Shown here: piece by piece, positions 1-64,000 of the stretch | Position numbering within the stretch: position 1 is the stretch's first letter | Layout: each line of letters begins with the position of its first letter | Source of the DNA: Microbacterium oryzae | GTDB lineage: Bacteria; Actinomycetota; Actinomycetes; Actinomycetales; Microbacteriaceae | DNA: 64,000 nucleotides | Direction of reading: 5' to 3' | NCBI RefSeq assembly: GCF_009735645.1 | Contig: NZ_CP032550.1 | Span: forward strand, 558,001-622,000 | Notes under the pieces: model-generated | Told to the model about the DNA's origin: nothing | The model's input: only the letters and a program-made list of their open reading frames with translations | Databases searched by the model: none | Program-made: the position numbers and the translations under genes

Positions 1-1337
1 ACGTTGAGGTTGTTGACGACGACAGGCTTCGTGCCGCGCAGCTCCGACTGCGCGACGAGCGAGTTCATCCAGGCGCCGCCGCGCTTCGTGTCGCGCGCGT
101 AGAGGTCGAGGAGGTACAGCCCGAGGGCGGAGCCGTCGGCGTCGAAAACTTCGAACGTGCGCACGTCGCGGTGGTAGCTCACGAGGTCGGCGCGCTCGCG
201 GAACGAGACGCCGTACAGGGCGTGCGCGGCGTGGAACACCCCGTCCTGCAGCACGCGCTCCGCCTCGAACCAGGGCCGGAGGGCCGCGACGTCGATGGCG
301 TACGACTCCTGCCGCACCTTCTCCGTGAAGAACGCCCAGTCCGAGGCTTCGATCGGATGGCCGGCGGCCCGTTCCAGGGCCGTCTTCTCCCGCTGCGCGT
401 TCCGTGCCGCGGGTCGGGCGAGACGGTGCAGGAGGTCGCGCACCGCCTCCGGCGAGCCCGCCGTCTCGTCGGCGGTGACGTAGGCGGCGTGCGACGGGTA
501 GCCGAGGAGCTCCGCCCGCTCCGCACGCAGGCGGACGATCTCGCGCACCACCGCCGTGTTGTCGTGGGCGCTCCCACGAGCGGCGCGCGCTCGCGACGCG
601 GCGAGCAGGCGCCGGCGGCTCTCCGGACGGACCAGGGAGGACAGGTGCGGATGGCCGGTGAACAGCGTGAGCGGGATGACGTGCCGCCCGTCGAGACCGC
701 GGGCGCGAGCGGCCTCCGTCGCAGCGGAGATCTCGCCCGCAGACAGCCCTTCGAGCTCCGCTGCGGAGTCGAACACGACCGCCCGCTCGTTGGTGTCGGC
801 GAGGAGGTTCTTCTCGAACCGCGTGGTGAGGGTCGCCAGCCGGGAGTTGAGCTCCGTCAGGCGGTCCTTCGCCGCCGCATCGAGCGCGGCGCCCGCCCGC
901 ACCATCTCCGTGTGCCGACGTTCGACCAGCCGACGCTGCTCGGGCGTCAGCGGCAGGTCGTCGCGTCGCGCGTGCACGGCCGCGATCCGCTCGGAGAGCA
1001 CGGCGTCGAGGGTGATCGCGTCGGCGTGCGCGGACATCAGCGGCGCGAGCTGCTCGTCGATCTCCTGGATCTCCGGCGACGCATCCGCGGAGTTCACGGT
1101 GTAGAACGCACGGGAGACCGCGTCGAGGAGCGCGCCGGATCGCTCCAGTGCCTCCAGCGTGTTCTCGAACGTCGGCGCCGCCCGCTCCGCGGTGATCGCG
1201 TCGATCTCCGCACGCTGCTCCGCGAAGGCCGCCCGGAACGCCGGCAGATAGTGCTGCGGCTCGATCGCGGCGTAGTCCGGGATGCCGTAGGGCAGCGGTG
1301 AGGGAGCCAGAAGCGGATTGAAAGCCGGCGCGGTCAT
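1..1337 (-). CDS. dcp: M3 family metallopeptidase (peptidyl-dipeptidase Dcp-like), partial
   Basis: Cytosolic zinc peptidase of the M3 (thimet oligopeptidase/Dcp) family, which removes dipeptides from the C-terminus of short peptides. The window holds the N-terminal ~445 residues; the gene runs off the left edge, so the catalytic HEXXH region is not visible and full length (about 670 residues in the family) cannot be checked. The helical N-terminal half is typical: it opens with NPLL/PYGIPDY and contains ALDAVSRAFYTVNSADAS. The ATG at 1337 is the first in-frame start and faces the divergent ArsR-type gene at 1431. The shared upstream region carries the repressor's palindromes, so co-regulation is possible but not shown. 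Confidence 0.85.
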   Translation of the reverse strand, partial: MTAPAFNPLLAPSPLPYGIPDYAAIEPQHYLPAFRAAFAEQRAEIDAITAERAAPTFENTLEALERSGALLDAVSRAFYTVNSADASPEIQEIDEQLAPLMSAHADAITLDAVLSERIAAVHARRDDLPLTPEQRRLVERRHTEMVRAGAALDAAAKDRLTELNSRLATLTTRFEKNLLADTNERAVVFDSAAELEGLSAGEISAATEAARARGLDGRHVIPLTLFTGHPHLSSLVRPESRRRLLAASRARAARGSAHDNTAVVREIVRLRAERAELLGYPSHAAYVTADETAGSPEAVRDLLHRLARPAARNAQREKTALERAAGHPIEASDWAFFTEKVRQESYAIDVAALRPWFEAERVLQDGVFHAAHALYGVSFRERADLVSYHRDVRTFEVFDADGSALGLYLLDLYARDTKRGGAWMNSLVAQSELRGTKPVVVNNLN

Positions 1338-1394
1338 CCCGCCAGCCTAACGACGGAGGCCCACCGGCCATCCGGTGCCGCTCACACGAAGGTA

Positions 1395-1430
1395 TTGCAA
1401 AGGAACCTTTGCAAAGCTATGTTTGCAAAC
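1395..1430. promoter_or_regulatory. Tandem palindromic operator upstream of the ArsR-type regulator
   Basis: Two dyads sit directly before the regulator ATG at 1431. The first, 1395-1414, has perfect 9-base arms (TTGCAAAGG / CCTTTGCAA) around AA. The second, 1421-1430, is the perfect 10-base palindrome GTTTGCAAAC. Both share a TTTGCAAA-type core, which suggests two dimer sites for an autoregulated winged-helix repressor. The AT-rich block stands out from the GC-rich flanks. The same interval separates the divergent M3 peptidase gene, so one repressor could control both. Confidence 0.6.
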
Positions 1431-2021
1431 ATGACGGAGGAATCCCCGACGACGCGCGTTCTCGATACCGGCGCATTGCGTGCACTCGCTCATCCGCTGC
1501 GCGTGCGGATCCTCGATCTGCTCAGCCAGGAGGGCCCGCAGACCGCCAGCACGCTGGCGGCCCTGACGGGGGAGTCATCCGGCTCGACGAGTTACCACCT
1601 GCGCATGCTCGCGCGGCACGACCTGGTCCGCGAGGTCGAGGGGCGGGCAGGGCGCGAGCGCTGGTGGGAGCGCCCACGCGGGCGGATCAGCTTCGGCGAC
1701 GAGTCCGTGGGCGACTCGCCGGCCGCGCGCGCCGTGCTCCAGGTCGCAGTCGCCGAGTACCACCGGGCGCGGTTCCAGGAGATGTTCGACTACTTCACCC
1801 GCGGTGCCGATGCGGAGAGCGAGGAATGGCGCGACGCGAGCGTGTCATCGACCACGACCGCGCACCTGACCGCGGCGCAGATGCGCGAGCTGGCCGAGCG
1901 GATGGACGCCCTGTTCAGCGAGTACGCCGAGCGCTATCGAGGGCAGACGGGAGAGGACGTGCGCGCGGTGTCGCTGCGTGCGGACATGTTCCCGCTGCCG
2001 CGGAGAGGGGAGAGATCATGA
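1431..2021 (+). CDS. ArsR/helix-turn-helix family transcriptional regulator
   Basis: Winged-helix DNA-binding protein of about 196 residues. Residues ~10-80 form the HTH: ALRALAHPLRVRILDLL, then STLAALTGESSGSTSYHLRMLARHDLV, the recognition helix and wing of ArsR/MarR-like repressors (HTH_20 type). The C-terminal half is helical and probably dimerises or senses a ligand; no metal-binding cysteine pair is visible, so it is not a classic metal sensor. In-frame TTG 1395 and ATG 1419 would extend the protein through the palindromic operator, so ATG 1431 is preferred. No clear Shine-Dalgarno precedes it, so the transcript may be leaderless. The stop overlaps the next start in ATGA. Confidence 0.85.
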   Translation: MTEESPTTRVLDTGALRALAHPLRVRILDLLSQEGPQTASTLAALTGESSGSTSYHLRMLARHDLVREVEGRAGRERWWERPRGRISFGDESVGDSPAARAVLQVAVAEYHRARFQEMFDYFTRGADAESEEWRDASVSSTTTAHLTAAQMRELAERMDALFSEYAERYRGQTGEDVRAVSLRADMFPLPRRGERS

Positions 2022-2254
2022 CGACGATGACGGCGACGTCGCTGCGCGAGGCGTCGTCGCTTCCGCCGCTGGGTGCGGGGGAGCGGCTCGCTCTGCGGAT
2101 GGCCGACGCGCTGCAGGAGCACGTGCGTCGACGCGTGAGCGCGCGGGCGGTTCGGCTGGCCGCCGACCTCGCTCGCGAGGCCATCCTCGCCGAGAGCAGA
2201 CGTGCGGGCGACCTCGCGGCCGCCCGCACGGGGTGGGGCCTCACCCGCGGGTGA
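2018..2254 (+). CDS. Small hypothetical protein coupled to the ArsR-type gene
   Basis: Predicted 78-residue protein whose ATG lies inside the stop of the upstream regulator (ATGA), so it is very likely co-transcribed and translationally coupled. GGAGAGGGGAGAG just upstream is a strong ribosome-binding site. The sequence is Arg/Ala/Leu-rich and helical (residues 24-70, with MADALQEHVRRRV) and has no recognisable domain, signal peptide or membrane segment. In related operons the second gene is often a transporter; here only this short helical protein follows. Function unknown. Confidence 0.6.
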   Translation: MTTMTATSLREASSLPPLGAGERLALRMADALQEHVRRRVSARAVRLAADLAREAILAESRRAGDLAAARTGWGLTRG

Positions 2255-2263
2255 AGGCCCCGC

Positions 2264-2491
2264 TCAGTCCTGGAACGGACGCGAGAAGGCGACGCCCCCG
2301 GCGTCGAGGAGCACCTCGAAGCCGGCGTCTAGCTCGGCGATCGGGCGCCCCTCGAGCCACGTGAGCGTCCAGGAGGCGCGCCCCGCGCCATCCGCCAGCT
2401 CGGCCTCGACGCGCGCGATCTCCGGGCGGAGCTCGGCGGGCACGCTGGCCGGCGGCGGGGAGCCGACCGACCAGCGCGTGCCGAGCTTCAT
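2264..2491 (-). CDS. Small hypothetical protein coupled to valS
   Basis: Predicted 75-residue soluble protein read directly after valS; its ATG overlaps the valS stop in ATGA, so the two form one unit. It contains WTLTWLEGRPIAELDAGFEVLLDAGG, which looks like a small beta-rich fold. No membrane segment, signal or known catalytic motif is present. I do not recognise the family. The coupling favours a real, conserved gene. Confidence 0.65.
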   Translation of the reverse strand: MKLGTRWSVGSPPPASVPAELRPEIARVEAELADGAGRASWTLTWLEGRPIAELDAGFEVLLDAGGVAFSRPFQD

Positions 2492-5055
2492 CAGGCGTCC
2501 TCAGCCAGCGCGATGCTCGTGACGGCGAACGCGTCGCCCTCGACGATCTCGAGCTCCGCGATGCGTCCGACGGCCTTGAGGTCGTCCGCGGCGAGGCGGA
2601 GCGCCTCGATCTGGTCGGCCGGCGCGGCGATCGACGCCGCGGCCACCGCGGTCTTCTGCGATGCCTTCGCCTCGGTCTTCGCGCGGCGGATGCCGATGAG
2701 GGCCTGGCTGGCGACCGACAGGACGGCGGGGTCGCCGCCGAGACCGCTGGCCTCCGGCCATCCGGCCCGGTGGATCGAACCGCTCTCGAACCACGACCAG
2801 GCCTCCTCGGCGGCGAACACGACGACCGGCGCCAGGAGGCGCAGGAGCGTCGACAGCGCCGTGCGCAGGGCGACCGCGGCGGATGCGCCGGCGTCGCCGC
2901 CCGCGTACGCGCGCTCCTTCACGAGCTCGAGGTAGTCGTCGCAGAACGTCCAGAAGAACGACTCCGACACCTCCAGCGCGCGCGCGTGGTCGTAGCCGTC
3001 GAGCGCCTTGGTCGCCTGCGCCACGACGTCGTCGAGCGCGGCGAGCATCGACAGATCGAGCGCCTCGGTCACCGCGGCGCCCTCGGGCGCCTCGAAGCCG
3101 AGCACGAACTTCGCCGCGTTCAGGACCTTGATGGCGAGGCGACGGCCGATCTTGATCTGCGTCGGGTTCTGCGGGTCGAACGCCGCGTCCGTCCCGAGAC
3201 GGCTGGAGGCCGCCCAGTACCGGACCGCGTCGGACCCGTGCTTGGCGAGGATGTCGGCGGGCGTGACGACGTTGCCCTTCGACTTCGACATCTTCTTGCG
3301 GTCGGGGTCGACGATGAAGCCGGAGATCGCGGCGTGCGCCCACGGCGTGCGGTCGTCCTCGAGGGCGCTGCGCAGCAGCGTCGAGAACAGCCACGTGCGG
3401 ATGATGTCCTGGCCCTGCGGGCGCAGGTCGAACGGCGCGACGAGGTCCCAGAGGTCCGCGTCCCGCTGCCATCCGCCGGCGAGCTGCGGGGTGAGCGAGG
3501 AGGTGGCCCAGGTGTCGAACACGTCGGTCTCGGCCTCGAAGCCGCCGGCGACCCCGCGCTGGTCGGCGCGGTAGCCCGGGGGAACGTCGCTCGACGGGTC
3601 GACGGGCAGGGTCGCCGCGTCGGGCACGAGCACGCGGTCGTAGTCGCGCTCGCCGTTCTCGTCCAGGCCGTACCAGACGGGGATCGGCACGCCGAAGAAG
3701 CGCTGGCGCGAGACGAGCCAGTCGCCGGTGAGGCCGTTCACCCAGTTCTCGTACCGCACGCGCATGAACTCGGGGTGCCAGTCGATCTGCTGGCCGAGCT
3801 CGATGAGCTTGGCGCGCAACTCGGCGTCGCGGGCGCCGTTGCGGATGTACCACTGGCGCGTGGAGACGATCTCGAGCGGGCGGTCGCCCTTCTCGAAGAA
3901 CTTCACCGGGTGGGTGAACGCGGCCGACACGTTCTCCAGCTCGCCGGACTCCTCCAGCAGCTCGACCATCCGCTTCTTGGCGCTGAAGACGGTCTTGCCC
4001 GCGAGCTCGGCGAAGGCGGCGCGGCCGGCCTCGGTCGTGATCGCCTCGGGGGCGTCGGCGACCACACGGCCGTCCTTGCCGATGATCGTGCGGTTCGGGA
4101 GGTCGAGCTCGCGCCACCAGATGATGTCGGTCACGTCGCCGAAGGTGCAGATCATGGCGATGCCCGAGCCCTTGTCGGGCTGGGCGAGCGGGTGCGGCAG
4201 CACCGGCACCTCGACGCCGAACACCGGGGTGGTCACTGTCGAGTGGAAGAAGGGCTGGTACCGCTCGTCGTCCGGGTGCGCGACGAGCGCGACGCATGCC
4301 GCGAGCAGCTCGGGACGCGTCGTCTCGATGTGGATGTCACCCGAGCCATCCGTCTTGTGGAACGCGAGCCGGTGGTACGACGCCTGCTGGTCGCGGTCCT
4401 CGAGCTCGGCCTGCGCGATCGCCGAGCGGAAGTCGACGTCCCACAGGGTGGGCGCGAGGTCCTGGTACGCCTCGCCGCGCTCGAGGTTGTGGAGGAACGC
4501 GAGCTGGCTCGTGCGGATGGTGTCGTCGGAGATCGTCCGGTACGTCTGCGTCCAGTCGACGGAGAGGCCGAGCGAGCGCCAGAGGTCCTCGAAGGTCTTC
4601 TCGTCCTCGACGGTGAGCTTCTCGCAGAGCTCGATGAAGTTGCGGCGGCTGACCGGGATCTGGTCCGCGGCCTTGATCGTCTTCGTCGTGCCCTCGAACG
4701 GGGGCGTGAAGTCGGGATCGTACGGCAGCGACGGGTCGCAGCGCACGCCGTAGTAGTTCTGCACGCGGCGCTCGGTGGGGAGGCCGTTGTCATCCCATCC
4801 GATCGGGTAGAACACGGTCTTGCCCAGCATGCGCTCGTAGCGCGCCTTCACGTCGGTGTGCGTGTACGAGAACACGTGCCCGATGTGCAGGCTGCCCGAC
4901 GCGGTGGGAGGCGGCGTGTCGACGGAGAAGACGCCGGCGCGACCCTTCGCGCGAGCGGCGTCGCGGTCGAAGAGGTAGGTGCCCTGCTGCTCCCAGGTCT
5001 CACCCCACTTCGCTTCCAGACCCTCGAGTGCGGGCTTGTCGGGAATGGCGGCCAT
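2491..5055 (-). CDS. valS: Valyl-tRNA synthetase
   Basis: Class Ia aminoacyl-tRNA synthetase that charges tRNA-Val, 854 residues, normal for actinobacterial ValRS. The HIGH signature is at residues 57-60 (GSLHIGH) and KMSKS at about 588-592 (RKKMSKSKGN). Between them lies the CP1 editing domain with the TTRPE motif. The anticodon-binding domain and a short C-terminal region follow. ATG 5055 is chosen because AGGAG lies 5 bases upstream and MAAIPDKPALEGLEAKW is the expected N-terminus; in-frame upstream codons continue only into non-conserved Arg-rich sequence. A small gene is coupled to its stop. No T-box motif is seen in the short leader. Confidence 0.98.
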   Translation of the reverse strand: MAAIPDKPALEGLEAKWGETWEQQGTYLFDRDAARAKGRAGVFSVDTPPPTASGSLHIGHVFSYTHTDVKARYERMLGKTVFYPIGWDDNGLPTERRVQNYYGVRCDPSLPYDPDFTPPFEGTTKTIKAADQIPVSRRNFIELCEKLTVEDEKTFEDLWRSLGLSVDWTQTYRTISDDTIRTSQLAFLHNLERGEAYQDLAPTLWDVDFRSAIAQAELEDRDQQASYHRLAFHKTDGSGDIHIETTRPELLAACVALVAHPDDERYQPFFHSTVTTPVFGVEVPVLPHPLAQPDKGSGIAMICTFGDVTDIIWWRELDLPNRTIIGKDGRVVADAPEAITTEAGRAAFAELAGKTVFSAKKRMVELLEESGELENVSAAFTHPVKFFEKGDRPLEIVSTRQWYIRNGARDAELRAKLIELGQQIDWHPEFMRVRYENWVNGLTGDWLVSRQRFFGVPIPVWYGLDENGERDYDRVLVPDAATLPVDPSSDVPPGYRADQRGVAGGFEAETDVFDTWATSSLTPQLAGGWQRDADLWDLVAPFDLRPQGQDIIRTWLFSTLLRSALEDDRTPWAHAAISGFIVDPDRKKMSKSKGNVVTPADILAKHGSDAVRYWAASSRLGTDAAFDPQNPTQIKIGRRLAIKVLNAAKFVLGFEAPEGAAVTEALDLSMLAALDDVVAQATKALDGYDHARALEVSESFFWTFCDDYLELVKERAYAGGDAGASAAVALRTALSTLLRLLAPVVVFAAEEAWSWFESGSIHRAGWPEASGLGGDPAVLSVASQALIGIRRAKTEAKASQKTAVAAASIAAPADQIEALRLAADDLKAVGRIAELEIVEGDAFAVTSIALAEDA

Positions 5056-5151
5056 GGGATCTCCTCGCGCGCTATGTGCGGCACGGTGTCTGCGTGCCTG
5101 AGTGTGGGTGCCGGTCCAGTGTACCGGGGGCGGGCTGAGGGGCCGGGTGGG

Positions 5152-5228
5152 GCCAGCGCCGGAGATCCCGCGAGCGAAGGACGGCACAACTCGATCGGTC
5201 CGCTGCTGGCGAGATCTCCGGCGCTGGC
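5152..5228. repeat. Inverted-repeat element, left copy (REP-like)
   Basis: Two 24-base arms at 5152-5175 and 5205-5228 pair with only two mismatches; the outer 16 bases (5152-5167 and 5213-5228) are perfect. The core is GCCGGAGATCCCGCG. A related element with the same core lies at 6187-6251, on the other side of the DUF559 gene. Both are extragenic. They could be repetitive extragenic palindromes, ends of a small mobile cassette, or transcript hairpins. Confidence 0.6.
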
Positions 5229-5338
5229 GCGGGTGCAGGCCGTCCGACACCTCGTGCACCGGGGGCGTGGAGCGCGGCGCCGTCCACAGATCCGTCTCCC
5301 GCGTCCGCTGGCCACGGCCCGTCGTGCAGCGTGAAGGG

Positions 5339-6166
5339 ATGGACCTCGATACCGCGCTCACTGCTCGCCACGGCGTGGCGCGAGTGAGCACGCTGCGTGC
5401 CGCAGGCGTGAGCGATCTGCACATCCGTCGGGCCGCTCGCACCGGCGCGCTCGTGCGCCCGCGTCGCGGCTGGGTGGCGTGGGCCGACGCCGACCCCGCC
5501 CTCATCGCCGCCGCCGAGATCGGGGCCGTGATCACGTGCATCTCGCAGGCGGCGCGCCTCAACCTGTGGACGATCGAGGACGGCGCGTGGCACCTGGGGA
5601 TGGCCGCTCACGCGAAGCCGGCGAGGCGGACATCCGCGCACATCCACTGGGCTCTGCCGGCCGTGCCCCGGCACCCGGACGATCTCGTCGACCCGATCGA
5701 GAACGTGCTGGTGCTGACGGCGGCCTGCCAGCCGTATGAGAACGCGCTCGTCGTATGGGAGTCGGCGATGAAGCGGGGGCTCTTCGAACCCGCGGCGATG
5801 GAGCGGCTGCACCTGGGTCCCGCCGCCCGCCGGCTCCTGCATGAGGCGCTGCCGTTCGCGGACTCCGGGCTGGAGACGCTGGTCGTCCCGCGATTGCGCT
5901 GGCTGCGGCTCCCGCTGCGGCGGCAGGTGCACATCGCCGGGCATCGAGTGGACCTGCTCATCGGGGAGCGGCTGGTGTTGCAGATCGACGGCGGGCACCA
6001 TGTCGGACCGCAGCGTGACCAGGACAACGCGCACGACGCGCAGCTGCGGCTCATGGGCTACCACGTCATCCGTGTCAGCTACGCGCAGATCGTCTTCGAC
6101 TGGGCGAGCGTGCAGGACCTCATCGTGCGCGCGGTGGCGCAGGGACTCCACAGGGCCGCTCGGTGA
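5339..6166 (+). CDS. AbiEi-type N-terminal domain / DUF559 endonuclease-like protein
   Basis: Predicted 275-residue protein. The N-terminus (residues ~1-50, with GVARVSTLRAAGVSDLHIRRAARTG) matches the winged-helix domain of type IV antitoxin AbiEi-like proteins. The C-terminus (~185-275) is a DUF559/Vsr-like PD-(D/E)XK nuclease fold: HRVDLLIGERLVLQIDGGHH supplies the acidic and E/Q-x-K-like positions, followed by RLMGYHVIRVSYAQI. Such AbiEi-DUF559 fusions are common and often multicopy in Microbacteriaceae; their role is unproven. No separate toxin gene lies beside it. ATG 5339 begins the recognisable domain. Related inverted repeats flank it at 5152-5228 and 6187-6251. Confidence 0.75.
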   Translation: MDLDTALTARHGVARVSTLRAAGVSDLHIRRAARTGALVRPRRGWVAWADADPALIAAAEIGAVITCISQAARLNLWTIEDGAWHLGMAAHAKPARRTSAHIHWALPAVPRHPDDLVDPIENVLVLTAACQPYENALVVWESAMKRGLFEPAAMERLHLGPAARRLLHEALPFADSGLETLVVPRLRWLRLPLRRQVHIAGHRVDLLIGERLVLQIDGGHHVGPQRDQDNAHDAQLRLMGYHVIRVSYAQIVFDWASVQDLIVRAVAQGLHRAAR

Positions 6167-6186
6167 TTCGCGCCGAGGTGCGGTCC

Positions 6187-6251
6187 GCCGGAGATTCCGC
6201 GTATCTCGGAGGATTCACCGCGCACCCTCCGGCCCTCGCGGAATCTCCGGC
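6187..6251. repeat. Inverted-repeat element, right copy (REP-like)
   Basis: Perfect 15-base arms GCCGGAGATTCCGCG (6187-6201) and its complement (6237-6251) enclose a 35-base loop. The arm sequence differs from the left copy at 5152 by one base over 15. It lies between the convergent DUF559 and pentapeptide genes, so it could also end transcription from both sides. No T-run follows either arm, which argues against a classical terminator. Confidence 0.6.
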
Positions 6252-6256
6252 CGCCG

Positions 6257-6913
6257 TCAGCCCTTCACGTCGATGCCCGCCGCCGCGGCAAAGGCCGGGG
6301 CGAGTGCGCGCACCTGGTCCTCCGTCAGCGTCGCGCCGCGCAGCGCGAGCGCGTCGAGGTACGACAGGGCGTCCAGCCCGCGGAGGTCCAGGTCGCTCGC
6401 CCGCATGCCGCGGGGGTCGACCTCGTCCGCGCGGCACCGCTCGAAGGCGACCCGCGTCAGCTGCGCGTGCGGCAAGTCGACGGCGCGGATGGCGCAGTCG
6501 GCGATGAGGACGTCCTCCACGCGCGCGGCGGCGAGAGACAGGTAGTCGACCCGCACGTCGCGCAGCTCGAGCTCGGCGATCCGCGCCTCGGCGAGGTCGA
6601 GGGTGCCGATCCGGCCGCCGGTGATCCGCACGCGACGGATGGTCGTGTCGCGGGCGACGACGGTGACGGCGCGGATGTCCGTCACCTCGACGTCGATGAG
6701 GGTCGCGCCGCGCAGAGCGAGGGTGTCGACGGCGGCGGATGGCACGACGCACTCCTCGAGGGACGCGTGCTCGAGATCCACCTCGCCCGCGAGTCCGGCC
6801 AGGCGCACCTGCCGGAGGTCGGCGTGCCGGCGGGGGAGGCCATCCTCGAGGTGCATCGGGAGGTCGGGGGAGCCGATGCGCGGCGCCGCAGGCCGCTCCT
6901 GCCTTCTCGCCAT
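6257..6913 (-). CDS. Pentapeptide-repeat-like protein
   Basis: Predicted 218-residue cytosolic protein. Residues ~35-170 show a five-residue periodicity with central Leu/Val and small residues (for example LALRGATLIDVEVTDIRAV, LDLAEARIAELELRDVRVD), typical of the quadrilateral beta-helix of pentapeptide-repeat proteins; the repeats are more degenerate than the A(D/N)LXX consensus. The C-terminal ~50 residues (LSYLDALALRGATLTEDQVRALAPAFAAAAGI) resemble the cap seen in many actinobacterial members. Some relatives mimic DNA and protect gyrase, but nothing here shows that. It is divergent from the ileS leader. Confidence 0.8.
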   Translation of the reverse strand: MARRQERPAAPRIGSPDLPMHLEDGLPRRHADLRQVRLAGLAGEVDLEHASLEECVVPSAAVDTLALRGATLIDVEVTDIRAVTVVARDTTIRRVRITGGRIGTLDLAEARIAELELRDVRVDYLSLAAARVEDVLIADCAIRAVDLPHAQLTRVAFERCRADEVDPRGMRASDLDLRGLDALSYLDALALRGATLTEDQVRALAPAFAAAAGIDVKG

Positions 6914-6969
6914 GCCCCGACCCTAGCCCGCACCCCGCACCCACGAGGGCGACGTCGCGGTACCATGGA

Positions 6970-7168
6970 GGCATCGGCACCGATCCGGCCATCACCGGGG
7001 AGCTCGCGGAAGAACGGGAACGCAAGGACCCCAGTAGAACCGCGCGGGGCAGGCCCGTCACAGCCGCAGTGAGAGTGGCGCCGCGTGCGGCGCACGCGGG
7101 GTGGTACCGCGGCTCCTGTCGTCGAGCAGGGGGTCGTCCTCGCAGTCCCTTAGGAACTGCTGGAGTGA
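6970..7168 (+). promoter_or_regulatory. Isoleucine T-box riboswitch (translational type) of ileS
   Basis: The ileS leader carries the T-box signature TGGTACCGCG at 7102-7111, whose TGGT would pair with the ACCA end of uncharged tRNA. A specifier ATC (Ile codon) lies at 6991-6993 inside the upstream stem I (GGCC-ATC-ACCGGGG). No intrinsic terminator with a T-run separates the T-box from the gene. Instead CTCC (7113-7116) could mask the Shine-Dalgarno GGAG (7162-7165), fitting the translational T-boxes known for actinobacterial ileS. A compact hairpin (7143-7159) precedes the SD. A weak -10-like TACCAT at 6961-6966 may start the leader. Confidence 0.9.
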
Positions 7169-7169
7169 G

Positions 7170-10100
7170 ATGACCTACCCGAAGTCCTCGTTCGGTCCCG
7201 CCGCCGAGAAGCCCGCACCGGGCGCTGTCGTGCCGAGCCCGCGCTTCCCCGAGATCGAGCGCGAGATCCTCGACTTCTGGGCCGCGGACGACACGTTCCG
7301 CGCCTCCATCTCGCAGCGCGACGGCGCCGACGAGTGGGTGTTCTACGACGGCCCGCCGTTCGCCAACGGCCTGCCGCACTACGGCCACCTCCTGACCGGG
7401 TACGCGAAGGACCTGTTCCCGCGCTTCCAGACCATGCGCGGCAAGAAGGTCGACCGCGTCTTCGGCTGGGACACGCACGGGCTCCCGGCCGAGCTCGAGG
7501 CCATGAAGCAGCTCGGCATCACGGAGAAGCACGAGATCCTCGAGATGGGGATCGACGCGTTCAACGCCAAGGCGCGCGACTCGGTGCTGGCCTACACGCG
7601 CGAGTGGGAGGACTACGTCACCCGCCAGGCGCGCTGGGTGGACTTCGAACGCGGCTACAAGACGCTCGACGCCACGTACATGGAGAGCGTCCTGTGGGCG
7701 TTCAAGACCCTCTTCGACAAGGGCCTCGCGTACGAGGGCTACCGCGTGCTGCCCTACTGCTGGCGCGACCAGACCCCGCTCTCCAACCACGAGCTGCGAA
7801 TGGACGACGACGTCTACAAGATGCGTCAGGACCCGTCGGTGACGGTCTCCTTCCCGCTCACCGGCGAGAAGGCCGCGGCTCTCGGCATCCAGGGCGCCCG
7901 TGCGCTCGCGTGGACGACGACGCCCTGGACCCTCCCGACCAACATGTCGCTCGCCGTCGGGCCGGAGATCGTCTACGCGGTCGTGCCCGTGGGCCCGAAC
8001 GGCGCGGGTGAGGGCGCCGAGGGCGCCGAGTTCCTCCTCGCGGAGGACCTGCTCGCCGGGTACGCGAAGGACCTCGGCTACGAGGACGCGGCCGCCGCAC
8101 GCGAGGCCGTGCGCCTCCGCGTCACGGGCGAGGAGCTGCGCGATGTGACCTTCGAGCGCCTGTGGGACTACTTCGCCGACACCGAGAAGTGGGGCACCGG
8201 AAACGCCTGGCGCATCCTCGTCGACGAGTACGTCACCACCGGCGATGGCACCGGCATCGTGCACCAGGCGCCCGCCTACGGTGAGGACGACAAGCGCCTG
8301 AATGACGCCGCCGGCATCCCGACCATCGTGTCGCTGGGCGACGACGGCCGCTTCCTCGACATGGTGCCCGATGTCGCGGGCGAGCTGTGGCTCGACGCCA
8401 ACACGCCCCTCGTGCGGCTCCTCCGCCAGAACGGGCGCCTGCTGCGCCTGCAGTCGTACGAGCACTCGTACCCGCACTGCTGGCGCTGCCGGAACCCCCT
8501 CATCTACAAGGCGGTCTCGAGCTGGTTCATCCGCGTCACCGACGTGAAGGACCGTCTCGTCGAGCTCAACGAGCAGATCACCTGGGCGCCCGAGAACGTC
8601 AAGCACGGCCAGTTCGGCAAGTGGGTCGAGGGCGCGCGCGACTGGTCGATCAGCCGCAACCGCTTCTGGGGATCGCCGATCCCGGTGTGGAAGTCGGATG
8701 ACCCGAACCACCCGCGCGTGGACGCCTACGGTTCGCTCGAAGAGCTCGAGCGCGACTTCGGCACGCTGCCCCGCAACGAGCAGGGCGAGGTCGACCTCCA
8801 CCGCCCGTACATCGACGAGCTCACGCGCCCGAACCCCGACGACCCCACCGGGCAGAGCACGATGCGCCGCATCGAGGACGTGTTCGACGTCTGGTTCGAC
8901 TCCGGCTCGATGCCGTTCGCACAGGTGCACTACCCGTTCGAGAACAAGGACTGGTTCGAGACGCACTCGCCGGCGGACTTCATCGTCGAGTACATCGGCC
9001 AGACCCGTGGCTGGTTCTACGTCATGCACGTGCTCTCCGGCGCGCTGTTCGACCGGCCGGCGTTCACGGGCGTCTCATGCCACGGCATCGTGCTCGGCAG
9101 CGACGGCCAGAAGATGTCGAAGTCGCTGCGCAACTACCCCGACGTGTCCGAGGTGCTCGAGCGCGACGGCTCCGACGCGATGCGCTGGTTCCTCATGTCG
9201 TCGAGCGTGCTGCGCGGCGGCAACCTCATCGTCACGGAGGAGGGCATCCGCTCGGGCGTGCGGGAGTTCCTCCTGCCCCTGTGGAACTCGTGGTACTTCT
9301 TCGCCACCTACGCGAACGCGGCGGGCGGTCCGGATGGCCGGGGTTACGAGGCCACGTGGCGCACGGATTCGACGGATGTGCTCGACCGCTACATCCTCGC
9401 GCTCACGGGCGACCTCGTGCGCGATGTCGCCGCCGACCTCGACGACCTCGACTCCACCACGGCCGCCGCGCGCCTGCGCGACTTCGCCGAAGTGCTGACG
9501 AACTGGTACATCCGCCGCTCGCGCGACCGCTTCTGGCAGGGCGTCGACGACGACCCGCGCAGCCGCGAGGCGTTCGACACCCTCTACACGGTGCTTGAGA
9601 CGCTCGCGCGCGTCGCGGCGCCGCTCATCCCGCTCGTGGCGGAGCGGGTGTGGCAGGGCCTCACCGGCGGCCGCAGCGTGCACCTGGAGGACTGGCCCGA
9701 CGCCGCCGCGTTCGCCGGCGCCGCCGACATCCGCGCCGCCATGGACGCCGTCCGCGAGGCGTCGAGCGTCGCGAACGCGCTGCGGAAGAAGGAGGGGCTC
9801 CGCGTGCGCCTGCCGCTGGCGAAGCTCACGGTGGTCACGGGCGGGGCGGAAGGCCTCGCGCAGTTCGACGACATCCTGCGGGAGGAGCTCAACGTCAAGT
9901 CCGTCGAGCTCGTCGAGCTCGGCGACGACACCGCCGCTCAGTACGGCATCTCGCACCGCCTCACCGTGAACGCCCGCGCGGCCGGTCCGCGCCTCGGCAA
10001 GCAGGTGCAGCAGGTCATCAAGGCGTCGAAGTCCGGCGACTGGTCCGAGCAGGATGGCGTCGTCACCGCGGGCGGAATCGCGCTCGAGGCGGGGGAGTAC

Positions 10101-10499
10101 GAGCTCGCGCTCGACACCTCCGGGCGCCCGGAGGGCGAGGCCATCGCGACCCTGCCGTCGGGTGGCTTCGTGCTGCTGGAGACGACGACCACCCCGGAGC
10201 TCGAGGCCGAGGGGCTCGCCCGCGACATCGTGCGCGCCGTGCAGGACACGCGGAAGGCCGCCGGCTTCGAGGTCAGCGACCGCATCCGCCTGCAGCTCGC
10301 GTTCGCGTCCGACGCGGACGCCGAAGCGGTCCGCCTCGCCTGGGACGTCGCCGACGTCGCGGGGGAGACCCTGGCCGTCGAGCACAGCGTGACCGATGCG
10401 ACCGACGAGGCGGAGCACACCGCGCAGGTGCCGGCCGGCACCTACGCCAACGCCGGCGACTTCACCGTCGCCGTCTCTCGAGTGGGGAGCGCCGCATGA
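7170..10499 (+). CDS. ileS: Isoleucyl-tRNA synthetase
   Basis: Class Ia synthetase charging tRNA-Ile, 1109 residues, the eukaryote-like long type common in Actinobacteria. The HIGH-equivalent is HYGH at residues 70-73 ([11 protein letters not shown]); KMSKS is at about 648-652 ([11 protein letters not shown]). Between them is the editing domain (TTPWTLPTN). A DUF5915-like C-terminal region follows the anticodon-binding domain. ATG 7170 is placed by GGAG 4 bases upstream and the T-box leader that ends there. The gene ends in an ATGA overlap with folC. Expression should rise when tRNA-Ile is uncharged, through the T-box. Confidence 0.98.
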
Positions 10500-11854
10500 G
10501 CGCGCAGGACACCGCCCGCGCCGATGCCGTCTACGACGCGCTGCTCGCGCGCGCCGGGGAGCAGTGGGTGCAGCCGCGCGTGGAGCGCACGGCGCGCATC
10601 CTCGAGCTGCTCGACGACCCGCAGCGCACGTTCCGGGTGGTGCACATCACGGGCACCAACGGCAAGACGTCGACCGCGCGCATCATCGAGAGCCTCGTGC
10701 GCGCGCACGGACTGCGGACGGGGCTCTTCACGAGCCCGCACCTCACGCGATTCACCGAGCGGATCCTCATCGACGGCGAGCCCATCGCCGACGCCGCCGT
10801 CGCCGACGCCTGGGACGAGATCGAGCCGTTCGTCGCCCTCGTCGACGCCGAGCTCGAGGCGAAGGGCGACGCGCCGCTGACGTTCTTCGAGCTGCTCACC
10901 GTGCTCGCGTTCGTCGCCTGCGCCGACGCGCCGGTCGACGTGCTCGTCCTCGAGGTGGGGATGGGCGGCGCCTGGGACTCGACGAACACCGCGGATGGCG
11001 ATGTGGCGGTTCTCACGCCGATCGACATCGACCACGTGAACCGCCTCGGCTCCACCGTCGCCGAGATCGCGGAGGTCAAGGCCGGCATCATCAAGGACGG
11101 CGCGGTCGTCGTCTCCGCCGCCCAGCAGCCGGAGGCCGCGGCGGTCATCCGTCGCGCGGCAGCCGCCCGCGGTGCGACCGTCGTCACCGAGGGCGAGGAG
11201 TTCGCGCTCGTCGACGACCGACTCGCGGTGGGCGGCCAGCTCATAACCGTGAAGGGGCTCGCGGCGTCGTACACGGAGGAGTACCTGCCGCTCTACGGCC
11301 GCCACCAGGGTCAGAACGCCGCGGTCGCGATCGCCGCCGTCGAGGCGCTGATCGGCGCGGGATCGCAGGCCATCGCGCCCGAGATCATCACCGAGGGCCT
11401 CCAGCAGGCGACCTCGCCCGGGCGCCTGCAGCTCGTCGGCATCGAGCCGACCGTGCTCGTCGACGCCGCCCACAACCCGCACGGCGCGCGAGCGCTGGCG
11501 AGCGCCCTCACGGAGTCGTTCGACTTCGCCGAGTGGGGCATCGTCCTCGGCGTGCTCGACGACAAGGACGCCGCCGGCATCATCGCCGCGCTCGCCCCGG
11601 TCGCCGCGCACGTCTTCGCCACCGCGCCCTCGTCCGAGCGTGCCGGCGACGTCGAGCGCCTGGCCGACATCGTCGAGGCCGCCGGGTTGCGCGTGACCGT
11701 CCATCCGGGCGTCTACGACGCGACGGAGGCCGCGCGGGCCTGGGCGCAGCAGGGGGAGAAGCGCGCGGTCGCGATCGCGGGCTCCGTCGTGCTGGCGGGC
11801 GAGGCCATCCTGCTCGCACAGGAGGAGGAGTGGAAGCCGGTGACGGGCGAATGA
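10496..11854 (+). CDS. folC: Bifunctional folylpolyglutamate / dihydrofolate synthase
   Basis: Mur-ligase-family ATP enzyme of folate metabolism, 452 residues, adding glutamate to dihydropteroate and folates. The P-loop is TGTNGKT at residues 52-58; the family SPHLTRF substrate motif follows ([12 protein letters not shown]), and [14 protein letters not shown] is the metal-binding region. The C-terminal Mur_ligase_C domain contains DAAHNPHG. It overlaps ileS at its start and the next gene at its stop (both ATGA), so all three are probably translated as one unit. Confidence 0.96.
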
Positions 11855-12252
11855 GCGACGCGCAGCCGCGGCAGCCGCGCTACCGCACCCTCCCCGAGAA
11901 GGTCGGCTCGATCGTCCTCGCGTTCGAGGCGATCGTGGTGTTCCTCGCCGGCCTGTCGATCTTCGGTCTCAAGGCGCTGCCGGATGGCGTCCCGCAGTGG
12001 TGGGGCATCGTCGCGGGGGCCGTGATGGCCGTGCTCATGATCCTCACGAGCGGCCTGCTGCGGCACCGCTGGGGCCTCGCCCTCGGCTGGGTGCTGCAGA
12101 TCATCACCGCCCTCGGCGCGTTCTTCGTCCCGGCCATCCTGTTCGTCACGCTCGTCTTCGGCGGCATGTGGGTGTATGCGACCATCGGAGGGGCGCGGAT
12201 CGAACGGCGCATCTCCGCGCAGCGCGCCGCGGCGGCCGCGGAGACCGACTGA
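11851..12252 (+). CDS. DUF4233 membrane protein
   Basis: Predicted 133-residue integral membrane protein with four hydrophobic segments (roughly residues 20-42, 47-68, 72-90 and 95-115) and a basic C-terminal tail. The arrangement and the folC-DUF4233-ndk order match the DUF4233 family, which is conserved in this position in Actinobacteria; its function is unknown. The ATG overlaps the folC stop (ATGA). Confidence 0.85.
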   Translation: MSDAQPRQPRYRTLPEKVGSIVLAFEAIVVFLAGLSIFGLKALPDGVPQWWGIVAGAVMAVLMILTSGLLRHRWGLALGWVLQIITALGAFFVPAILFVTLVFGGMWVYATIGGARIERRISAQRAAAAAETD

Positions 12253-12295
12253 CCGGACCATCCGTCCCTCCCCGTCCTGACAGAAAGGCACCCCC

Positions 12296-12709
12296 ATGGC
12301 CACCGAAGAGACCCTCGTCCTCGTCAAGCCCGACGGCGTCGCCCGCGGCCTCACCGGCGCGATCCTCGCCCGCATCGAGGCGAAGGGCTACTCGCTCGTC
12401 GACCTCAAGCTCGTCGAGCCCAGCCGCGACCTGCTCGCCCGCCACTACGCCGAGCACGAGGGCAAGCCCTTCTACGAGCCCCTCCTGGAGTTCATGCTCT
12501 CCGGCCCGGTCGTCGCCATCCGCGTCGCCGGCAACCGCGTGATCGAGGGCTTCCGCTCGCTCGCCGGCACCACCGACCCGACGACCGCCGCGCCCGGCAC
12601 CATCCGCGGCGACCTCGGTCGCGACTGGGGCGTCGCCGTGCAGCAGAACCTCGTGCACGGCTCCGACAGCCCGGAGTCCGCAGCGCGTGAGCTCGAGATC
12701 TGGTTCTAA
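12296..12709 (+). CDS. ndk: Nucleoside-diphosphate kinase
   Basis: Transfers phosphate between nucleoside di- and triphosphates through a phosphohistidine. It is 137 residues, full length. The active-site histidine is H121 in NLVHGSDS, with the conserved KPDGV (11-15) and GTIRGD motifs. AAAGG precedes the ATG by 7 bases. A strong hairpin follows the stop and ends the ileS-folC-DUF4233-ndk run. Confidence 0.98.
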   Translation: MATEETLVLVKPDGVARGLTGAILARIEAKGYSLVDLKLVEPSRDLLARHYAEHEGKPFYEPLLEFMLSGPVVAIRVAGNRVIEGFRSLAGTTDPTTAAPGTIRGDLGRDWGVAVQQNLVHGSDSPESAARELEIWF

Positions 12710-12741
12710 GACTCAGCGAGCGAAGCGAGTCCAAACGCAGT

Positions 12742-12775
12742 GAGCCGCCCTCGGGAACTGTTCCCGGGGCGGCTC
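12742..12775 (+). terminator. Hairpin terminator after ndk
   Basis: GAGCCGCCC (12742-12750) pairs with GGGCGGCTC (12767-12775), with an inner CGGGAA/TTCCCG stem. The T-run is poor, as is usual in high-GC actinobacteria. It lies 32 bases beyond the ndk stop and before the convergent VKOR gene. Confidence 0.75.
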
Positions 12776-12794
12776 TCCGCATGTGACGGGGGTG

Positions 12795-13391
12795 TCAGAA
12801 GAGCATTCCCAGCACGTCCAGGCGCAGCTGCGCGAGCACCGCGATGATCGCGTAGCTGACCACTGCGAACACCGGCAGCCAGCCCATCAGGGTGTCGGCC
12901 GCGCGGCGCGCCCCGGCGGGCAGGGGGATGGCTCCGATCCGGATGGCGTGGAGCAGCACGGCGTAGAACGACGGGATGGTCACCGACCACGTCACCATGC
13001 ACCAGGGGCAGAGCGTTCCGATGATGAAGATGCTCTGGAAGATGAGCCAGCACACGAAGGCGAACCCGAACGCCATCCCGAGGGTGAACAGCGCCCAGAA
13101 CCAGCGGGCGAAGCGCGCGCCGGCGAGCACGGCCATCCCGACCACGATCGGGGCGATCCAGGCGCCGAGGCCGATGATCGGGTTGGGGAAGCCGAAGACG
13201 GCGCCCTGCCACGAGTCGAGGTTCTTCGCGCACTGCACGAGCGGGTTGAAGTCGCAGCCGAGCGCCGCGCCCGGATTCTGCAGGAGGTGGAACTTCTCCA
13301 CCGTGAGCGAGAACGCCGCCCACCATCCGACGACGCCCGCGAGGACGAGCCAGATGGCCAGAGCGGTGGGGCGCGTGCGAGTCTCGGGCAT
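12795..13391 (-). CDS. Vitamin K epoxide reductase family protein
   Basis: Integral membrane thiol oxidoreductase, 198 residues, of the bacterial VKOR family that reoxidises disulfide-forming partners (DsbA-like) with quinone. Four or five transmembrane helices are evident. The catalytic pair is C128-P-W-C131 (GTLCPWCM) and the loop pair C46 and C54. ATG 13391 starts a basic N-terminus followed directly by the first helix; upstream in-frame sequence is unconserved. No DsbA-type partner is adjacent. Confidence 0.92.
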   Translation of the reverse strand: MPETRTRPTALAIWLVLAGVVGWWAAFSLTVEKFHLLQNPGAALGCDFNPLVQCAKNLDSWQGAVFGFPNPIIGLGAWIAPIVVGMAVLAGARFARWFWALFTLGMAFGFAFVCWLIFQSIFIIGTLCPWCMVTWSVTIPSFYAVLLHAIRIGAIPLPAGARRAADTLMGWLPVFAVVSYAIIAVLAQLRLDVLGMLF

Positions 13392-13484
13392 GCCCGGATT
13401 ATCGCATCGCGGCCTGAGTCGACCGCCGCGCCCGACGTCGCCGGGACCCCGAGCGTCACCTGGGTGCGGGTGAACGGCCGGTAG

Positions 13485-13493
13485 TGAGATAAT
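13485..13493 (+). promoter_or_regulatory. Candidate extended -10 promoter of rne
   Basis: TGA-GATAAT at 13485-13493 fits an extended -10 element (TGN plus a near-consensus hexamer) and is the only such AT-rich box in the region. No good -35 is visible. A transcript from here would have a ~175-base leader before the rne start at 13676, long enough for the structure-mediated autoregulation known for RNase E in other bacteria; that role is only an inference. Confidence 0.4.
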
Positions 13494-13675
13494 GGTCGCG
13501 ACGTGAACCCCGGCACGACCGGGGAGGCGTCGGACGATGAAGACTTCGGGGCGACGACTGCCCCGCGCGACCAGAGCGATGTGCCGGTCGCATGCCGATG
13601 GAGTTCGCGGCCGCGCAACGCGGGGCCGCACGAGATTCTCGGGCGGATTTCCGCCCCGCAGGGAGAACGCCAGCG

Positions 13676-16309
13676 ATGGCTGAAGTGAACAACGACACAG
13701 ACGGAACCTTCGACGTGAACGGAGGCGCCGCAGACGCCCCCGAGCCCACGGTCGACCAGACGAGCGAGACGCCCGTGGAGGGTGCCGAGGCGGCTGCCCA
13801 GGAGCAGCCCGCCGAGCAGGCGATCGAGGAGCAGCCCGCCGAGGAGGCGCCCGCCGAGCAGGCTGCTGACGAGCATCCCGCCGACGAGCAGCTGACGGAT
13901 GGTGGTGCGTCTGCCCCCGAGCAGGTCGCGGATGGCGCTGCCTCGGCTCCCGAGGAGCAGCCCGCCGAGCAGGCGCCCGCCGAGGACGCCTCTCCGGACC
14001 AGCAGCAGCAGGTCGCTCAGGAGACTCCCGCGGCGGAGCAGCCCGCCGCTCCGGAGTCGGGCACCGAGGATGCTCCCGCGGCTGAGGAGCCCGCAGCGGC
14101 GGAGACCCCCGCCGAGGAGGCTGCTCCCGCCGAGCAGCAGCCCGCGACGGAGCAGGCTCAGCCCGAGCCCGAGCCCGAGCCGGTGACCGCCGTGAGCCTC
14201 GGCCTGCTGCCCGCCGAGTTCGTCTCGCGCGTGACGACCGACCTGCACTTCTACGCGCCGCAGGTCGCGCCGCTGCCCGCCCTTCCCGAGCCGGAGCCGG
14301 AGGACTCCTCCAACGGGCGCTCTTCGTCTTCGCGCCGGCGTCGCCGTCGCGGCGGACCCGAGGAGCCCGCGGAGCCCGTGGAGGAGCCGCGTCGTCGCCA
14401 GCGCGTCGTCGAGGTCATCACCGAGCCGCAGCGCATCAAGGGCTCTACGCGCCTGGAGGCGAAGAAGCAGCGTCGTCGCGACGGCCGTGAGGCCGGACGC
14501 CGTCGCCCCGTCGTCACCGAGGCGGAGTTCCTCGCGCGCCGCGAGGCCGTCGACCGTCAGATGATCGTGCGTTCGAAGAACGGCCGCATCCAGCTCGCCG
14601 TCCTCGAGGACAACGTGCTCGTCGAGCACTACGTCGCCCGCAACCAGGACGCGTCGCTCATCGGCAACGTGTACCTCGGCCGCGTGCAGAACGTGCTCCC
14701 CAGCATGGAGGCCGCGTTCGTCGACATCGGTCGTGGGCGCAACGCCGTGCTGTACTCCGGCGAGGTCGACTGGGACGCCGTGGAGACCGGCAACCAGCCT
14801 CGCCGCATCGAGCTCGCGCTCAAGCAGGGCGACCGCGTCCTCGTGCAGGTCACGAAGGACCCGGTCGGCCACAAGGGCGCGCGTCTGACGAGCCAGATCT
14901 CGCTCCCCGGCCGCTACCTCGTGTACGTGCCCGGCGGCGCCATGAACGGCATCTCGCGGAAGCTCCCCGACACCGAGCGCGCGCGCCTGAAGAAGATCCT
15001 CAAGGAGGTGCTCCCCGAGTCGTCGGGCGTCATCGTGCGCACCGCGGCCGAGGGTGCCACCGAGGACCAGCTGACGCGCGATGTGAACCGCCTCACCTCG
15101 CAGTGGGCGCACATCAACGAGCTCGTCCAGAAGGGCAGCGCTCCCGCGCTTCTGCACAGCGAGCCCGACCTGCTGGTGAAGATCATCCGCGACGTCTTCA
15201 ACGAGGACTTCACGAAGCTCCTCATCCAGGGCGCCGAGGCGCAGCGCACGATCGTCGACTACCTCACGGGCGTCGCGCCCGACCTGCTCGACCGCGTCGA
15301 GCACTACGAGGGTGAGGGTGACCCCTTCGACGACTTCCGGATCACCGAGCAGATCGAGAAGGCGCTCGACCGCAAGGTCTGGCTGCCGTCCGGCGGCTCG
15401 CTCGTGATCGACCGCACCGAGGCGATGACCGTCGTCGACGTCAACACGGGCAAGTTCGTCGGCTCGGGCGGCAACCTCGAGGAGACGGTCACGAAGAACA
15501 ACCTCGAGGCCGCCGAGGAGATCGTCCGTCAGCTGCGGCTGCGCGACATCGGCGGGATCATCGTCGTCGACTTCATCGACATGGTGCTCGAGTCGAACCG
15601 CGATCTCGTCCTCCGACGGCTCATCGAATGCCTGAGCCGCGACCGGACCAAGCACCAGGTCGCCGAGGTCACCTCGCTCGGCCTCGTGCAGATGACGCGC
15701 AAGAAGCTCGGGCTCGGCCTGCTCGAGACCTTCAGCGAGCCCTGCGAGGTTTGCGCCGGCCGCGGTGTCGTCGTCCACCACGACCCGGTGGTCAAGCACC
15801 GCTCGAGCGGCAGCGGCTCCACCGGATCCAACGGCTCGAACGGCGGCTCCAGCGGCCGTCGCTCGCGCGGCGGACAGGCGCCCGCCAGCTCGCCGGTGGC
15901 GCAGCAGGCGTCGACGGCCGCGCACGTCATCACGGATGGCGTGAAGTCGGCTCTCGCGCAGATCGCCGCGTCGACGATCGCGAAACCCGAGCACGCCGAG
16001 CACGACGAGCACGCTCCCGCGGAGAGCACGTCGGAGCTGCCCTCGCTGGGCATCGAGCTGCCCGAGGGCCCGCGCGGGGGAGCGCAGAGCGAGGAGCGGG
16101 AGCGTCCGCGCCGGCCGCGCAAGAAGCGTCAGGTCGAGAAGCCCGCGTCGGTCGCCCCCGCGTCGGAGGCCGCGCAGCTGCTCGACTCCGTGCTGGAGGC
16201 TCTTCCCGAGCCGAAGGCGCCGGGTCAGGGCCGCGCGCGTCGCCGCGTGACGACGGCGGCGCTCCTCGGCACCGCCGTGGACGTCAAGCGCAACCCCGAA
16301 GGGGAGTGA
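13676..16309 (+). CDS. rne: Ribonuclease E/G family endoribonuclease
   Basis: Predicted 877-residue endoribonuclease of mRNA decay and rRNA/tRNA processing. Residues 1-~180 are an acidic, disordered Pro/Ala/Glu extension with repeated AEQ/PAEE units; a basic Arg-rich stretch follows. The catalytic core begins near 290 (S1 domain with GNVYLGRVQNVLPSMEAAFVDIG). The DNase-I-like catalytic region contains MTVVDVNTGKFVGSG, and the zinc-link cysteines are C690 and C693 (EPCEVCAGRG; CPxC in many homologs). A low-complexity C-terminal tail completes the actinobacterial architecture. ATG 13676 has GGGAGAA upstream. Confidence 0.95.
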   Translation: MAEVNNDTDGTFDVNGGAADAPEPTVDQTSETPVEGAEAAAQEQPAEQAIEEQPAEEAPAEQAADEHPADEQLTDGGASAPEQVADGAASAPEEQPAEQAPAEDASPDQQQQVAQETPAAEQPAAPESGTEDAPAAEEPAAAETPAEEAAPAEQQPATEQAQPEPEPEPVTAVSLGLLPAEFVSRVTTDLHFYAPQVAPLPALPEPEPEDSSNGRSSSSRRRRRRGGPEEPAEPVEEPRRRQRVVEVITEPQRIKGSTRLEAKKQRRRDGREAGRRRPVVTEAEFLARREAVDRQMIVRSKNGRIQLAVLEDNVLVEHYVARNQDASLIGNVYLGRVQNVLPSMEAAFVDIGRGRNAVLYSGEVDWDAVETGNQPRRIELALKQGDRVLVQVTKDPVGHKGARLTSQISLPGRYLVYVPGGAMNGISRKLPDTERARLKKILKEVLPESSGVIVRTAAEGATEDQLTRDVNRLTSQWAHINELVQKGSAPALLHSEPDLLVKIIRDVFNEDFTKLLIQGAEAQRTIVDYLTGVAPDLLDRVEHYEGEGDPFDDFRITEQIEKALDRKVWLPSGGSLVIDRTEAMTVVDVNTGKFVGSGGNLEETVTKNNLEAAEEIVRQLRLRDIGGIIVVDFIDMVLESNRDLVLRRLIECLSRDRTKHQVAEVTSLGLVQMTRKKLGLGLLETFSEPCEVCAGRGVVVHHDPVVKHRSSGSGSTGSNGSNGGSSGRRSRGGQAPASSPVAQQASTAAHVITDGVKSALAQIAASTIAKPEHAEHDEHAPAESTSELPSLGIELPEGPRGGAQSEERERPRRPRKKRQVEKPASVAPASEAAQLLDSVLEALPEPKAPGQGRARRRVTTAALLGTAVDVKRNPEGE

Positions 16310-16313
16310 GCGG

Positions 16314-16349
16314 GCGCGCTCGAGACCTCAGCGTCGGTCTCGAGCGCGC
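16314..16349. terminator. Bidirectional hairpin terminator between rne and DUF4031 gene
   Basis: Perfect 14-base arms GCGCGCTCGAGACC (16314-16327) and its complement (16336-16349) with an 8-base loop, 5 bases after the rne stop. The right arm lies within the last codons of the convergent DUF4031 gene, whose stop codon (16328-16330) falls in the loop. It can serve as a terminator for both strands. Confidence 0.7.
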
Positions 16350-16594
16350 ACCCGCAGTCCCGAGGCGATCAGTGCGCGCGTGAGCTCATGCGCCGATACC
16401 GCCACCGCTCCGGCGGCGACGAGGCGCGGCAGCGCGTCCTCGGGGACGTCGTAGTGGTCGAGGTCGAAGGCTCGGCGGGGGATGGCGTTGGCCGAGGCGA
16501 ACGCATGCAGCTCCGCCAGGCTCTCGTCGCTCACCAGGTGGGCCCAGAGGCGTCCGTGTGCGGGCCAGAGGGCCTGATCGACGAGAACGGTCAT
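16328..16594 (-). CDS. DUF4031 domain protein
   Basis: Predicted 88-residue protein opening MTVLVDQALWPAH with WAHLVSDESLAELHAFA, the hallmark start of the DUF4031 family (small soluble actinobacterial proteins of unknown function). Conserved His and Asp positions follow in FDLDHYDVPED. ATG 16594 was chosen because it begins the conserved MTVLVD; an upstream GTG would add seven unconserved residues. Its 3' end forms part of the hairpin shared with rne. Confidence 0.8.
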   Translation of the reverse strand: MTVLVDQALWPAHGRLWAHLVSDESLAELHAFASANAIPRRAFDLDHYDVPEDALPRLVAAGAVAVSAHELTRALIASGLRVRARDRR

Positions 16595-16644
16595 GACCGT
16601 CCAGCCTACGGACATCCGCCCTCAACGCGCCGATTCCGCCGCTT

Positions 16645-16673
16645 TTGGCGGACCGGCCTCGATGGGGTAAAGT
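16645..16673 (+). promoter_or_regulatory. Promoter of rplU-rpmA
   Basis: TTGGCG (-35, 16645-16650) and TAAAGT (-10, 16668-16673) are separated by exactly 17 bases, a good housekeeping-sigma promoter. It lies about 150 bases before rplU, leaving a leader typical of ribosomal-protein genes; the leader may carry control structure, but no known motif is recognised. Confidence 0.65.
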
Positions 16674-16829
16674 ATTCCTTTGGTGCGTCCCCTGTCGCGC
16701 GCTCTCCCACTGGCGGCGCGACGAAAGTCTTGCCCGAGACGCACCTCGCACACCCCGTGCGATACGCAAGCGAAGTCTTCCCGTGAGATTCGGAAGCCGC
16801 ACGGCTTCCCCAATGAAACAGGTATGAAC

Positions 16830-19828
<2,999 letters not shown>

Positions 19829-19832
<4 letters not shown>

Positions 19833-21112
19833 CCACAGACGCCCTTCTCGCCTCAGACACCGCGGTGGACGCCCCCGAGGATCGCCTGCGCCGCGCGAAG
19901 GTGGCGTCGCGCTCCGTCGCACGGCTGACCAGCGACGAGAAGCGCGCCGCGCTGCACGCAATCGCGGACGCGCTCGTGGTGCATCGCGAGCGCATCGTCG
20001 CCGCGAACGCCGACGATCTGCGCCGCGGTGAGGAGCAGGGGATCGGGGCGTCGCTGCTCGACCGCCTGCGTCTGGACGCCGGCCGCATCGAGGCGCTCGC
20101 CTCCGCCGTGCGGCAGGTCGCGGCCCTGCCCGACCCGGTCGGGCAGCTCGTGCGCGGCCAGCGGATGTACAACGGCGTCATGCTCGAGCAGCGCCGCGTG
20201 CCGTTCGGCGTCGTGGGGGTCATCTATGAGGCGCGTCCGAACGTCACCGTCGACATCGCCGCGCTCGCCCTGCAGTCGGGCAACGCCGTCGTCCTCCGCG
20301 GCGGCAGTGCTGCGCGCTCGTCGAACACCGTGCTCGTGGACGTCATGCGCGGCGCGCTCGAAGCGCAGGGGGTCGCTCCCGACGCCGTGCAGACCGTCGA
20401 CGACTTCGGGCGCGACGGCGCGCGTGCGCTCATGCGCGGTCGCGGCCTCGTCGACGTGCTCGTGCCGCGGGGGAGCGCGAACCTCATCGAGACGGTCGTC
20501 ACGGAGTCGATCGTGCCCGTCATCGAGACCGGCGCCGGCAATGTGCACGTGGTGCTCGACGAGAGCGCGCCGGACGACTGGGCGCGCGACATCGTCGTGA
20601 ACGCCAAGGTGCAGCGGCCGTCGGTGTGCAACGCCGCCGAGACCGTGCTCGTCGTGCGCTCGGCCGCCGAGCGCCTCGTGCCGGCCGTCGTCGCGGCCCT
20701 TCAACACGAGGGGGTGACCGTGCACGGCGACGACGCCGTCGCGTCGCTGGCATCGGATGTCGTCCCCGCGACCGAGGAGGACTGGGAGACCGAGTACCTC
20801 AGCCTCGACATCGCCATGCGCGTCGTCGACACTCTCGACGACGCGATCGCGCACATCCGCCGCTACAGCACCGGTCACACCGAGTCGATCGTGACCGCCG
20901 ATGCGCGCAACGCCGAGCGCTTCCTTGACGAGGTCGATTCCGCTGCCGTGTTCGCGAACGCCTCCACGCGCTTCACGGATGGCTCGGAGTTCGGCTTCGG
21001 CGCGGAGGTGGGCATCTCCACGCAGAAGCTGCACGCCCGCGGGCCGATGGGTCTTCCCGAGCTGACCAGCACCAAATGGATCGGGCGTGGCTCCGGTCAG
21101 GTGCGCGGCTGA
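19829..21112 (+). CDS. proA: Glutamate-5-semialdehyde dehydrogenase (gamma-glutamyl phosphate reductase)
   Basis: Second step of proline synthesis, NADPH-dependent reduction of gamma-glutamyl phosphate; 427 residues in the aldehyde-dehydrogenase fold. GVIYEARPNVTVD is the family signature, and the catalytic cysteine is C267 in QRPSVCNAAET. The C-terminal HARGPMGLPELTS is also typical. The ATG overlaps the proB stop, consistent with channeling of the labile intermediate by coupled synthesis of the two enzymes. Confidence 0.97.
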
Positions 21113-21156
21113 CGGTAAGCTGGAACGGTTCGCCCGCCCCGAGAACGGAAGCTCAA

Positions 21157-21360
21157 ATGGACCTCGCCACCGCGATCTCGACCCTCGCCGCTGAATCCGA
21201 GCACGGCAACGTCGCTCTGGAGACGTTCCCCTACGGCCTCCTGGCATTCGGGGTCTTCGGCGTGCTCGCGCTCATCATGGCGTCGTACCGCAACGTGGCC
21301 AACCGCCACGTGGGTGCCGACGGCCACGCGTCGAGCCAGGCAGACGGCGCAGGCCACTAG
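21157..21360 (+). CDS. Small single-pass membrane protein
   Basis: Predicted 67-residue protein with an acidic N-terminus, one transmembrane helix (residues ~27-43, [17 protein letters not shown]) and a His/Gly-rich tail. It lies between proA and nadD; similar short unannotated membrane proteins occur at this position in related genomes. No function is recognised. Confidence 0.6.
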
Positions 21361-21370
21361 GTCTCGGACG

Positions 21371-21970
21371 GTGACGACCTCGACGCGCGCTCCGCGGATC
21401 GGCGTGATGGGCGGGACATTCGACCCCATCCATCACGGCCACCTGGTGGCGGCGAGCGAGGTCGCGACCTCGTTCGATCTCGACGAGGTCGTCTTCGTGC
21501 CCACGGGACAGCCGTGGCAGAAGGAGAAGGTCTCCGCCGCGCAGGCGCGCTACGAGATGACGGTCATCGCCACCGCCTCGAACCCACGCTTCACGGTCAG
21601 CCGGGTGGACATCGATCGCGGCGGGCTGACCTACACGGTCGACACCCTGCGCGACCTGCAGGCGGAACGGCCGGACGCGGAGCTGTTCTTCATCTCCGGC
21701 GCGGACGCCGTGGCGCAGATTCTCAGCTGGCGGGACCATCATGAACTGTGGGAGCTGGCCCACTTCGTCGCCGTCTCGCGTCCCGGTCACGTGCTGAGCA
21801 CGGACGGACTGCCGGGAGGTGTCGTGAGCAGCCTCGAGATCCCCGCGCTGGCGATCTCCTCCACCGATTGCCGCGACCGCGTGAGCCGCGATCTTCCCGT
21901 CTGGTACCTCGTGCCGGATGGCGTGGTGCAGTACATCGCGAAGCATCATCTGTATCGGAGCAAGTCATGA
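21371..21970 (+). CDS. nadD: Nicotinate-nucleotide adenylyltransferase
   Basis: NAD biosynthesis enzyme joining ATP and nicotinate mononucleotide; 199 residues. The nucleotidyl-transferase signature [11 protein letters not shown] is at residues 14-24 and the ISSTxxR motif near the C-terminus ([11 protein letters not shown]). The start is GTG 21371, 10 bases after the previous stop; the next in-frame Met lies inside the conserved core. Its end overlaps the following gene in ATGA. Confidence 0.96.
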
Positions 21971-22983
21971 GCACATCAGACGGTCGTCCGCTCACACGAC
22001 GTCAGCTGCGTGAGCTGCGCCAGACCGGACAGCACCCGATCATCCCCGCCGAGGACGTCGCCGCGTCCGCAGAGGAGGACGACGAGAGCGAGCATGAGGT
22101 CGTCGCGCCCGACGCACCGGAGCGCGACGACGAGGTGAGCGAGCTCGTGGAGAGCGAGGCCGACGAGCCAGCAGCCGCGTCGGAGGAGCCGACGGGGGAG
22201 GTCGTCGAGGACCCGGTCGCCGCGGAGACGACCGATCCGCACTCGGCCGACCCCGGCCATCCGCGCCTCACCCGTCGTCAGCTGCGCGAGCAGGAGCGGC
22301 TGCGCACCGACGCGCTCGCGACCATCCCGGCAGTCGACGGCGACGACGACGAGCCGATCGAGGCGACCATCGTCACCGACGAGGTGCCGCAGGCCGCCGA
22401 GCCGATCGAGGCGCAGGACGCGCCGGAGGCGCCCGTCGAAGCGGAGGAGTCGCCGGCGCTCGTGCGCGAGGCGGAGGCTCCTCGCGCCACCCTGCGACCG
22501 GGCTTCGGCGAGAACATCGCGATCGACGAGGTCACGCATTCGCCGGCGTCGTTCGACGAGCTCCTCACGCACCCGCACGAGACGAGCGGGTCGGCATCGG
22601 CGCCGAGCACCCTCATCCTCGATGAGATCCCGGCGACCGCCGCGCTCAGCGCGCCGATCACCGCCACCGGCGAGCTGCTCATCACGAGCTCGCACAAGCT
22701 GCCCGAGGGCTTCGGCTCCAGCGGGGCAGCTCGGGGCACGACCGACGGCCGCGAGGTCGACGCCGTGCTTCTCGACGGGGAGCTCCCGCTCTCGTCGTCG
22801 CCGACGCCGATCGCCGCCAGCAGTGCGGTGTCGACGTCCAAGAGCCCGGGAGAGGTCATCCGGCCTCCCGTTCCCGAGAAGAATCAGAAGCTCGTGCTGA
22901 CGCTCGGCATCACCGCTGCGGGCCTCGGCATCGTCGTGGTCGGTGCGGTCGTCATCGCATGGACCACAGGAGTATTCGGATAA
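21967..22983 (+). CDS. Acidic tail-anchored hypothetical protein
   Basis: Predicted 338-residue protein between nadD and rsfS. Residues 1-~300 are disordered, rich in Glu/Asp/Ala/Pro. A motif LTRRQLRE occurs twice, at residues 9-16 and about 98-105. A single C-terminal transmembrane helix (~312-332) precedes a very short tail, giving a tail-anchored topology with the acidic domain in the cytosol. The start overlaps nadD, and the stop TAA shares one base with the rsfS ATG. Equivalent proteins are found at this locus in relatives but have no assigned function. Confidence 0.75.
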
Positions 22984-23357
22984 TGGCAACACAGTCGTCC
23001 ATCGACATGCTGCAGATCGCCGCGGCCGCGGCCGATGGCAAGGGCGCAGAGGACCAGGTGGCGCTCGACGTCTCCGAGCCGCTGCCGCTCGTGGACATCT
23101 TCCTCATGGCGACGGGGCGCAGCGAGCGCAACGTCGCCGCGATCGCCGACGCGATCGAGGAGAAGCTCCTCGAGGCCGGGCACAAGTGCCTGCGCCGTGA
23201 AGGACGCACGGAGGCGCGCTGGATCCTCCTCGACTTCGGCGATCTCGTCGCGCACGTCTTCCACCAGGAGGAGCGCTCGTTCTACGCGCTCGAGCGTCTG
23301 TGGAAGGACTGCCCGGTCGTTCCCATCGACCTGCCCGCGACGCGCCCGGCGGACTGA
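22983..23357 (+). CDS. rsfS: Ribosomal silencing factor RsfS
   Basis: 124-residue RsfS/Iojap protein that binds L14 on free 50S subunits and blocks subunit joining during starvation. Typical features are the SEPLPLVDIFLMATGRSERNV segment, the WILLDFGDLVAHVFH core and a YALERLW C-terminus. Its ATG overlaps the stop of the upstream gene. With nadD this is the conserved nadD-rsfS neighbourhood. Confidence 0.96.
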   Translation: MATQSSIDMLQIAAAAADGKGAEDQVALDVSEPLPLVDIFLMATGRSERNVAAIADAIEEKLLEAGHKCLRREGRTEARWILLDFGDLVAHVFHQEERSFYALERLWKDCPVVPIDLPATRPAD

Positions 23358-23363
23358 GCGGAT

Positions 23364-23392
23364 TTCACCGCTCCGACACCGTCGTGTAAGCT
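23364..23392 (+). promoter_or_regulatory. Promoter of tRNA-Ala
   Basis: TTCACC (23364-23369) and TAAGCT (23387-23392) with a 17-base spacer. The TSS would fall near 23399, about 31 bases before the mature tRNA. A perfect 9-base hairpin TTGTCCGGG/CCCGGACAA (23400-23424) fills the leader. Confidence 0.6.
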
Positions 23393-23429
23393 AAAGGAGT
23401 TGTCCGGGGCTTCTACCCGGACAACATCT

Positions 23430-23505
23430 GGGCCTGTGGCGCAGCTGGTAGCGCACCTGCATGGCATGCAGGGGGTCAGGGGTTCGAGTCCCCTCAGGTC
23501 CACCA
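23430..23505 (+). tRNA. tRNA-Ala (anticodon GGC)
   Basis: Complete cloverleaf of 76 bases: acceptor GGGCCTG/CAGGTCC (one G-T pair), D arm GCGC-AGCTGGTA-GCGC, anticodon stem CCTGC/GCAGG with loop ATGGCAT (anticodon GGC at loop positions 34-36), T arm GGGGTTCGAGTCCCC, discriminator A and an encoded CCA. It reads GCC/GCT alanine codons. A hairpin and T-run follow immediately. The 3' end borders an accessory segment, so it is a possible integration site, though I find no second copy of its 3' end in the window. Confidence 0.98.
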
Positions 23506-23509
23506 TCAG

Positions 23510-23535
23510 AACCCCCGCTTCGGCGGGGGTTTTCT
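23510..23535 (+). terminator. Intrinsic terminator of tRNA-Ala
   Basis: AACCCCCGC (23510-23518), TTCG loop, GCGGGGGTT (23523-23531), then TTTCTCG. It begins 5 bases after the tRNA CCA end. Confidence 0.9.
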
Positions 23536-23833
23536 CGTTTCGGGGCATGCTGGGCTGAGGTTTAGCGAGAGCGAGATCGCGCCGGCCGCGCGTCGGTCGC
23601 ATCTCACCTCAAGCACGGTCCGCGAACGCAGTGGCGTTGCGGACTCAGCGCTGAGGATCCGTGCGCACTCAGGGAACTCATCGTGCGCGGTTCCGTGTCG
23701 GCCAGCCAACCCCTCGTGCGAGTCGATCCGATCGACTCCGCCGTGTCGGCTATTCTCAGGGCTGAGAGGCCCCGGGGCGACATCTCATCACGTCACGTCA
23801 TGCATTGAGACTTGAGGCCGAGGGTGGGGACCT
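23532..23833. other. Non-coding boundary region
   Basis: About 300 bases between the tRNA-Ala terminator and the next gene. No conserved ORF, RNA gene or repeat of the tRNA end is seen. Composition shifts to lower GC toward the right. The segment marks the border between the core run and accessory DNA. A promoter for the downstream membrane-protein gene must lie here, but no convincing box pair is visible. Confidence 0.5.
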
Positions 23834-26410
23834 ATGACCGCGTCGCGTGCCGAGGAGAGCCGAGCGTTCAGAGACACTCTGCCGTCGATAACTGCTGTCG
23901 TGCTCAAGGGCATCGCTTTGCTGATCGGTGCGGTACTCATCGTCGCGGGCACGGGAGTCGTGTCGGCGTTCGCATCTTGGCGCTTGGCACCGCTGTCCGC
24001 GAGCGTCGGCGACGACGCCGCGGCCGGAATCGCCAATGGCATGGATCGCTTGGCGATGGTCTCGGTCGACGTCGGGACGACGGTGGACGTGCAGCTCGAC
24101 CTTGAGGTCGACAGCGACGACCCCGTTCTCGAGGATTCCGCGCAACGCGCGCTGCTCGAAAGCCCGTTCCTGATCTTGAGCGCGACGGGCAACGTCGAAC
24201 TCGACAGCGCGGGCGGGTTCGTGGATCTCCGTCCGACCGCGATCACAACCACAACGACCTCTGACTCCGCGGTGCTGTCGCTGCGCCTTGTCTCCGATGA
24301 ACTCGACCCGGCGACCGGTCCGTACATCCTGCGCTACACCGCACCCTTCTCCTCCGAGGCTCACGTCGTGCTTCACACCAGCGATGAGTGGCTCGTCACG
24401 AGCGCACTGCCACGCACCCTCATCGAAGAGCAGACGGACTCCTCGGCGACGAGCGTCCGACTCCCATCTAATTCCATCGATCAAGAGGTCCAGTTCGGAT
24501 TCAGCGCCAGCTCTGTTCTGGCCGGGGACTGGCGCCAGGCGTCGGGCACCGGTCACTCCGTGGATGCGACCGGAGCGGCGGCACTGTTCTGGACGTTCTT
24601 CGCCTGGGCAGGTTTCTACCTGTGGCTCTTGCGGGACAGGAGAGGGCGCTCCGCCATTCGCGGATACGTCCCGACCGCTTGGAAAGACCTCGGTCCGCTG
24701 ATCGGCGCGCTGGCGTTGTTCAGCCTCGCCCGGCTTCTCGGAGAAGTCGGCAACTGGCTCGCCAGCTGGCAGCGCTCTGTGCCGACGGATCGAGTGCCCA
24801 CCGATGCTGAGGAGCTCATGCTGCTCCTCGGCCGGGGAGCCCCGCCTGTGGCGATTTTCACGCTTGCTTTCGCATGGGCTTGGAGCCTCATCTTTCGACG
24901 GCGCCAAGCTCGGGTTGCCTCACGCTGGTGGGCGATCGGCATCGCTCTGGCCTGCGCAGCCACCACAGCGACGATCCTTCTCGTGCTCCTGGCGACGCCG
25001 CTCGAGTGGGATATCGGCAGCTCGACATCGTCCCCGTCCTTGAGCCGCGCGGTTTTCGTGGCGGCCGTCGGGTCGCTCGTTATCGGCGCTGGCCTCGTGA
25101 TCAAGACGATGTCTGGCAGGTACGCAGTCACCGGCGCTTTCGCGACCGTGGTCTTGGGGATGGCCTTCGCAGGGCTCTCCTCGGTGTATCGGATTGAGTG
25201 GGTCGGTGTGGCGACCCACGTGCTCGTGGTATTCGTCGTGGTGTTCGCACTTTGCGCGCTGGTCAACGCCGTGGCGTGCAGCATCGGCAGCGCCGACCGC
25301 GTCGTTCGCTTGTGGTCGATGCTGGCGACCGCCGCGATCGTCGCGGTCACCACCGGGCCACGAGTCTTCGCTGCCTATGATTCGGTCGGTCTGTCCGAGG
25401 CGAGCTCGCTGCTGTATCTCTTTGTCGACCCGATCCTGATCGCCCTCTCGACGCTCCTCGTAGTCGGCGTGACGCGCGTGCGTCCGGAGCTTCCCGCCTG
25501 GACGTACCGTGCGTTGTTCTTCATTGCCGCGGTGTTCTTCTTCCGATTCTCGACCTTTGCGGCGATCCCGCTCTCGCTCGTCATCGGTTGTGTGCTGCTG
25601 CGAACGGTACTCCTGCGCCGCGACGCCACGAGCCGTTGGTTCCTCCGCAGTGAGCCCGCTCTCGCCTCGTCGGTTCGGGATTTCATCCGAGACGTCGGCA
25701 GGCGGAGGATGGACCGCGACTTCGCGGATGGGCTGCGCAAGAAGGTCGCCAAGGGCGACGTACCCAGCGACGACCTCGACAAGACGAAAGAAGCTATCGC
25801 TCGCGTCCACTACGAACCGGTCGCCATGAACTCTGCTGCGATGAACGCCGGCGGCATCCCGGGCGGAGCCCTGCGTCGAGCCGCGTTTGGCGCCGCCGTA
25901 GCAACCGTGGCCGGCGCACCGTTCGCGCTCGACTCGATCAGCTACATCCTGGGTGTAGCTGACGACGCCAACGGGCCGTTCGTTCTGGTCGCCCTCCTCG
26001 GGGCGCTTCTGGGGCTGCGTTTTCCCCTCTACGGCTTCGCATTCGGGTTCCTTTTCCCTGCTCTGCGCGGAAACCGCGGCCTGACCAAAGCCCTCGTCGC
26101 CGCGATGGTCCTGGTCATCACCGAAGCCATCGTGCTGCTCATTCCGTTCGCGTGGGATGCGAGCCTGCAGAGCACCCTGCTGCTGCGCGTGGTGCAGTTG
26201 CTCACGGTGTTCTTAGCGCTCGGATTCGCGTTCGACCTTCGATCTCTCAAGTCCGCAGGCCTGGGCCTCGATCGCGTGGGCGACGTGTACAGCGTGAACC
26301 GATTGGTCGTATGGAGCTCGGGACTGCTCGTCGCGGCCGCTGCTGCGTTCGCCACTTCATTGCTCGACACCGCGGCGGGAAGCCTCCTCGCACTCATCAC
26401 GGGTCGCTAG
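23834..26410 (+). CDS. Large polytopic membrane protein of unknown function
   Basis: Predicted 858-residue integral membrane protein. An N-terminal helix (residues ~20-48) is followed by a ~190-residue probably extracytoplasmic beta-rich domain (50-245), then about ten hydrophobic helices to ~600. A cytosolic charged loop (~610-670, RRRMDRDFADGLRKKVAKGDVPSDDLDKTKEAI) precedes four or five more helices. The layout recalls large DUF6185-type actinobacterial membrane proteins, but that is tentative. Wobble positions contain far more A/T than neighbours (TTG, TCT, GTA codons), pointing to acquisition by transfer. No catalytic motif or partner gene is visible. ATG 23834 follows GGGTGGGGA. Confidence 0.7.
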   Translation: MTASRAEESRAFRDTLPSITAVVLKGIALLIGAVLIVAGTGVVSAFASWRLAPLSASVGDDAAAGIANGMDRLAMVSVDVGTTVDVQLDLEVDSDDPVLEDSAQRALLESPFLILSATGNVELDSAGGFVDLRPTAITTTTTSDSAVLSLRLVSDELDPATGPYILRYTAPFSSEAHVVLHTSDEWLVTSALPRTLIEEQTDSSATSVRLPSNSIDQEVQFGFSASSVLAGDWRQASGTGHSVDATGAAALFWTFFAWAGFYLWLLRDRRGRSAIRGYVPTAWKDLGPLIGALALFSLARLLGEVGNWLASWQRSVPTDRVPTDAEELMLLLGRGAPPVAIFTLAFAWAWSLIFRRRQARVASRWWAIGIALACAATTATILLVLLATPLEWDIGSSTSSPSLSRAVFVAAVGSLVIGAGLVIKTMSGRYAVTGAFATVVLGMAFAGLSSVYRIEWVGVATHVLVVFVVVFALCALVNAVACSIGSADRVVRLWSMLATAAIVAVTTGPRVFAAYDSVGLSEASSLLYLFVDPILIALSTLLVVGVTRVRPELPAWTYRALFFIAAVFFFRFSTFAAIPLSLVIGCVLLRTVLLRRDATSRWFLRSEPALASSVRDFIRDVGRRRMDRDFADGLRKKVAKGDVPSDDLDKTKEAIARVHYEPVAMNSAAMNAGGIPGGALRRAAFGAAVATVAGAPFALDSISYILGVADDANGPFVLVALLGALLGLRFPLYGFAFGFLFPALRGNRGLTKALVAAMVLVITEAIVLLIPFAWDASLQSTLLLRVVQLLTVFLALGFAFDLRSLKSAGLGLDRVGDVYSVNRLVVWSSGLLVAAAAAFATSLLDTAAGSLLALITGR

Positions 26411-26690
26411 TGCCCGTATGTTGTCGGCGGCGCTCGAAAAGTGAACACTCAACGATCGGATAGTGATCACTTGAAAGGAATGTGCTCTGATTCGCGGGCT
26501 CGTTGCGGAGCGCGTGTCGAAGGCGGCGATCGCGAAGCGGCTGGCGGTGTCGCGAACGACGGTCTAAGCGGCACCGAAGACCAGGAGGGCCTTACCCTCC
26601 AGGGTCGGGTCCGCGACCACCGAGTGCTTGATTCTCCTCTTGCCGACGTCGCATCGGCCGTTATATCGACAGTATTGGGACTGATATCAG
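26411..26690 (+). pseudogene. Transposase N-terminal fragment (IS remnant)
   Basis: Translation from about 26488 reads IRGLVAERVSKAAIAKRLAV then SRTTV and a stop at 26566. This is the N-terminal helix-turn-helix of an IS21/IS30-like transposase, cut off after ~30 residues. Just before it, 26440-26475 has short repeated motifs (GTGAACAC, GTGATCAC) that resemble the multiple binding sites of IS21-type ends. The rest of the element is missing; 26570-26690 shows no ORF. It is a degraded insertion sequence next to a decayed gene. Confidence 0.55.
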
Positions 26691-28010
26691 ACCGGGATGG
26701 TCCGCGCGTCCTTAAGGTCACTCTCGAGCTCGGCCGATACCCCAGGCATGTGCTGAAGCACGACGTTCAGCGACATGACGGCCGCTTCCGGCGCTGACGC
26801 GTCCAGAGGCAGACCGGGAAATAGCGTTGTGGCACGTCCGAAACCGCCTGCCACTTGGTTGCATCCTTAGCCACCTCGCCGACCGGCGAGTCCATGGTGA
26901 CTTCAGCTGCGGGGCGATCCGTACCGGGAGTAGCCGGGTTCGAGGCGCGGCAACCCTCCGACCACGCGACGATGCCAGTCGGCGACGGCGCCGAGCGCGT
27001 GATGGTCGAGCGATGTCATGCCGTTGGCGTTTACGGTACCGTCCGGAAGAACGGAGTCCCAGCGCTCCCATATCGTGGTCGCCCATCGTTACGGAGTAGA
27101 GGAAGGACAAGCCCGCCTCCTCGAGGACGAGGGAGTGCGCGGTGTCGCTATGGTCGGTGCTACTCAGCGCCTCGGCGACCAGCCGGGTTCCGGCGAAGCC
27201 CGTGGAGATCCGGTATCCGCGCTTGGCGACGATGTCCGCGAGCCGATCGCCTGCCTTCCGCAACTGCTCGTCGAAGAGGGTTCCGAAGGCGTTCGCGAGG
27301 ACGTACGCCGTCGCGGATGCATTGACGAGCCTGCCCAATGCCGTGATGTACTCGCGGCGGAAGGCGGCCAGCACGCGCGCGGCGAGAGCGGAGAAGTCGG
27401 CGGCATCCTCCTCCTGTCCCAGCAGCTCGGCGGTGGCCGCCATCTCGCGGGTGGTCTTGCATAGGAAAGCGGTCGCGACCAGATGCGGATGAGTCTTCGC
27501 GGCGGCGAGGTTGCTTGCCGGGGCGTCAGGGTCCAGCCAGTCGCCGAGCTGGAAGCCGCTGCTCCACAGCCCAGCGTCATCGAGGAGGTCCGACACCCGG
27601 CGGATGAGGGAAGTCATGGAGCCGTCGCTGTCGCGGAGGATGGCGAGATCCCCGTACTCCTGGTACGGCGTCCAGGAGAGGCTGACCGCGACATCGTTCC
27701 AGAGCGCTGTCGGGGACGATGGCTGGGACAGGGCGTCCGGCACCACTCAGGCGACAAAGCCCTTCTTGGCCTGCTCCGCGGCGAGGTCCTGCAGCGACGA
27801 CGTGAGCACGCCGCACGTCATACAGGTAGGCGGCGGGGGCCGGATGCGTTGATGTCGCCGGTCCATCCGAGCCGTTCGTCGCGCTGAGGGCAGTCGGTCG
27901 CGACTCCCACGAAGTTGTCGCGCATCGACCAGACGACGTTCGCGTGCAGCTGCGTCAGACGCGGGTGCGAGGTCTCGAACCAGCCTGTGCGGACCATGAC
28001 TGCTGGGGGC
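26690..28010 (-). pseudogene. Decayed GH78 alpha-L-rhamnosidase
   Basis: Pieces of one gene in shifting frames. Near 28000-27855: TGWFETSHPRLTQLHANVVW and NFVGVATDCPQRDERLGWTG, the GH78 active-site region. A frameshift then leads to LQDLAAEQAKKGFV, an in-frame TGA at 27749-27747, and a long stretch to ~27095 (VVPDALSQ, SWTPYQEYGD, GFQLGDWLDPDAPASNLAAA). A further shift at ~27093 continues with IWERWDSVLPDGTV and MTSLDHHALGAVADW, followed by a stop. The N-terminal domains are absent. At least three lesions make it non-functional. An intact copy would remove rhamnose from plant glycosides. Confidence 0.8.
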
Positions 28011-28064
28011 GTGCAGCAATCATCACTGGTGACGATGATGCAGGGCTTCCGCGGATCAGGACGG

Positions 28065-28886
28065 TCACGGGATCGTGATGACGAGGACCTCGGCCGTCGC
28101 CGTCGCCGGGTTGGTGAAGCGGGGATCGGGGAGGACCATGTGCTGGTGCACCGTCCCGAGCGAGAGCAGCTGAGGGCGGAACTGCGGCACGTCGCCGCAG
28201 AACGTGAATCGGCAGCCGGGTGCCGCGATGCGCACGATCTCGTCGCGTGCGGCATCCGCCGATCCGTTCATCGAGAAGGGGCTGTCGCGCAGGCAGATGT
28301 TCGCGACCGAGTGATCCGCGATGGTCGAGGTGAGCGGACGGGGCGGACCGAGCACCGCGCCCGTGGTGAAGTCCTCGAATCCCAGATAGTCGGTCTCGTG
28401 CTCACCGGAGATGTTGATGCGTCGTCCCGGCAGCGGGTTCACCGGAGTGCCGAAGTGGTTCACTCGCCCGCCCGAACCGGGCGCGGAGAAGCCGGATGTC
28501 GGACAGAGCGAATGGTCGTGCGGTGCGCCGAGCACGGTCGACGACACGAACTCGTCCATGGCGGAGGACTGGTTCTCGAAGACCTCCATCTCCTCGTCGA
28601 GCGCCTGGATCGTGCGCTTGCCGACGATGCGGTTCGGGGTGACCTCTCCGGGCGCCAGGATGCCGCGCGCATCCTTGAAATCGAACACCGCCTGCGCGGT
28701 CGCCGCGCCGAACTTGCCGTCGATGACGAGGAACATCTGGCCATCGCTCAGCAGGCTCAGCGCGATCTGGATGCAGGCCACGTGCGAGCCGTCCGCGCCT
28801 TGGAAGATGTGCGCGGCGTCGTCGACGAGACACGCGTCCAAGCGCGTGTCGGGGGGATCGGTGAAGAGACGGGATGCGAGTCCCAT
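28065..28886 (-). CDS. Peptidoglycan-binding-like domain protein (cluster ORF C)
   Basis: Predicted 273-residue protein, last gene of a three-gene cluster. Residues ~30-95 (IQIALSLLSDGQMFLVIDGKFGAATAQAV, VGKRTIQALDEE) match the PG_binding_1 repeat that binds cell-wall or other glycans. The remaining two-thirds has no recognised domain and ends in a beta-rich stretch. No signal peptide or lipobox is visible, so export, if any, is non-classical. ATG 28886 is chosen over ATG 28895 because the perfect AAGGAGG (28902-28896) abuts the latter but is 9 bases from the former. It is 61 bases downstream of ORF B. Confidence 0.65.
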   Translation of the reverse strand: MGLASRLFTDPPDTRLDACLVDDAAHIFQGADGSHVACIQIALSLLSDGQMFLVIDGKFGAATAQAVFDFKDARGILAPGEVTPNRIVGKRTIQALDEEMEVFENQSSAMDEFVSSTVLGAPHDHSLCPTSGFSAPGSGGRVNHFGTPVNPLPGRRINISGEHETDYLGFEDFTTGAVLGPPRPLTSTIADHSVANICLRDSPFSMNGSADAARDEIVRIAAPGCRFTFCGDVPQFRPQLLSLGTVHQHMVLPDPRFTNPATATAEVLVITIP

Positions 28887-28947
28887 GGGAATCATCCTCC
28901 TTGCCGGCTGTCGTCGGCTCTCGTGGGTTTCGAAAGGGCGGGCATGG

Positions 28948-31900
28948 TCAATCGACCCGCACGGCCGCGCGCGGTCGGCCGAACGGATCCACGAGGACGA
29001 CGGCGGCGGCCGCGCCCGCGGGATCGACCGAGAACGACGGCGCCTCGCCGGTGACGGAGCGGTGGGGAGGCGACTCCAGGAGGGCTCCGGACGGGTCGGC
29101 GAGATACACCACCGCCGTGAACGGGCTGCTGCCCGCGGCGACGAGGGGGAGGCCTGTTACCGTGACGGCGATCCCCGTCGCGTCCGGCGCCGAGGTGACG
29201 GCGGGCTCCGGGCCGTCGACGTCGACCGGGATCGGCGCCGACAGCGGACCCCATGGGGAGAGCACCGCATCCGGCTGTGGAGCGGCGCTCGAGAGGTCGG
29301 GGTCGACGACGACGTCGGCACCCGGCACGGTCGTGCGCTCGGGGGCGAAGCGGACGGAGGCGGCGAGTCGCACCCGAGCCCACGTCGGGACCGGGAACCG
29401 AGCGGTGGCCGTGTGCGATCCGTCCGGCTGCGCGATGAGTGAGATGGTGGTGATCTCGGGCCAGTAGTGCGGATCGGTGTCGTCGATCGCCTCGACGATC
29501 CGTGCCTCGATCGCCCCCGGCATCCGGCTGGACATCGAGGAGGGGACGCCGGACACCGTCACGGTCACCGCCACCTCCCGTGCGTCTCCGTCCGCGATCA
29601 CCTCGGCGGTGAGGCGCGGCAGGGGAGGGACGTCGGCGGTCGGGACGGCGAGGTACGTGGGCGCGACAGCCGCGATGTCGGCCTCGACGCCCTCGGCCTT
29701 CTTCCCGTACGCGTCGACGACGCCGGTGACGGGCACGGCCCGGACGAGCACGAGGTCCGTCGTGGCGCTCGGGACGGCGAGCACTCCGGTAGCGACCCCG
29801 CCGACGACCTCGGCGGTCGCCGCGAGCGTGAATCCCGTGCGCGGTGGGCGGGCGGTCACGGCCAGGATCGCGGCGGCCCGGTCCGGTCGCGGATCGGAGC
29901 GGAAGCCGCTGGGCGGCAGACCGACGGCCGCGCGGACCACCTGCTCCGGGGCGGTGTAGAAGCGGTAGAACGCCGCTCCGGGCGTCGCGCGCACGCTGAG
30001 CCGGACCGCGACGTCCGGGGCAGGACCCGGCCGTCCCGTCATCACGAGCCGCGGCGACACGGAGGGCACCGGGAGGGCGCGCGCGTCGGCCGCATGGACG
30101 ACCGCGGTCGGGTTCGGCGCCACCGACGACGTGCCCGCGCCATCCGTCACCCACGCCTCGATGTGCACGATGCGCTCCTCACCGGGGACGGTGGGCGGCG
30201 CCGGATGGTCGTGCGTCACCGCGGCGTGGCCTGTGGTCACCTCCGGCGTCGCGAGGGGGATGTCCGTGCCGTCGACCCGCAGATGCACGGCGCCGAGCGG
30301 AAGGGCTCCCGGCGCCGTCGTCGGGGAGACGACCACCTCGATGTGGATGGTCCCCGGCGAGGCGGGCTGGGTGCCGGCCGCCGGGAGGCGGGCGAAGGTC
30401 GCCCGCAGCACGGGAGGAACCGGCGGGGCCGGGAGGGGCGGCTCCGCGACGACGCGTCCCGGCTCACCCCATCGCCCGATCCAGTCGCCGAGCTGCACCT
30501 CCCACTCCACGGCCCGCGCGTCGGCCGGCGTCGCGACGGGCACACGTCCGCGGAGCACGGCGTCCGTCATCGGCGGCAGGCCGATGGCCGTCGGCTGCGG
30601 CCATCCCGCGAGGAGCGGACGCGCGACGTCCTCGGACGCGCGGTCGTGCATCGTGACGCGCTCGGGGTCGCCGGGCTCCGAGGCGATCTGCACGAACGAG
30701 ACCGGACCGAACGGCGCGGCCCCGCGCAGCGCGACCGTCTGCTCCCAGGCGTCGGTGCGCTGCGGCGCGGCGCCGACGGGCTCGGCCAGGGTCCACGTCG
30801 CCGGGCCCGATCGCACGGGGGAGGGGGCAGGAGGGAGCGCAGGAGAGCCGTCGACGCTGAGCGGCATCGGCAGCTGGACGAGGTCGACGACCCAGCGCGG
30901 CCGCAGCAGCCGGTTCCCGCGTCCGCCGCCGAACGGGTCGAACGGGTCGGATCGGTGCGGGCGGAACTCCGCTGGCCTCGGGATGTCCGCGGCCCGCGCG
31001 CGCAGCGCCTCCAGCGCGCCGGGCGCCTGCGACTCGTAGACCTCCTCCAGACCGGGAGCGCGATGCACGAACACGGGCGCACGGAGGACGATCATGGGGA
31101 CGAGCGCGACGGCCATCGCCAGTCCGCGTTCCCATCCGCGCGGGATGTCGGTGAACAGGCCCTGACGCGCGAGCCAGCGGGCGACGCCCGGGTCGGCCGC
31201 AGCCACGCCGAGCGCCGAGGCGACGGGGTAGCGCAGTGCCTGCGCACCGCCGACCTCCTGCACGACCTCGCCGCGGCGTCCCGCCAGGATGGCCTCGCCC
31301 GCCACCCGGAGCCATCGCCGGATCGCGTCCGCCTCGTCGACCAGCTGAGCGACGCGGGCGACCTCGTCGTCGGCCGTGTACTCGGGCCACGGCTGGCGCG
31401 GCGCGTAGGGCACCGGCCGGTCGGGGGCGGCGCGCAGCACCCGATCCCTCGCCGATTCGAACGCGACGTTCAGCGGGGCGTATGCGCCGCCCATCGCGTC
31501 CGCGGCGTCCGGGTCCAGCGCGGCGATGTCCAGCACGTCGCCGGTCCAGTCCCGCTCGCGCGGGACGGAGCTCGCCCACATCTCGATGACGGTTCCGCGG
31601 CCGGTCACCCGGACCCGGGTGATGTCGCTCGCGGCCACGACGCACATGCCCTGGTCGGGGTCCAGGTCGCGGGCCGTGATCTCGATGTACTCGCCGTTCG
31701 GGGCGGTCCGCTCGGCGACGACGGCGATGCGCAGGCGGCCGTCGGCCTGGACTCCGAACCACCCGGTCATCTGATCGGGCGCGCTGTCGACGGTGAGAAG
31801 CAGATCGTGGTCCTCGTCGACGTCCCAGGGGCCCGTCGTGTCGCGATCCGATCGGACGTCCCGCGACTCGGTGCCGTCGATGGGGGAGTCGCAGACGACG

Positions 31901-32049
31901 ACGGGGCCGGCGGGGAGGACGCCGGCGGGCGGGATGATGCGCCAGTGCACGCCCTCCGGCACGCGGTCGTCACTCGGAACCGGTCGGCCGTGTCGGATGA
32001 GGGCCGCCTCGGCGTACCCCTCGTCATGAACGGCGAGGTAGCTGCTCAC
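28948..32049 (-). CDS. Large beta-rich protein of unknown function (cluster ORF B)
   Basis: Predicted 1033-residue protein starting at GTG 32049 (VSSYLAVHDEGYAEAALIRHG), with AAGGAG 5 bases upstream; its start overlaps the stop of ORF A in GTGA, so the two are coupled. There is no signal peptide or membrane helix. Residues ~1-330 are mixed alpha/beta; ~550-1033 contain several stretches resembling Ig/fibronectin-like beta domains (FRSDPRPDRAAAILAVTARP; VRLAASVRFAPERTTV). Pro/Ala-rich linkers separate blocks. I do not recognise the family. Its size and modular beta structure suggest a structural or binding protein made together with ORF A. Confidence 0.7.
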   Translation of the reverse strand: MSSYLAVHDEGYAEAALIRHGRPVPSDDRVPEGVHWRIIPPAGVLPAGPVVVCDSPIDGTESRDVRSDRDTTGPWDVDEDHDLLLTVDSAPDQMTGWFGVQADGRLRIAVVAERTAPNGEYIEITARDLDPDQGMCVVAASDITRVRVTGRGTVIEMWASSVPRERDWTGDVLDIAALDPDAADAMGGAYAPLNVAFESARDRVLRAAPDRPVPYAPRQPWPEYTADDEVARVAQLVDEADAIRRWLRVAGEAILAGRRGEVVQEVGGAQALRYPVASALGVAAADPGVARWLARQGLFTDIPRGWERGLAMAVALVPMIVLRAPVFVHRAPGLEEVYESQAPGALEALRARAADIPRPAEFRPHRSDPFDPFGGGRGNRLLRPRWVVDLVQLPMPLSVDGSPALPPAPSPVRSGPATWTLAEPVGAAPQRTDAWEQTVALRGAAPFGPVSFVQIASEPGDPERVTMHDRASEDVARPLLAGWPQPTAIGLPPMTDAVLRGRVPVATPADARAVEWEVQLGDWIGRWGEPGRVVAEPPLPAPPVPPVLRATFARLPAAGTQPASPGTIHIEVVVSPTTAPGALPLGAVHLRVDGTDIPLATPEVTTGHAAVTHDHPAPPTVPGEERIVHIEAWVTDGAGTSSVAPNPTAVVHAADARALPVPSVSPRLVMTGRPGPAPDVAVRLSVRATPGAAFYRFYTAPEQVVRAAVGLPPSGFRSDPRPDRAAAILAVTARPPRTGFTLAATAEVVGGVATGVLAVPSATTDLVLVRAVPVTGVVDAYGKKAEGVEADIAAVAPTYLAVPTADVPPLPRLTAEVIADGDAREVAVTVTVSGVPSSMSSRMPGAIEARIVEAIDDTDPHYWPEITTISLIAQPDGSHTATARFPVPTWARVRLAASVRFAPERTTVPGADVVVDPDLSSAAPQPDAVLSPWGPLSAPIPVDVDGPEPAVTSAPDATGIAVTVTGLPLVAAGSSPFTAVVYLADPSGALLESPPHRSVTGEAPSFSVDPAGAAAAVVLVDPFGRPRAAVRVD

Positions 32050-35000
32050 GGCCGGCTCCTTCCCACGATCGCCGACGACGCGAACGCCGGCGCGACGGGC
32101 ACGGTGATCCGCATCCAGAACCCGCTTCCCCGATCCGTCACCCGCAGGCGCAGGGCGCGCGGGGCGGTGGGCGCGATCGGGGTCGCCAAGAGCCAGAGTG
32201 CGCGGGTGCCGGTGCGGTCGCGGCGGCGGATCGGAAGCGGCACGGCGACGGAGTCCGTGCGGAAGTACACGGCCTCCTGAACGTCCATGCGCGCGCCGGC
32301 CTGTCGGACGAGCGGCTCGGACGCCTCCAGCAGCAGGCCGCTGACGGCCCAGGCGCCGTCGGGGAGCCTCGCCCACAGGAGGCTGCTCCGGCCGCGCGAG
32401 GGCGCGCCGCCGGAATCGGGCTCGGGAACGCGCAGCGGCGGGAGATCGAGCGCCGAGATGGCGGCCTCGAGCTCGTCGTCGTCTGTGCTGAGGCCCGCGG
32501 CGAGTGCGGGCGCGGGCGTCACCGGCAGATGCCCGGATGCCGAGGCCGCCGCGATCGCCTTCGTGCTGGTCGAGCGGGTGAATCCAAGCGAGGCGACCAG
32601 TTCCGCGGGCCCGGCGAATGCGCTCGTGACGAAGGTGATCCCGCGCAGCTGCGCGCTCGCCGAGGTCGCCCGCTTCCCCTTCGGCGGCAGCGCGACCGAG
32701 AGGTCGTACGGCGTGCTCGGCTGCAGCGCCGCCGGCCACACCGCCTCCGCCTCTCGAGGAGGAAGGGGACAGGCGGAGGCTGCGCTCGCCGCGGCGACCG
32801 GGTCGGCGAACGGGGGCGCGAGCGCGCCGTAGAGCCCGATGATCTCCGGGCGACGGTAGAGCGGGGGCCCAGGGCGATCGGTCGGCTTGAGGAGCAGCCC
32901 GAGATCGCGACCGTACGTGCTGGCCAGCGCGCGCACGTGCGGAGCGCGGAATCGGGCGGATGGCCGATCCCGCGTGAAGACGAACCGCTCGTGGTCGGCG
33001 ACCGAGTAGCCGACGAGGTAGCGATCGAGGTACTCCACCTTGAAGGTGTCGACCGCGAACGACGCGAGCGGGCCGCCGCCGATCGAGCTCTTCCAGACGG
33101 TGATCGGGGCGGCGCCGGCGGGCGGCACGGGTGCGGTGCGGAAGAACCAGGTGGCGGTGCGGGCGGTGCCGTCCTCGCGGTCGGGCGGTGCGCCGGAACC
33201 GTCGTCCGTGAGCCGTGTCCACGCGAGGGCGACCGACAGTCGATAGCGGGTGCCGGGCGCGAGGACGGTCCTCAGCGCGCTCACGTCCTTGCCGGGCGTC
33301 GCCTCCGTCGCGTCTGCGCCCGCGCTGGCGTTCCGGCCGTCCTCGGCGGCGGCCGCCGCCGCAGCGTCCGCGGAGCTGCAGGCATACAGGCCGATGACGT
33401 CCACGGAGGCCGCCCAGGTGAGGGTCCACGACACCGCGGTGACGCGTCGGCGCGAGGGCAGCTCCAGAATGACGACGGCATCCGCCTCGGTCGCGTCGCC
33501 AGCAGGGGACGGCTCCACGCGGATGCCGGCGACCGCCTCGGTGCCGCCGTCCTCCGTATGGACCGACGCGCGGAGGCTCCGGCGCAGCCGCTCGATCCCG
33601 CGGGGCGCCTCCTGTCCGAGGAGCTGCACGGCCAGGACGAGGTCGCCGGCGTCGGCCGGCTCGTCGAGCAGGATCCGGTACGTCGTCTCGCCGCCCTCGT
33701 ACGGCAGGGCGACCCACCTCGGGGAGCGCGTGCGGAAGGCGCCGACGAAGGACTCGTCCTCGCCCGCTCCGCCCGCCGGCACGGACACCGGCATCTCCTC
33801 GGCGTATCCGATCGGCCCCTCCGACCAATCCACGCTCGACTGACCCCAGGTGGTCTCCCGCGTCGGCGCCTCGATGCGGAAGCCGACGCCATGCGCGAAC
33901 GACGAGAAGGGGGAGAAGGCCGCGAGGCCCCCACGCCGCGCGACGTGCCACGACCCCGACGCGGGCGATCGGCGTGCGTCGACGCCGTAGGTCCACGCCC
34001 AGCCCGCGGAGAACGTGAGACCGCAGAGGCCGACCGCGCCGCGGACGGCGTCCTCCACCGCCGCGCGCTCGCCCGCGTGGACGAACGACAGCCATCGTGC
34101 GCGGGTGAGCAGGGCCAGCTGGCGTGCGGACGAGATCGCGGCTGCGTCGGCGGGGAGGCCGAGAGCGGGCTGCCAGGCGGACCGCGTCAGATCGACGGCG
34201 GCGCCCGCGAGGTCGCCGTCGGCGTCCACAGGTTCGAGCGTCACCGCGGTGAGGCGCCACTCGAAGGTCGTCGTGCCGGCACCGCTCCTGCCTCCGTTGG
34301 TCGCGCCGTTCTCTCCGGGCACGCCGGCCTCGGGAATCGGCGCGATCGGGAAGGTCAGAAGTGGAGTCGTGTCCGTCCACACCGTGGGGGCTGCGGACCA
34401 GCTTGCGGGGGCCGCCGGACCGGCCGGCGCAGGCGCTGCTCCTTCCGCCCCGAGGTTCGGCACGAGCGGGCGCGCGTCGGGGAGCACATGACCGAGGCCG
34501 TCGGCGAGGTCGATGCGCGGCCAGGGCCAGTCGTCGGCCCCCGGCTCGATCGGAGCGGCGGCCGCCGGGTCGACGGCGCCGAGCTCGATGCATCCCTCGA
34601 GCGTCGTGAACCACAGGTCCACCTCCGCGCAGACCCGCAGGTGGAAGTCGAGGCGGCTGTCCGGCCCGATCTGCACCTGCAGCAGCGCGTCGACCCCGAG
34701 CGTGAACGGGCCGATGCCGACCTCGCCCGACAGTCGGCCATCCGCCCACACCATGACCGGCCGCGTGCCGATCGCGGCGATGAGGCTCGTGGAGACGCTC
34801 GCCCACAGCACGCCGCGCACGCCGAAGGTCTTCGAGAAGCCCGCACCGAGCGCGATCGCGAAGCCCTGCGGAGAGATGCTCTGCCCCGCCACGCTCGGGA
34901 TGCCCTCGCCGCTGACCATGAGGAACGCCCATCCGGTCGTCTCGAGCGGGCCGAGACCCGGGAACACACGCGCCTGCAGGGGGCCCGGAGGGCGCGAGGG

Positions 35001-37238
35001 ATGCGCGCCGATCCCCTCGTCGCTGCCCGCGCGCAGATACCACGCGCTCGCATCGCCGAAGGCGTATCGGGCGGCGATGGGCAGGCGCACGTCCACGACG
35101 AACGGCACCGTGTACCGGCCCTCGACGCCGACGAGCAGCTCGCTGCTCGTCGCGGACACGCCGCCGAGGAGCGACAGGCCGGTGCCCGGCGCCACGTCGG
35201 CTCCGCCGGCCTCGAGAGCGGCCATGGTCTGCCGCGCCGCCCGGAACAGCTGCGCGTTGACGCCGAGGCGCAGCGCGAAGTCGGGCACGGTGACGCCGAG
35301 CACGCCGAGGGCGTTGAAGGTCAGCCCGCCGTCGGGCACGGTCCCGATCACGACGCCGGCGCCGATCGTCACCTGACCCTCCGCGACGTCCAGTCCATTC
35401 CACGGCTTCCAGGCGCGCAGCTTCTTCAGGGGATCGGCGGTCTGGCCCGGTTCGGGAGTGAGCGGTGTCATCGCGGCGTTCGCGCCGAACGAGGCGGCGA
35501 TCGAGTACACGCCGAGTCCGGTGGGGCCGAGCGGGATCGCGGCGGGCAGGTCGAGGCCCATCCCGAACGCGTACTGCGTGACGCCGCCCGCCTTTCTCAA
35601 TCCGAAGACGAGGAAGCCGCCGACGTTCAGCGGCACGAGCGTCCCCCAGAGGGAGACCGCGATCCCGTCGTTGCCGACGTCCCCGCCGAGCTCGAATCTC
35701 CCGCCGCCGACGACGACGCCCGGAAGGTCGAGCCGCGCGTCGAAGCCGCGGACGCCGAAGGTCGGCGACCCGCCATCCCAGGTGCCGCGCACGGTCGCGC
35801 CGGAGATCTTCACGGGGCCGAGGTCCATGGCGAACCGCAGGTCGACCTCCACCCAGGTCGATCCGCTACCCGATCGCGTCCCCACGATCTGCAGGATGTC
35901 CTTGGGAATCGCCGGCGTCGTGATCTGCCAGCCGCCCGGATCGACGACGTCGCAGCGCGCCGTGCGGAAGTCGATGTCCAGCGCGCTCGCGGCGTCCGCG
36001 CCGCCGGTCAGCGCGTCGAGGTCAATTGTGGCGGCGATGCCCCGCCATCGCACGCGCATCGGACGGTCGGCATCCATCGAGATCTCCGCGATCCCGAGGT
36101 CCATCGTGGTGAACCGGATCCCGCCGGAGATGTCGAGGGAGACCGCGAGAACTCCGGACGCGGGCGCTGCCTGCAGGGTGACGCTGTCGAGCGCGTAGTC
36201 GCCGCGGGTCGCCACCGCGCCGCCGAGTGCGGACGCGGCGCCGTAGAGGGCGGCGAGCGAGGCCGGGGCCATCGCCCCCAGCTGCGCGGCGATCGCCGGG
36301 CCCAGGACGAACGTGATGCCGAGCGCGATCTCGCCCGGTGAGGTGCCGCCGCCCGACACCAGGCCATCGGGCTGATCGGACTGCGCCGTGACGGCGATGG
36401 TCACCTCGTCGGGTGCCGCCGGAGGTCGCGTGAGGACGGCGCGGACGGTCACCGCGCCCCGGATGGTGGGGCCGGATGCTCCGAGAGGATGGGCGCCCGC
36501 CGGCAGCGTCAGGGCGACGTCGGCGACGGTCGGGACGAGGTCGGACAGCGCGAAGACATCGGGGAGATCGAAGGTCAGCGTGGCGGACACGCGCGGGTCC
36601 GGCTGCGAGAGCGTCACGGTGAGGCTCTGCGCGCCGGGCGCTCCGCTGAGCGCCGTCGTCAGCGCGAGACCGCCGAGCAGCGGCACGGCGGCCGGCAGGA
36701 CGAGGGTCATCTCGGCGAGATCGACGACGTTCTCCACGATCGCGAAGGAGGCCGGAAGAGTCAGACCGAACCCCGCGGGAAGCAGAACGCTTCGGGCGGA
36801 TGGCGTGACGGCGACGTTCTCGAGGGACACCCGGCTCCCGGTCGAAGACAGATGTACGGCCAGCGCGCCGTCGAGATTCACGACGAGGGGCGCGCCGGTC
36901 GTCGTGAAGACCTCGCGGGCGGTCGCTCCCGCGCCCTGGCGCATCACCGTCGCCGTCGCCAGCCCGGGAACAGGCGCGTCGACCCCGGCGACGGCGAGTG
37001 TGAGCTTCGCGCCGTCTCCGCCCTCCTCGGCGAGCGTCCAGTCGAGCGCGGTGCCGGCGGGCAACGAGGCGCCGAGAGCGACAGGCAGCGCCGAGCCGAT
37101 CGTGAGCGCACCTGCGGCGGGCAGCGGCCCGACCGGCCCGGGCACCGGATCGAGGCGCTCCAGCAGCGTCGCCACCGACGCGGGGATCACGACGCCCTCG
37201 AGCACGCCGAAGTCCTTGAGCAACGAGAACATGGCCAT
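32046..37238 (-). CDS. Giant glycine- and beta-rich protein (cluster ORF A)
   Basis: Predicted 1730-residue protein. ATG 37238 (MAMFSLLKDFGVLEGVVIPA) is preferred: GAGGA lies 7 bases upstream; an upstream ATG at 37387 would add unconserved Arg-rich sequence. Residues ~1-950 are built of short strands with hydrophobic/Gly alternation (LDLPGVVVGGGRFELGGDV; GVGLDL-like turns; RLSGEVGIGPFTLGVDALLQ; CAEVDLWFTTLEGCIELGA), reminiscent of DUF6603-type large beta proteins, a tentative match. Residues ~1000-1730 are Ala/Pro-rich with fibronectin-like segments. No signal peptide, membrane helix or enzymatic motif is visible. Base use is host-like. It is coupled to ORF B. Confidence 0.7.
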   Translation of the reverse strand: MAMFSLLKDFGVLEGVVIPASVATLLERLDPVPGPVGPLPAAGALTIGSALPVALGASLPAGTALDWTLAEEGGDGAKLTLAVAGVDAPVPGLATATVMRQGAGATAREVFTTTGAPLVVNLDGALAVHLSSTGSRVSLENVAVTPSARSVLLPAGFGLTLPASFAIVENVVDLAEMTLVLPAAVPLLGGLALTTALSGAPGAQSLTVTLSQPDPRVSATLTFDLPDVFALSDLVPTVADVALTLPAGAHPLGASGPTIRGAVTVRAVLTRPPAAPDEVTIAVTAQSDQPDGLVSGGGTSPGEIALGITFVLGPAIAAQLGAMAPASLAALYGAASALGGAVATRGDYALDSVTLQAAPASGVLAVSLDISGGIRFTTMDLGIAEISMDADRPMRVRWRGIAATIDLDALTGGADAASALDIDFRTARCDVVDPGGWQITTPAIPKDILQIVGTRSGSGSTWVEVDLRFAMDLGPVKISGATVRGTWDGGSPTFGVRGFDARLDLPGVVVGGGRFELGGDVGNDGIAVSLWGTLVPLNVGGFLVFGLRKAGGVTQYAFGMGLDLPAAIPLGPTGLGVYSIAASFGANAAMTPLTPEPGQTADPLKKLRAWKPWNGLDVAEGQVTIGAGVVIGTVPDGGLTFNALGVLGVTVPDFALRLGVNAQLFRAARQTMAALEAGGADVAPGTGLSLLGGVSATSSELLVGVEGRYTVPFVVDVRLPIAARYAFGDASAWYLRAGSDEGIGAHPSRPPGPLQARVFPGLGPLETTGWAFLMVSGEGIPSVAGQSISPQGFAIALGAGFSKTFGVRGVLWASVSTSLIAAIGTRPVMVWADGRLSGEVGIGPFTLGVDALLQVQIGPDSRLDFHLRVCAEVDLWFTTLEGCIELGAVDPAAAAPIEPGADDWPWPRIDLADGLGHVLPDARPLVPNLGAEGAAPAPAGPAAPASWSAAPTVWTDTTPLLTFPIAPIPEAGVPGENGATNGGRSGAGTTTFEWRLTAVTLEPVDADGDLAGAAVDLTRSAWQPALGLPADAAAISSARQLALLTRARWLSFVHAGERAAVEDAVRGAVGLCGLTFSAGWAWTYGVDARRSPASGSWHVARRGGLAAFSPFSSFAHGVGFRIEAPTRETTWGQSSVDWSEGPIGYAEEMPVSVPAGGAGEDESFVGAFRTRSPRWVALPYEGGETTYRILLDEPADAGDLVLAVQLLGQEAPRGIERLRRSLRASVHTEDGGTEAVAGIRVEPSPAGDATEADAVVILELPSRRRVTAVSWTLTWAASVDVIGLYACSSADAAAAAAAEDGRNASAGADATEATPGKDVSALRTVLAPGTRYRLSVALAWTRLTDDGSGAPPDREDGTARTATWFFRTAPVPPAGAAPITVWKSSIGGGPLASFAVDTFKVEYLDRYLVGYSVADHERFVFTRDRPSARFRAPHVRALASTYGRDLGLLLKPTDRPGPPLYRRPEIIGLYGALAPPFADPVAAASAASACPLPPREAEAVWPAALQPSTPYDLSVALPPKGKRATSASAQLRGITFVTSAFAGPAELVASLGFTRSTSTKAIAAASASGHLPVTPAPALAAGLSTDDDELEAAISALDLPPLRVPEPDSGGAPSRGRSSLLWARLPDGAWAVSGLLLEASEPLVRQAGARMDVQEAVYFRTDSVAVPLPIRRRDRTGTRALWLLATPIAPTAPRALRLRVTDRGSGFWMRITVPVAPAFASSAIVGRSRP

Positions 37239-37440
37239 CTCGGCGTCCTCAGGAAGGTGCGAAGTGCGGTGAAGAGGGGAGCTGCCGGACGGCTGCTCCG
37301 AGGACACGCCGGTCGTCGTGCACGACACGTCTTCCCGGCGCCTGCGGGCTGTCCGAGGCTCCCCGACGGTGTCTCGGATGGCGCTCATGATGCGCCTCTC
37401 GGAGCAGCTCCGCAAGGGCTTCGTCAGCGGCCGACGGTCG

Positions 37441-38466
37441 TCACGACGGCATCCGAGGTCCTGTCGCGATCGACCCGTCTCGCAGCATGGCGCGTCGCCG
37501 GATCGCGCGGACGGAGTGCGCGGCGCGCGGCAGGCGCCGTCCGGCATACTGCACGCCGCCGCCCAGCCGCAGGAACACCGCCGCCCACGTGGCGATGCCG
37601 CGTTCGAGAAGCCACGCCGGCACCCAGAGCAGTGTCGCCGCGGGGAAGACCGCGCGCCCGCCGTCACGACGACGACCGCGCTCTGCGACGACCATCAGCA
37701 CCACGGCCATCCCGAGCAGCGCTCGAGGGCGCCTGAACAGGAGGATCAGGACGGGCAGGATGGCCGCCTCCAGCGCGAGACGCCAGGGCTGCGCGAAGCT
37801 GTCGTAAGCCTGCCGGACCCGCTGCGAGAGGAAATGGCGCGCGGATGGCGGGCGCCGCAGGACGAGGATGTCCGGACGGTCTCTCACGCGACCGCCCGCC
37901 GCGCGCACCGTGCGCTCGAGCTCGAGGTTCTCGAAGAGCACGTCGGCGTCGTACCCGCCCGTCGCTTCCAGAATCGAGCGGCGCACGCCGTAGGTGCCGG
38001 GGTAGTCCCATCCCAGGCCGCGGTTGATCAGGGTGCGCGCGGTGTCCCAGCGCGCGTGCCAGGGAAGCGGCGCGAAGTGGTTCTGCGGTCTGACGAGGTC
38101 TGCGGTGGCGAGGCCGCCCACGACAGCGGCCAGCGACTCGCGCTCGTACCGCACGTCGTCGTCCGCGATCACGATCGCCTCGTGCCTGGCCATCCCGATG
38201 CCGGTGAGGACGCCGCGCACCTTGCCGTTGGCTCCGTCGGCCACCGTGACCGGGACGTGACGCACGAGCCCGCGCCAGGCCCTGGCATGAGCCGCGAAGT
38301 GCCCGGCGTCCGAGCCGTCGACGACGGTGACATCGACCCACGCGCGCAGCCGTCGGAGATAGCTCGTCAGCTCCTCGAGGCCCTCGTCGGAGCTCCAGCG
38401 CAGCGGCAGGATGTACTCGGCCGCGATCGGGGCGGCGACGTGCGCTGCCCCCGCGGCATCAGTCAT
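37441..38466 (-). CDS. Glycosyltransferase family 2, membrane-associated
   Basis: Predicted 341-residue GT-A fold glycosyltransferase. The nucleotide-sugar/metal region is IVIADDDVRYE (~95-105), with ADLVRPQNHF and GGYDADVLFENLELERTVRA as acceptor and catalytic-base region. Two or three hydrophobic segments follow (~228-262 and ~280-305), so the enzyme is membrane-anchored with its active site in the cytosol. Donor and acceptor are unknown. The start overlaps the end of the CDGSH gene by 8 bases. It lies about 200 bases upstream of the giant-protein cluster on the same strand. Confidence 0.85.
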   Translation of the reverse strand: MTDAAGAAHVAAPIAAEYILPLRWSSDEGLEELTSYLRRLRAWVDVTVVDGSDAGHFAAHARAWRGLVRHVPVTVADGANGKVRGVLTGIGMARHEAIVIADDDVRYERESLAAVVGGLATADLVRPQNHFAPLPWHARWDTARTLINRGLGWDYPGTYGVRRSILEATGGYDADVLFENLELERTVRAAGGRVRDRPDILVLRRPPSARHFLSQRVRQAYDSFAQPWRLALEAAILPVLILLFRRPRALLGMAVVLMVVAERGRRRDGGRAVFPAATLLWVPAWLLERGIATWAAVFLRLGGGVQYAGRRLPRAAHSVRAIRRRAMLRDGSIATGPRMPS

Positions 38467-38659
38467 CCGTGCGGAAGCCGGCGGCCTTGTGCGTGCCGTC
38501 GCAGAAGGGCTTGATCGTCGAGAGCCCGCAGCGGCAGAGGGCGACCGTGCGGCGGCTCCGGGGGATCGGCTCCCCGTCCGCGGTCACGAGATCGACGTCG
38601 CCGCGCAGCAGCAGCGGCCCATCCGGATACGGCGTGAGCGTGGGGCGGGGCTCAGGCAT
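38459..38659 (-). CDS. CDGSH-type iron-sulfur protein
   Basis: 66-residue redox protein. The 3Cys-1His [2Fe-2S] ligands are C42, C44, C53 and H57 in LCRCGLSTIKPFCDGTHKAAGF, the CDGSH (mitoNEET-like) signature. It is read in one unit with the haem-oxygenase-like enzyme (8-base overlap at the start) and the glycosyltransferase (8-base overlap at the end). It may pass electrons to the upstream iron enzyme. Confidence 0.9.
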   Translation of the reverse strand: MPEPRPTLTPYPDGPLLLRGDVDLVTADGEPIPRSRRTVALCRCGLSTIKPFCDGTHKAAGFRTDD

Positions 38660-39725
38660 CAGCGCCGGCCTTCCGCAGCGACGCCGTCCCATGCGTCCAG
38701 GCGTCGAGGATGTGCTGACCCACCCAGCCGTCGACGGCGAGGCATGCGGCGGCGCCGAACATGATGTCGGGCAGCAGGTCGGGGCGGTCCTCCGCCAGGC
38801 CGCCGGCGAGGTCGCGACCGGCGATCTGCTCGTGGACGGCATCGGCTTCCACGTGCTCGTCGAAGTAGTCCGTGACGTCCTCGCCGAAACCGAGGCGGCG
38901 GAGCCCGTCGCCGTACATGCGGCTCGGGATGGAGGAGGTCATCTCGAAGGCGGCGAGGTGGCCGACGATCGCGCCGACGAGGCGGCGGTTGAGTCCGAAC
39001 ATCGACATCATGTTGTGCGAGGCGAGGGTGATCGCCGGCACGTCGTCGACGTAGACGCCGTAGGTCGCGTCGAGACCTGCGCCGCGCATGGCCGCGGCGA
39101 AGATCGCCGCGTGCACGCGGTCGGGCCGCCCGCCGCCGTACTCATCCGCCTGGATCTCGACGAGGGCGGCCTTGGGACGACCGTGCAGGCGCGGGATGGC
39201 CCAGGAGTGCGGATCCGCTTCCCGCAGCGTGTAGACCGAGCGCTGGATGAAGAACTCGCGCGCCTGCTCGAGCGTCGCCTTCTTCGCCAGGTACCGCGAC
39301 AGGCTGGGCCCGGAGTCTGCGCCGGTGAGCGCGAACAGCGATCGGGAGACCGCATCCGCGGTCGGATCGGGAAGATCGGGCGTCGCCACGGCCATCCGCA
39401 GATCGCGTTCGAAGCGCTCCTCGAGGATCCGACGCGTCGCGATGAGGTTCGGATCCCATTCGAGCTCGGGATCGAACGCGTCGAGCGAGCCGTAGGACGA
39501 GGCGTAGAGGGCGAACAGCGTCAGCTGCACGTCATCGTCGTGAAAGACGTCGCCGACCTCGGCGACCGCACGGCGAGCGATCTCGACGTGGTCCGCACCC
39601 TCGCCTTCCGGGGAGCCGGTGAGCCGACGCAGCACGGCGTCGCTCAGGGGTCCGCGGGCGGCGAAGGGGATCCGGCCGGTGTCACGGCCTTCGATGGTCT
39701 GCGACACGAGGGTCTCCGATTGCAT
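38652..39725 (-). CDS. Iron-containing redox enzyme family protein (haem-oxygenase-like fold)
   Basis: Predicted 357-residue, mostly helical protein of the haem-oxygenase-like di-iron group (Haem_oxygenas_2). Characteristic segments are QREFFIQRSVYTLREADPHSW-like (here AREFFIQRSVYTLREADPHS), ALVEIQADEYGGG, and EHVEADAVHEQIAGRDLA, which provide Glu/His ligands in the family. Substrate unknown; relatives oxidise amines or fatty acids. ATG 39725 is 9 bases from GGAG, whereas GTG 39731 is only 3 bases away. Its partner is the CDGSH protein. Confidence 0.85.
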   Translation of the reverse strand: MQSETLVSQTIEGRDTGRIPFAARGPLSDAVLRRLTGSPEGEGADHVEIARRAVAEVGDVFHDDDVQLTLFALYASSYGSLDAFDPELEWDPNLIATRRILEERFERDLRMAVATPDLPDPTADAVSRSLFALTGADSGPSLSRYLAKKATLEQAREFFIQRSVYTLREADPHSWAIPRLHGRPKAALVEIQADEYGGGRPDRVHAAIFAAAMRGAGLDATYGVYVDDVPAITLASHNMMSMFGLNRRLVGAIVGHLAAFEMTSSIPSRMYGDGLRRLGFGEDVTDYFDEHVEADAVHEQIAGRDLAGGLAEDRPDLLPDIMFGAAACLAVDGWVGQHILDAWTHGTASLRKAGADA

Positions 39726-39827
39726 GCCCACAGTCTCCGACGAAGGAGCGGCTGTCCGCCATCCCTCGACCGTTCGAGCCCCGGCCTCTAGACTCCGCGG
39801 CGTTCGGCGGATGTCCGCGCCGTCGGG

Positions 39828-40805
39828 CTATGCACGCAGCAGGAGCTTCCCGATGACGGCGCCCGAGGCCATCCGCCGGTGCGCCTCGGGCGCGTCCGCC
39901 AGCGGAAGCACCGCGTCGACGACCGGCCGCACGCGGCCGTCGAGGACGAGCGGCCACACGTTCTCGCGCACCGCCGCGACGATCGCGGCCTTCTCGGCGA
40001 GCGGGCGCGCGCGCAGCGTGGTGCCGCTGATCGTCGCGCGCTTGCGCATGAGCAGACCGAAGGGGAGCGGCGCCGAGGGTCCGCTCGACGACGCGATCAC
40101 GGCGAGATGCCCGTTGGGGGCGAGCGCGGTGAGGTTGCGCTCGAGGTAGTCGGCGCCGACGACGTCGAGTATGGCGTCCACGCCCACGCCATCCGTCTCC
40201 TCGTCGACGCGTGCGACGAAGTCCTCCGCGCGGTAGTCGATGACGACATCGGCTCCGAGCTCGCGCGCGGCCGCTGTCTTGCGCTCGCCGCCCGCGGTCG
40301 CGATCACGCGGGCGCCTAGCGCCTTCGCCCAGAGGACCGCGTGCGAGCCCATGCCGCCGGTGCCGCCGTGGACGAGGAGCGTCTGACCGGGACGCAGCCC
40401 GGCGATGAGGCCGAGGTTCGAGTACACCGTGCACGCGGCCTCGGGCAGCGCGGCGGCCCCGACGAGGTCGAGGTCGTCGGGCACGGGGAGGAGCTGAGAC
40501 GCGGGAGCCACTGCGAGCGTGGCGTAACCGCCCCCGGCGAGGAGCGCGGCGACCCGGTCGCCGACCTTCCACTCCGTGACGCCGTCGCCGAGAGCGCGGA
40601 TGACGCCGGAGACCTCGAGCCCGGGGAGCTCCGAGGTGCCGGGAGGCGGCGGGTAGTGGCCCTGACGCTGCAGGAGGTCGGCGTTGTTCACGCCCGCGGC
40701 CGCCACCTCGATGAGCACCTCGCCCCGCCCGGCGACCGGGTCGGGCAGGTCGGTGAGGGTGAGGACGTCCTCGTCGCCGGGGTGATCGATCGTGATGGCG
40801 CGCAT
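39828..40805 (-). CDS. Quinone oxidoreductase, zinc-type MDR family
   Basis: 325-residue NADPH-dependent oxidoreductase of the medium-chain (QOR/zeta-crystallin) class. GVNNADLLQRQGHYPPP is the family N-terminal signature; the Rossmann motif is HGGTGGMGSHAV (~145-156). No zinc-binding cysteines are present, as usual for QOR. The C-terminal MASGAVIGKLLL closes the family domain. It stands alone, 100 bases from the iron-enzyme gene on the same strand. Confidence 0.92.
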   Translation of the reverse strand: MRAITIDHPGDEDVLTLTDLPDPVAGRGEVLIEVAAAGVNNADLLQRQGHYPPPPGTSELPGLEVSGVIRALGDGVTEWKVGDRVAALLAGGGYATLAVAPASQLLPVPDDLDLVGAAALPEAACTVYSNLGLIAGLRPGQTLLVHGGTGGMGSHAVLWAKALGARVIATAGGERKTAAARELGADVVIDYRAEDFVARVDEETDGVGVDAILDVVGADYLERNLTALAPNGHLAVIASSSGPSAPLPFGLLMRKRATISGTTLRARPLAEKAAIVAAVRENVWPLVLDGRVRPVVDAVLPLADAPEAHRRMASGAVIGKLLLRA

Positions 40806-40929
40806 GCGATCGACGCTACACCGGGGGTTCGAGGGCGCGGCCAGAGCAGCCCGCTCGCGCCAGCACGACCATCCGCTGACGATTCGTCAAGGGCTCGTGC
40901 GGGCGGGTCATCGCTCGCATCATCGGATC

Positions 40930-41151
40930 ATGGCAGCACATGAGGAACAGCCCGGATTCGACGCCGAGCAGGACGACGAGGAGATCGTGGAGGAGGTCGT
41001 CGAGGACGTGCGGGATGAGATCCGGCACGGTCAGGTGACCGACGACGTCAGCCACGTGCTGGACGAGCGTCTGCATGAGGTCGGCGTCGACCTGCGCCCC
41101 GAGCGCGTCGACGACCTCGCCGAGGACATCGAGAACGACGTCTCGATCTAG
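40930..41151 (+). CDS. Small acidic hypothetical protein
   Basis: Predicted 73-residue, strongly acidic protein (EQDDEEIVEEVVEDVRDEI), predicted helical. No family is recognised and the ribosome-binding site is weak. The composition matches host genes. It is divergent from the quinone oxidoreductase gene, and an inverted repeat follows it. Confidence 0.5.
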   Translation: MAAHEEQPGFDAEQDDEEIVEEVVEDVRDEIRHGQVTDDVSHVLDERLHEVGVDLRPERVDDLAEDIENDVSI

Positions 41152-41177
41152 ACGGGTCGGCAGGCCGGTCTCGTGAC

Positions 41178-41233
41178 TCGCCAGTGCAGGCGACGCGCTT
41201 TCGGCCGACGAACTGTGTCGCCCGCACTGGCGA
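41178..41233. repeat. Inverted repeat between convergent genes
   Basis: 17-base arms TCGCCAGTGCAGGCGAC (41178-41194) and its complement (41217-41233) match at 16 of 17 positions around a 22-base loop. It lies between the small acidic gene (+) and the GT4 gene (-, ending 41241). It can act as a bidirectional terminator; its long perfect arms and lack of T-run also fit a REP-like element of a different family from those at 5152 and 6187. Confidence 0.55.
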
Positions 41234-41240
41234 ACCGGAG

Positions 41241-42428
41241 CTAGGCGGCGACGTCCGCACGCCCCGCGACGCTCAGGAGCACGGCGCGGTACTGCTCGAT
41301 CATGCGCGCTCGGGACAGAGTCGGACGTGCCGCGAGCGCGGCCTCGCGCCAGAATGGCCGGGCTGCGAGGACGCTGCTCCACGCGGCGGCGATCTGGTCG
41401 GCTGATCGCGACGTCACGATGCCGAAGCCGGCGACCCTGCGTGCGGCGTCGCCGACGTCCGTCGTGACGGGAGTCGCCCCGCTCGCCGCGCCCTCGAGCA
41501 GGCACAGCGGAGAGGCCTCGCCGTACGCGCTGGTGAGGGCGACCAGATCGGCGATCCGGTAGAGCGACGGCATGTCGTTGCGAAGGCCCAGCGCGTGCAC
41601 CCGGTCCTCCGGCACATCGGCGGCAGCGAGCATCGACGCGAAGGCCGGATTCTCGCGCGTCATGCCGGCGCCGCACAGGACGTAGTGCGCGTCGGATCGT
41701 GTGGCGGCGTGGCGAGCGGCGGCGCTCAGGAAGAGCCCGGGGTCCTTCATGGCGTCGAAGCGCGCGGCGAGCAGGACGACCGGAGCGTGCACCGGGATGC
41801 CCAGCGCGCGCCGCGTGGCAGCGAGCTCATCCGCTTCGCCGGGGGCGAACCGGTCGGTGTCGATGCCGTTCGGCACGACGAAGCGATCGAGGCCGAGGGG
41901 CAGGTGACCGGCGTACGCGTGGTCGGTGGCGTCGGCGCAGGAGAGGGCCGCTGTGACGATCCCCTGCTGCGCCGCCTCCGTGAGCCAGACGAGCGCCGGG
42001 CCCGAGTGCTTCGGGTCTGAACGATGCAGGCAGGTGACGACGGGGACCGGCGGCAGCAGCCCGTGATCGCGCAGCGCGAGCAGCAGGCCGAGCGGCTGCT
42101 CCTTCAGCGAGAGCACCACATCGGCGCGAGAGATCGCCTCGGCCGCGCGGTGCAGATCCAGCTCCGTGAACGACGACGGATGGCCGGGGTCGCCGCCCGC
42201 CGTCCGCTCCAGTGCCGAGACCTCGACTCCTGCCGCCACCAGCCGCGCATGCCGCGCGTCGTCGCGCAGGTGCTGCACGGTTCCCTCCCGGTGGGCGCGG
42301 GATGACAGTGACAGCACGGTGTGCGCCTGGTCGATGCCGTCGTGCAGACCGGCGAGGACATCGGTGTGCAGGATGCGAGCGCCGCCCGCGAAGAAGCCCT
42401 CGTAGAGGGAGAGCACGCGAAGGGTCAT
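41241..42428 (-). CDS. Glycosyltransferase family 4
   Basis: 395-residue GT-B fold glycosyltransferase. The N-terminal half contains LYEGFFAGGARILHTDVLAGL; the donor-binding half has FVVPNGIDTDRFAPG, VVLLAARFDAMKDPGLFL and the EX7E-type AYGEASPLCLLEGAASGATPVTTDVG. The gene stands alone and has no signal or membrane helix. Specificity is unknown; surface glycan or glycolipid synthesis is likely for the family. Confidence 0.9.
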   Translation of the reverse strand: MTLRVLSLYEGFFAGGARILHTDVLAGLHDGIDQAHTVLSLSSRAHREGTVQHLRDDARHARLVAAGVEVSALERTAGGDPGHPSSFTELDLHRAAEAISRADVVLSLKEQPLGLLLALRDHGLLPPVPVVTCLHRSDPKHSGPALVWLTEAAQQGIVTAALSCADATDHAYAGHLPLGLDRFVVPNGIDTDRFAPGEADELAATRRALGIPVHAPVVLLAARFDAMKDPGLFLSAAARHAATRSDAHYVLCGAGMTRENPAFASMLAAADVPEDRVHALGLRNDMPSLYRIADLVALTSAYGEASPLCLLEGAASGATPVTTDVGDAARRVAGFGIVTSRSADQIAAAWSSVLAARPFWREAALAARPTLSRARMIEQYRAVLLSVAGRADVAA

Positions 42429-42735
42429 CGGGCGCCTTTCGGGATCGAGAGCGGATGGCGGAGGCGCCGTCCGTTCATGTTCTGCGCGAGCATGCGGGAT
42501 GTCAGTGGACGCGAGACGAGCGGATGGTGAACGTCTGGTTTCGTGTGCCTCTCGCGTGGGTGGCAGATGATCGCGAATCGCAGCGACGTTAGTAATTCGC
42601 TTTACTAGCGGACCACGCCCGAGCCCGGGTGGTCCCCGTTCTGTTCCGTCGGAAGCGCGTCTTTGAGTGCGGGTGGCAGAAGAAATAGCAGCGAAACCTA
42701 TTGCCTTTTTTCTCGAAGAGAAGTACGATGAGGGC
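42429..42735. other. Divergent intergenic region with dyads
   Basis: About 300 bases between the GT4 gene (-) and the HNH gene (+). It holds an AT-rich dyad TAGTAA-N6-TTACTA (42590-42607), directly followed by a GC-rich hairpin GGACCAC/GTGGTCC (42610-42635), and the HNH promoter at 42701-42729. The dyad may be an operator; the GT4 promoter was not located. No ORF with coding character is seen. Confidence 0.5.
42701..42729 (+). promoter_or_regulatory. Promoter giving a leaderless HNH-gene transcript
   Basis: TTGCCT (42701-42706), 17-base T-rich spacer, TACGAT (42724-42729). The expected start point, 7 bases beyond the -10, is the A of the ATG at 42736, so the mRNA would be leaderless, which is common in actinobacteria. 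Confidence 0.6.
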
Positions 42736-44100
42736 ATGTCGAAGGTGACAGGCCCGCTCATCGAGGTCCTCGGCGCTCTGCGAAGCGCGGTGGCAGACCT
42801 CGATGTGGTCGGCTTGGCGCCAGACGACATGGCGGAGCTCACCGACGTGCTCGCGTCCATCCGGCGGGTTGCCGAGGCGGGATTCGCTCCTGTCGCGGGG
42901 GAGATCAGTCGACAGTCGCGGCGCGAGCTGGGGAAGGACTCCTACTCCCGCAAGCGCGGCTTCACCTCCCCCGCTGCGTTGATCTCCGCGGCAACGGGGT
43001 CGAGCACCGCGGACGCCGCCCGGATGATGAAGGTCGGAGAGGCGACCGCGCCCCGGCGGAACCTCGTGGGGGAGGAGCTGCCCGCAAAGCACCCCCATGT
43101 CGCGCAGGCGGTCAAGGCGGGGGTGCTGAGCGTGACCGCGGCGGAGGGGATCGTGAGTCTGCTTGACCGGGTCGCGATCCGCGCCGGCGATGCCGCATGC
43201 GAGGAGATGGAGGCGATCCTCGCCGCACGGGCGCCCGGGCTGACCAGTGACGAGCTGCGTCGGATGCTGCTGGACGCGGAGGCCCGGCTCGATCCGGATG
43301 GGAAGGAACCGCGCGAGCACGAGCGGCGGGACCGGCGGATGCTGGCGTTCCGCACCGAGCGCGACGGATCGGTGTCCCTCACCGGTCGCTTCGATCCGGA
43401 GACCGCCGCCCCGATCGTGACCGCGATCGACGGCATCGTCACCCGCATCATGCGTCGGAACGAGCACCAGGACGACCCGGCGAAGAAGGACGGCCGCACC
43501 CGCATGCAGATGCAGGCGGACATCCTCGCCGACCTCGCGCGCCACGCGCTCGGATGCCGAGCGGTTCCCACCAGGCCGATCACGACGATGGTCGTCCGGA
43601 TGGATTACGACACCTTCCGCGCCGCCCTCGACGAGAACGCCGAGGCCGCAGGGGCGGCGGGGACGGCGCGGATCGACGGGATCGAGCAGCCGATCACCGC
43701 TCGGGCGGTGAGGCGGATGGCCGTGGATGCGCAGATCATCCCCTGCGTCCTCGGCGGAAACAGCGAAGTCCTCGATCTCGGACGTGAGGAGCGCCTGTTC
43801 ACCAAGAAGCAGAAGCTCGCCCTCGCCGAACGAGACGGCGGATGCGCGTTCTGCGGAGCGCCTCCAGGACATACCATCGTGCACCACATCGACTGGTGGT
43901 CTCGCGGCGGCCGCACCGACCTCGACAACGGGATCCTCCTGTGCGTGGCGTGCCACCATCGCATCCACGATGACGGGTGGGAGATCCGCATCGACGGAGT
44001 CGGCAGGAACGCGGTGCCCTGGTTCATCCCACCGCCCTGGCTGGACCACACCCGCACACCCCGCCGCGGCGGCCCCACCCGCTACCGACTCGTCGCGTGA
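42736..44100 (+). CDS. DUF222 domain HNH endonuclease-like protein
   Basis: 454-residue protein with an N-terminal DUF222 domain (residues ~40-330, helical, with GRFDPETAAPIVTAID) and a C-terminal HNH nuclease (~365-415). The HNH has C370 and C373 (CAFCG), VHHIDWWSRGGRTDLDNG and CVACHHRIH, i.e. all ββα-metal residues. The family is abundant and often multicopy in Actinobacteria; 13E12-type repeat proteins of mycobacteria are relatives. Its biological role is unknown, perhaps mobile or defence related. A good promoter abuts the ATG. Confidence 0.9.
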   Translation: MSKVTGPLIEVLGALRSAVADLDVVGLAPDDMAELTDVLASIRRVAEAGFAPVAGEISRQSRRELGKDSYSRKRGFTSPAALISAATGSSTADAARMMKVGEATAPRRNLVGEELPAKHPHVAQAVKAGVLSVTAAEGIVSLLDRVAIRAGDAACEEMEAILAARAPGLTSDELRRMLLDAEARLDPDGKEPREHERRDRRMLAFRTERDGSVSLTGRFDPETAAPIVTAIDGIVTRIMRRNEHQDDPAKKDGRTRMQMQADILADLARHALGCRAVPTRPITTMVVRMDYDTFRAALDENAEAAGAAGTARIDGIEQPITARAVRRMAVDAQIIPCVLGGNSEVLDLGREERLFTKKQKLALAERDGGCAFCGAPPGHTIVHHIDWWSRGGRTDLDNGILLCVACHHRIHDDGWEIRIDGVGRNAVPWFIPPPWLDHTRTPRRGGPTRYRLVA

Positions 44101-44152
44101 ACGACCCGTGGAACCCATGCCGCTCGACGTCCGAGAGTGCAAGACTGAGCCG

Positions 44153-45205
44153 ATGCAGCTGCCCGTCATGCCGCCCGTCGCCCCGATGCTCGCGAAGGCG
44201 GTCTCCGAGATCCCCGATCTCGGGCACACCGAGCCGAAGTGGGACGGGTTCCGCACCATCGTCTTCCGCGACGGTGACGAGGTCGTGCTGGGCAGCCGCA
44301 ACGAGCGTCCGATGACGCGCTACTTCCCCGAACTCATCGAGGCCATCAAGGCGACCACCCCGCCCCGCTGCGTCATCGACGGCGAGATCATCGTCGCATC
44401 GGACGGGCAGCTGGATTTCGAGGCGCTGCAGCAGCGCATCCACCCCGCCGCGAGTCGCGTGAAGCTCCTCGCCGAGCAGACGCCCGCGTCCTTCGTCGGC
44501 TTCGACCTCCTCGCCGAGGGCGACGTCGACCTCATGCCGCGTCCCTTCCGCGAGCGGCGCGAACGCCTCATCGCGGCGTTCGGCAGCGGCTCCGATCAGG
44601 TCTTCCTCACGCCGGCGACGAGTGACCTGGCGGAGGCGCGCGAGTGGTTCCACGCCTTCGAAGGGGCAGGGCTCGACGGCGTCGTCGCCAAGCGCCTCGA
44701 CGATCCGTACCAGCCCAACAAGCGCGCGATGTTCAAGATCAAGCACGAGCGGACCGCCGACTGCGTCGTCGCGGGATTCCGCTGGCACAAGACCGGTGAC
44801 ATCGTCGGCTCGCTCCTCCTCGGGCTCTACGACGATGCCGGGCGACTGCAGCACGTCGGCGTCACCGCGTCGTTCTCCATGGCCCGCCGGCGCGAGCTGC
44901 TCGACGAGCTCGCGCCGTACCGCCAGGACGAGTCGGCCGAGCATCCGTGGGGTGGGGGCGCCGACAACGGCGACCAGCTTCCGGGCGCCGGCAGCCGCTG
45001 GAACGCGGCGAAGGACCTCTCCTTCGTGCCGCTGCGTCCTGAGCTCGTCGTCGAGGTCGCCTACGACCACATGGAGGGCGACCGGTTCCGGCACATCCCG
45101 AGCTTCCGCCGCTGGCGCCCCGACCGCGACCCGCGCTCGTGCACCTTCGCCCAGCTCGAGCAGCCTCGCACCGCGATGCTGTCGGACGTCCTCGGTCGCG
45201 GCTGA
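44153..45205 (+). CDS. ligC: ATP-dependent DNA ligase, LigC type
   Basis: 350-residue ligase with a nucleotidyl-transferase domain (~1-210) and an OB-fold domain. The adenylated lysine is K29 in EPKWDGFR; motifs III (FVGFDLLAEG), IV (EGAGLDGVVAKRLD) and V (AMFKIKHERTADCVV) are intact. It matches mycobacterial LigC, used as a backup in DNA break and gap repair. The start is placed at the ATG before LPVMPPVAPMLAKA. It follows the HNH gene by 52 bases on the same strand. Confidence 0.9.
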   Translation: MQLPVMPPVAPMLAKAVSEIPDLGHTEPKWDGFRTIVFRDGDEVVLGSRNERPMTRYFPELIEAIKATTPPRCVIDGEIIVASDGQLDFEALQQRIHPAASRVKLLAEQTPASFVGFDLLAEGDVDLMPRPFRERRERLIAAFGSGSDQVFLTPATSDLAEAREWFHAFEGAGLDGVVAKRLDDPYQPNKRAMFKIKHERTADCVVAGFRWHKTGDIVGSLLLGLYDDAGRLQHVGVTASFSMARRRELLDELAPYRQDESAEHPWGGGADNGDQLPGAGSRWNAAKDLSFVPLRPELVVEVAYDHMEGDRFRHIPSFRRWRPDRDPRSCTFAQLEQPRTAMLSDVLGRG

Positions 45206-45211
45206 CGGCGG

Positions 45212-47581
45212 CTACTCGCCGAACGCCGCTTCGAAGTCGCGCGGCGCGCATCCCCGCGGCTGTGTGGGGCGAGGGCCGGGGTCGCCCAGCGGCGGCGTCG
45301 GCACGGTGACCGCCTCGCCGGGCTGCAGCAGCAGCTCCTCGCCGAAGTGCCACACCGTCAGCGGGGTGCTGTCCACCGCTCGATACGTCGTCGCCTCCGG
45401 CCGGATGTCGAGCCGCAGCATGTGCCCCTGCACGCGGATCCCGAAGCTCACCCGCGTCAGCTGCTCGGGAAGCCGCGGCGCGAAGCGCAGCCCGCGTTCG
45501 CTCTCGCGCATGCCGCCGAGACCGGCGGTGATGGCCATCCAGATACCCGCGAGCGAGGCCATGTGCAGCCCCTCCTCGGTGTTGCCGTGGAGGTCGTCGA
45601 GATCGATCGTGGCGACCTCCGCGAGATAGTCCGCGGCCAGGTCGAGATGCCCGACCTCGGCGGCGATCACCGACTGCGCCGCCGCCGAGAGCGACGAGTC
45701 GCGCACCGTGAGCGCCTCGTAGTAGGCGAACGCGCGCGCCTTCTGATCGGGAGTGAACGCCTCGTGCGCGAAGAGCAGCGCCAGCACGAGATCCGCCTGC
45801 TTCACGACCTGCTTCCGGTACAGATCGAAGTACGGGAAGTGGTCCTGCAGCGGGTACTGGTCGTCGCCCGTCGCCTCGAAGTCCCAGCGGGCGCGCTCGG
45901 TGAAGCCCGCCGAATGCGGGTGCACCTCGCGCCGTTCGTCGAACGGGATGGCCATGGCCGCGGCCACCGCGGACCATCCGCCGATCTCCTCGTCGGTCAC
46001 GCCGAGCGCCTCGGCGACATCGGCATGGCGCCGCGCCGCGTCGGCCGCGCCCACGAGGTTCTGCCGCGCCATGAGGTTCGTGAAGACGTTGTCGTCGACG
46101 ATCGCGGAGTACTCGTCCGGCCCGGTGACGCCGTCGAGGTGGAAGCCGCCGTCGGCATCCCACCGCCCGAGCGAGACCCACAGCCGCGCGGTCTCGACGA
46201 GGATCTCGAGGCCCGCCTCGCGCTCGAACCGCTCGTCGCCGGTCGCGCGCACGTAGTGCATCGCCGCGGCGGCGATGTCGGCGTTGAGGTGGAACGCGAT
46301 CGTGCTGGCCGGCCAGTATCCCGACGACTCCGTGCCGTCGATCGTGCGCCAGGGGAACGCCGCGCCGGCGAGGTGCAGCTGTCGCGCGCGGGCTCGCGCG
46401 TGGTCGAGGGTCGCGTGCCGCCAGCGCAGCGCCTGCTCCGCCGCCTCCGGTGCGGTGGAGGTCAGCACGGGCAGGACGAAGCCCTCGAAGTCCCAGAACG
46501 TGTGCCCCTCGTAGCCCGCGCCGGTGAGGCCCTTGCCCGGCACCGAGCGTCCTTCGAGGCGCGCCGCGGACTGGAAGACGTGGAACAGCGCGAACCGCAC
46601 GGCCTGCTGCAGGCGCGGCGCGCCCTCCACCTCGACGTCCGCGCACGTCCAGTAGTCGTCCAGACGCGACCGCTGCCCGGAGATCAGCCCCTGCCATCCG
46701 TCGCGCACGGCGTCGCCGACCGCCGCCTCCGCGCGATCGCGGAGCCCCGACGCCGACAGCCCGTGCTGGAATTCGTGCCCCACGAACTTGACAACCTCGA
46801 GGCGCTCGCCCGCAGCGAGTTCGGCGGCGATGGTCGTCCGGGCGAGGTCGGCGGATGTCGCGGTGTCGGTCGTCGGCGTGCGCTCGCCGGCCGCCGCGAT
46901 GACGTGGTCCATGCTCACCGCGACGCCGAGGTCGCTCTCGCGGGTGCGGTGGACGAGGGTCGCTCCGGTGCCGAGCACGAAGCGGTCGGCCTCCTCGAGC
47001 GGCTTGTGCAGCGCCTCCTGCACGCGCGGGTCCGGATGGGGCTCCGGCATTGGCTCGTTGGCGACCAGCTCGGACTGCAGGGTGACCGTCACCGGGGCGT
47101 CGACCGCCGCCACCTCGTACCGGATGGCCGCGACGGCGCGGTGCGTGAGCGACACCAGGCGGGTGGATCTGACGCGCACCGTGCGGCCGGCGGGGGATGT
47201 CCACTCGACCTCGCGACGGAGGGTTCCGTCGCGGAAGTCGAGCCGCTGCTCGTGCGACGCGGTCCGGCCGGCGCGCACGTCGAACGGCTCGTCGTCGACG
47301 AAGAGCCGGATGATCTGGCCGTTCGGCACGTTGATCACGCTCTGCCCGCGGTCCGGATACCCGTACCCGTCCTCCGCATACGGCATCGGATGGTGCTCGA
47401 ACACGCCGTTGAGGTAGCTGCCGGCGATGCCGTGCGGCTCTCCCTCGTCGAGGTTGCCGCGCCATCCGACGTGTCCGTTCGACAGTGCGAACACGGACTC
47501 CCGGTGGGCGAGCTGAGCGGGGTCCACACCGGCGAGGCCGATGCTCCAGGGCGCGGTGTCGAAAGCGAGAGGCCGAGTCAC
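45212..47581 (-). CDS. Glycoside hydrolase family 65 disaccharide phosphorylase
   Basis: 789-residue GH65 enzyme, cytosolic, phosphorolysing an alpha-linked disaccharide (maltose, trehalose, kojibiose or nigerose) to beta-glucose 1-phosphate; the exact sugar cannot be read from sequence. N-terminal beta-sandwich (~1-260), then the (alpha/alpha)6 barrel with GHTFWDFEGFVLPVL. The catalytic acid is about E490 in DGVTGPDEYSAIVDDN. A C-terminal beta-sheet follows. It starts with GTG, 12 bases after a PfkB kinase gene read on the same strand. The usual beta-phosphoglucomutase partner is not adjacent. Confidence 0.92.
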   Translation of the reverse strand: MTRPLAFDTAPWSIGLAGVDPAQLAHRESVFALSNGHVGWRGNLDEGEPHGIAGSYLNGVFEHHPMPYAEDGYGYPDRGQSVINVPNGQIIRLFVDDEPFDVRAGRTASHEQRLDFRDGTLRREVEWTSPAGRTVRVRSTRLVSLTHRAVAAIRYEVAAVDAPVTVTLQSELVANEPMPEPHPDPRVQEALHKPLEEADRFVLGTGATLVHRTRESDLGVAVSMDHVIAAAGERTPTTDTATSADLARTTIAAELAAGERLEVVKFVGHEFQHGLSASGLRDRAEAAVGDAVRDGWQGLISGQRSRLDDYWTCADVEVEGAPRLQQAVRFALFHVFQSAARLEGRSVPGKGLTGAGYEGHTFWDFEGFVLPVLTSTAPEAAEQALRWRHATLDHARARARQLHLAGAAFPWRTIDGTESSGYWPASTIAFHLNADIAAAAMHYVRATGDERFEREAGLEILVETARLWVSLGRWDADGGFHLDGVTGPDEYSAIVDDNVFTNLMARQNLVGAADAARRHADVAEALGVTDEEIGGWSAVAAAMAIPFDERREVHPHSAGFTERARWDFEATGDDQYPLQDHFPYFDLYRKQVVKQADLVLALLFAHEAFTPDQKARAFAYYEALTVRDSSLSAAAQSVIAAEVGHLDLAADYLAEVATIDLDDLHGNTEEGLHMASLAGIWMAITAGLGGMRESERGLRFAPRLPEQLTRVSFGIRVQGHMLRLDIRPEATTYRAVDSTPLTVWHFGEELLLQPGEAVTVPTPPLGDPGPRPTQPRGCAPRDFEAAFGE

Positions 47582-47593
47582 CCCCTCACCGTC

Positions 47594-48517
47594 TCACACG
47601 CCGGCGCGCAGAGCCTCGAGATCGGGGTGGCCTCCCAGCCGCTGCACGGTCGCCGCCGCGCAGTCGGCCGCGAGCTGCCCGGTGCGCTGCGGCGACTCGC
47701 CGTGGCGCACACCGGTGACGAGCCCCGCGACGAAGGCGTCGCCCGCGCCGGTCGCGTCGACGATCTCCGTCTCGCCGTGCGGGTGGAACTCCTCCCCGCC
47801 CGGCCACGCGACGAGATCCCCCTCGCCCGCCACCGACAGCGCGACGAGCGTCGTCCGCCCGTCGAGCAGTCGACCGGCAGCGCGCGAGGCGTCCTCGCGG
47901 GTGCGGATGGGCGTGCCCGTCAGCAGCTCGGCCTCGTGGGCGTCGGCCCGCACGACGTCCGCCAGCGCCAGCAGCTCGTCGCGCTCGCGCCCGCTGACCG
48001 CGCCGTCGAGCACGATGCGCGCCTGCGACGCCATCCGCGCCGCCGCGAGCAGGGCCGTCGCCGGCTGCTGCAGCTGGAGCACGACGACGTGCGCCCGCTC
48101 CAGCGCGTCGGATGCCCGTTCCACGTCGTCGACGGTCAGCAGCGACTCCGCGGGTGCGTCCTCGAGCAGTCGTCGCTCCCCGTCCGCCGTCACGACGTCG
48201 ACCATGAGCGCCGTGCGCCCACGCCGTGTCACGTGCGCCACGTCGAGTCCGGCTGCCACGGCCTCCCGGTGCACGACGTCGCCTGCCGCGTCCGCTCCGA
48301 GCACGGCGAGGAGCGTCGGCCGCACATCGGGGTTCAGCTGGCGGATGCCGATCGCCATGCTCGCGCCCTTGCCGCCGAGGCGCTCGATCCGCTCCGCGAC
48401 CGGCGCGCTCCCGCCCGCGTCGGGGAGGCCATCCACCCGCAGCACGAGGTCGCGGCCCGCCTGCCCGACGACGACGATGCTCGGTCGGATGGCCTGGGGG
48501 TGCGCGCCTGCGGACAT
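47594..48517 (-). CDS. PfkB-family carbohydrate kinase (ribokinase-like)
   Basis: 307-residue sugar kinase. The N-terminal GGKGASMAIGIRQLNP signature (residues 48-63) and the C-terminal DATGAGDAFVAG with base D260 are complete. The ribokinase subfamily is likely; substrate unproven. It is 12 bases ahead of the GH65 gene, so the two probably form a sugar-use operon. Confidence 0.9.
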   Translation of the reverse strand: MSAGAHPQAIRPSIVVVGQAGRDLVLRVDGLPDAGGSAPVAERIERLGGKGASMAIGIRQLNPDVRPTLLAVLGADAAGDVVHREAVAAGLDVAHVTRRGRTALMVDVVTADGERRLLEDAPAESLLTVDDVERASDALERAHVVVLQLQQPATALLAAARMASQARIVLDGAVSGRERDELLALADVVRADAHEAELLTGTPIRTREDASRAAGRLLDGRTTLVALSVAGEGDLVAWPGGEEFHPHGETEIVDATGAGDAFVAGLVTGVRHGESPQRTGQLAADCAAATVQRLGGHPDLEALRAGV

Positions 48518-48540
48518 GCTCCGACCCTACCGACGACGAA

Positions 48541-48568
48541 GGGGGCCCGGCCGTGCGGCCGGACCCCC
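48541..48568 (-). terminator. Hairpin terminator after the alcohol dehydrogenase gene
   Basis: GGGGG-C-CCGGCC (48541-48552), GTGC loop, GGCCGG-A-CCCCC (48557-48568), one mismatch. It lies 17 bases beyond the stop at 48585 and separates that gene from the kinase gene read on the same strand. Confidence 0.75.
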
Positions 48569-48584
48569 TCCGTCGGCTCCCGCG

Positions 48585-49688
48585 TCAGGGCATCACGAGG
48601 ACGGCCTTGACCGTCGTGCCCGACTGCGTGTCGGCGATGGCCTGCTCGATCTCGTCGAAGGGGTAGGTCGTGATGAGCTCGTCGAACGGGAACCGACCGG
48701 CCTGGTGCAGGGCGATCAGCTCGGGGATGAAGCTCTGCGGGATCGCGTCGCCCTCGATGGCGCCGACGATCGTCTTCCCCGACGCTGCGACGAGCCCGAG
48801 GTCGAGCGTGGAGCCCGGCCGCGGCACGCCCACGAGGGCGATCTTCGCTCCGAAGGCCGTGGCCTGGAGGAGCTGCGAGATGACCGGAGCGACACCCGTG
48901 GTGTCCACCGCGTACAGCGCGCCGCCGCCGGTGATCTCGAGGATGCGGGCGACCGTGTCCTCCTCCTTGCCGTTGATGAGGTGCGTCGCGCCGAGACGCT
49001 CGGCGAAGGCGAGCCGCTCCGGCAGCACGTCGACCGCGATGATCGTCGTCGCGCCCGCGACCTTGGCGCCCATGATCGCCGACAGGCCGACGGCGCCGGT
49101 TCCCGCCACGACGACGGTCGCGCCGGCCGGCACGTCGAGGGAGTTGAGCACGGTGCCGGCGCCGGTCTGGATGCCGCAGCCGAGCGGTCCCGCCAGCTCC
49201 ACGGGCGTTCCCTCCGGCAGCTTCACGACGTTCTTCGCCGCTGCGATCGCGTGCGTCGCGAAGGACGACTGACCGAAGAAGCTGCCGTGCACGACGGCAC
49301 CCTCGCCATCCGTCATCGTCGTGGTGCCGTCCTCCCGGACGCCGCCGAAGTTCAGCGGCATGAACTGCAGGCAGTACGCCTCGCGACCGGCGAGGCAATT
49401 GCGGCAGTGCCCGCACGCCGCGAAGGAGAGGCCGACGGCGTCGCCCACAGCGAAGCCGGTCACGGCGGCGCCGACCTGCTCGATGATGCCGGCGCCCTCA
49501 TGGCCGAGCACGAACGGGAACGCGCCCGGGATGTCCCCGTGCTGCACCGCGAGGTCGGTGTGGCACAGGCCCGTGGCGACGATCTTGACGAGCACCTCGT
49601 CCGGGTTGAGGTCGGCGAGCGTGAGCTCCTCGAAGCGGAACGGCTCGTCGACCCCGTGGAGCACGGCGGCGCGGATGGATGTGGTCAT
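48585..49688 (-). CDS. Zinc-dependent alcohol dehydrogenase (aryl-alcohol type)
   Basis: 367-residue MDR-family dehydrogenase. Catalytic zinc ligands are C42 and H63 with E64 (GLCHTD; LGHEGAGI); the structural zinc cysteines are C92, C95, C98 and C106. The NAD-binding motif is GTGAVGLSA (~180). FGQSSFATHAI matches class-III/aryl-alcohol relatives. ATG 49688 has AAGGAAG upstream. A dyad CGCTAC-GCTT-GTAGCG (49725-49740) upstream may be an operator. Confidence 0.93.
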   Translation of the reverse strand: MTTSIRAAVLHGVDEPFRFEELTLADLNPDEVLVKIVATGLCHTDLAVQHGDIPGAFPFVLGHEGAGIIEQVGAAVTGFAVGDAVGLSFAACGHCRNCLAGREAYCLQFMPLNFGGVREDGTTTMTDGEGAVVHGSFFGQSSFATHAIAAAKNVVKLPEGTPVELAGPLGCGIQTGAGTVLNSLDVPAGATVVVAGTGAVGLSAIMGAKVAGATTIIAVDVLPERLAFAERLGATHLINGKEEDTVARILEITGGGALYAVDTTGVAPVISQLLQATAFGAKIALVGVPRPGSTLDLGLVAASGKTIVGAIEGDAIPQSFIPELIALHQAGRFPFDELITTYPFDEIEQAIADTQSGTTVKAVLVMP

Positions 49689-49724
49689 CGATCTTCCTTT
49701 CACGCGAATACAACTCTGCAACTA

Positions 49725-49740
49725 CGCTACGCTTGTAGCG
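49725..49740. promoter_or_regulatory. Dyad upstream of the alcohol dehydrogenase gene
   Basis: Perfect 6-base arms CGCTAC/GTAGCG with a GCTT centre, 37-52 bases before the dehydrogenase ATG and just after the stop of the transporter ATPase gene (49756). It fits a TetR/GntR-like operator; the same hairpin could also end the upstream transporter operon. Confidence 0.4.
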
Positions 49741-49755
49741 CAGACGACGCGCCGG

Positions 49756-51399
49756 TCACAGCCCGCGCAGCATCTCCCGCCGCTGCGCCTGCTCGACGGG
49801 GTCGGGCACCGGCAGCGACGCGATGAGCCGCCGCGTGTACGGGTCGCGGGGCGCGCCCAGCACCTCGGCGGTCGGCCCCTGCTCGACGATGTCGCCGCGA
49901 TGCAGCACCGCGACGCGATGCGCGAGCAGGTCGACCACGGCGAGGTCGTGCGTGATGAACAGCGCCGCGAATCCGAAGCGCTCCTGCAGCTCGGTGAAGA
50001 GCTCCAGCACGCGCGCCTGCACCGAGACGTCCAGCGCGCTCGTGGGCTCGTCGGCGATGAGCAGCCGCGGCTTGAGGGCCAGCGCGCGGGCGAGGCTCGC
50101 CCGCTGGCGCTGCCCGCCGCTCAGCTCGTGCGGGTAGCGGTCGCCGAACGCCTTCGGCAGCTGCACCGCCTCGAGCAGCTCGTCCACCCGATCGCGGGCG
50201 TCGTTCGCGTCGCGCGCCACGCGGTGCACGACGAGCGGCTCCGCGATGCACTGCGCGATCGTGAGCAGCGGATTGAAGCTCGACGCCGGGTCCTGGAAGA
50301 CGAATCCGAGCTCGCGCCGCCGCGCGCGGAAGTCGCGCTCGCGCAGCCCGTTCATCTCCACGTCGAGCACCCGCAGCGACCCGCCGGTGACGGGCGCGAG
50401 GCCCGCGATGGCACGGCCGATGGTGGTCTTCCCCGACCCGCTCTCGCCGACGAGGCCGAGGACCTCACCGGGCCGGATCTCGAAGTCCACGCCGTTGACC
50501 GCGCGGAACGCCTTGCGTCCGAGCCGACCGGCGTACTCGATCTCGAGCCCCTGCGCGCGCACGAGCGGCTCGGCGTCGGTCGCTCCCGTGAACGCGCGAT
50601 CGGCGATCTCCAGCCGCGGCACGGCGGCGAGCAGGCTCTGCGTGTACTCGTGTCGCGGTGACGAGAACAGCTCGCCGACGGGAGCGGACTCCACGAGCTC
50701 GCCGCGGTACATCACGGCGACCCGGTCGGCGAGGTCGGCGACCACGCCCATGTTGTGCGTGATGAGCACGATCGCCGTGCCGAACTCGTCGCGGCACCGG
50801 CGGAGGAGATCGAGGATCTCCGCCTGCACGGTGACGTCGAGCGCGGTCGTCGGCTCGTCGGCGATGATCACCGACGGGTCGAGCGCGAGCGCGTGCGCGA
50901 TGACGATGCGCTGCTTCTGCCCGCCGGAGAACTGGTGCGGGTAGTCGTCGACGCGCTTCTCGGGGTCGGGGATGCCGACCCGGCGCAGGATGTCGATGGC
51001 GCGCTCGCGGGCATCCTTCCGCGACACGTCGCCGTGCGCCCGCAGGCCCTCGGCGATCTGCCATCCCACGGTGTAGACGGGGTTGAGCGCCGTGGACGGC
51101 TCCTGGAAGATCATCGCCGCCTCGGTCCCGCGCAGCTGCCGCAGCCGCGATCCCGACAGGCCGACGACGTCGGTGCCCGAGAGCACGACCGCTCCCGCGA
51201 GCCGCGCGGTCTCCGGCAGCAGGCCGAGGATGGTCCGAGCCGTGACGGTCTTGCCGCTGCCGGACTCGCCGACGATCGCCAGCACCTCCCCGGCGCGCAC
51301 GTCGAGATCGATGCCGCGCACCGCGTCGACGTCGCCGCCGTCGGTGGCGAAGGTGACGCGCAGGTCGCGGATCTCGACCGCGAGATCTTCGGTGCTCAC
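49756..51399 (-). CDS. Dipeptide/oligopeptide ABC transporter ATP-binding protein (double domain)
   Basis: 547-residue fusion of the two ATPases (DppD- and DppF-like) of a peptide importer. Walker A is GESGSGKT at residues 44-51 and again at about 318-325; the signatures are FSGGQKQR and LSGGQRQR, each with Walker B IADEPT. Each half ends with the oligopeptide-transporter C-terminal region. GTG 51399 overlaps the upstream permease stop in GTGA. It is the last gene of the operon. Confidence 0.93.
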
Positions 51400-52388
51400 A
51401 GGGCTTCTCCCAGTTCCTCGCGGGCGGTGACGGTGGTCGCGGCGGTCGCATCGGCGGGGGTCTGCGCGGCGGCCCGACGGCGCGCACGCAGGCGCGGGTC
51501 GGCGAGGTCGTTCAGGCTCTCGCCGACGAGGGTGATGCCGAGCACGACGAGCACGATGGCGGCGCCGGGGAAGATCGACGTCCACCAGATGCCGCTCGTG
51601 ACATCCGCGATCGACCGGTTGAGGTCGTAGCCCCACTCGGCCGCCGCCGTCGGCTCGATGCCGAACCCGAGGAAGCCGAGCCCCGCCAGGGTGAGGATGG
51701 CCTCGGAGCTGTTGAGCGTGAAGACGAGCGGCAGCGTGCGGGTGGCGTTGCGCAGCACGTGCCGGATCATGATCCGCCACGTGGAGGCGCCGAGGACCTT
51801 CGCCGACTCCACGTAGGCCTCCGCCTTGATCCGCACCGTCTCCGCGCGGATCACCCGGAAGTACTGCGGGATGAACACGACGGTGATCGAGATCGCCGCC
51901 GCGAACACGCCGCCGAACAGGCTCGACTGCCCGCCGGAGATGACGATCGCCGTGACGATGGCGAGCAGCAGCGTGGGGAAGGCGTAGATGGCGTCGCAGA
52001 TGACGACGAGCACGCGGTCGAGCCAGCCGCCGAGGTAGCCGGAGACGACGCCGAGGAGGATCCCGACGAAGATCGACAGCACGACGGAGACGACGATGAC
52101 CATGAGCGCGGTGCGGCTGCCCCAGATCACGCGCGAGAGCACGTCGAAGCCGCCGACGGTGGTGCCGAGCAGGTGCTCGCCGTTCGGCGCCTGCTGAGCC
52201 CCGAACGAGCCGTCGTCGTCGGCCAGCTGCGCGAACCCGTAGGGCGCGAGGAGCGGTGCGAACAGCGCGGTGAGCAGGAAGATCGCGCAGATGACGAGGC
52301 CGGCGGCGAGCATGCCGCGCTGCAGGCCGACGGACTGCCGGTACTGGTGGACGATCGGGAGGCGCGCCCAGAGCGAGGTGCGTGCCAT
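51396..52388 (-). CDS. Peptide ABC transporter permease (DppC-like)
   Basis: 330-residue inner-membrane permease with an N-terminal OppC_N helix, five further helices, and the BPD EAA motif (ESAKVLGASTWRIMIRHVLRN-like). LLGTTVGGFDVLSRVIWGSR is the OppC/DppC signature. It follows the DppB-like permease by one base and overlaps the ATPase gene by four. Confidence 0.93.
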   Translation of the reverse strand: MARTSLWARLPIVHQYRQSVGLQRGMLAAGLVICAIFLLTALFAPLLAPYGFAQLADDDGSFGAQQAPNGEHLLGTTVGGFDVLSRVIWGSRTALMVIVVSVVLSIFVGILLGVVSGYLGGWLDRVLVVICDAIYAFPTLLLAIVTAIVISGGQSSLFGGVFAAAISITVVFIPQYFRVIRAETVRIKAEAYVESAKVLGASTWRIMIRHVLRNATRTLPLVFTLNSSEAILTLAGLGFLGFGIEPTAAAEWGYDLNRSIADVTSGIWWTSIFPGAAIVLVVLGITLVGESLNDLADPRLRARRRAAAQTPADATAATTVTAREELGEAL

Positions 52389-52389
52389 G

Positions 52390-53475
52390 TCAGTACCTCA
52401 CCCTCGGGTCGATGAGCGCCGCGATGATGTCGACGACGAAGTTCGTGAGCGCCACGATGACCGCCAGGAGCGCCACGATGCCCTGGACGGCGACGAAGTC
52501 GCGGGCCTTGAGGAACTCGGTGAGCTGGAAGCCCAGCCCCGGCCACTCGAAGGTCGTCTCGGTGAGCACGGCGCCGCCGAGCAGCAGTGCGATCTGCAGG
52601 CCGATGACGGTGATGATCGGGATGAGCGCCGGCTTGTACGCGTGCTTGCGGACGAGCCGGAACTCGCTCACACCGCGCGAGCGCGCGGCGTCGACGTACG
52701 GCATCGCGAGCGTGCCGATGACGTTCGTCCGCACGAGCCGGAGGAACACGCCGGCGGTGAGCAGACCGAGCGCGAGACCCGGGAGCACGGCGTGCGACAG
52801 CACATCGGTCAGGTACGCCGGGTTGCCGGTGCGGATGGCGTCGATCGTGTAGATGCCCGTCGCGCCGTCGAGCCGGCCGAGTGCGATCTCCACGCGGGGC
52901 GAGGCGCGACCCGAGCTCGGCAGCACGCCGAGCCAGACCGAGAACACGAGCTTCAGCACGAGGCCCGCGAAGAACACCGGCGTCGCGTAGCAGAGGATGG
53001 CGAAGACGCGCAGGACCGCGTCTCCCCAGCGGTCGCGGACGGCGGCGGCGAGCATGCCGAGCGGGATGCCGACGATGAACGCGACGATGAGGGCGTAGAT
53101 CGCGAGCTCGAGCGTGGCCCCGCCGTAGCGCAGCAGCACGTCGACGACGGCCTGGTTGTCGAGCGTGCGGCCGAAGTCGAAGGTGGCGATCTGGCCCAGG
53201 TACTCGACGTACTGGACGAAGAGCGGGCGGTCGTAGCCGGCCGCCTCGATGCGCTCCTGGAGCTGCGCGGGCGGAAGCTGCCCGGCCAGGGCGGCGCTGA
53301 TGGGGTCGCCGGTCGTCCGCATGAGCAGGAAGACGGTGGTGACCAGGATGAACACGGTCGGGAAGATGAGCAGGAACCGGACGAGCAGATAGCGCCACAG
53401 CGTGCTCCCGCCGCGGGCGCGGCGGGAGGTCACGGGAGTGGCGGGCTCGGCCGGGGCGATCAGGGTGTCAGCCAC
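52390..53475 (-). CDS. Peptide ABC transporter permease (DppB-like)
   Basis: 361-residue permease. GTG 53475 (VADTLIAPAEPATPV) starts a basic cytosolic tail before helix 1; AGGATCCTCC precedes it. The periplasmic domain has GLDRPL-type sequence (GYDRPLFVQYVEYL) and FGRTLDN; the EAA loop is DAARSRGVSEFRLVRKHAYK. ETTFEWPGLGFQLTEFL is a DppB hallmark. Confidence 0.93.
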   Translation of the reverse strand: MADTLIAPAEPATPVTSRRARGGSTLWRYLLVRFLLIFPTVFILVTTVFLLMRTTGDPISAALAGQLPPAQLQERIEAAGYDRPLFVQYVEYLGQIATFDFGRTLDNQAVVDVLLRYGGATLELAIYALIVAFIVGIPLGMLAAAVRDRWGDAVLRVFAILCYATPVFFAGLVLKLVFSVWLGVLPSSGRASPRVEIALGRLDGATGIYTIDAIRTGNPAYLTDVLSHAVLPGLALGLLTAGVFLRLVRTNVIGTLAMPYVDAARSRGVSEFRLVRKHAYKPALIPIITVIGLQIALLLGGAVLTETTFEWPGLGFQLTEFLKARDFVAVQGIVALLAVIVALTNFVVDIIAALIDPRVRY

Positions 53476-53496
53476 GGAGGATCCTCGGGTGATGGG

Positions 53497-53529
53497 GAAG
53501 GGGCGGCCCCGGTCGGGGGCCGCCCCTTC
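53497..53529 (-). terminator. Intercistronic hairpin between substrate-binding protein and permease genes
   Basis: Perfect 14-base arms GAAGGGGCGGCCCC (53497-53510) and its complement (53516-53529), starting 2 bases after the substrate-binding gene stop. Such hairpins let the binding protein be made in excess by partial termination or mRNA stabilisation. Confidence 0.7.
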
Positions 53530-53531
53530 GC

Positions 53532-55184
53532 TCAGCGCGTGATGGGCGCGAAGCGCAGCTTGAAGGACGCGTCGAGCAGGATGCCGTCGACGTCGGACGC
53601 ACTGACGGCCGTCTGCGCTCCCTGCAGGTACGGCACGGTCGGCAGATCCTCGGCGACGCGCGCCTGGATGTCCTCGATGAGCGCGGTGCGCTCGTCGACG
53701 TCGGGCGTCACGGCCTGCTGGAGGATCATGTCGTTGACCTCCTGGTCGGCGTAGTGGTTCACCAGGAAGTTGTCGATGAGGAAGAAGGGTGTGAGGTAGT
53801 TGTCGGCGTCCGAGTAGTCCGGGAACCAGCCCAGCTGGTACGACGGGTACACGTCGCTGACGCGGTCCTCCGAGTAGCGCGTCCACTCCGTCGAGGCGAG
53901 CGTGATGTCGAACAGGCCGTCGGCCTCGAGCTGCTTCTCGATGAGCGCGTACTCGTCGCCCGAGTTCGGGCCGTAGTGGTCGGGGCTGTACTGGATGCTC
54001 AGCGAGACGGGCGTCTCGACGCCCGCGTCGGCGAGCACCTGCTCGGCCTTCGCGGCATCGGGCGCGCCGGCGCCGTCGCCGTACAGGTCCTTCAGCACCT
54101 CGGTGGCGCCGGCGAAGCCCTCGGGCACGAAGGAGTAGAGCGGCGAGTACGTGCCGCTGTACACCTGCTCGCTCAGCTCGTCGCGGTCGATGAGCGACGC
54201 GACGGCCTGGCGGACGGCGGTGGCCTTCGCCTCGTCGGCCTCGTCGGTCTTGGCGCCGAACGGCTGCGTGTCGAAGTTGAACACGAGGTAGCGGATCTCG
54301 CCGCCGGGGCCGTCGTGCACCGTCAGCTCGTCCTGACCGGAGAGGTCCTCCACGTCGGTGGGCGACAGGCTGCGGTAGGCCACGTCGACGTCGCCCTCCT
54401 GCACCGCGAGCTTCAGGTTCGACGATTCGGCGTAGTAGTTGAGGATGATGCCGTCGTTTGCGGCCGCGTCGATGAGGCCCTGGTACGACTCGTTGGGCGT
54501 GAACTCGATGAGCTCGTTGAACGAGTACGAGGTGATCGAGTACGGCCCGGCGAACGCGTTGGCGTCGACGATCTCGTCGTCCGTGGTCAGTGCGTCGGCC
54601 GCGAGGACGTCCTCGTCGACGATGGCGCCGGGGAAGCTCGTCAGGATGTACGGGAAGACCTGATCGTTCTCGCTCTTGAGGTGGAACACGACCGTCGTGT
54701 CGTCCGGCGTCTCGATGGAGTCGAGGTTGTAGAGCAGCGACCACGCGCCGTTCGGGTCCTGGATGGCCAGCTGGCGATCGAAGGAGAACTTCACGTCGCT
54801 CGAGGTGAGCGGGTTGCCGTTGGCGAACGTCAGCCCCTCCGGAAGCGTCACCGTGTACTCCGTGGGCGAGGTGAACTCGGCGGTCTCGGCGAGGTCGGGC
54901 ACGACCTCGGTGCTGCCGGGAGCGGTGTTGACGAGGTACGGGAACACCTGCGTCTGGACCGCGAGCGACCCGTTGTCGTACGAGCCGGCGGGGTCGAGCG
55001 TGGTGACCTTGTCGGTGGTGCCGACGAGGATCACGTTGTCTCCGGAGCCCGACCCGCCGCCATCCGCGCTGCCGCCGTCGTCGGATCCGCCGCCGCCGCA
55101 GCCGGCGAGAGCCAGGATGGCCGCGGCCGGGAGCGCCGCGATGGCGACGCGCGAGCGCGCGCTGCCGCTGTGAGGGTATGCCAT
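53532..55184 (-). CDS. Peptide ABC transporter substrate-binding lipoprotein
   Basis: 550-residue SBP_bac_5 family lipoprotein. The signal peptide ends in the lipobox LALAGC with the lipidated C29, followed by a Gly/Ser/Asp-rich linker. YTVTLPEGLTFANGNPLTSSDVKFSF is the family signature. ATG 55184 (MAYPHSGSARSR) is the start that places the signal peptide at the N-terminus. First gene of the transporter operon; it captures peptides outside the membrane. Confidence 0.94.
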   Translation of the reverse strand: MAYPHSGSARSRVAIAALPAAAILALAGCGGGGSDDGGSADGGGSGSGDNVILVGTTDKVTTLDPAGSYDNGSLAVQTQVFPYLVNTAPGSTEVVPDLAETAEFTSPTEYTVTLPEGLTFANGNPLTSSDVKFSFDRQLAIQDPNGAWSLLYNLDSIETPDDTTVVFHLKSENDQVFPYILTSFPGAIVDEDVLAADALTTDDEIVDANAFAGPYSITSYSFNELIEFTPNESYQGLIDAAANDGIILNYYAESSNLKLAVQEGDVDVAYRSLSPTDVEDLSGQDELTVHDGPGGEIRYLVFNFDTQPFGAKTDEADEAKATAVRQAVASLIDRDELSEQVYSGTYSPLYSFVPEGFAGATEVLKDLYGDGAGAPDAAKAEQVLADAGVETPVSLSIQYSPDHYGPNSGDEYALIEKQLEADGLFDITLASTEWTRYSEDRVSDVYPSYQLGWFPDYSDADNYLTPFFLIDNFLVNHYADQEVNDMILQQAVTPDVDERTALIEDIQARVAEDLPTVPYLQGAQTAVSASDVDGILLDASFKLRFAPITR

Positions 55185-55304
55185 GTGCGTGCCTTCTTCT
55201 TCGGTGATGAGGAACACTCGTCGGCGGCGACGCCGACGGTCATCTGGGAATCCTCGCACAATGCGGAGCATTCCCCGGTCACCGCCGCTCACACGGCTCG
55301 GGCG

Positions 55305-56477
55305 TCAGTCCCTCGGCAGCAGCACCCAGAACCGCGCGCCGCCGAGCGGGGACTCCTCGACCCCGATCTGACCCCCGTGCGCGGCCACGAGGCGGCGGCA
55401 GGTGGCGAGGCCGATGCCGCTCCCCGCGGCCGCCTCGTCGGCGCCCCGCTCGAACAGGCGGAAGACGCGCTCGCGCTCGGCGACCGGGATGCCGGGGCCG
55501 TCATCGTCCACCGTGATGCGCCATCCCGAGGGCAGCGCGTGCGCGCGCACCTCGATGCGCGGCCGTTCGCGCACGGCGCCCGCGAACTTGCGGGCGTTGA
55601 CGACGAGGTTCTGCAGGAGCGGACGCAGCAGCGCGGGGTCGGCCCGGACGGCCACGTCGGCGGCGAGGGTGATCGCGGAGGCGTCGTCGGGGCCGGAGAG
55701 ATCGTCGACCACCTCGCGGGCGAGACGGCCGAGATCCACGTCCTCGAGGTGCGGCTTCGCGCCGCCCGCGCGGGCGAAAGCGAGGACGTCGGCGATCATG
55801 TCGCCCATCCGGTCCGCCGCGGCGCCCGCTCGCGCCATGAGCGACGCCGCGCGCATGGCCCCCGCCGCCTCGGCGTCGTCCGCCGCGATCTCGAGGAAGC
55901 CGGTCAGCGCGGTGAGCGGGCTGCGGAGGTCGTGGCTGATCTGACCCGCGAAGTGGCTCAGCTGCTCGTTCGTGGCGCGGAGGGCGCGGGTCATGCGGCG
56001 CAGCTCGAGCACGTCGATCACCTGCCGCGCGAGGAGGTCGAGGGTCTGCGCCCGGTCCGGGGTGAGCGAGCCCGTGCTCTCGTCGAACACGCACAGCGTC
56101 CCCACGACCACGCCGGAGGGCGACACCAGCGGGCTCGACGCGTAGAAGCGCACCCGGGCGATCTCGCCCGTCACGAACGGGTTGTCGGCGAACCGCTCGT
56201 CCTCGCGCGCGTCGGCGACGAAGACGGGAACGGGGTCGGCGCTGCGGACGATCACCGCGCACATCGAGTCCTCGCGGGAGCAGACGGCGGGCTCGAACCC
56301 GACCGCGGCGACCTGGTGCTGCTGGCGGTCGTCGATGATGTTGACGACCGCGGTCGAGACCCCGCAGAGCACGGCCGCGATGCGGACGATCCCCTCGAGA
56401 TCGGGCTCGGGAGGGCCGTCGACGACGTCGTACGCCGCGATCATCTCCCGTCGAGCGGCGTCCTGCGCGGTGATCAT
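55305..56477 (-). CDS. GAF-domain sensor histidine kinase
   Basis: 390-residue cytosolic kinase without membrane helices. GAF domain at ~28-157 (TAVVNIIDDRQQHQVAAVGF; CSREDSMC), HisKA with phosphorylated H182 (GQISHDLRSPLTALTGF), and HATPase_c with NLVVNARKF, DDDGPGIP and GSGIGLATCRRL. No response regulator is adjacent, so it is an orphan. Its start overlaps the stop of a DMT transporter gene (ATGA), an unusual pairing. Confidence 0.92.
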   Translation of the reverse strand: MITAQDAARREMIAAYDVVDGPPEPDLEGIVRIAAVLCGVSTAVVNIIDDRQQHQVAAVGFEPAVCSREDSMCAVIVRSADPVPVFVADAREDERFADNPFVTGEIARVRFYASSPLVSPSGVVVGTLCVFDESTGSLTPDRAQTLDLLARQVIDVLELRRMTRALRATNEQLSHFAGQISHDLRSPLTALTGFLEIAADDAEAAGAMRAASLMARAGAAADRMGDMIADVLAFARAGGAKPHLEDVDLGRLAREVVDDLSGPDDASAITLAADVAVRADPALLRPLLQNLVVNARKFAGAVRERPRIEVRAHALPSGWRITVDDDGPGIPVAERERVFRLFERGADEAAAGSGIGLATCRRLVAAHGGQIGVEESPLGGARFWVLLPRD

Positions 56478-57454
56478 GCGCGCGCCTCGACCCGCTGCGG
56501 GAGCGAGGTGATGGCGACCCCCGCGAGCACGACGGCGATGGAGACGAACGTCATCGCGTTCACCTCGGCGTGGGCGGAGTGGAACGTCAGATCGATCACG
56601 AGCGAGCCGAGGAGGTTGCCGAAGAGCGACATGAGGCTCAGCAGCAGCACGCCGAGCCGCGCCACGGTCACGGTCGTCACCCCGATGAACACCGCGCCCA
56701 GGGCGCCGCCGAGCAGCATCCAGGAGTCCGCGGGCAGGTCCGGCAGCGCCGCGACGCGCACGCCCGCGACGAGCAGGCCGATCGAGCAGAGCACGAGGAA
56801 CGCGGAGCCGGTGAGGAAGTTCATGAGGTTCGCGGCGATGGCCGACCCGGCCCTCATGCGGAGCCGTCCGTTGAACGCCTGCTGGAAGGCGGTGAGCACG
56901 CCCGCGACGATCGGCAGGATCGGCGCCCAGAGCGGGATGCCCTGGCTCAGCACGCCGACGGCCGACAGCGAGACGCCGACGAGGACGACGAGCGTGCCGA
57001 TGATCCGCCAGCGGGTCGGCGGCTTCCGGCCGCCGGGCGGGAGCGCGGTGCTGTCCACGACGAGCGCGCCGGCGAGCTGACCGGCGATGTACGCCATCGT
57101 GAAGACCGCGACGCCCATGAGGGGGATGGTGAACGCCTGCGAGACGACGACCGCCGCGCCGGCGAGCCCGCCGAGCGTCATCCACCACGGGAACTCCCCG
57201 GTGCGCACCAGCCGCCACGCGCGCACCGCGCCGGAGCGCGCGGAGGGGGCGACCAGCGTGATGACGACGAGGATGGCCAACCCGACGAGGAACGACACCG
57301 TCGCCGCGAACAGGCCGTGCCCGAGCACGCCGCCGAGCGCTCCGTTCGCGGTGCCCTGCACGGCCATCCCGATGCCGGCGCCGACCGTGGCCAATGCGCT
57401 GAGAACGAAGCCGGCGGTCGAGACACGGGGGATGGCGGGGGCGGAGCTGGTCAT
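56474..57454 (-). CDS. DMT family transporter (DUF606/YdcZ-like)
   Basis: 326-residue membrane protein with about ten helices arranged as two homologous halves, each with the GxxxAxQ(A/G)xxNG-type motif (MAVQGTANGALGG; TAFQQAFNGRLRM) typical of the DUF606/YdcZ branch of the drug/metabolite transporter superfamily. Substrate unknown. It is translationally coupled to the histidine kinase. Confidence 0.88.
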   Translation of the reverse strand: MTSSAPAIPRVSTAGFVLSALATVGAGIGMAVQGTANGALGGVLGHGLFAATVSFLVGLAILVVITLVAPSARSGAVRAWRLVRTGEFPWWMTLGGLAGAAVVVSQAFTIPLMGVAVFTMAYIAGQLAGALVVDSTALPPGGRKPPTRWRIIGTLVVLVGVSLSAVGVLSQGIPLWAPILPIVAGVLTAFQQAFNGRLRMRAGSAIAANLMNFLTGSAFLVLCSIGLLVAGVRVAALPDLPADSWMLLGGALGAVFIGVTTVTVARLGVLLLSLMSLFGNLLGSLVIDLTFHSAHAEVNAMTFVSIAVVLAGVAITSLPQRVEARA

Positions 57455-57573
57455 CGGGCGCGCGTGGTCCTTCGGATGGGGAAGCAGGGGGACCGGACGA
57501 GCCTAGTCCGCAAGCCCCTGCCCCCGGCCCGTGCGCGGCAATAGCGTGGTCAGCGCCCGATCGAAGGAGGCCC

Positions 57574-58749
57574 ATGTCGGAACCCTGGATCCGCTTCTGG
57601 ATCGTCCTCGGCGTCAGCGTCGCGGCGGCGCTCGCCCTCACCGTCCTGGCGGCGGTCGCCATCCGCCTCGCCGCCCGGCGTCGCTCGTGGCCGCAGGCGC
57701 TCGTGCAGCGCTCCCGGGCATCGTTCCGGGCGACCATGCTCGTCGTCGCCCTGTGGGTCGCGCTCGCGAACGCACTGCCGGTCGACGGGGATGTGAGCGG
57801 CCCCGTCGACCGCATCATGACCATCCTGCTCATCGCCGCCACCGGCTGGCTCCTGGCCACCCTCGTGCTGTTCGCGAGCGACCTCGCGCTCGGCCGCTAT
57901 CGCATCGACGTGCCCGACAACCGCCTCGCGCGCAAGGTGCGCACGCAGACCCTCATCGTGCGGCGCCTCGCGATCGCGATCATCGTCGTCGTCGCCATCG
58001 GCGCGGCGCTGCTGACCTTCCCCGCCGTCCGCGCGGTCGGCGCGAGCGTGCTGGCGTCGGCGGGCATCGCATCGATCGTGGCGGGCCTCGCCGCGCAGTC
58101 GGTGCTGGCGAACATGTTCGCCGGGATCCAGCTCGTCTTCAGCGACGCGCTGCGCGTGGACGACGTCGTCGTGGTCGAGGGCGAGTGGGGGCGCGTGGGG
58201 GAGATCACCCTCAGCTACGTCGTGCTCGACCTGTGGGACGATCGGCGGCTGGTCCTGCCGTGCACGTACTTCACCACGACGCCGTTCCAGAACTGGACGC
58301 GGCAGGGCTCCGAGCTCCTCGGCTCGGTGGAGCTGGACCTCGATTGGCGCGTGTCGCCCGCGCGCATGCGCGCGCACCTCGACGCCGTGCTCGCCACGAC
58401 GCCGCTGTGGGATGGCCGTGCCGGCGTCCTGCAGGTGACCGAGGCGACGGGCGGCTTCGTGCGGGTGCGCATCCTCGTCACCGCGAAAGACGCCCCGACG
58501 CTGTTCGACCTCCGCTGCGTCGTGCGCGAGGCCATGGTGGCGTGGGTGCAGCGGAATGCCCCCGACGCGCTGCCCGTGCAGCGGGTGGTGCTCGCAGACC
58601 CGGCGGAGGGGCGGCCCGAGGAGCCCACGCCCACGGGCGAGGTCGGCCTGTTCACCGGCAGCGCCGCCGCTGAGGCGCGCGCGAGCAGCTTCACCCAGGC
58701 CATCCCCGTCATCTCGTCCGACCGCGCCGACCCCGATCGGCCCGGCTGA
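57574..58749 (+). CDS. Mechanosensitive ion channel family protein (MscS-type)
   Basis: 391-residue small-conductance channel-like protein. Four N-terminal helices (~8-32, 45-62, 78-98, 125-150), the pore-lining helix with SAGIASIVAGLAAQSVLANMFAGIQL, and the beta domain with LRVDDVVVVEGEWGRVGEI. The C-terminal domain is cytosolic. It is divergent from the DMT transporter and is followed by a strong terminator. Confidence 0.92.
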   Translation: MSEPWIRFWIVLGVSVAAALALTVLAAVAIRLAARRRSWPQALVQRSRASFRATMLVVALWVALANALPVDGDVSGPVDRIMTILLIAATGWLLATLVLFASDLALGRYRIDVPDNRLARKVRTQTLIVRRLAIAIIVVVAIGAALLTFPAVRAVGASVLASAGIASIVAGLAAQSVLANMFAGIQLVFSDALRVDDVVVVEGEWGRVGEITLSYVVLDLWDDRRLVLPCTYFTTTPFQNWTRQGSELLGSVELDLDWRVSPARMRAHLDAVLATTPLWDGRAGVLQVTEATGGFVRVRILVTAKDAPTLFDLRCVVREAMVAWVQRNAPDALPVQRVVLADPAEGRPEEPTPTGEVGLFTGSAAAEARASSFTQAIPVISSDRADPDRPG

Positions 58750-58762
58750 TCCGCGCCGGGAA

Positions 58763-58800
58763 CGACGAAGCGCCGCCCCGGTGGGGCGGCGCTTTCGTCG
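58763..58800. terminator. Bidirectional terminator
   Basis: GCGCCGCCCC (58770-58779) pairs with GGGGCGGCGC (58783-58792); outer CGACGAA pairs with TTCGTCG. It lies between the MscS gene (+) and the small hypothetical gene ending at 58811 (-). Confidence 0.85.
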
Positions 58801-58810
58801 TGGGGCGTGC

Positions 58811-59104
58811 TCAGGCGGCGGCGGGGATCTCCGTCACCAGGTCGCGGATGGCGACGGTGAGCGTGGGGCGCGTGCCGAGCGAGACGGCGTCGGCCATGTG
58901 CGACCCGGAGAACAGCTCCCAGCCGGAGCCCTTCACGCAGACGTAGCCCTTGATCTCGTCGGCCAGGGCGACCTGGTACGAGGTGAGGCTCACGGGGATG
59001 ATGGTGGCCTCCGGCGCACGACCCAGGCTCGGGTGACCCGTGCGCATGGGCGATGCGGTGCGGGTGGTGGCGACCTTCGGGCTTGCCTCTGCGATCAGCG
59101 ACAT
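58811..59104 (-). CDS. Small hypothetical protein
   Basis: Predicted 97-residue soluble protein. GGAGG lies 5 bases before the ATG, a strong ribosome-binding site. Segments LTSYQVALADEIKGYVCVKG and GTRPTLTVAIRDLVTEI look folded. No family is recognised. Its promoter region holds a dyad at 59138-59156. Confidence 0.65.
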   Translation of the reverse strand: MSLIAEASPKVATTRTASPMRTGHPSLGRAPEATIIPVSLTSYQVALADEIKGYVCVKGSGWELFSGSHMADAVSLGTRPTLTVAIRDLVTEIPAAA

Positions 59105-59137
59105 CTGTCCTCCGTTCTGAGCTGCCGCGGTCTGCGG

Positions 59138-59156
59138 CGATAGAGAATTTCTATCG
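59138..59156. promoter_or_regulatory. Operator-like dyad upstream of the small hypothetical gene
   Basis: CGATAGA (59138-59144) and TCTATCG (59150-59156) around GAATT, 34-52 bases before the ATG at 59104. On the minus strand the box overlaps a possible -10 (GATAGA) 16 bases from TTGGAG, so bound protein could block transcription. Confidence 0.45.
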
Positions 59157-59192
59157 ACCGCGGCCGCGTCCCTCCAAGATGGCTCGAAAGGG

Positions 59193-59221
59193 TTGACAGA
59201 TCCGCGATCCTGACGGAGAAT
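59193..59221 (+). promoter_or_regulatory. Orphan plus-strand promoter, antisense to the ThuA-like gene
   Basis: Consensus TTGACA (59193-59198), 17-base spacer, GAGAAT (59216-59221). No plus-strand gene follows; a transcript would run antisense through the end of the ThuA-like gene starting at 59228. It may drive an antisense or small RNA. Confidence 0.45.
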
Positions 59222-59227
59222 GCGCGC

Positions 59228-59956
59228 TCAGCGCCAGTCGCGACGCTGCGGGTTGCTCACCTCGGGGAGCCTCCGCTCGCCGGCCGGAGCCGCCCAGCGC
59301 ACCGCGTTCGCGAGCACCCGACGCACCTGCGGATGGAAGTACACCGGGTACTCCTGGTCGCCGGGACTGAAGTAGAAGATGTGGCCGCGGCCGCGCGTGA
59401 AGGTGACCCCCGAGCGGAAAACCTCGCCGCCCGCGAAGGAGCTGATGAAGACCTGGTCGTCGGGGTTCGGGATGTCGAAGTGCTCGCCGTACATCTCCTG
59501 CCGGTCGATGACGATCGGGCTCTCGACGCCCTCGGCGATCGGATGGCCGGGGGCGGTCGTCCAGACCAGCTCGCGTTCGCCGTCGTTCCGCCAGGCGAGC
59601 GAGCAGGTCGTGCCCAGCAGGCGCGTGAAGATCTTCGAGAAGTGCCCCGAGTGCAGCACGATGAGGCCCATGCCGGCGAGGACCTGCTCCTGCACGCGGC
59701 GCACCGCGTCGTCGGACACCCGATCATGCGCGATGTGCCCCCACCACAGGAGGACGTCGGTCGCTCGCAGCGCCTCCTCCGTCAGACCGTGCTCGGGGTC
59801 GGCGAGGGTGGCGGTGCGCACCTCGACGTCGTCGCCGAGCAGGTCGCGCAGGCCTGCGGCGATCGTCCCGTGGATCCCGTCGGGATAGATCTCGCGGATC
59901 TCCTCCTGCGTGGTCTCGTGGACGTTCTCGTTCCAGACGAGTGCGCGGATGGTCAT
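59228..59956 (-). CDS. ThuA domain protein
   Basis: 242-residue glutamine-amidotransferase-like fold protein of the ThuA family, linked to sugar (trehalose) use in rhizobia. Typical pieces are [50 protein letters not shown] and [20 protein letters not shown]. It is coupled to the Gfo/Idh/MocA gene (ATGA), the standard ThuA-ThuB-like pairing. Confidence 0.92.
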
Positions 59957-61077
59957 GGGCGTCCTCCGATGATCTCGAGTTCCGGGCCGAGGGCGACCTC
60001 CCGGCCGGCCGCGGCTGATGCGTAGCAGGCGTCCACGATGCGGGCGCGGCTGAGACCGATGGATCCGTCGTGCGTGGGCCAGGACGAGGGGTCGGCGACG
60101 TGGGAGAGGAACGTCTCGACCACGGCCGCGTGGCCGCGACCGGGAGGTGCGACGACGGGCGTGTCGAGGCTCATCTCGCCGTCGCCCGTGTAGATCGTCA
60201 GCTCGCCCGAGGGCGCGTAGTCGACCACCGACAGGTCCGCGCCGCCGTCGGTGCCGTACAGGGTGATCCCGAACTGGTCGGGCGTGGAGCGGTGGGAGGC
60301 CCAGCTCGTCTCCAGCACGATGGAGCCGCCGCCCTCCAGCCGCAGGAGCGCGGTGGCGAGGTCCTCGACTTCATAGGCGCTTCCGGTGCCGTGCTTGACC
60401 GCCCCCGACCCGCCGAGCCCGCGCGGGCCGAGCTCCGAGTGGGTCACGGCGGACACGGCGGTGACCCTGGGCTCGCCCATGAGGTGCAGCGTCCAGTCGA
60501 GCACGTGCACGCCGAGATCGACGAGCGGGCCGCCGCCCGACATCTCCGCGTTCGTGAACCAGCTGCCGAGTGCGGGGATCCCCGCGCGTCGCAGCCAGAT
60601 GGCCCGTGCGTGGTACGGGCGGCCGATGGTGCCGTCCTCGACCGCGGCGCGGATGGCCTCGATGTCGCCGCGGCGCCGATGGTTGAAGGTGATCTCGAGG
60701 ATGCGGCCGGCCGCGCGCGCGGCGTCGACCATGGCCTGGCCCTCCGCGCCGGTGCGGGCGATCGGCTTCTCGCACAGCACGTGCGCACCCGTGCCGAGCG
60801 CCGCGATCGTGATGGGGGCGTGGAGGAACGTCGGCACCGCCACGCTCACCACATCGAGGTCGCCGTGCGCGATCATCTCCTCCCAGTCCGCGTAGGTGCG
60901 GGAGACGCCGTAGGTCGCGGCGAGCTCCGCGCGGATCGCCTCCTCCTTGCCGGCGATGGCGACGAGCTCGACGTCGGCTGCAGCGGCGTAGGCCGCCATG
61001 TGCTGCTGGCCGGCCCAGCCGATGCCGACGACTCCCGCTCGCAGCGGACGGCCGGGGGAGGGGGAGGGCAGGGTCAC
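59953..61077 (-). CDS. Gfo/Idh/MocA family oxidoreductase (ThuB-like)
   Basis: 374-residue NAD(P)-dependent sugar oxidoreductase. The Rossmann motif GIGWAG is near residue 18, and the family EKP catalytic motif lies in [25 protein letters not shown] is the C-terminal domain signature. GTG 61077 with AGAGGA upstream is chosen; upstream in-frame codons are unconserved. With ThuA it probably oxidises a sugar inside the cell. Confidence 0.93.
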
Positions 61078-61192
61078 GGTTCCTCTTTCGTCGGATGCGG
61101 CGCTCTCCCTGGCAGTCAACCAGGTGCATCCGGCCAGGTCGAGAGGCGATTTCCGGCTTCCCGTGGCGCGGCGGGGGTGGTGGGATGGCGGC

Positions 61193-62155
61193 ATGAGGAT
61201 CCTCCTGCTGGGCGGCACCGGGTGGCTGGGCCGCGAATTCGCCCGCGCCGCGCTCGCCCGCGGGCACGACGTCACCTGCGCGTGCCGGGGCGACGCGCTG
61301 CCGGTCGGGGTGCGTCACGTCGCGGTCGACCGCGACGACGACGCGGGGCTGCGCGTCGTGAGCGGCGAGCACTGGGACGCGGTCGTCGACGTCGGGCGGG
61401 AGCCCGTGCACGTCCGACGCGCCGTCCGCGATCTCGATGCCGCCCGCTACCTCCTGGTGTCCACGGTGAGCGTCTACGCGGGCTCCGACGACGAGGCCAC
61501 CGTGCCGGCGCTCGGCGCCGACCGCATCGCCGATGTCGCGGACTACGGACCGGCCAAGGTCGCGTGCGAGGCCGCGGTGCTCAGCGGGTTCGGCGCCGCT
61601 CGCTCGCTCGTCGTCCGGCCGGGGCTTATCGGCGGGCCGGGCGACGGCTCGGGCCGGACGAGCTACTGGCCCTGGCGCTTCGCCCACCCGGCGGCGGAGG
61701 GCGTCGTGCTCGTGCCCGACGCGCCCGAGCAGCCGACATCGGTCATCGACGTGCGCGACCTCGCCGCCTGGCTCGTGCACGCACTCGGGGAGGAGCTCGC
61801 CGGCGTATACGACGCGGTCGGCCCGGTCGTCCCGCTCGGCGAGCACCTGGAGACCGCCCGCGCGGTCGCCGGCGGCTCGGCCGCGATGCTGCCTGCTCCC
61901 GCCGCATGGCTGCAGGAGCAGGGGGTGGACGAGTGGATGGGCCCGCGGTCGCTGCCGCTGTGGATCGCCGACCGGTCCTCCTGGCCCATGCTCGCCCGCT
62001 CGGGCACTCGCGCGACGGAGCGCGGTCTCGCGCTCCGTCCGCTCGTCGAGACGCTCCGCGACGTGCTCGCCTGGCGCGAAGGCGGCGGCGAGGCGGGAGC
62101 GGCGGGTCTCGTCGATGCCGACGAGCGCGCGCTCATCGCGCTGCTGCGCGGCTGA
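61193..62155 (+). CDS. NAD-dependent epimerase/reductase-like protein
   Basis: 320-residue extended-SDR protein. The nucleotide-binding motif GGTGWLG is at residues 7-13; VSTVSVYAG and DYGPAKVACE replace the usual S...YxxxK catalytic triad in related form (Y and K present). Best described as an isoflavone-reductase/epimerase-like family member; substrate unknown. ATG 61193 starts the Rossmann strand directly. Confidence 0.85.
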   Translation: MRILLLGGTGWLGREFARAALARGHDVTCACRGDALPVGVRHVAVDRDDDAGLRVVSGEHWDAVVDVGREPVHVRRAVRDLDAARYLLVSTVSVYAGSDDEATVPALGADRIADVADYGPAKVACEAAVLSGFGAARSLVVRPGLIGGPGDGSGRTSYWPWRFAHPAAEGVVLVPDAPEQPTSVIDVRDLAAWLVHALGEELAGVYDAVGPVVPLGEHLETARAVAGGSAAMLPAPAAWLQEQGVDEWMGPRSLPLWIADRSSWPMLARSGTRATERGLALRPLVETLRDVLAWREGGGEAGAAGLVDADERALIALLRG

Positions 62156-62245
62156 TCCGGCCGAAGGCCGCCCGCGCAACCCCTTCCGCGGCCGTCTCCG
62201 GGCGACCTAGCGTGGGGGGACGATACCGACGAGAAGGGCGGACGC

Positions 62246-62530
62246 ATGACGGAACGACATGTGGAGACGATCTCGAAGCGCGGGCAGTGGGTGAGCCGCG
62301 TTCCGGGGGAGAGCGAGCACTCGCGGAGCTACGCCAGCCAGGACGAGGCGGTGGCGGCGGGCAGAGCGCTCGCCGAGGAGCTCGGCATCCCGCATCGGGT
62401 GCACGACACCGAGGCGACCGGCGTCGTCACCGACGAGCAGAGCGACGCCGAGGCCGACGCGGCGCGGGACGAGCTGCTGCCCGACACCACCGACGAGCAG
62501 GACCGCCCGCTGGACAACCCCTCGGGCTGA
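62246..62530 (+). CDS. DUF2188 domain protein
   Basis: 94-residue protein. The N-terminal ~55 residues (HVETISKRGQWVSRVPGES, SYASQDEAVAAGRALAEE) match DUF2188, a small beta-beta-beta-alpha fold of unknown role. The tail is acidic and disordered. It is followed 21 bases later by another acidic ORF on the same strand. Confidence 0.8.
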   Translation: MTERHVETISKRGQWVSRVPGESEHSRSYASQDEAVAAGRALAEELGIPHRVHDTEATGVVTDEQSDAEADAARDELLPDTTDEQDRPLDNPSG

Positions 62531-62551
62531 CCCCGACGAGAGGACCGGAAG

Positions 62552-62740
62552 ATGAGCGACGAGCCGGACGATGCGGCCATGGCCGACGCCGAGGAGTACA
62601 ACCGGATCGCGAAAGAGCACGGGATCGCCGATCCCGGCGGGATCCCGGAGCAGACCGTCGACGAAGAGGAGCCGAAGGCGGACCTGCCCCTCGACGACAT
62701 CGCGGACGACGCCGTCGAGGAGCTCGGCCCCGCGCAGTAG
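62552..62740 (+). CDS. Small acidic hypothetical protein
   Basis: 62-residue acidic protein (MADAEEYNRIAKEHGIADPG) with AGGACCGGAAG upstream. It is probably co-transcribed with the DUF2188 gene. No family is recognised. Confidence 0.6.
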   Translation: MSDEPDDAAMADAEEYNRIAKEHGIADPGGIPEQTVDEEEPKADLPLDDIADDAVEELGPAQ

Positions 62741-62759
62741 CTCCCGGAGCAGGAGGGCG

Positions 62760-63731
62760 TCAGAGGGCGCGGAGCCGCTCCAGCAGCGGCTCCGCGACCT
62801 CGGCGAGGAAGCGCTCCTGCTGCTCGTCGCCCACCTGCACGATCGCCACATCGGTGAAGCCCGCGTCGACGAACGGACGCGCGCTCTCCGCGAGCGCGTC
62901 GAGGTCGGGTCCGCACGCGATGGACTGGGCCACGTCCTCCGGCCGGACATAGGCGCTCGCCGCCTGGAATCCCGCGGGCGTCGGCAGGTCGGCGTTCACC
63001 GCCCAGCCCCCCGCGAACCAGCGGAACTGGTCATGCGCGCGCGCCACGGCCCGCTCCCGGTCGGGATCCCACGAGATCGGGATCTGCCCGATCTTGCGCG
63101 ACGGCGCGTCGCCCTCGCGCGCGCCGTCCCACGCCTGCAGGAGTCCAGGGTCCGGCTCCGTGGTGATGAGGTGGTCGCCCAGGGGAGCGAACTCGGCGAT
63201 GGAGCTCGGTCCCGACACTGCGACGCCGATGGGGACCCCGCCGTCGGGGCAGTCCCAGATGCGCGCGGAGTCGACCCGGAAGTACTCGCCCTCATAGGTG
63301 ATGAGATCCCCGGTGTGCAGCGCCCGGATGATCTCGATCGCCTCCACCAGCATGTCCTGACGCGCGTGCACGGCCGGCCATCCCTCGCCCACGACGTGCT
63401 CGTTGAGGTTCTCGCCCGAGCCCAGCCCCAGGAGGAAGCGCCCCTCGGAGAGCTCCTGCAGCGTCGCGGCCTTCTGCGCCACGACGGCGGGGTGATAGCG
63501 CATGGTCGGGCACGTGACGTAGGTCATGAGCTCCACGCGCGAGGTGGCCTGCGCGACGGCGCCGAGCACAGTCCACGCATACGGCGCGTGCCCCTGGCTC
63601 GTGAGCCACGGCGAGTAGTGGTCGCTGCTCGCGAGGTAGTCGAAGCCCGCGTCCTCCGCGGCCTGGGCGTATCGCACGAGCTCGCGCGGTCCGCTCTGCT
63701 CGGTCATCAGCGTGTATCCGAAGCGCGTCAT
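62760..63731 (-). CDS. LLM class F420-dependent oxidoreductase
   Basis: 323-residue TIM-barrel enzyme of the luciferase-like family. FGYTLMTEQSGPRELVRYAQ, SSDHYSPWL, GLGSGENLNEHVVG and DHLITTEPDP are signatures of the F420-dependent (glucose-6-phosphate-dehydrogenase-like) branch. GGGAGAGG precedes ATG 63731. Convergent with the acidic gene and divergent from the SDR gene. Confidence 0.9.
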   Translation of the reverse strand: MTRFGYTLMTEQSGPRELVRYAQAAEDAGFDYLASSDHYSPWLTSQGHAPYAWTVLGAVAQATSRVELMTYVTCPTMRYHPAVVAQKAATLQELSEGRFLLGLGSGENLNEHVVGEGWPAVHARQDMLVEAIEIIRALHTGDLITYEGEYFRVDSARIWDCPDGGVPIGVAVSGPSSIAEFAPLGDHLITTEPDPGLLQAWDGAREGDAPSRKIGQIPISWDPDRERAVARAHDQFRWFAGGWAVNADLPTPAGFQAASAYVRPEDVAQSIACGPDLDALAESARPFVDAGFTDVAIVQVGDEQQERFLAEVAEPLLERLRAL

Positions 63732-63832
63732 ATCCCTCTCCCTGCTCTGGTGGTCTCCCCGCACGCTAGACGCCGGAAGGCGGCGCGAACAGGGGGTTGC
63801 CACGCGCCCTGGTGCCGGGCAACGTTGCCGCC

Positions 63833-64000
63833 ATGACGAACGACATCTCCGCCAGCACCCATCCGCCCGTCGTCCGCCGCGCCATCGTCACGGGCGCCGA
63901 CTCCGGCATCGGCCGCGCCACCGCGGTCGCGCTCGCCGCGGCCGGCATGGACGTCGGCATCACCTGGTTCCAGGACGAGGACGGCGCGGCGGCGACCGCC
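63833..64000 (+). CDS. Short-chain dehydrogenase/reductase, partial
   Basis: The first 56 residues of an SDR oxidoreductase; the gene continues beyond the window. The NAD(P)-binding motif TGADSGIGRA follows the first strand (RRAIVTGADSGIGRATAVAL). ATG 63833 is the only start consistent with the motif spacing. The catalytic YxxxK lies outside. Confidence 0.85.
   Translation, partial: MTNDISASTHPPVVRRAIVTGADSGIGRATAVALAAAGMDVGITWFQDEDGAAATA

Follow-up and report, generated by a model that had tools for sequence, protein, structure and literature searches.

We asked what kind of assembly is encoded by three adjacent genes on the minus strand of a 64,000-nucleotide stretch of Microbacterium oryzae DNA (the window), and whether the three belong together. 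The first-pass annotation had described same-strand open reading frames of 1730, 1033 and 273 residues, and these are present: P1 (32046..37238, minus strand), a giant beta-rich protein of 1730 aa; P2 (28948..32049, minus strand), a partner protein of 1033 aa with a C-terminal DPFGR motif; and P3 (28065..28886, minus strand), of 273 aa, or 276 aa from an alternative start at 28895. As had been noted, the first two genes overlap in GTGA (32046..32049, minus strand), which contains the P1 stop and the GTG start codon of P2, and the third follows 61 nt past the P2 stop. Base use was likewise host-like, with GC3 values of 0.906 for P1, 0.909 for P2 and 0.880 for P3, comparable to the 0.804 to 0.929 of four adjacent genes. 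No signal peptide or membrane helix was seen in the proteins by eye, in agreement with the earlier description of the giants, and neither an enzyme family nor a toxin domain was found in P1 or P2 with Pfam and NCBIfam. Both proteins gave 0 matches at E<=1 in Pfam, NCBIfam and PHROGs; having no Pfam domain at all, neither showed a wall anchor by Pfam, and when sequence profiles were compared with the PDB, P2 had no match and P1 no convincing one, its best E being 0.31. P2 appears to be beta-rich, and its putative domain make-up is likewise an impression from sequence.

Coupling of the first two genes was assessed in 20 fetched giant-bearing loci, mostly from Microbacteriaceae and including one Paracoccus plasmid. 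A homologous partner on the same strand followed the P1-type giant in all 20, as expected if the first two proteins form the coupled unit originally proposed, and in 19 of these the partner began -3 to +17 nt from the stop of the giant, the giant being split in the remaining locus. Because of this recurrence, chance coupling was dismissed: the coupling is far beyond chance, P1 and P2 are a conserved module, and the GTGA overlap, from its sequence and its recurrence across loci, is taken as a site of translational coupling. The module is sometimes broken, since 2/20 giants are split between frames. Genes were called with a crude GC-frame caller which missed P2 in the window and in locus L002, and the partner in L046; these were recovered by searching directly for ORFs, with tblastn or with profiles. 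Protein searches, which scored the candidates sharing most words and may have left the lists incomplete, gave at least 34 homologues of P1 (itself included) and at least 11 of P2. Besides these homologues and their alignment, profile comparison found P2 remotely homologous to the partner proteins of other giant loci; when the P2 profile was run against genome contigs, a single locus was returned, that of M. oryzae. The genes flanking the other loci (n=36) were of mixed families among the 25 of 49 listed, NlpC/P60 and T2SSF contributing 2 genes each within those 25, and neither lipid metabolism nor export was a regular neighbour of the pair among the 36.

The same neighbourhood survey separated the third gene from the other two. 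P3 was present in 2 of the 20 giant-bearing loci and absent in 18, so that of the proposed three-gene set the co-occurrence of P1 and P2 stood but the membership of P3 did not; it lies outside the set as an occasional passenger, and its ORF, homologues and model describe an optional accessory. Residues 1-108 (28563..28886, minus strand) hold a PG_binding_1-like three-helix domain with an N-terminal extension. The domain is present as a fold in the model and differs from PG_binding_1 proper in its Pfam score, which was sub-threshold (15 bits, cut-off 23); PF01471 was annotated in 6 of 65 listed P3 homologues (precomputed column). The PG_binding_1-like repeat read earlier in this protein is thus retained as a domain and abandoned as a repeat, there being a single copy. 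When the P3 profile was compared with the PDB, the chain of 4nso named 'Effector protein' matched at E 7.2e-6, over the PG-binding-like part only. Residues 122-273 (28068..28523, minus strand) take up a Rossmann-type methyltransferase fold in the model, which departs from class I methyltransferases in being reduced and in having one invariant Gly in the cofactor loop (G161, judged by eye in a 56-sequence alignment); no methyltransferase was among the sequence-level PDB matches of P3. Related N-terminal modules were seen elsewhere, with names assigned by eye: beside DUF6603 with a lytic-transglycosylase-like C-terminus (genome G633), beside DUF6603 with another C-terminus (G829), and behind a DUF4157-like HELAH segment next to a contractile-injection cluster (G992).

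The resemblance of P1 to DUF6603 (PF20248), earlier a pattern-level impression, was borne out by profile comparison. P1 itself falls below the Pfam cut-off for this family (0 families at E<=1, and 0 for DUF6603 in its own genome), and none of the 24 sequences of A3 carried DUF6603 at E<=0.1. The P1 core was aligned to DUF6603 by hhalign at 94.3% probability (E 9.5e-8, profile positions 476-902), and a bridging P1-type giant from the same bacterial family (L010) scored 46.4 bits against the DUF6603 cut-off of 27; four further P1-type giants (G787, G772, G755 and G1007) also exceeded this cut-off, and another (L011) stayed under it at 21.2 bits. From these homologues and this profile link, P1 emerges as a divergent relative of the DUF6603 superfamily. 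Among 394 genomes sampled from the class, 36 encoded DUF6603 proteins. The opinion that no described system matches the genes has been sustained, none having been found and the literature searched containing no paper that names DUF6603. P2 as a homologue of the partner families of canonical DUF6603 genes was unsupported in profile comparison.

An AlphaFold2 model was obtained for P1 residues 1-1000, of medium quality (pTM 0.46; mean pLDDT 63.7 to 75.0 over five models). Within it, residues 446-887 (34578..35903, minus strand) form the DUF6603-like core, with about 22 antiparallel strands found amphipathic in an amphipathicity test. The nearest folds were outer-membrane barrels (LptD, porins, ushers) and apolipoprotein B, and SlpA/SDBC cell-surface proteins were also among the matches (E 3.6e-5 to 1.7e-4). 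As the top 15 Foldseek matches had TM-scores of 0.14-0.22 with rmsd of 20-28 A, and a second aligner gave rmsd of 7-14 A, mainly over residues 468-887, both the closure and the barrel shape of the core stay candidate features. Amphipathic strands occur in soluble beta sandwiches too, and AlphaFold2 may favour closed barrels. The model suggests that the core is a large amphipathic sheet resembling membrane barrels or apolipoprotein B. Omp85 (PF01103) was absent from the genome of the window in a search that rang in 7 of 14 controls, so the cell presumably has no outer membrane.

Across genomes the pair is patchy. In the A3-based searches, which scored at most 2 candidates per genome, giants were carried by 5 of 349 family genomes and by 11 of 227 genus genomes (own included). 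The trio was missing beside the common glycosyltransferase and haem-oxygenase-like genes in 8/8 fetched relatives of the genus, and P2 was 72% identical to a Polymorphospora homologue versus 50% to that of M. neungamense, of its own genus. Hence the trio seems not to be long resident, contrary to what had been read from its base use, and the identities of the pair suggest horizontal transfer. Viral contigs and phage records contained no relative of P1 or of P3, and a viral structure library gave three matches to P1 at E<=0.001 (best 6.3e-6), the second being a phage tail fibre and all three having a TM of about 0.1; a phage or viral origin of P1 and P3 was rejected on these grounds. Plasmid searches returned the Paracoccus relative only for P1, a partial PG-binding match for P3, and none for P2.

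The reading that we tentatively favour, while placing it somewhat short of an even chance, is that P1 and P2 are a translationally coupled two-protein assembly in which a one-sided hydrophobic beta sheet of the giant faces lipid, a membrane or the partner. The two proteins would be subunits of one assembly, held at a fixed ratio by translational coupling. For the DUF6603-like core of P1 the prediction is an antiparallel sheet of very large size that is hydrophobic on one side. P1 bears no evident export signal and is made in a cell lacking Omp85, and the hydrophobic face would be covered by lipid, a target membrane or P2. P2, translated as P1 finishes, might keep P1 soluble and supply the outer, target-binding parts of the complex. 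Lipid or membrane would then be what the assembly acts upon, whether as a lipid carrier or coat within the cell or once released by a non-classical route, with P3 as a putative optional add-on joining a wall-binding-type module to a reduced methyltransferase-like domain. It is a more doubtful proposition that the giant two-subunit assemblies of actinobacteria and of a proteobacterial plasmid constitute a class as yet unnamed, whose DUF6603-type subunit would form a barrel- or apolipoprotein-B-like sheet without export signal or outer membrane and would carry or coat lipid or enter the membranes of other cells.

Rather unlikely, in our estimate, is an antagonism (toxin-like) complex in which P1 inserts into membranes, P2 binds a receptor or acts as chaperone, and the small adjacent PG_binding_1 proteins serve as a cargo that varies and acts on the wall or as an enzyme, with release by lysis or a delivery machine. 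Patchy presence and identities pointing to horizontal transfer are consistent with it, as are the recurrence of the P3-type N-terminal module with differing C-termini, the 4nso 'Effector protein' match of its PG-binding-like part, and sub-threshold OmpA-like segments within two giants. However, P1 and P2 lack a toxin domain, no immunity gene was recognised by eye, P3 is missing from most of the loci, and a compared M. oryzae genome has the trio and lacks Pvc16_N.

That the pair forms a surface layer, cytoplasmic scaffold or shell without acting on membrane or lipid, the sheet packing upon P2 or itself, is unlikely. A coupled, giant, beta-rich pair with no enzyme family found would suit such a structural assembly, and SlpA/SDBC proteins were among the fold matches; against this, that match was accompanied by other barrels and may concern the barrel part only, the presence of the genes is patchy, and neither a signal peptide (by eye) nor a wall anchor (by Pfam) was seen. 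The surface layer and storage shell offered by the first-pass annotation are without clear positive evidence, the model pointing instead to a barrel- or apolipoprotein B-like sheet.

A link of the trio proteins to contractile injection (eCIS) was taken up because P3-type modules lie beside eCIS and DUF4157, as in G992. In its favour, a sheath gene and Pvc16_N are both encoded in the genome of the window, as is a run of eCIS-like genes near 976-1002.7 kb. Pvc16_N occurred in 18 of the 41 genomes that carry DUF6603 or a giant and in 7 of 39 others chosen by hand (Fisher p 0.016), a rough comparison, since 10 of the 39 were not visibly DUF6603-tested and several came from a match list. The link is nevertheless very improbable, and for P1-P2 largely refuted by the compared M. 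oryzae genome with the trio and without Pvc16_N: the trio and the eCIS-like run are about 400 kb apart, 4/5 family-level giant carriers lack Pvc16_N, and within f5, the one group rich in both, the counts were 7/7 versus 6/11 (p 0.10).

A divergent DUF6603 branch hereby gains a tightly coupled partner and a first structural idea, namely a predicted amphipathic sheet, large and barrel-like, in a bacterium that lacks Omp85. Should it bind lipid or membrane, the sheet would represent a machine of barrel or lipoprotein type beyond the outer-membrane world. Effectors of eCIS with DUF4157 are described in two papers (PMC8213781, PMC11297309); the G992 module is similar to them in following a DUF4157-like segment by an eCIS, whereas P3 lacks that segment and lies 400 kb away from the eCIS. 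P1 differs from outer-membrane beta barrels in having no signal peptide seen, a genome without Omp85 and low TM-scores, and from the lipid-coating sheet of apolipoprotein B type in that no sequence relation was found; it shares with the barrels a long up-and-down amphipathic sheet, itself a prediction of the model. Canonical DUF6603 operons have partner families other than P2 and without similarity to it, but their DUF6603 members also lie, as P1 does, in runs of giant genes.

P1, P2 and P3 lie on the minus strand of the window as three open reading frames (28065-37238; the window itself covers 558001-622000 in a genome that is one contig of 3.04 Mb); the end of P1 (1730 aa) and the start of P2 (1033 aa) are shared in GTGA, and P3 (273 aa from an ATG at 28886) begins 61 nt past P2. 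Neither P1 nor P2 matched any family in Pfam, NCBIfam or PHROGs (E≤1); P3 gave a weak match to PG_binding_1 (15 bits, below the cut-off of 23). In a protein search, with scoring for P1 and P2 restricted to the candidates having most words in common, at least 34 relatives of P1 (itself included), at least 11 of P2 and 65 of P3 were found among the matches listed, and the closest named relative of each among those matches was in Microbacterium oryzae. Compared by length, six of the 11 P2 contigs reappeared with P1 among the matches listed, as against 1 of the 64 P3 contigs of stated length (that of M. oryzae) with P1 or P2, although P3 contigs were often short and inform on co-occurrence only where they are long. 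Elsewhere in the window, a DUF222 plus HNH endonuclease gene was seen at 42667-44100.

We examined 20 fetched loci with a P1-type giant, which are mostly from Microbacteriaceae and hence non-independent: the window, the M. oryzae locus (L002), Paracoccus aminophilus plasmid pAMI4, four other Microbacteriaceae genomes, four more actinobacteria and nine further Microbacterium genomes (a weak partial match in G1260, a 130-aa frame, was removed before counting). Of these 20, the Paracoccus locus is the outlier that counts most. Downstream of the giant, 20/20 loci had a same-strand partner gene with homology either to P2 or to the remaining partners; it was matched by the P2 profile in four (the window, M. 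oryzae, Paracoccus and L127) and, in the other 16, by a profile built from seven of those same partners. In 18/20 loci the partner starts between -3 and +2 nt relative to the stop codon of the giant, and in L132 at +17; in L135 the giant's reading frame is split and the offset was not measurable. P1 and P2 are thus a genuine pair of giant beta proteins, conserved, coupled in translation and related to an uncharacterised family (DUF6603, below), and the mechanism proposed for it would be one that we infer on structural grounds. The first-pass annotation had called for a co-occurrence survey of a three-gene set; its first two genes did travel together, while the third proved only optional.

Giants broken across two reading frames, with the partner gene downstream, were seen in L127 (G1258) and L135 (G1253), yet in L127 the last piece is still coupled to the partner. 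These may represent degenerating copies or sequencing errors.

The resemblance of P1 to DUF6603 (PF20248), earlier proposed at pattern level with HMM-HMM searching as its check, was borne out by profile-profile comparison with the canonical DUF6603 proteins (94.3%, E 9.5e-8, positions 476-902); P1 against the other giants gave 100%. With a P1-homologue profile, E was 6e-196 for the Paracoccus giant and 1e-61 to 2e-77 for the four other Microbacteriaceae giants. P2 was linked to the Paracoccus partner (97.1%) and to the other partners (89.4%, E 2e-6); links of the Paracoccus partner to the other partners (7.6%) and of DUF6603 to the Paracoccus giant alone (9.9%) were weak. Against the DUF6603 cut-off of 27 bits, the L010 giant, from the same bacterial family, passed with 46.4 bits, as did four more actinobacterial P1-type giants; the L011 giant fell under it (21.2 bits). 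No DUF6603 match was found in Pfam searches of P1 and of its own genome, nor in any of 24 P1-type sequences, nor in the Paracoccus giant. Because of the profile link and the giants over the cut-off, yet with P1 itself unmatched, P1 is, as judged from sequence, a divergent relative of DUF6603 and not a filed member. DUF6603/PF20248 was not mentioned in the literature searched. Two P1-type giants (Paracoccus locus, 430-8094; P0045) carry a sub-threshold OmpA-like segment (E 0.079 and 0.00093, respectively) of wall-binding type, another instance in which wall-binding modules turn up around this family.

P1-type giants occurred in 11/227 genomes of the genus, 5/349 of the family and 1/396 of the phylum, own genome included in each. 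When stretches of 18-19.5 kb were compared, M. oryzae had the trio at the same site; it was absent beside the common glycosyltransferase and haem-oxygenase-like genes in 8/8 fetched Microbacterium genomes, a comparison with only one flank in common and covering 8 of 15 other genomes with a glycosyltransferase match (two marginal). P2 is 72% identical to a Polymorphospora protein vs 50% to one of M. neungamense. The absence beside these genes in relatives, the patchy presence and these identities together suggest horizontal transfer of P1-P2 despite host-like base composition; base use is indeed host-like, as first described, but the residency deduced from it is not supported. An alpha-L-rhamnosidase remnant (26718-28010; PF17389, profile positions 85-304 of 339), its upstream part in another frame by eye, sits in a GC-poor stretch (23358-28064; 65.3% vs 71.3%) that is missing from the corresponding site in M. 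oryzae.

A link to contractile injection systems (eCIS) was considered. In G992 (C32, 66336-66629) a P3-type module follows a HELAH (DUF4157-like) segment and adjoins an eCIS cluster, called by eye except for Pvc16_N; DUF4157 is described as a marker of eCIS toxins in PMC8213781 and PMC11297309. The window's own genome has an eCIS-like gene run at about 976000-1002700 of C1, ~400 kb from the window (profiles identified the sheath and Pvc16_N; tube, ATPase, PAAR and baseplate were called by eye). Pvc16_N occurred in 18/41 genomes with DUF6603 or a giant vs 7/39 hand-picked others (p 0.016), and within one group rich in both in 7/7 vs 6/11 (p 0.10); a DUF6603 test is not visibly recorded for 10 of the 39, including five of the 11. 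It was found in 3/73 other Microbacterium genomes tested and was absent from M. oryzae, which has the trio. Because of this absence and the weak within-group count, an eCIS link is not supported for P1-P2; P3 may have one.

Canonical DUF6603 proteins, present in 36/394 sampled genomes of the class, were examined at 16 fetched loci (L048-L063), where their gene sits amid runs of other giant genes. Two unnamed partner families recur, one mostly of ~1200-1430 aa (10/16 loci) and one of 584-951 aa (8/16), sizes being those of a crude gene caller. Since neither family has similarity to P2 detectable by profile-profile comparison, DUF6603 proteins seem to have giant partners of two or more kinds.
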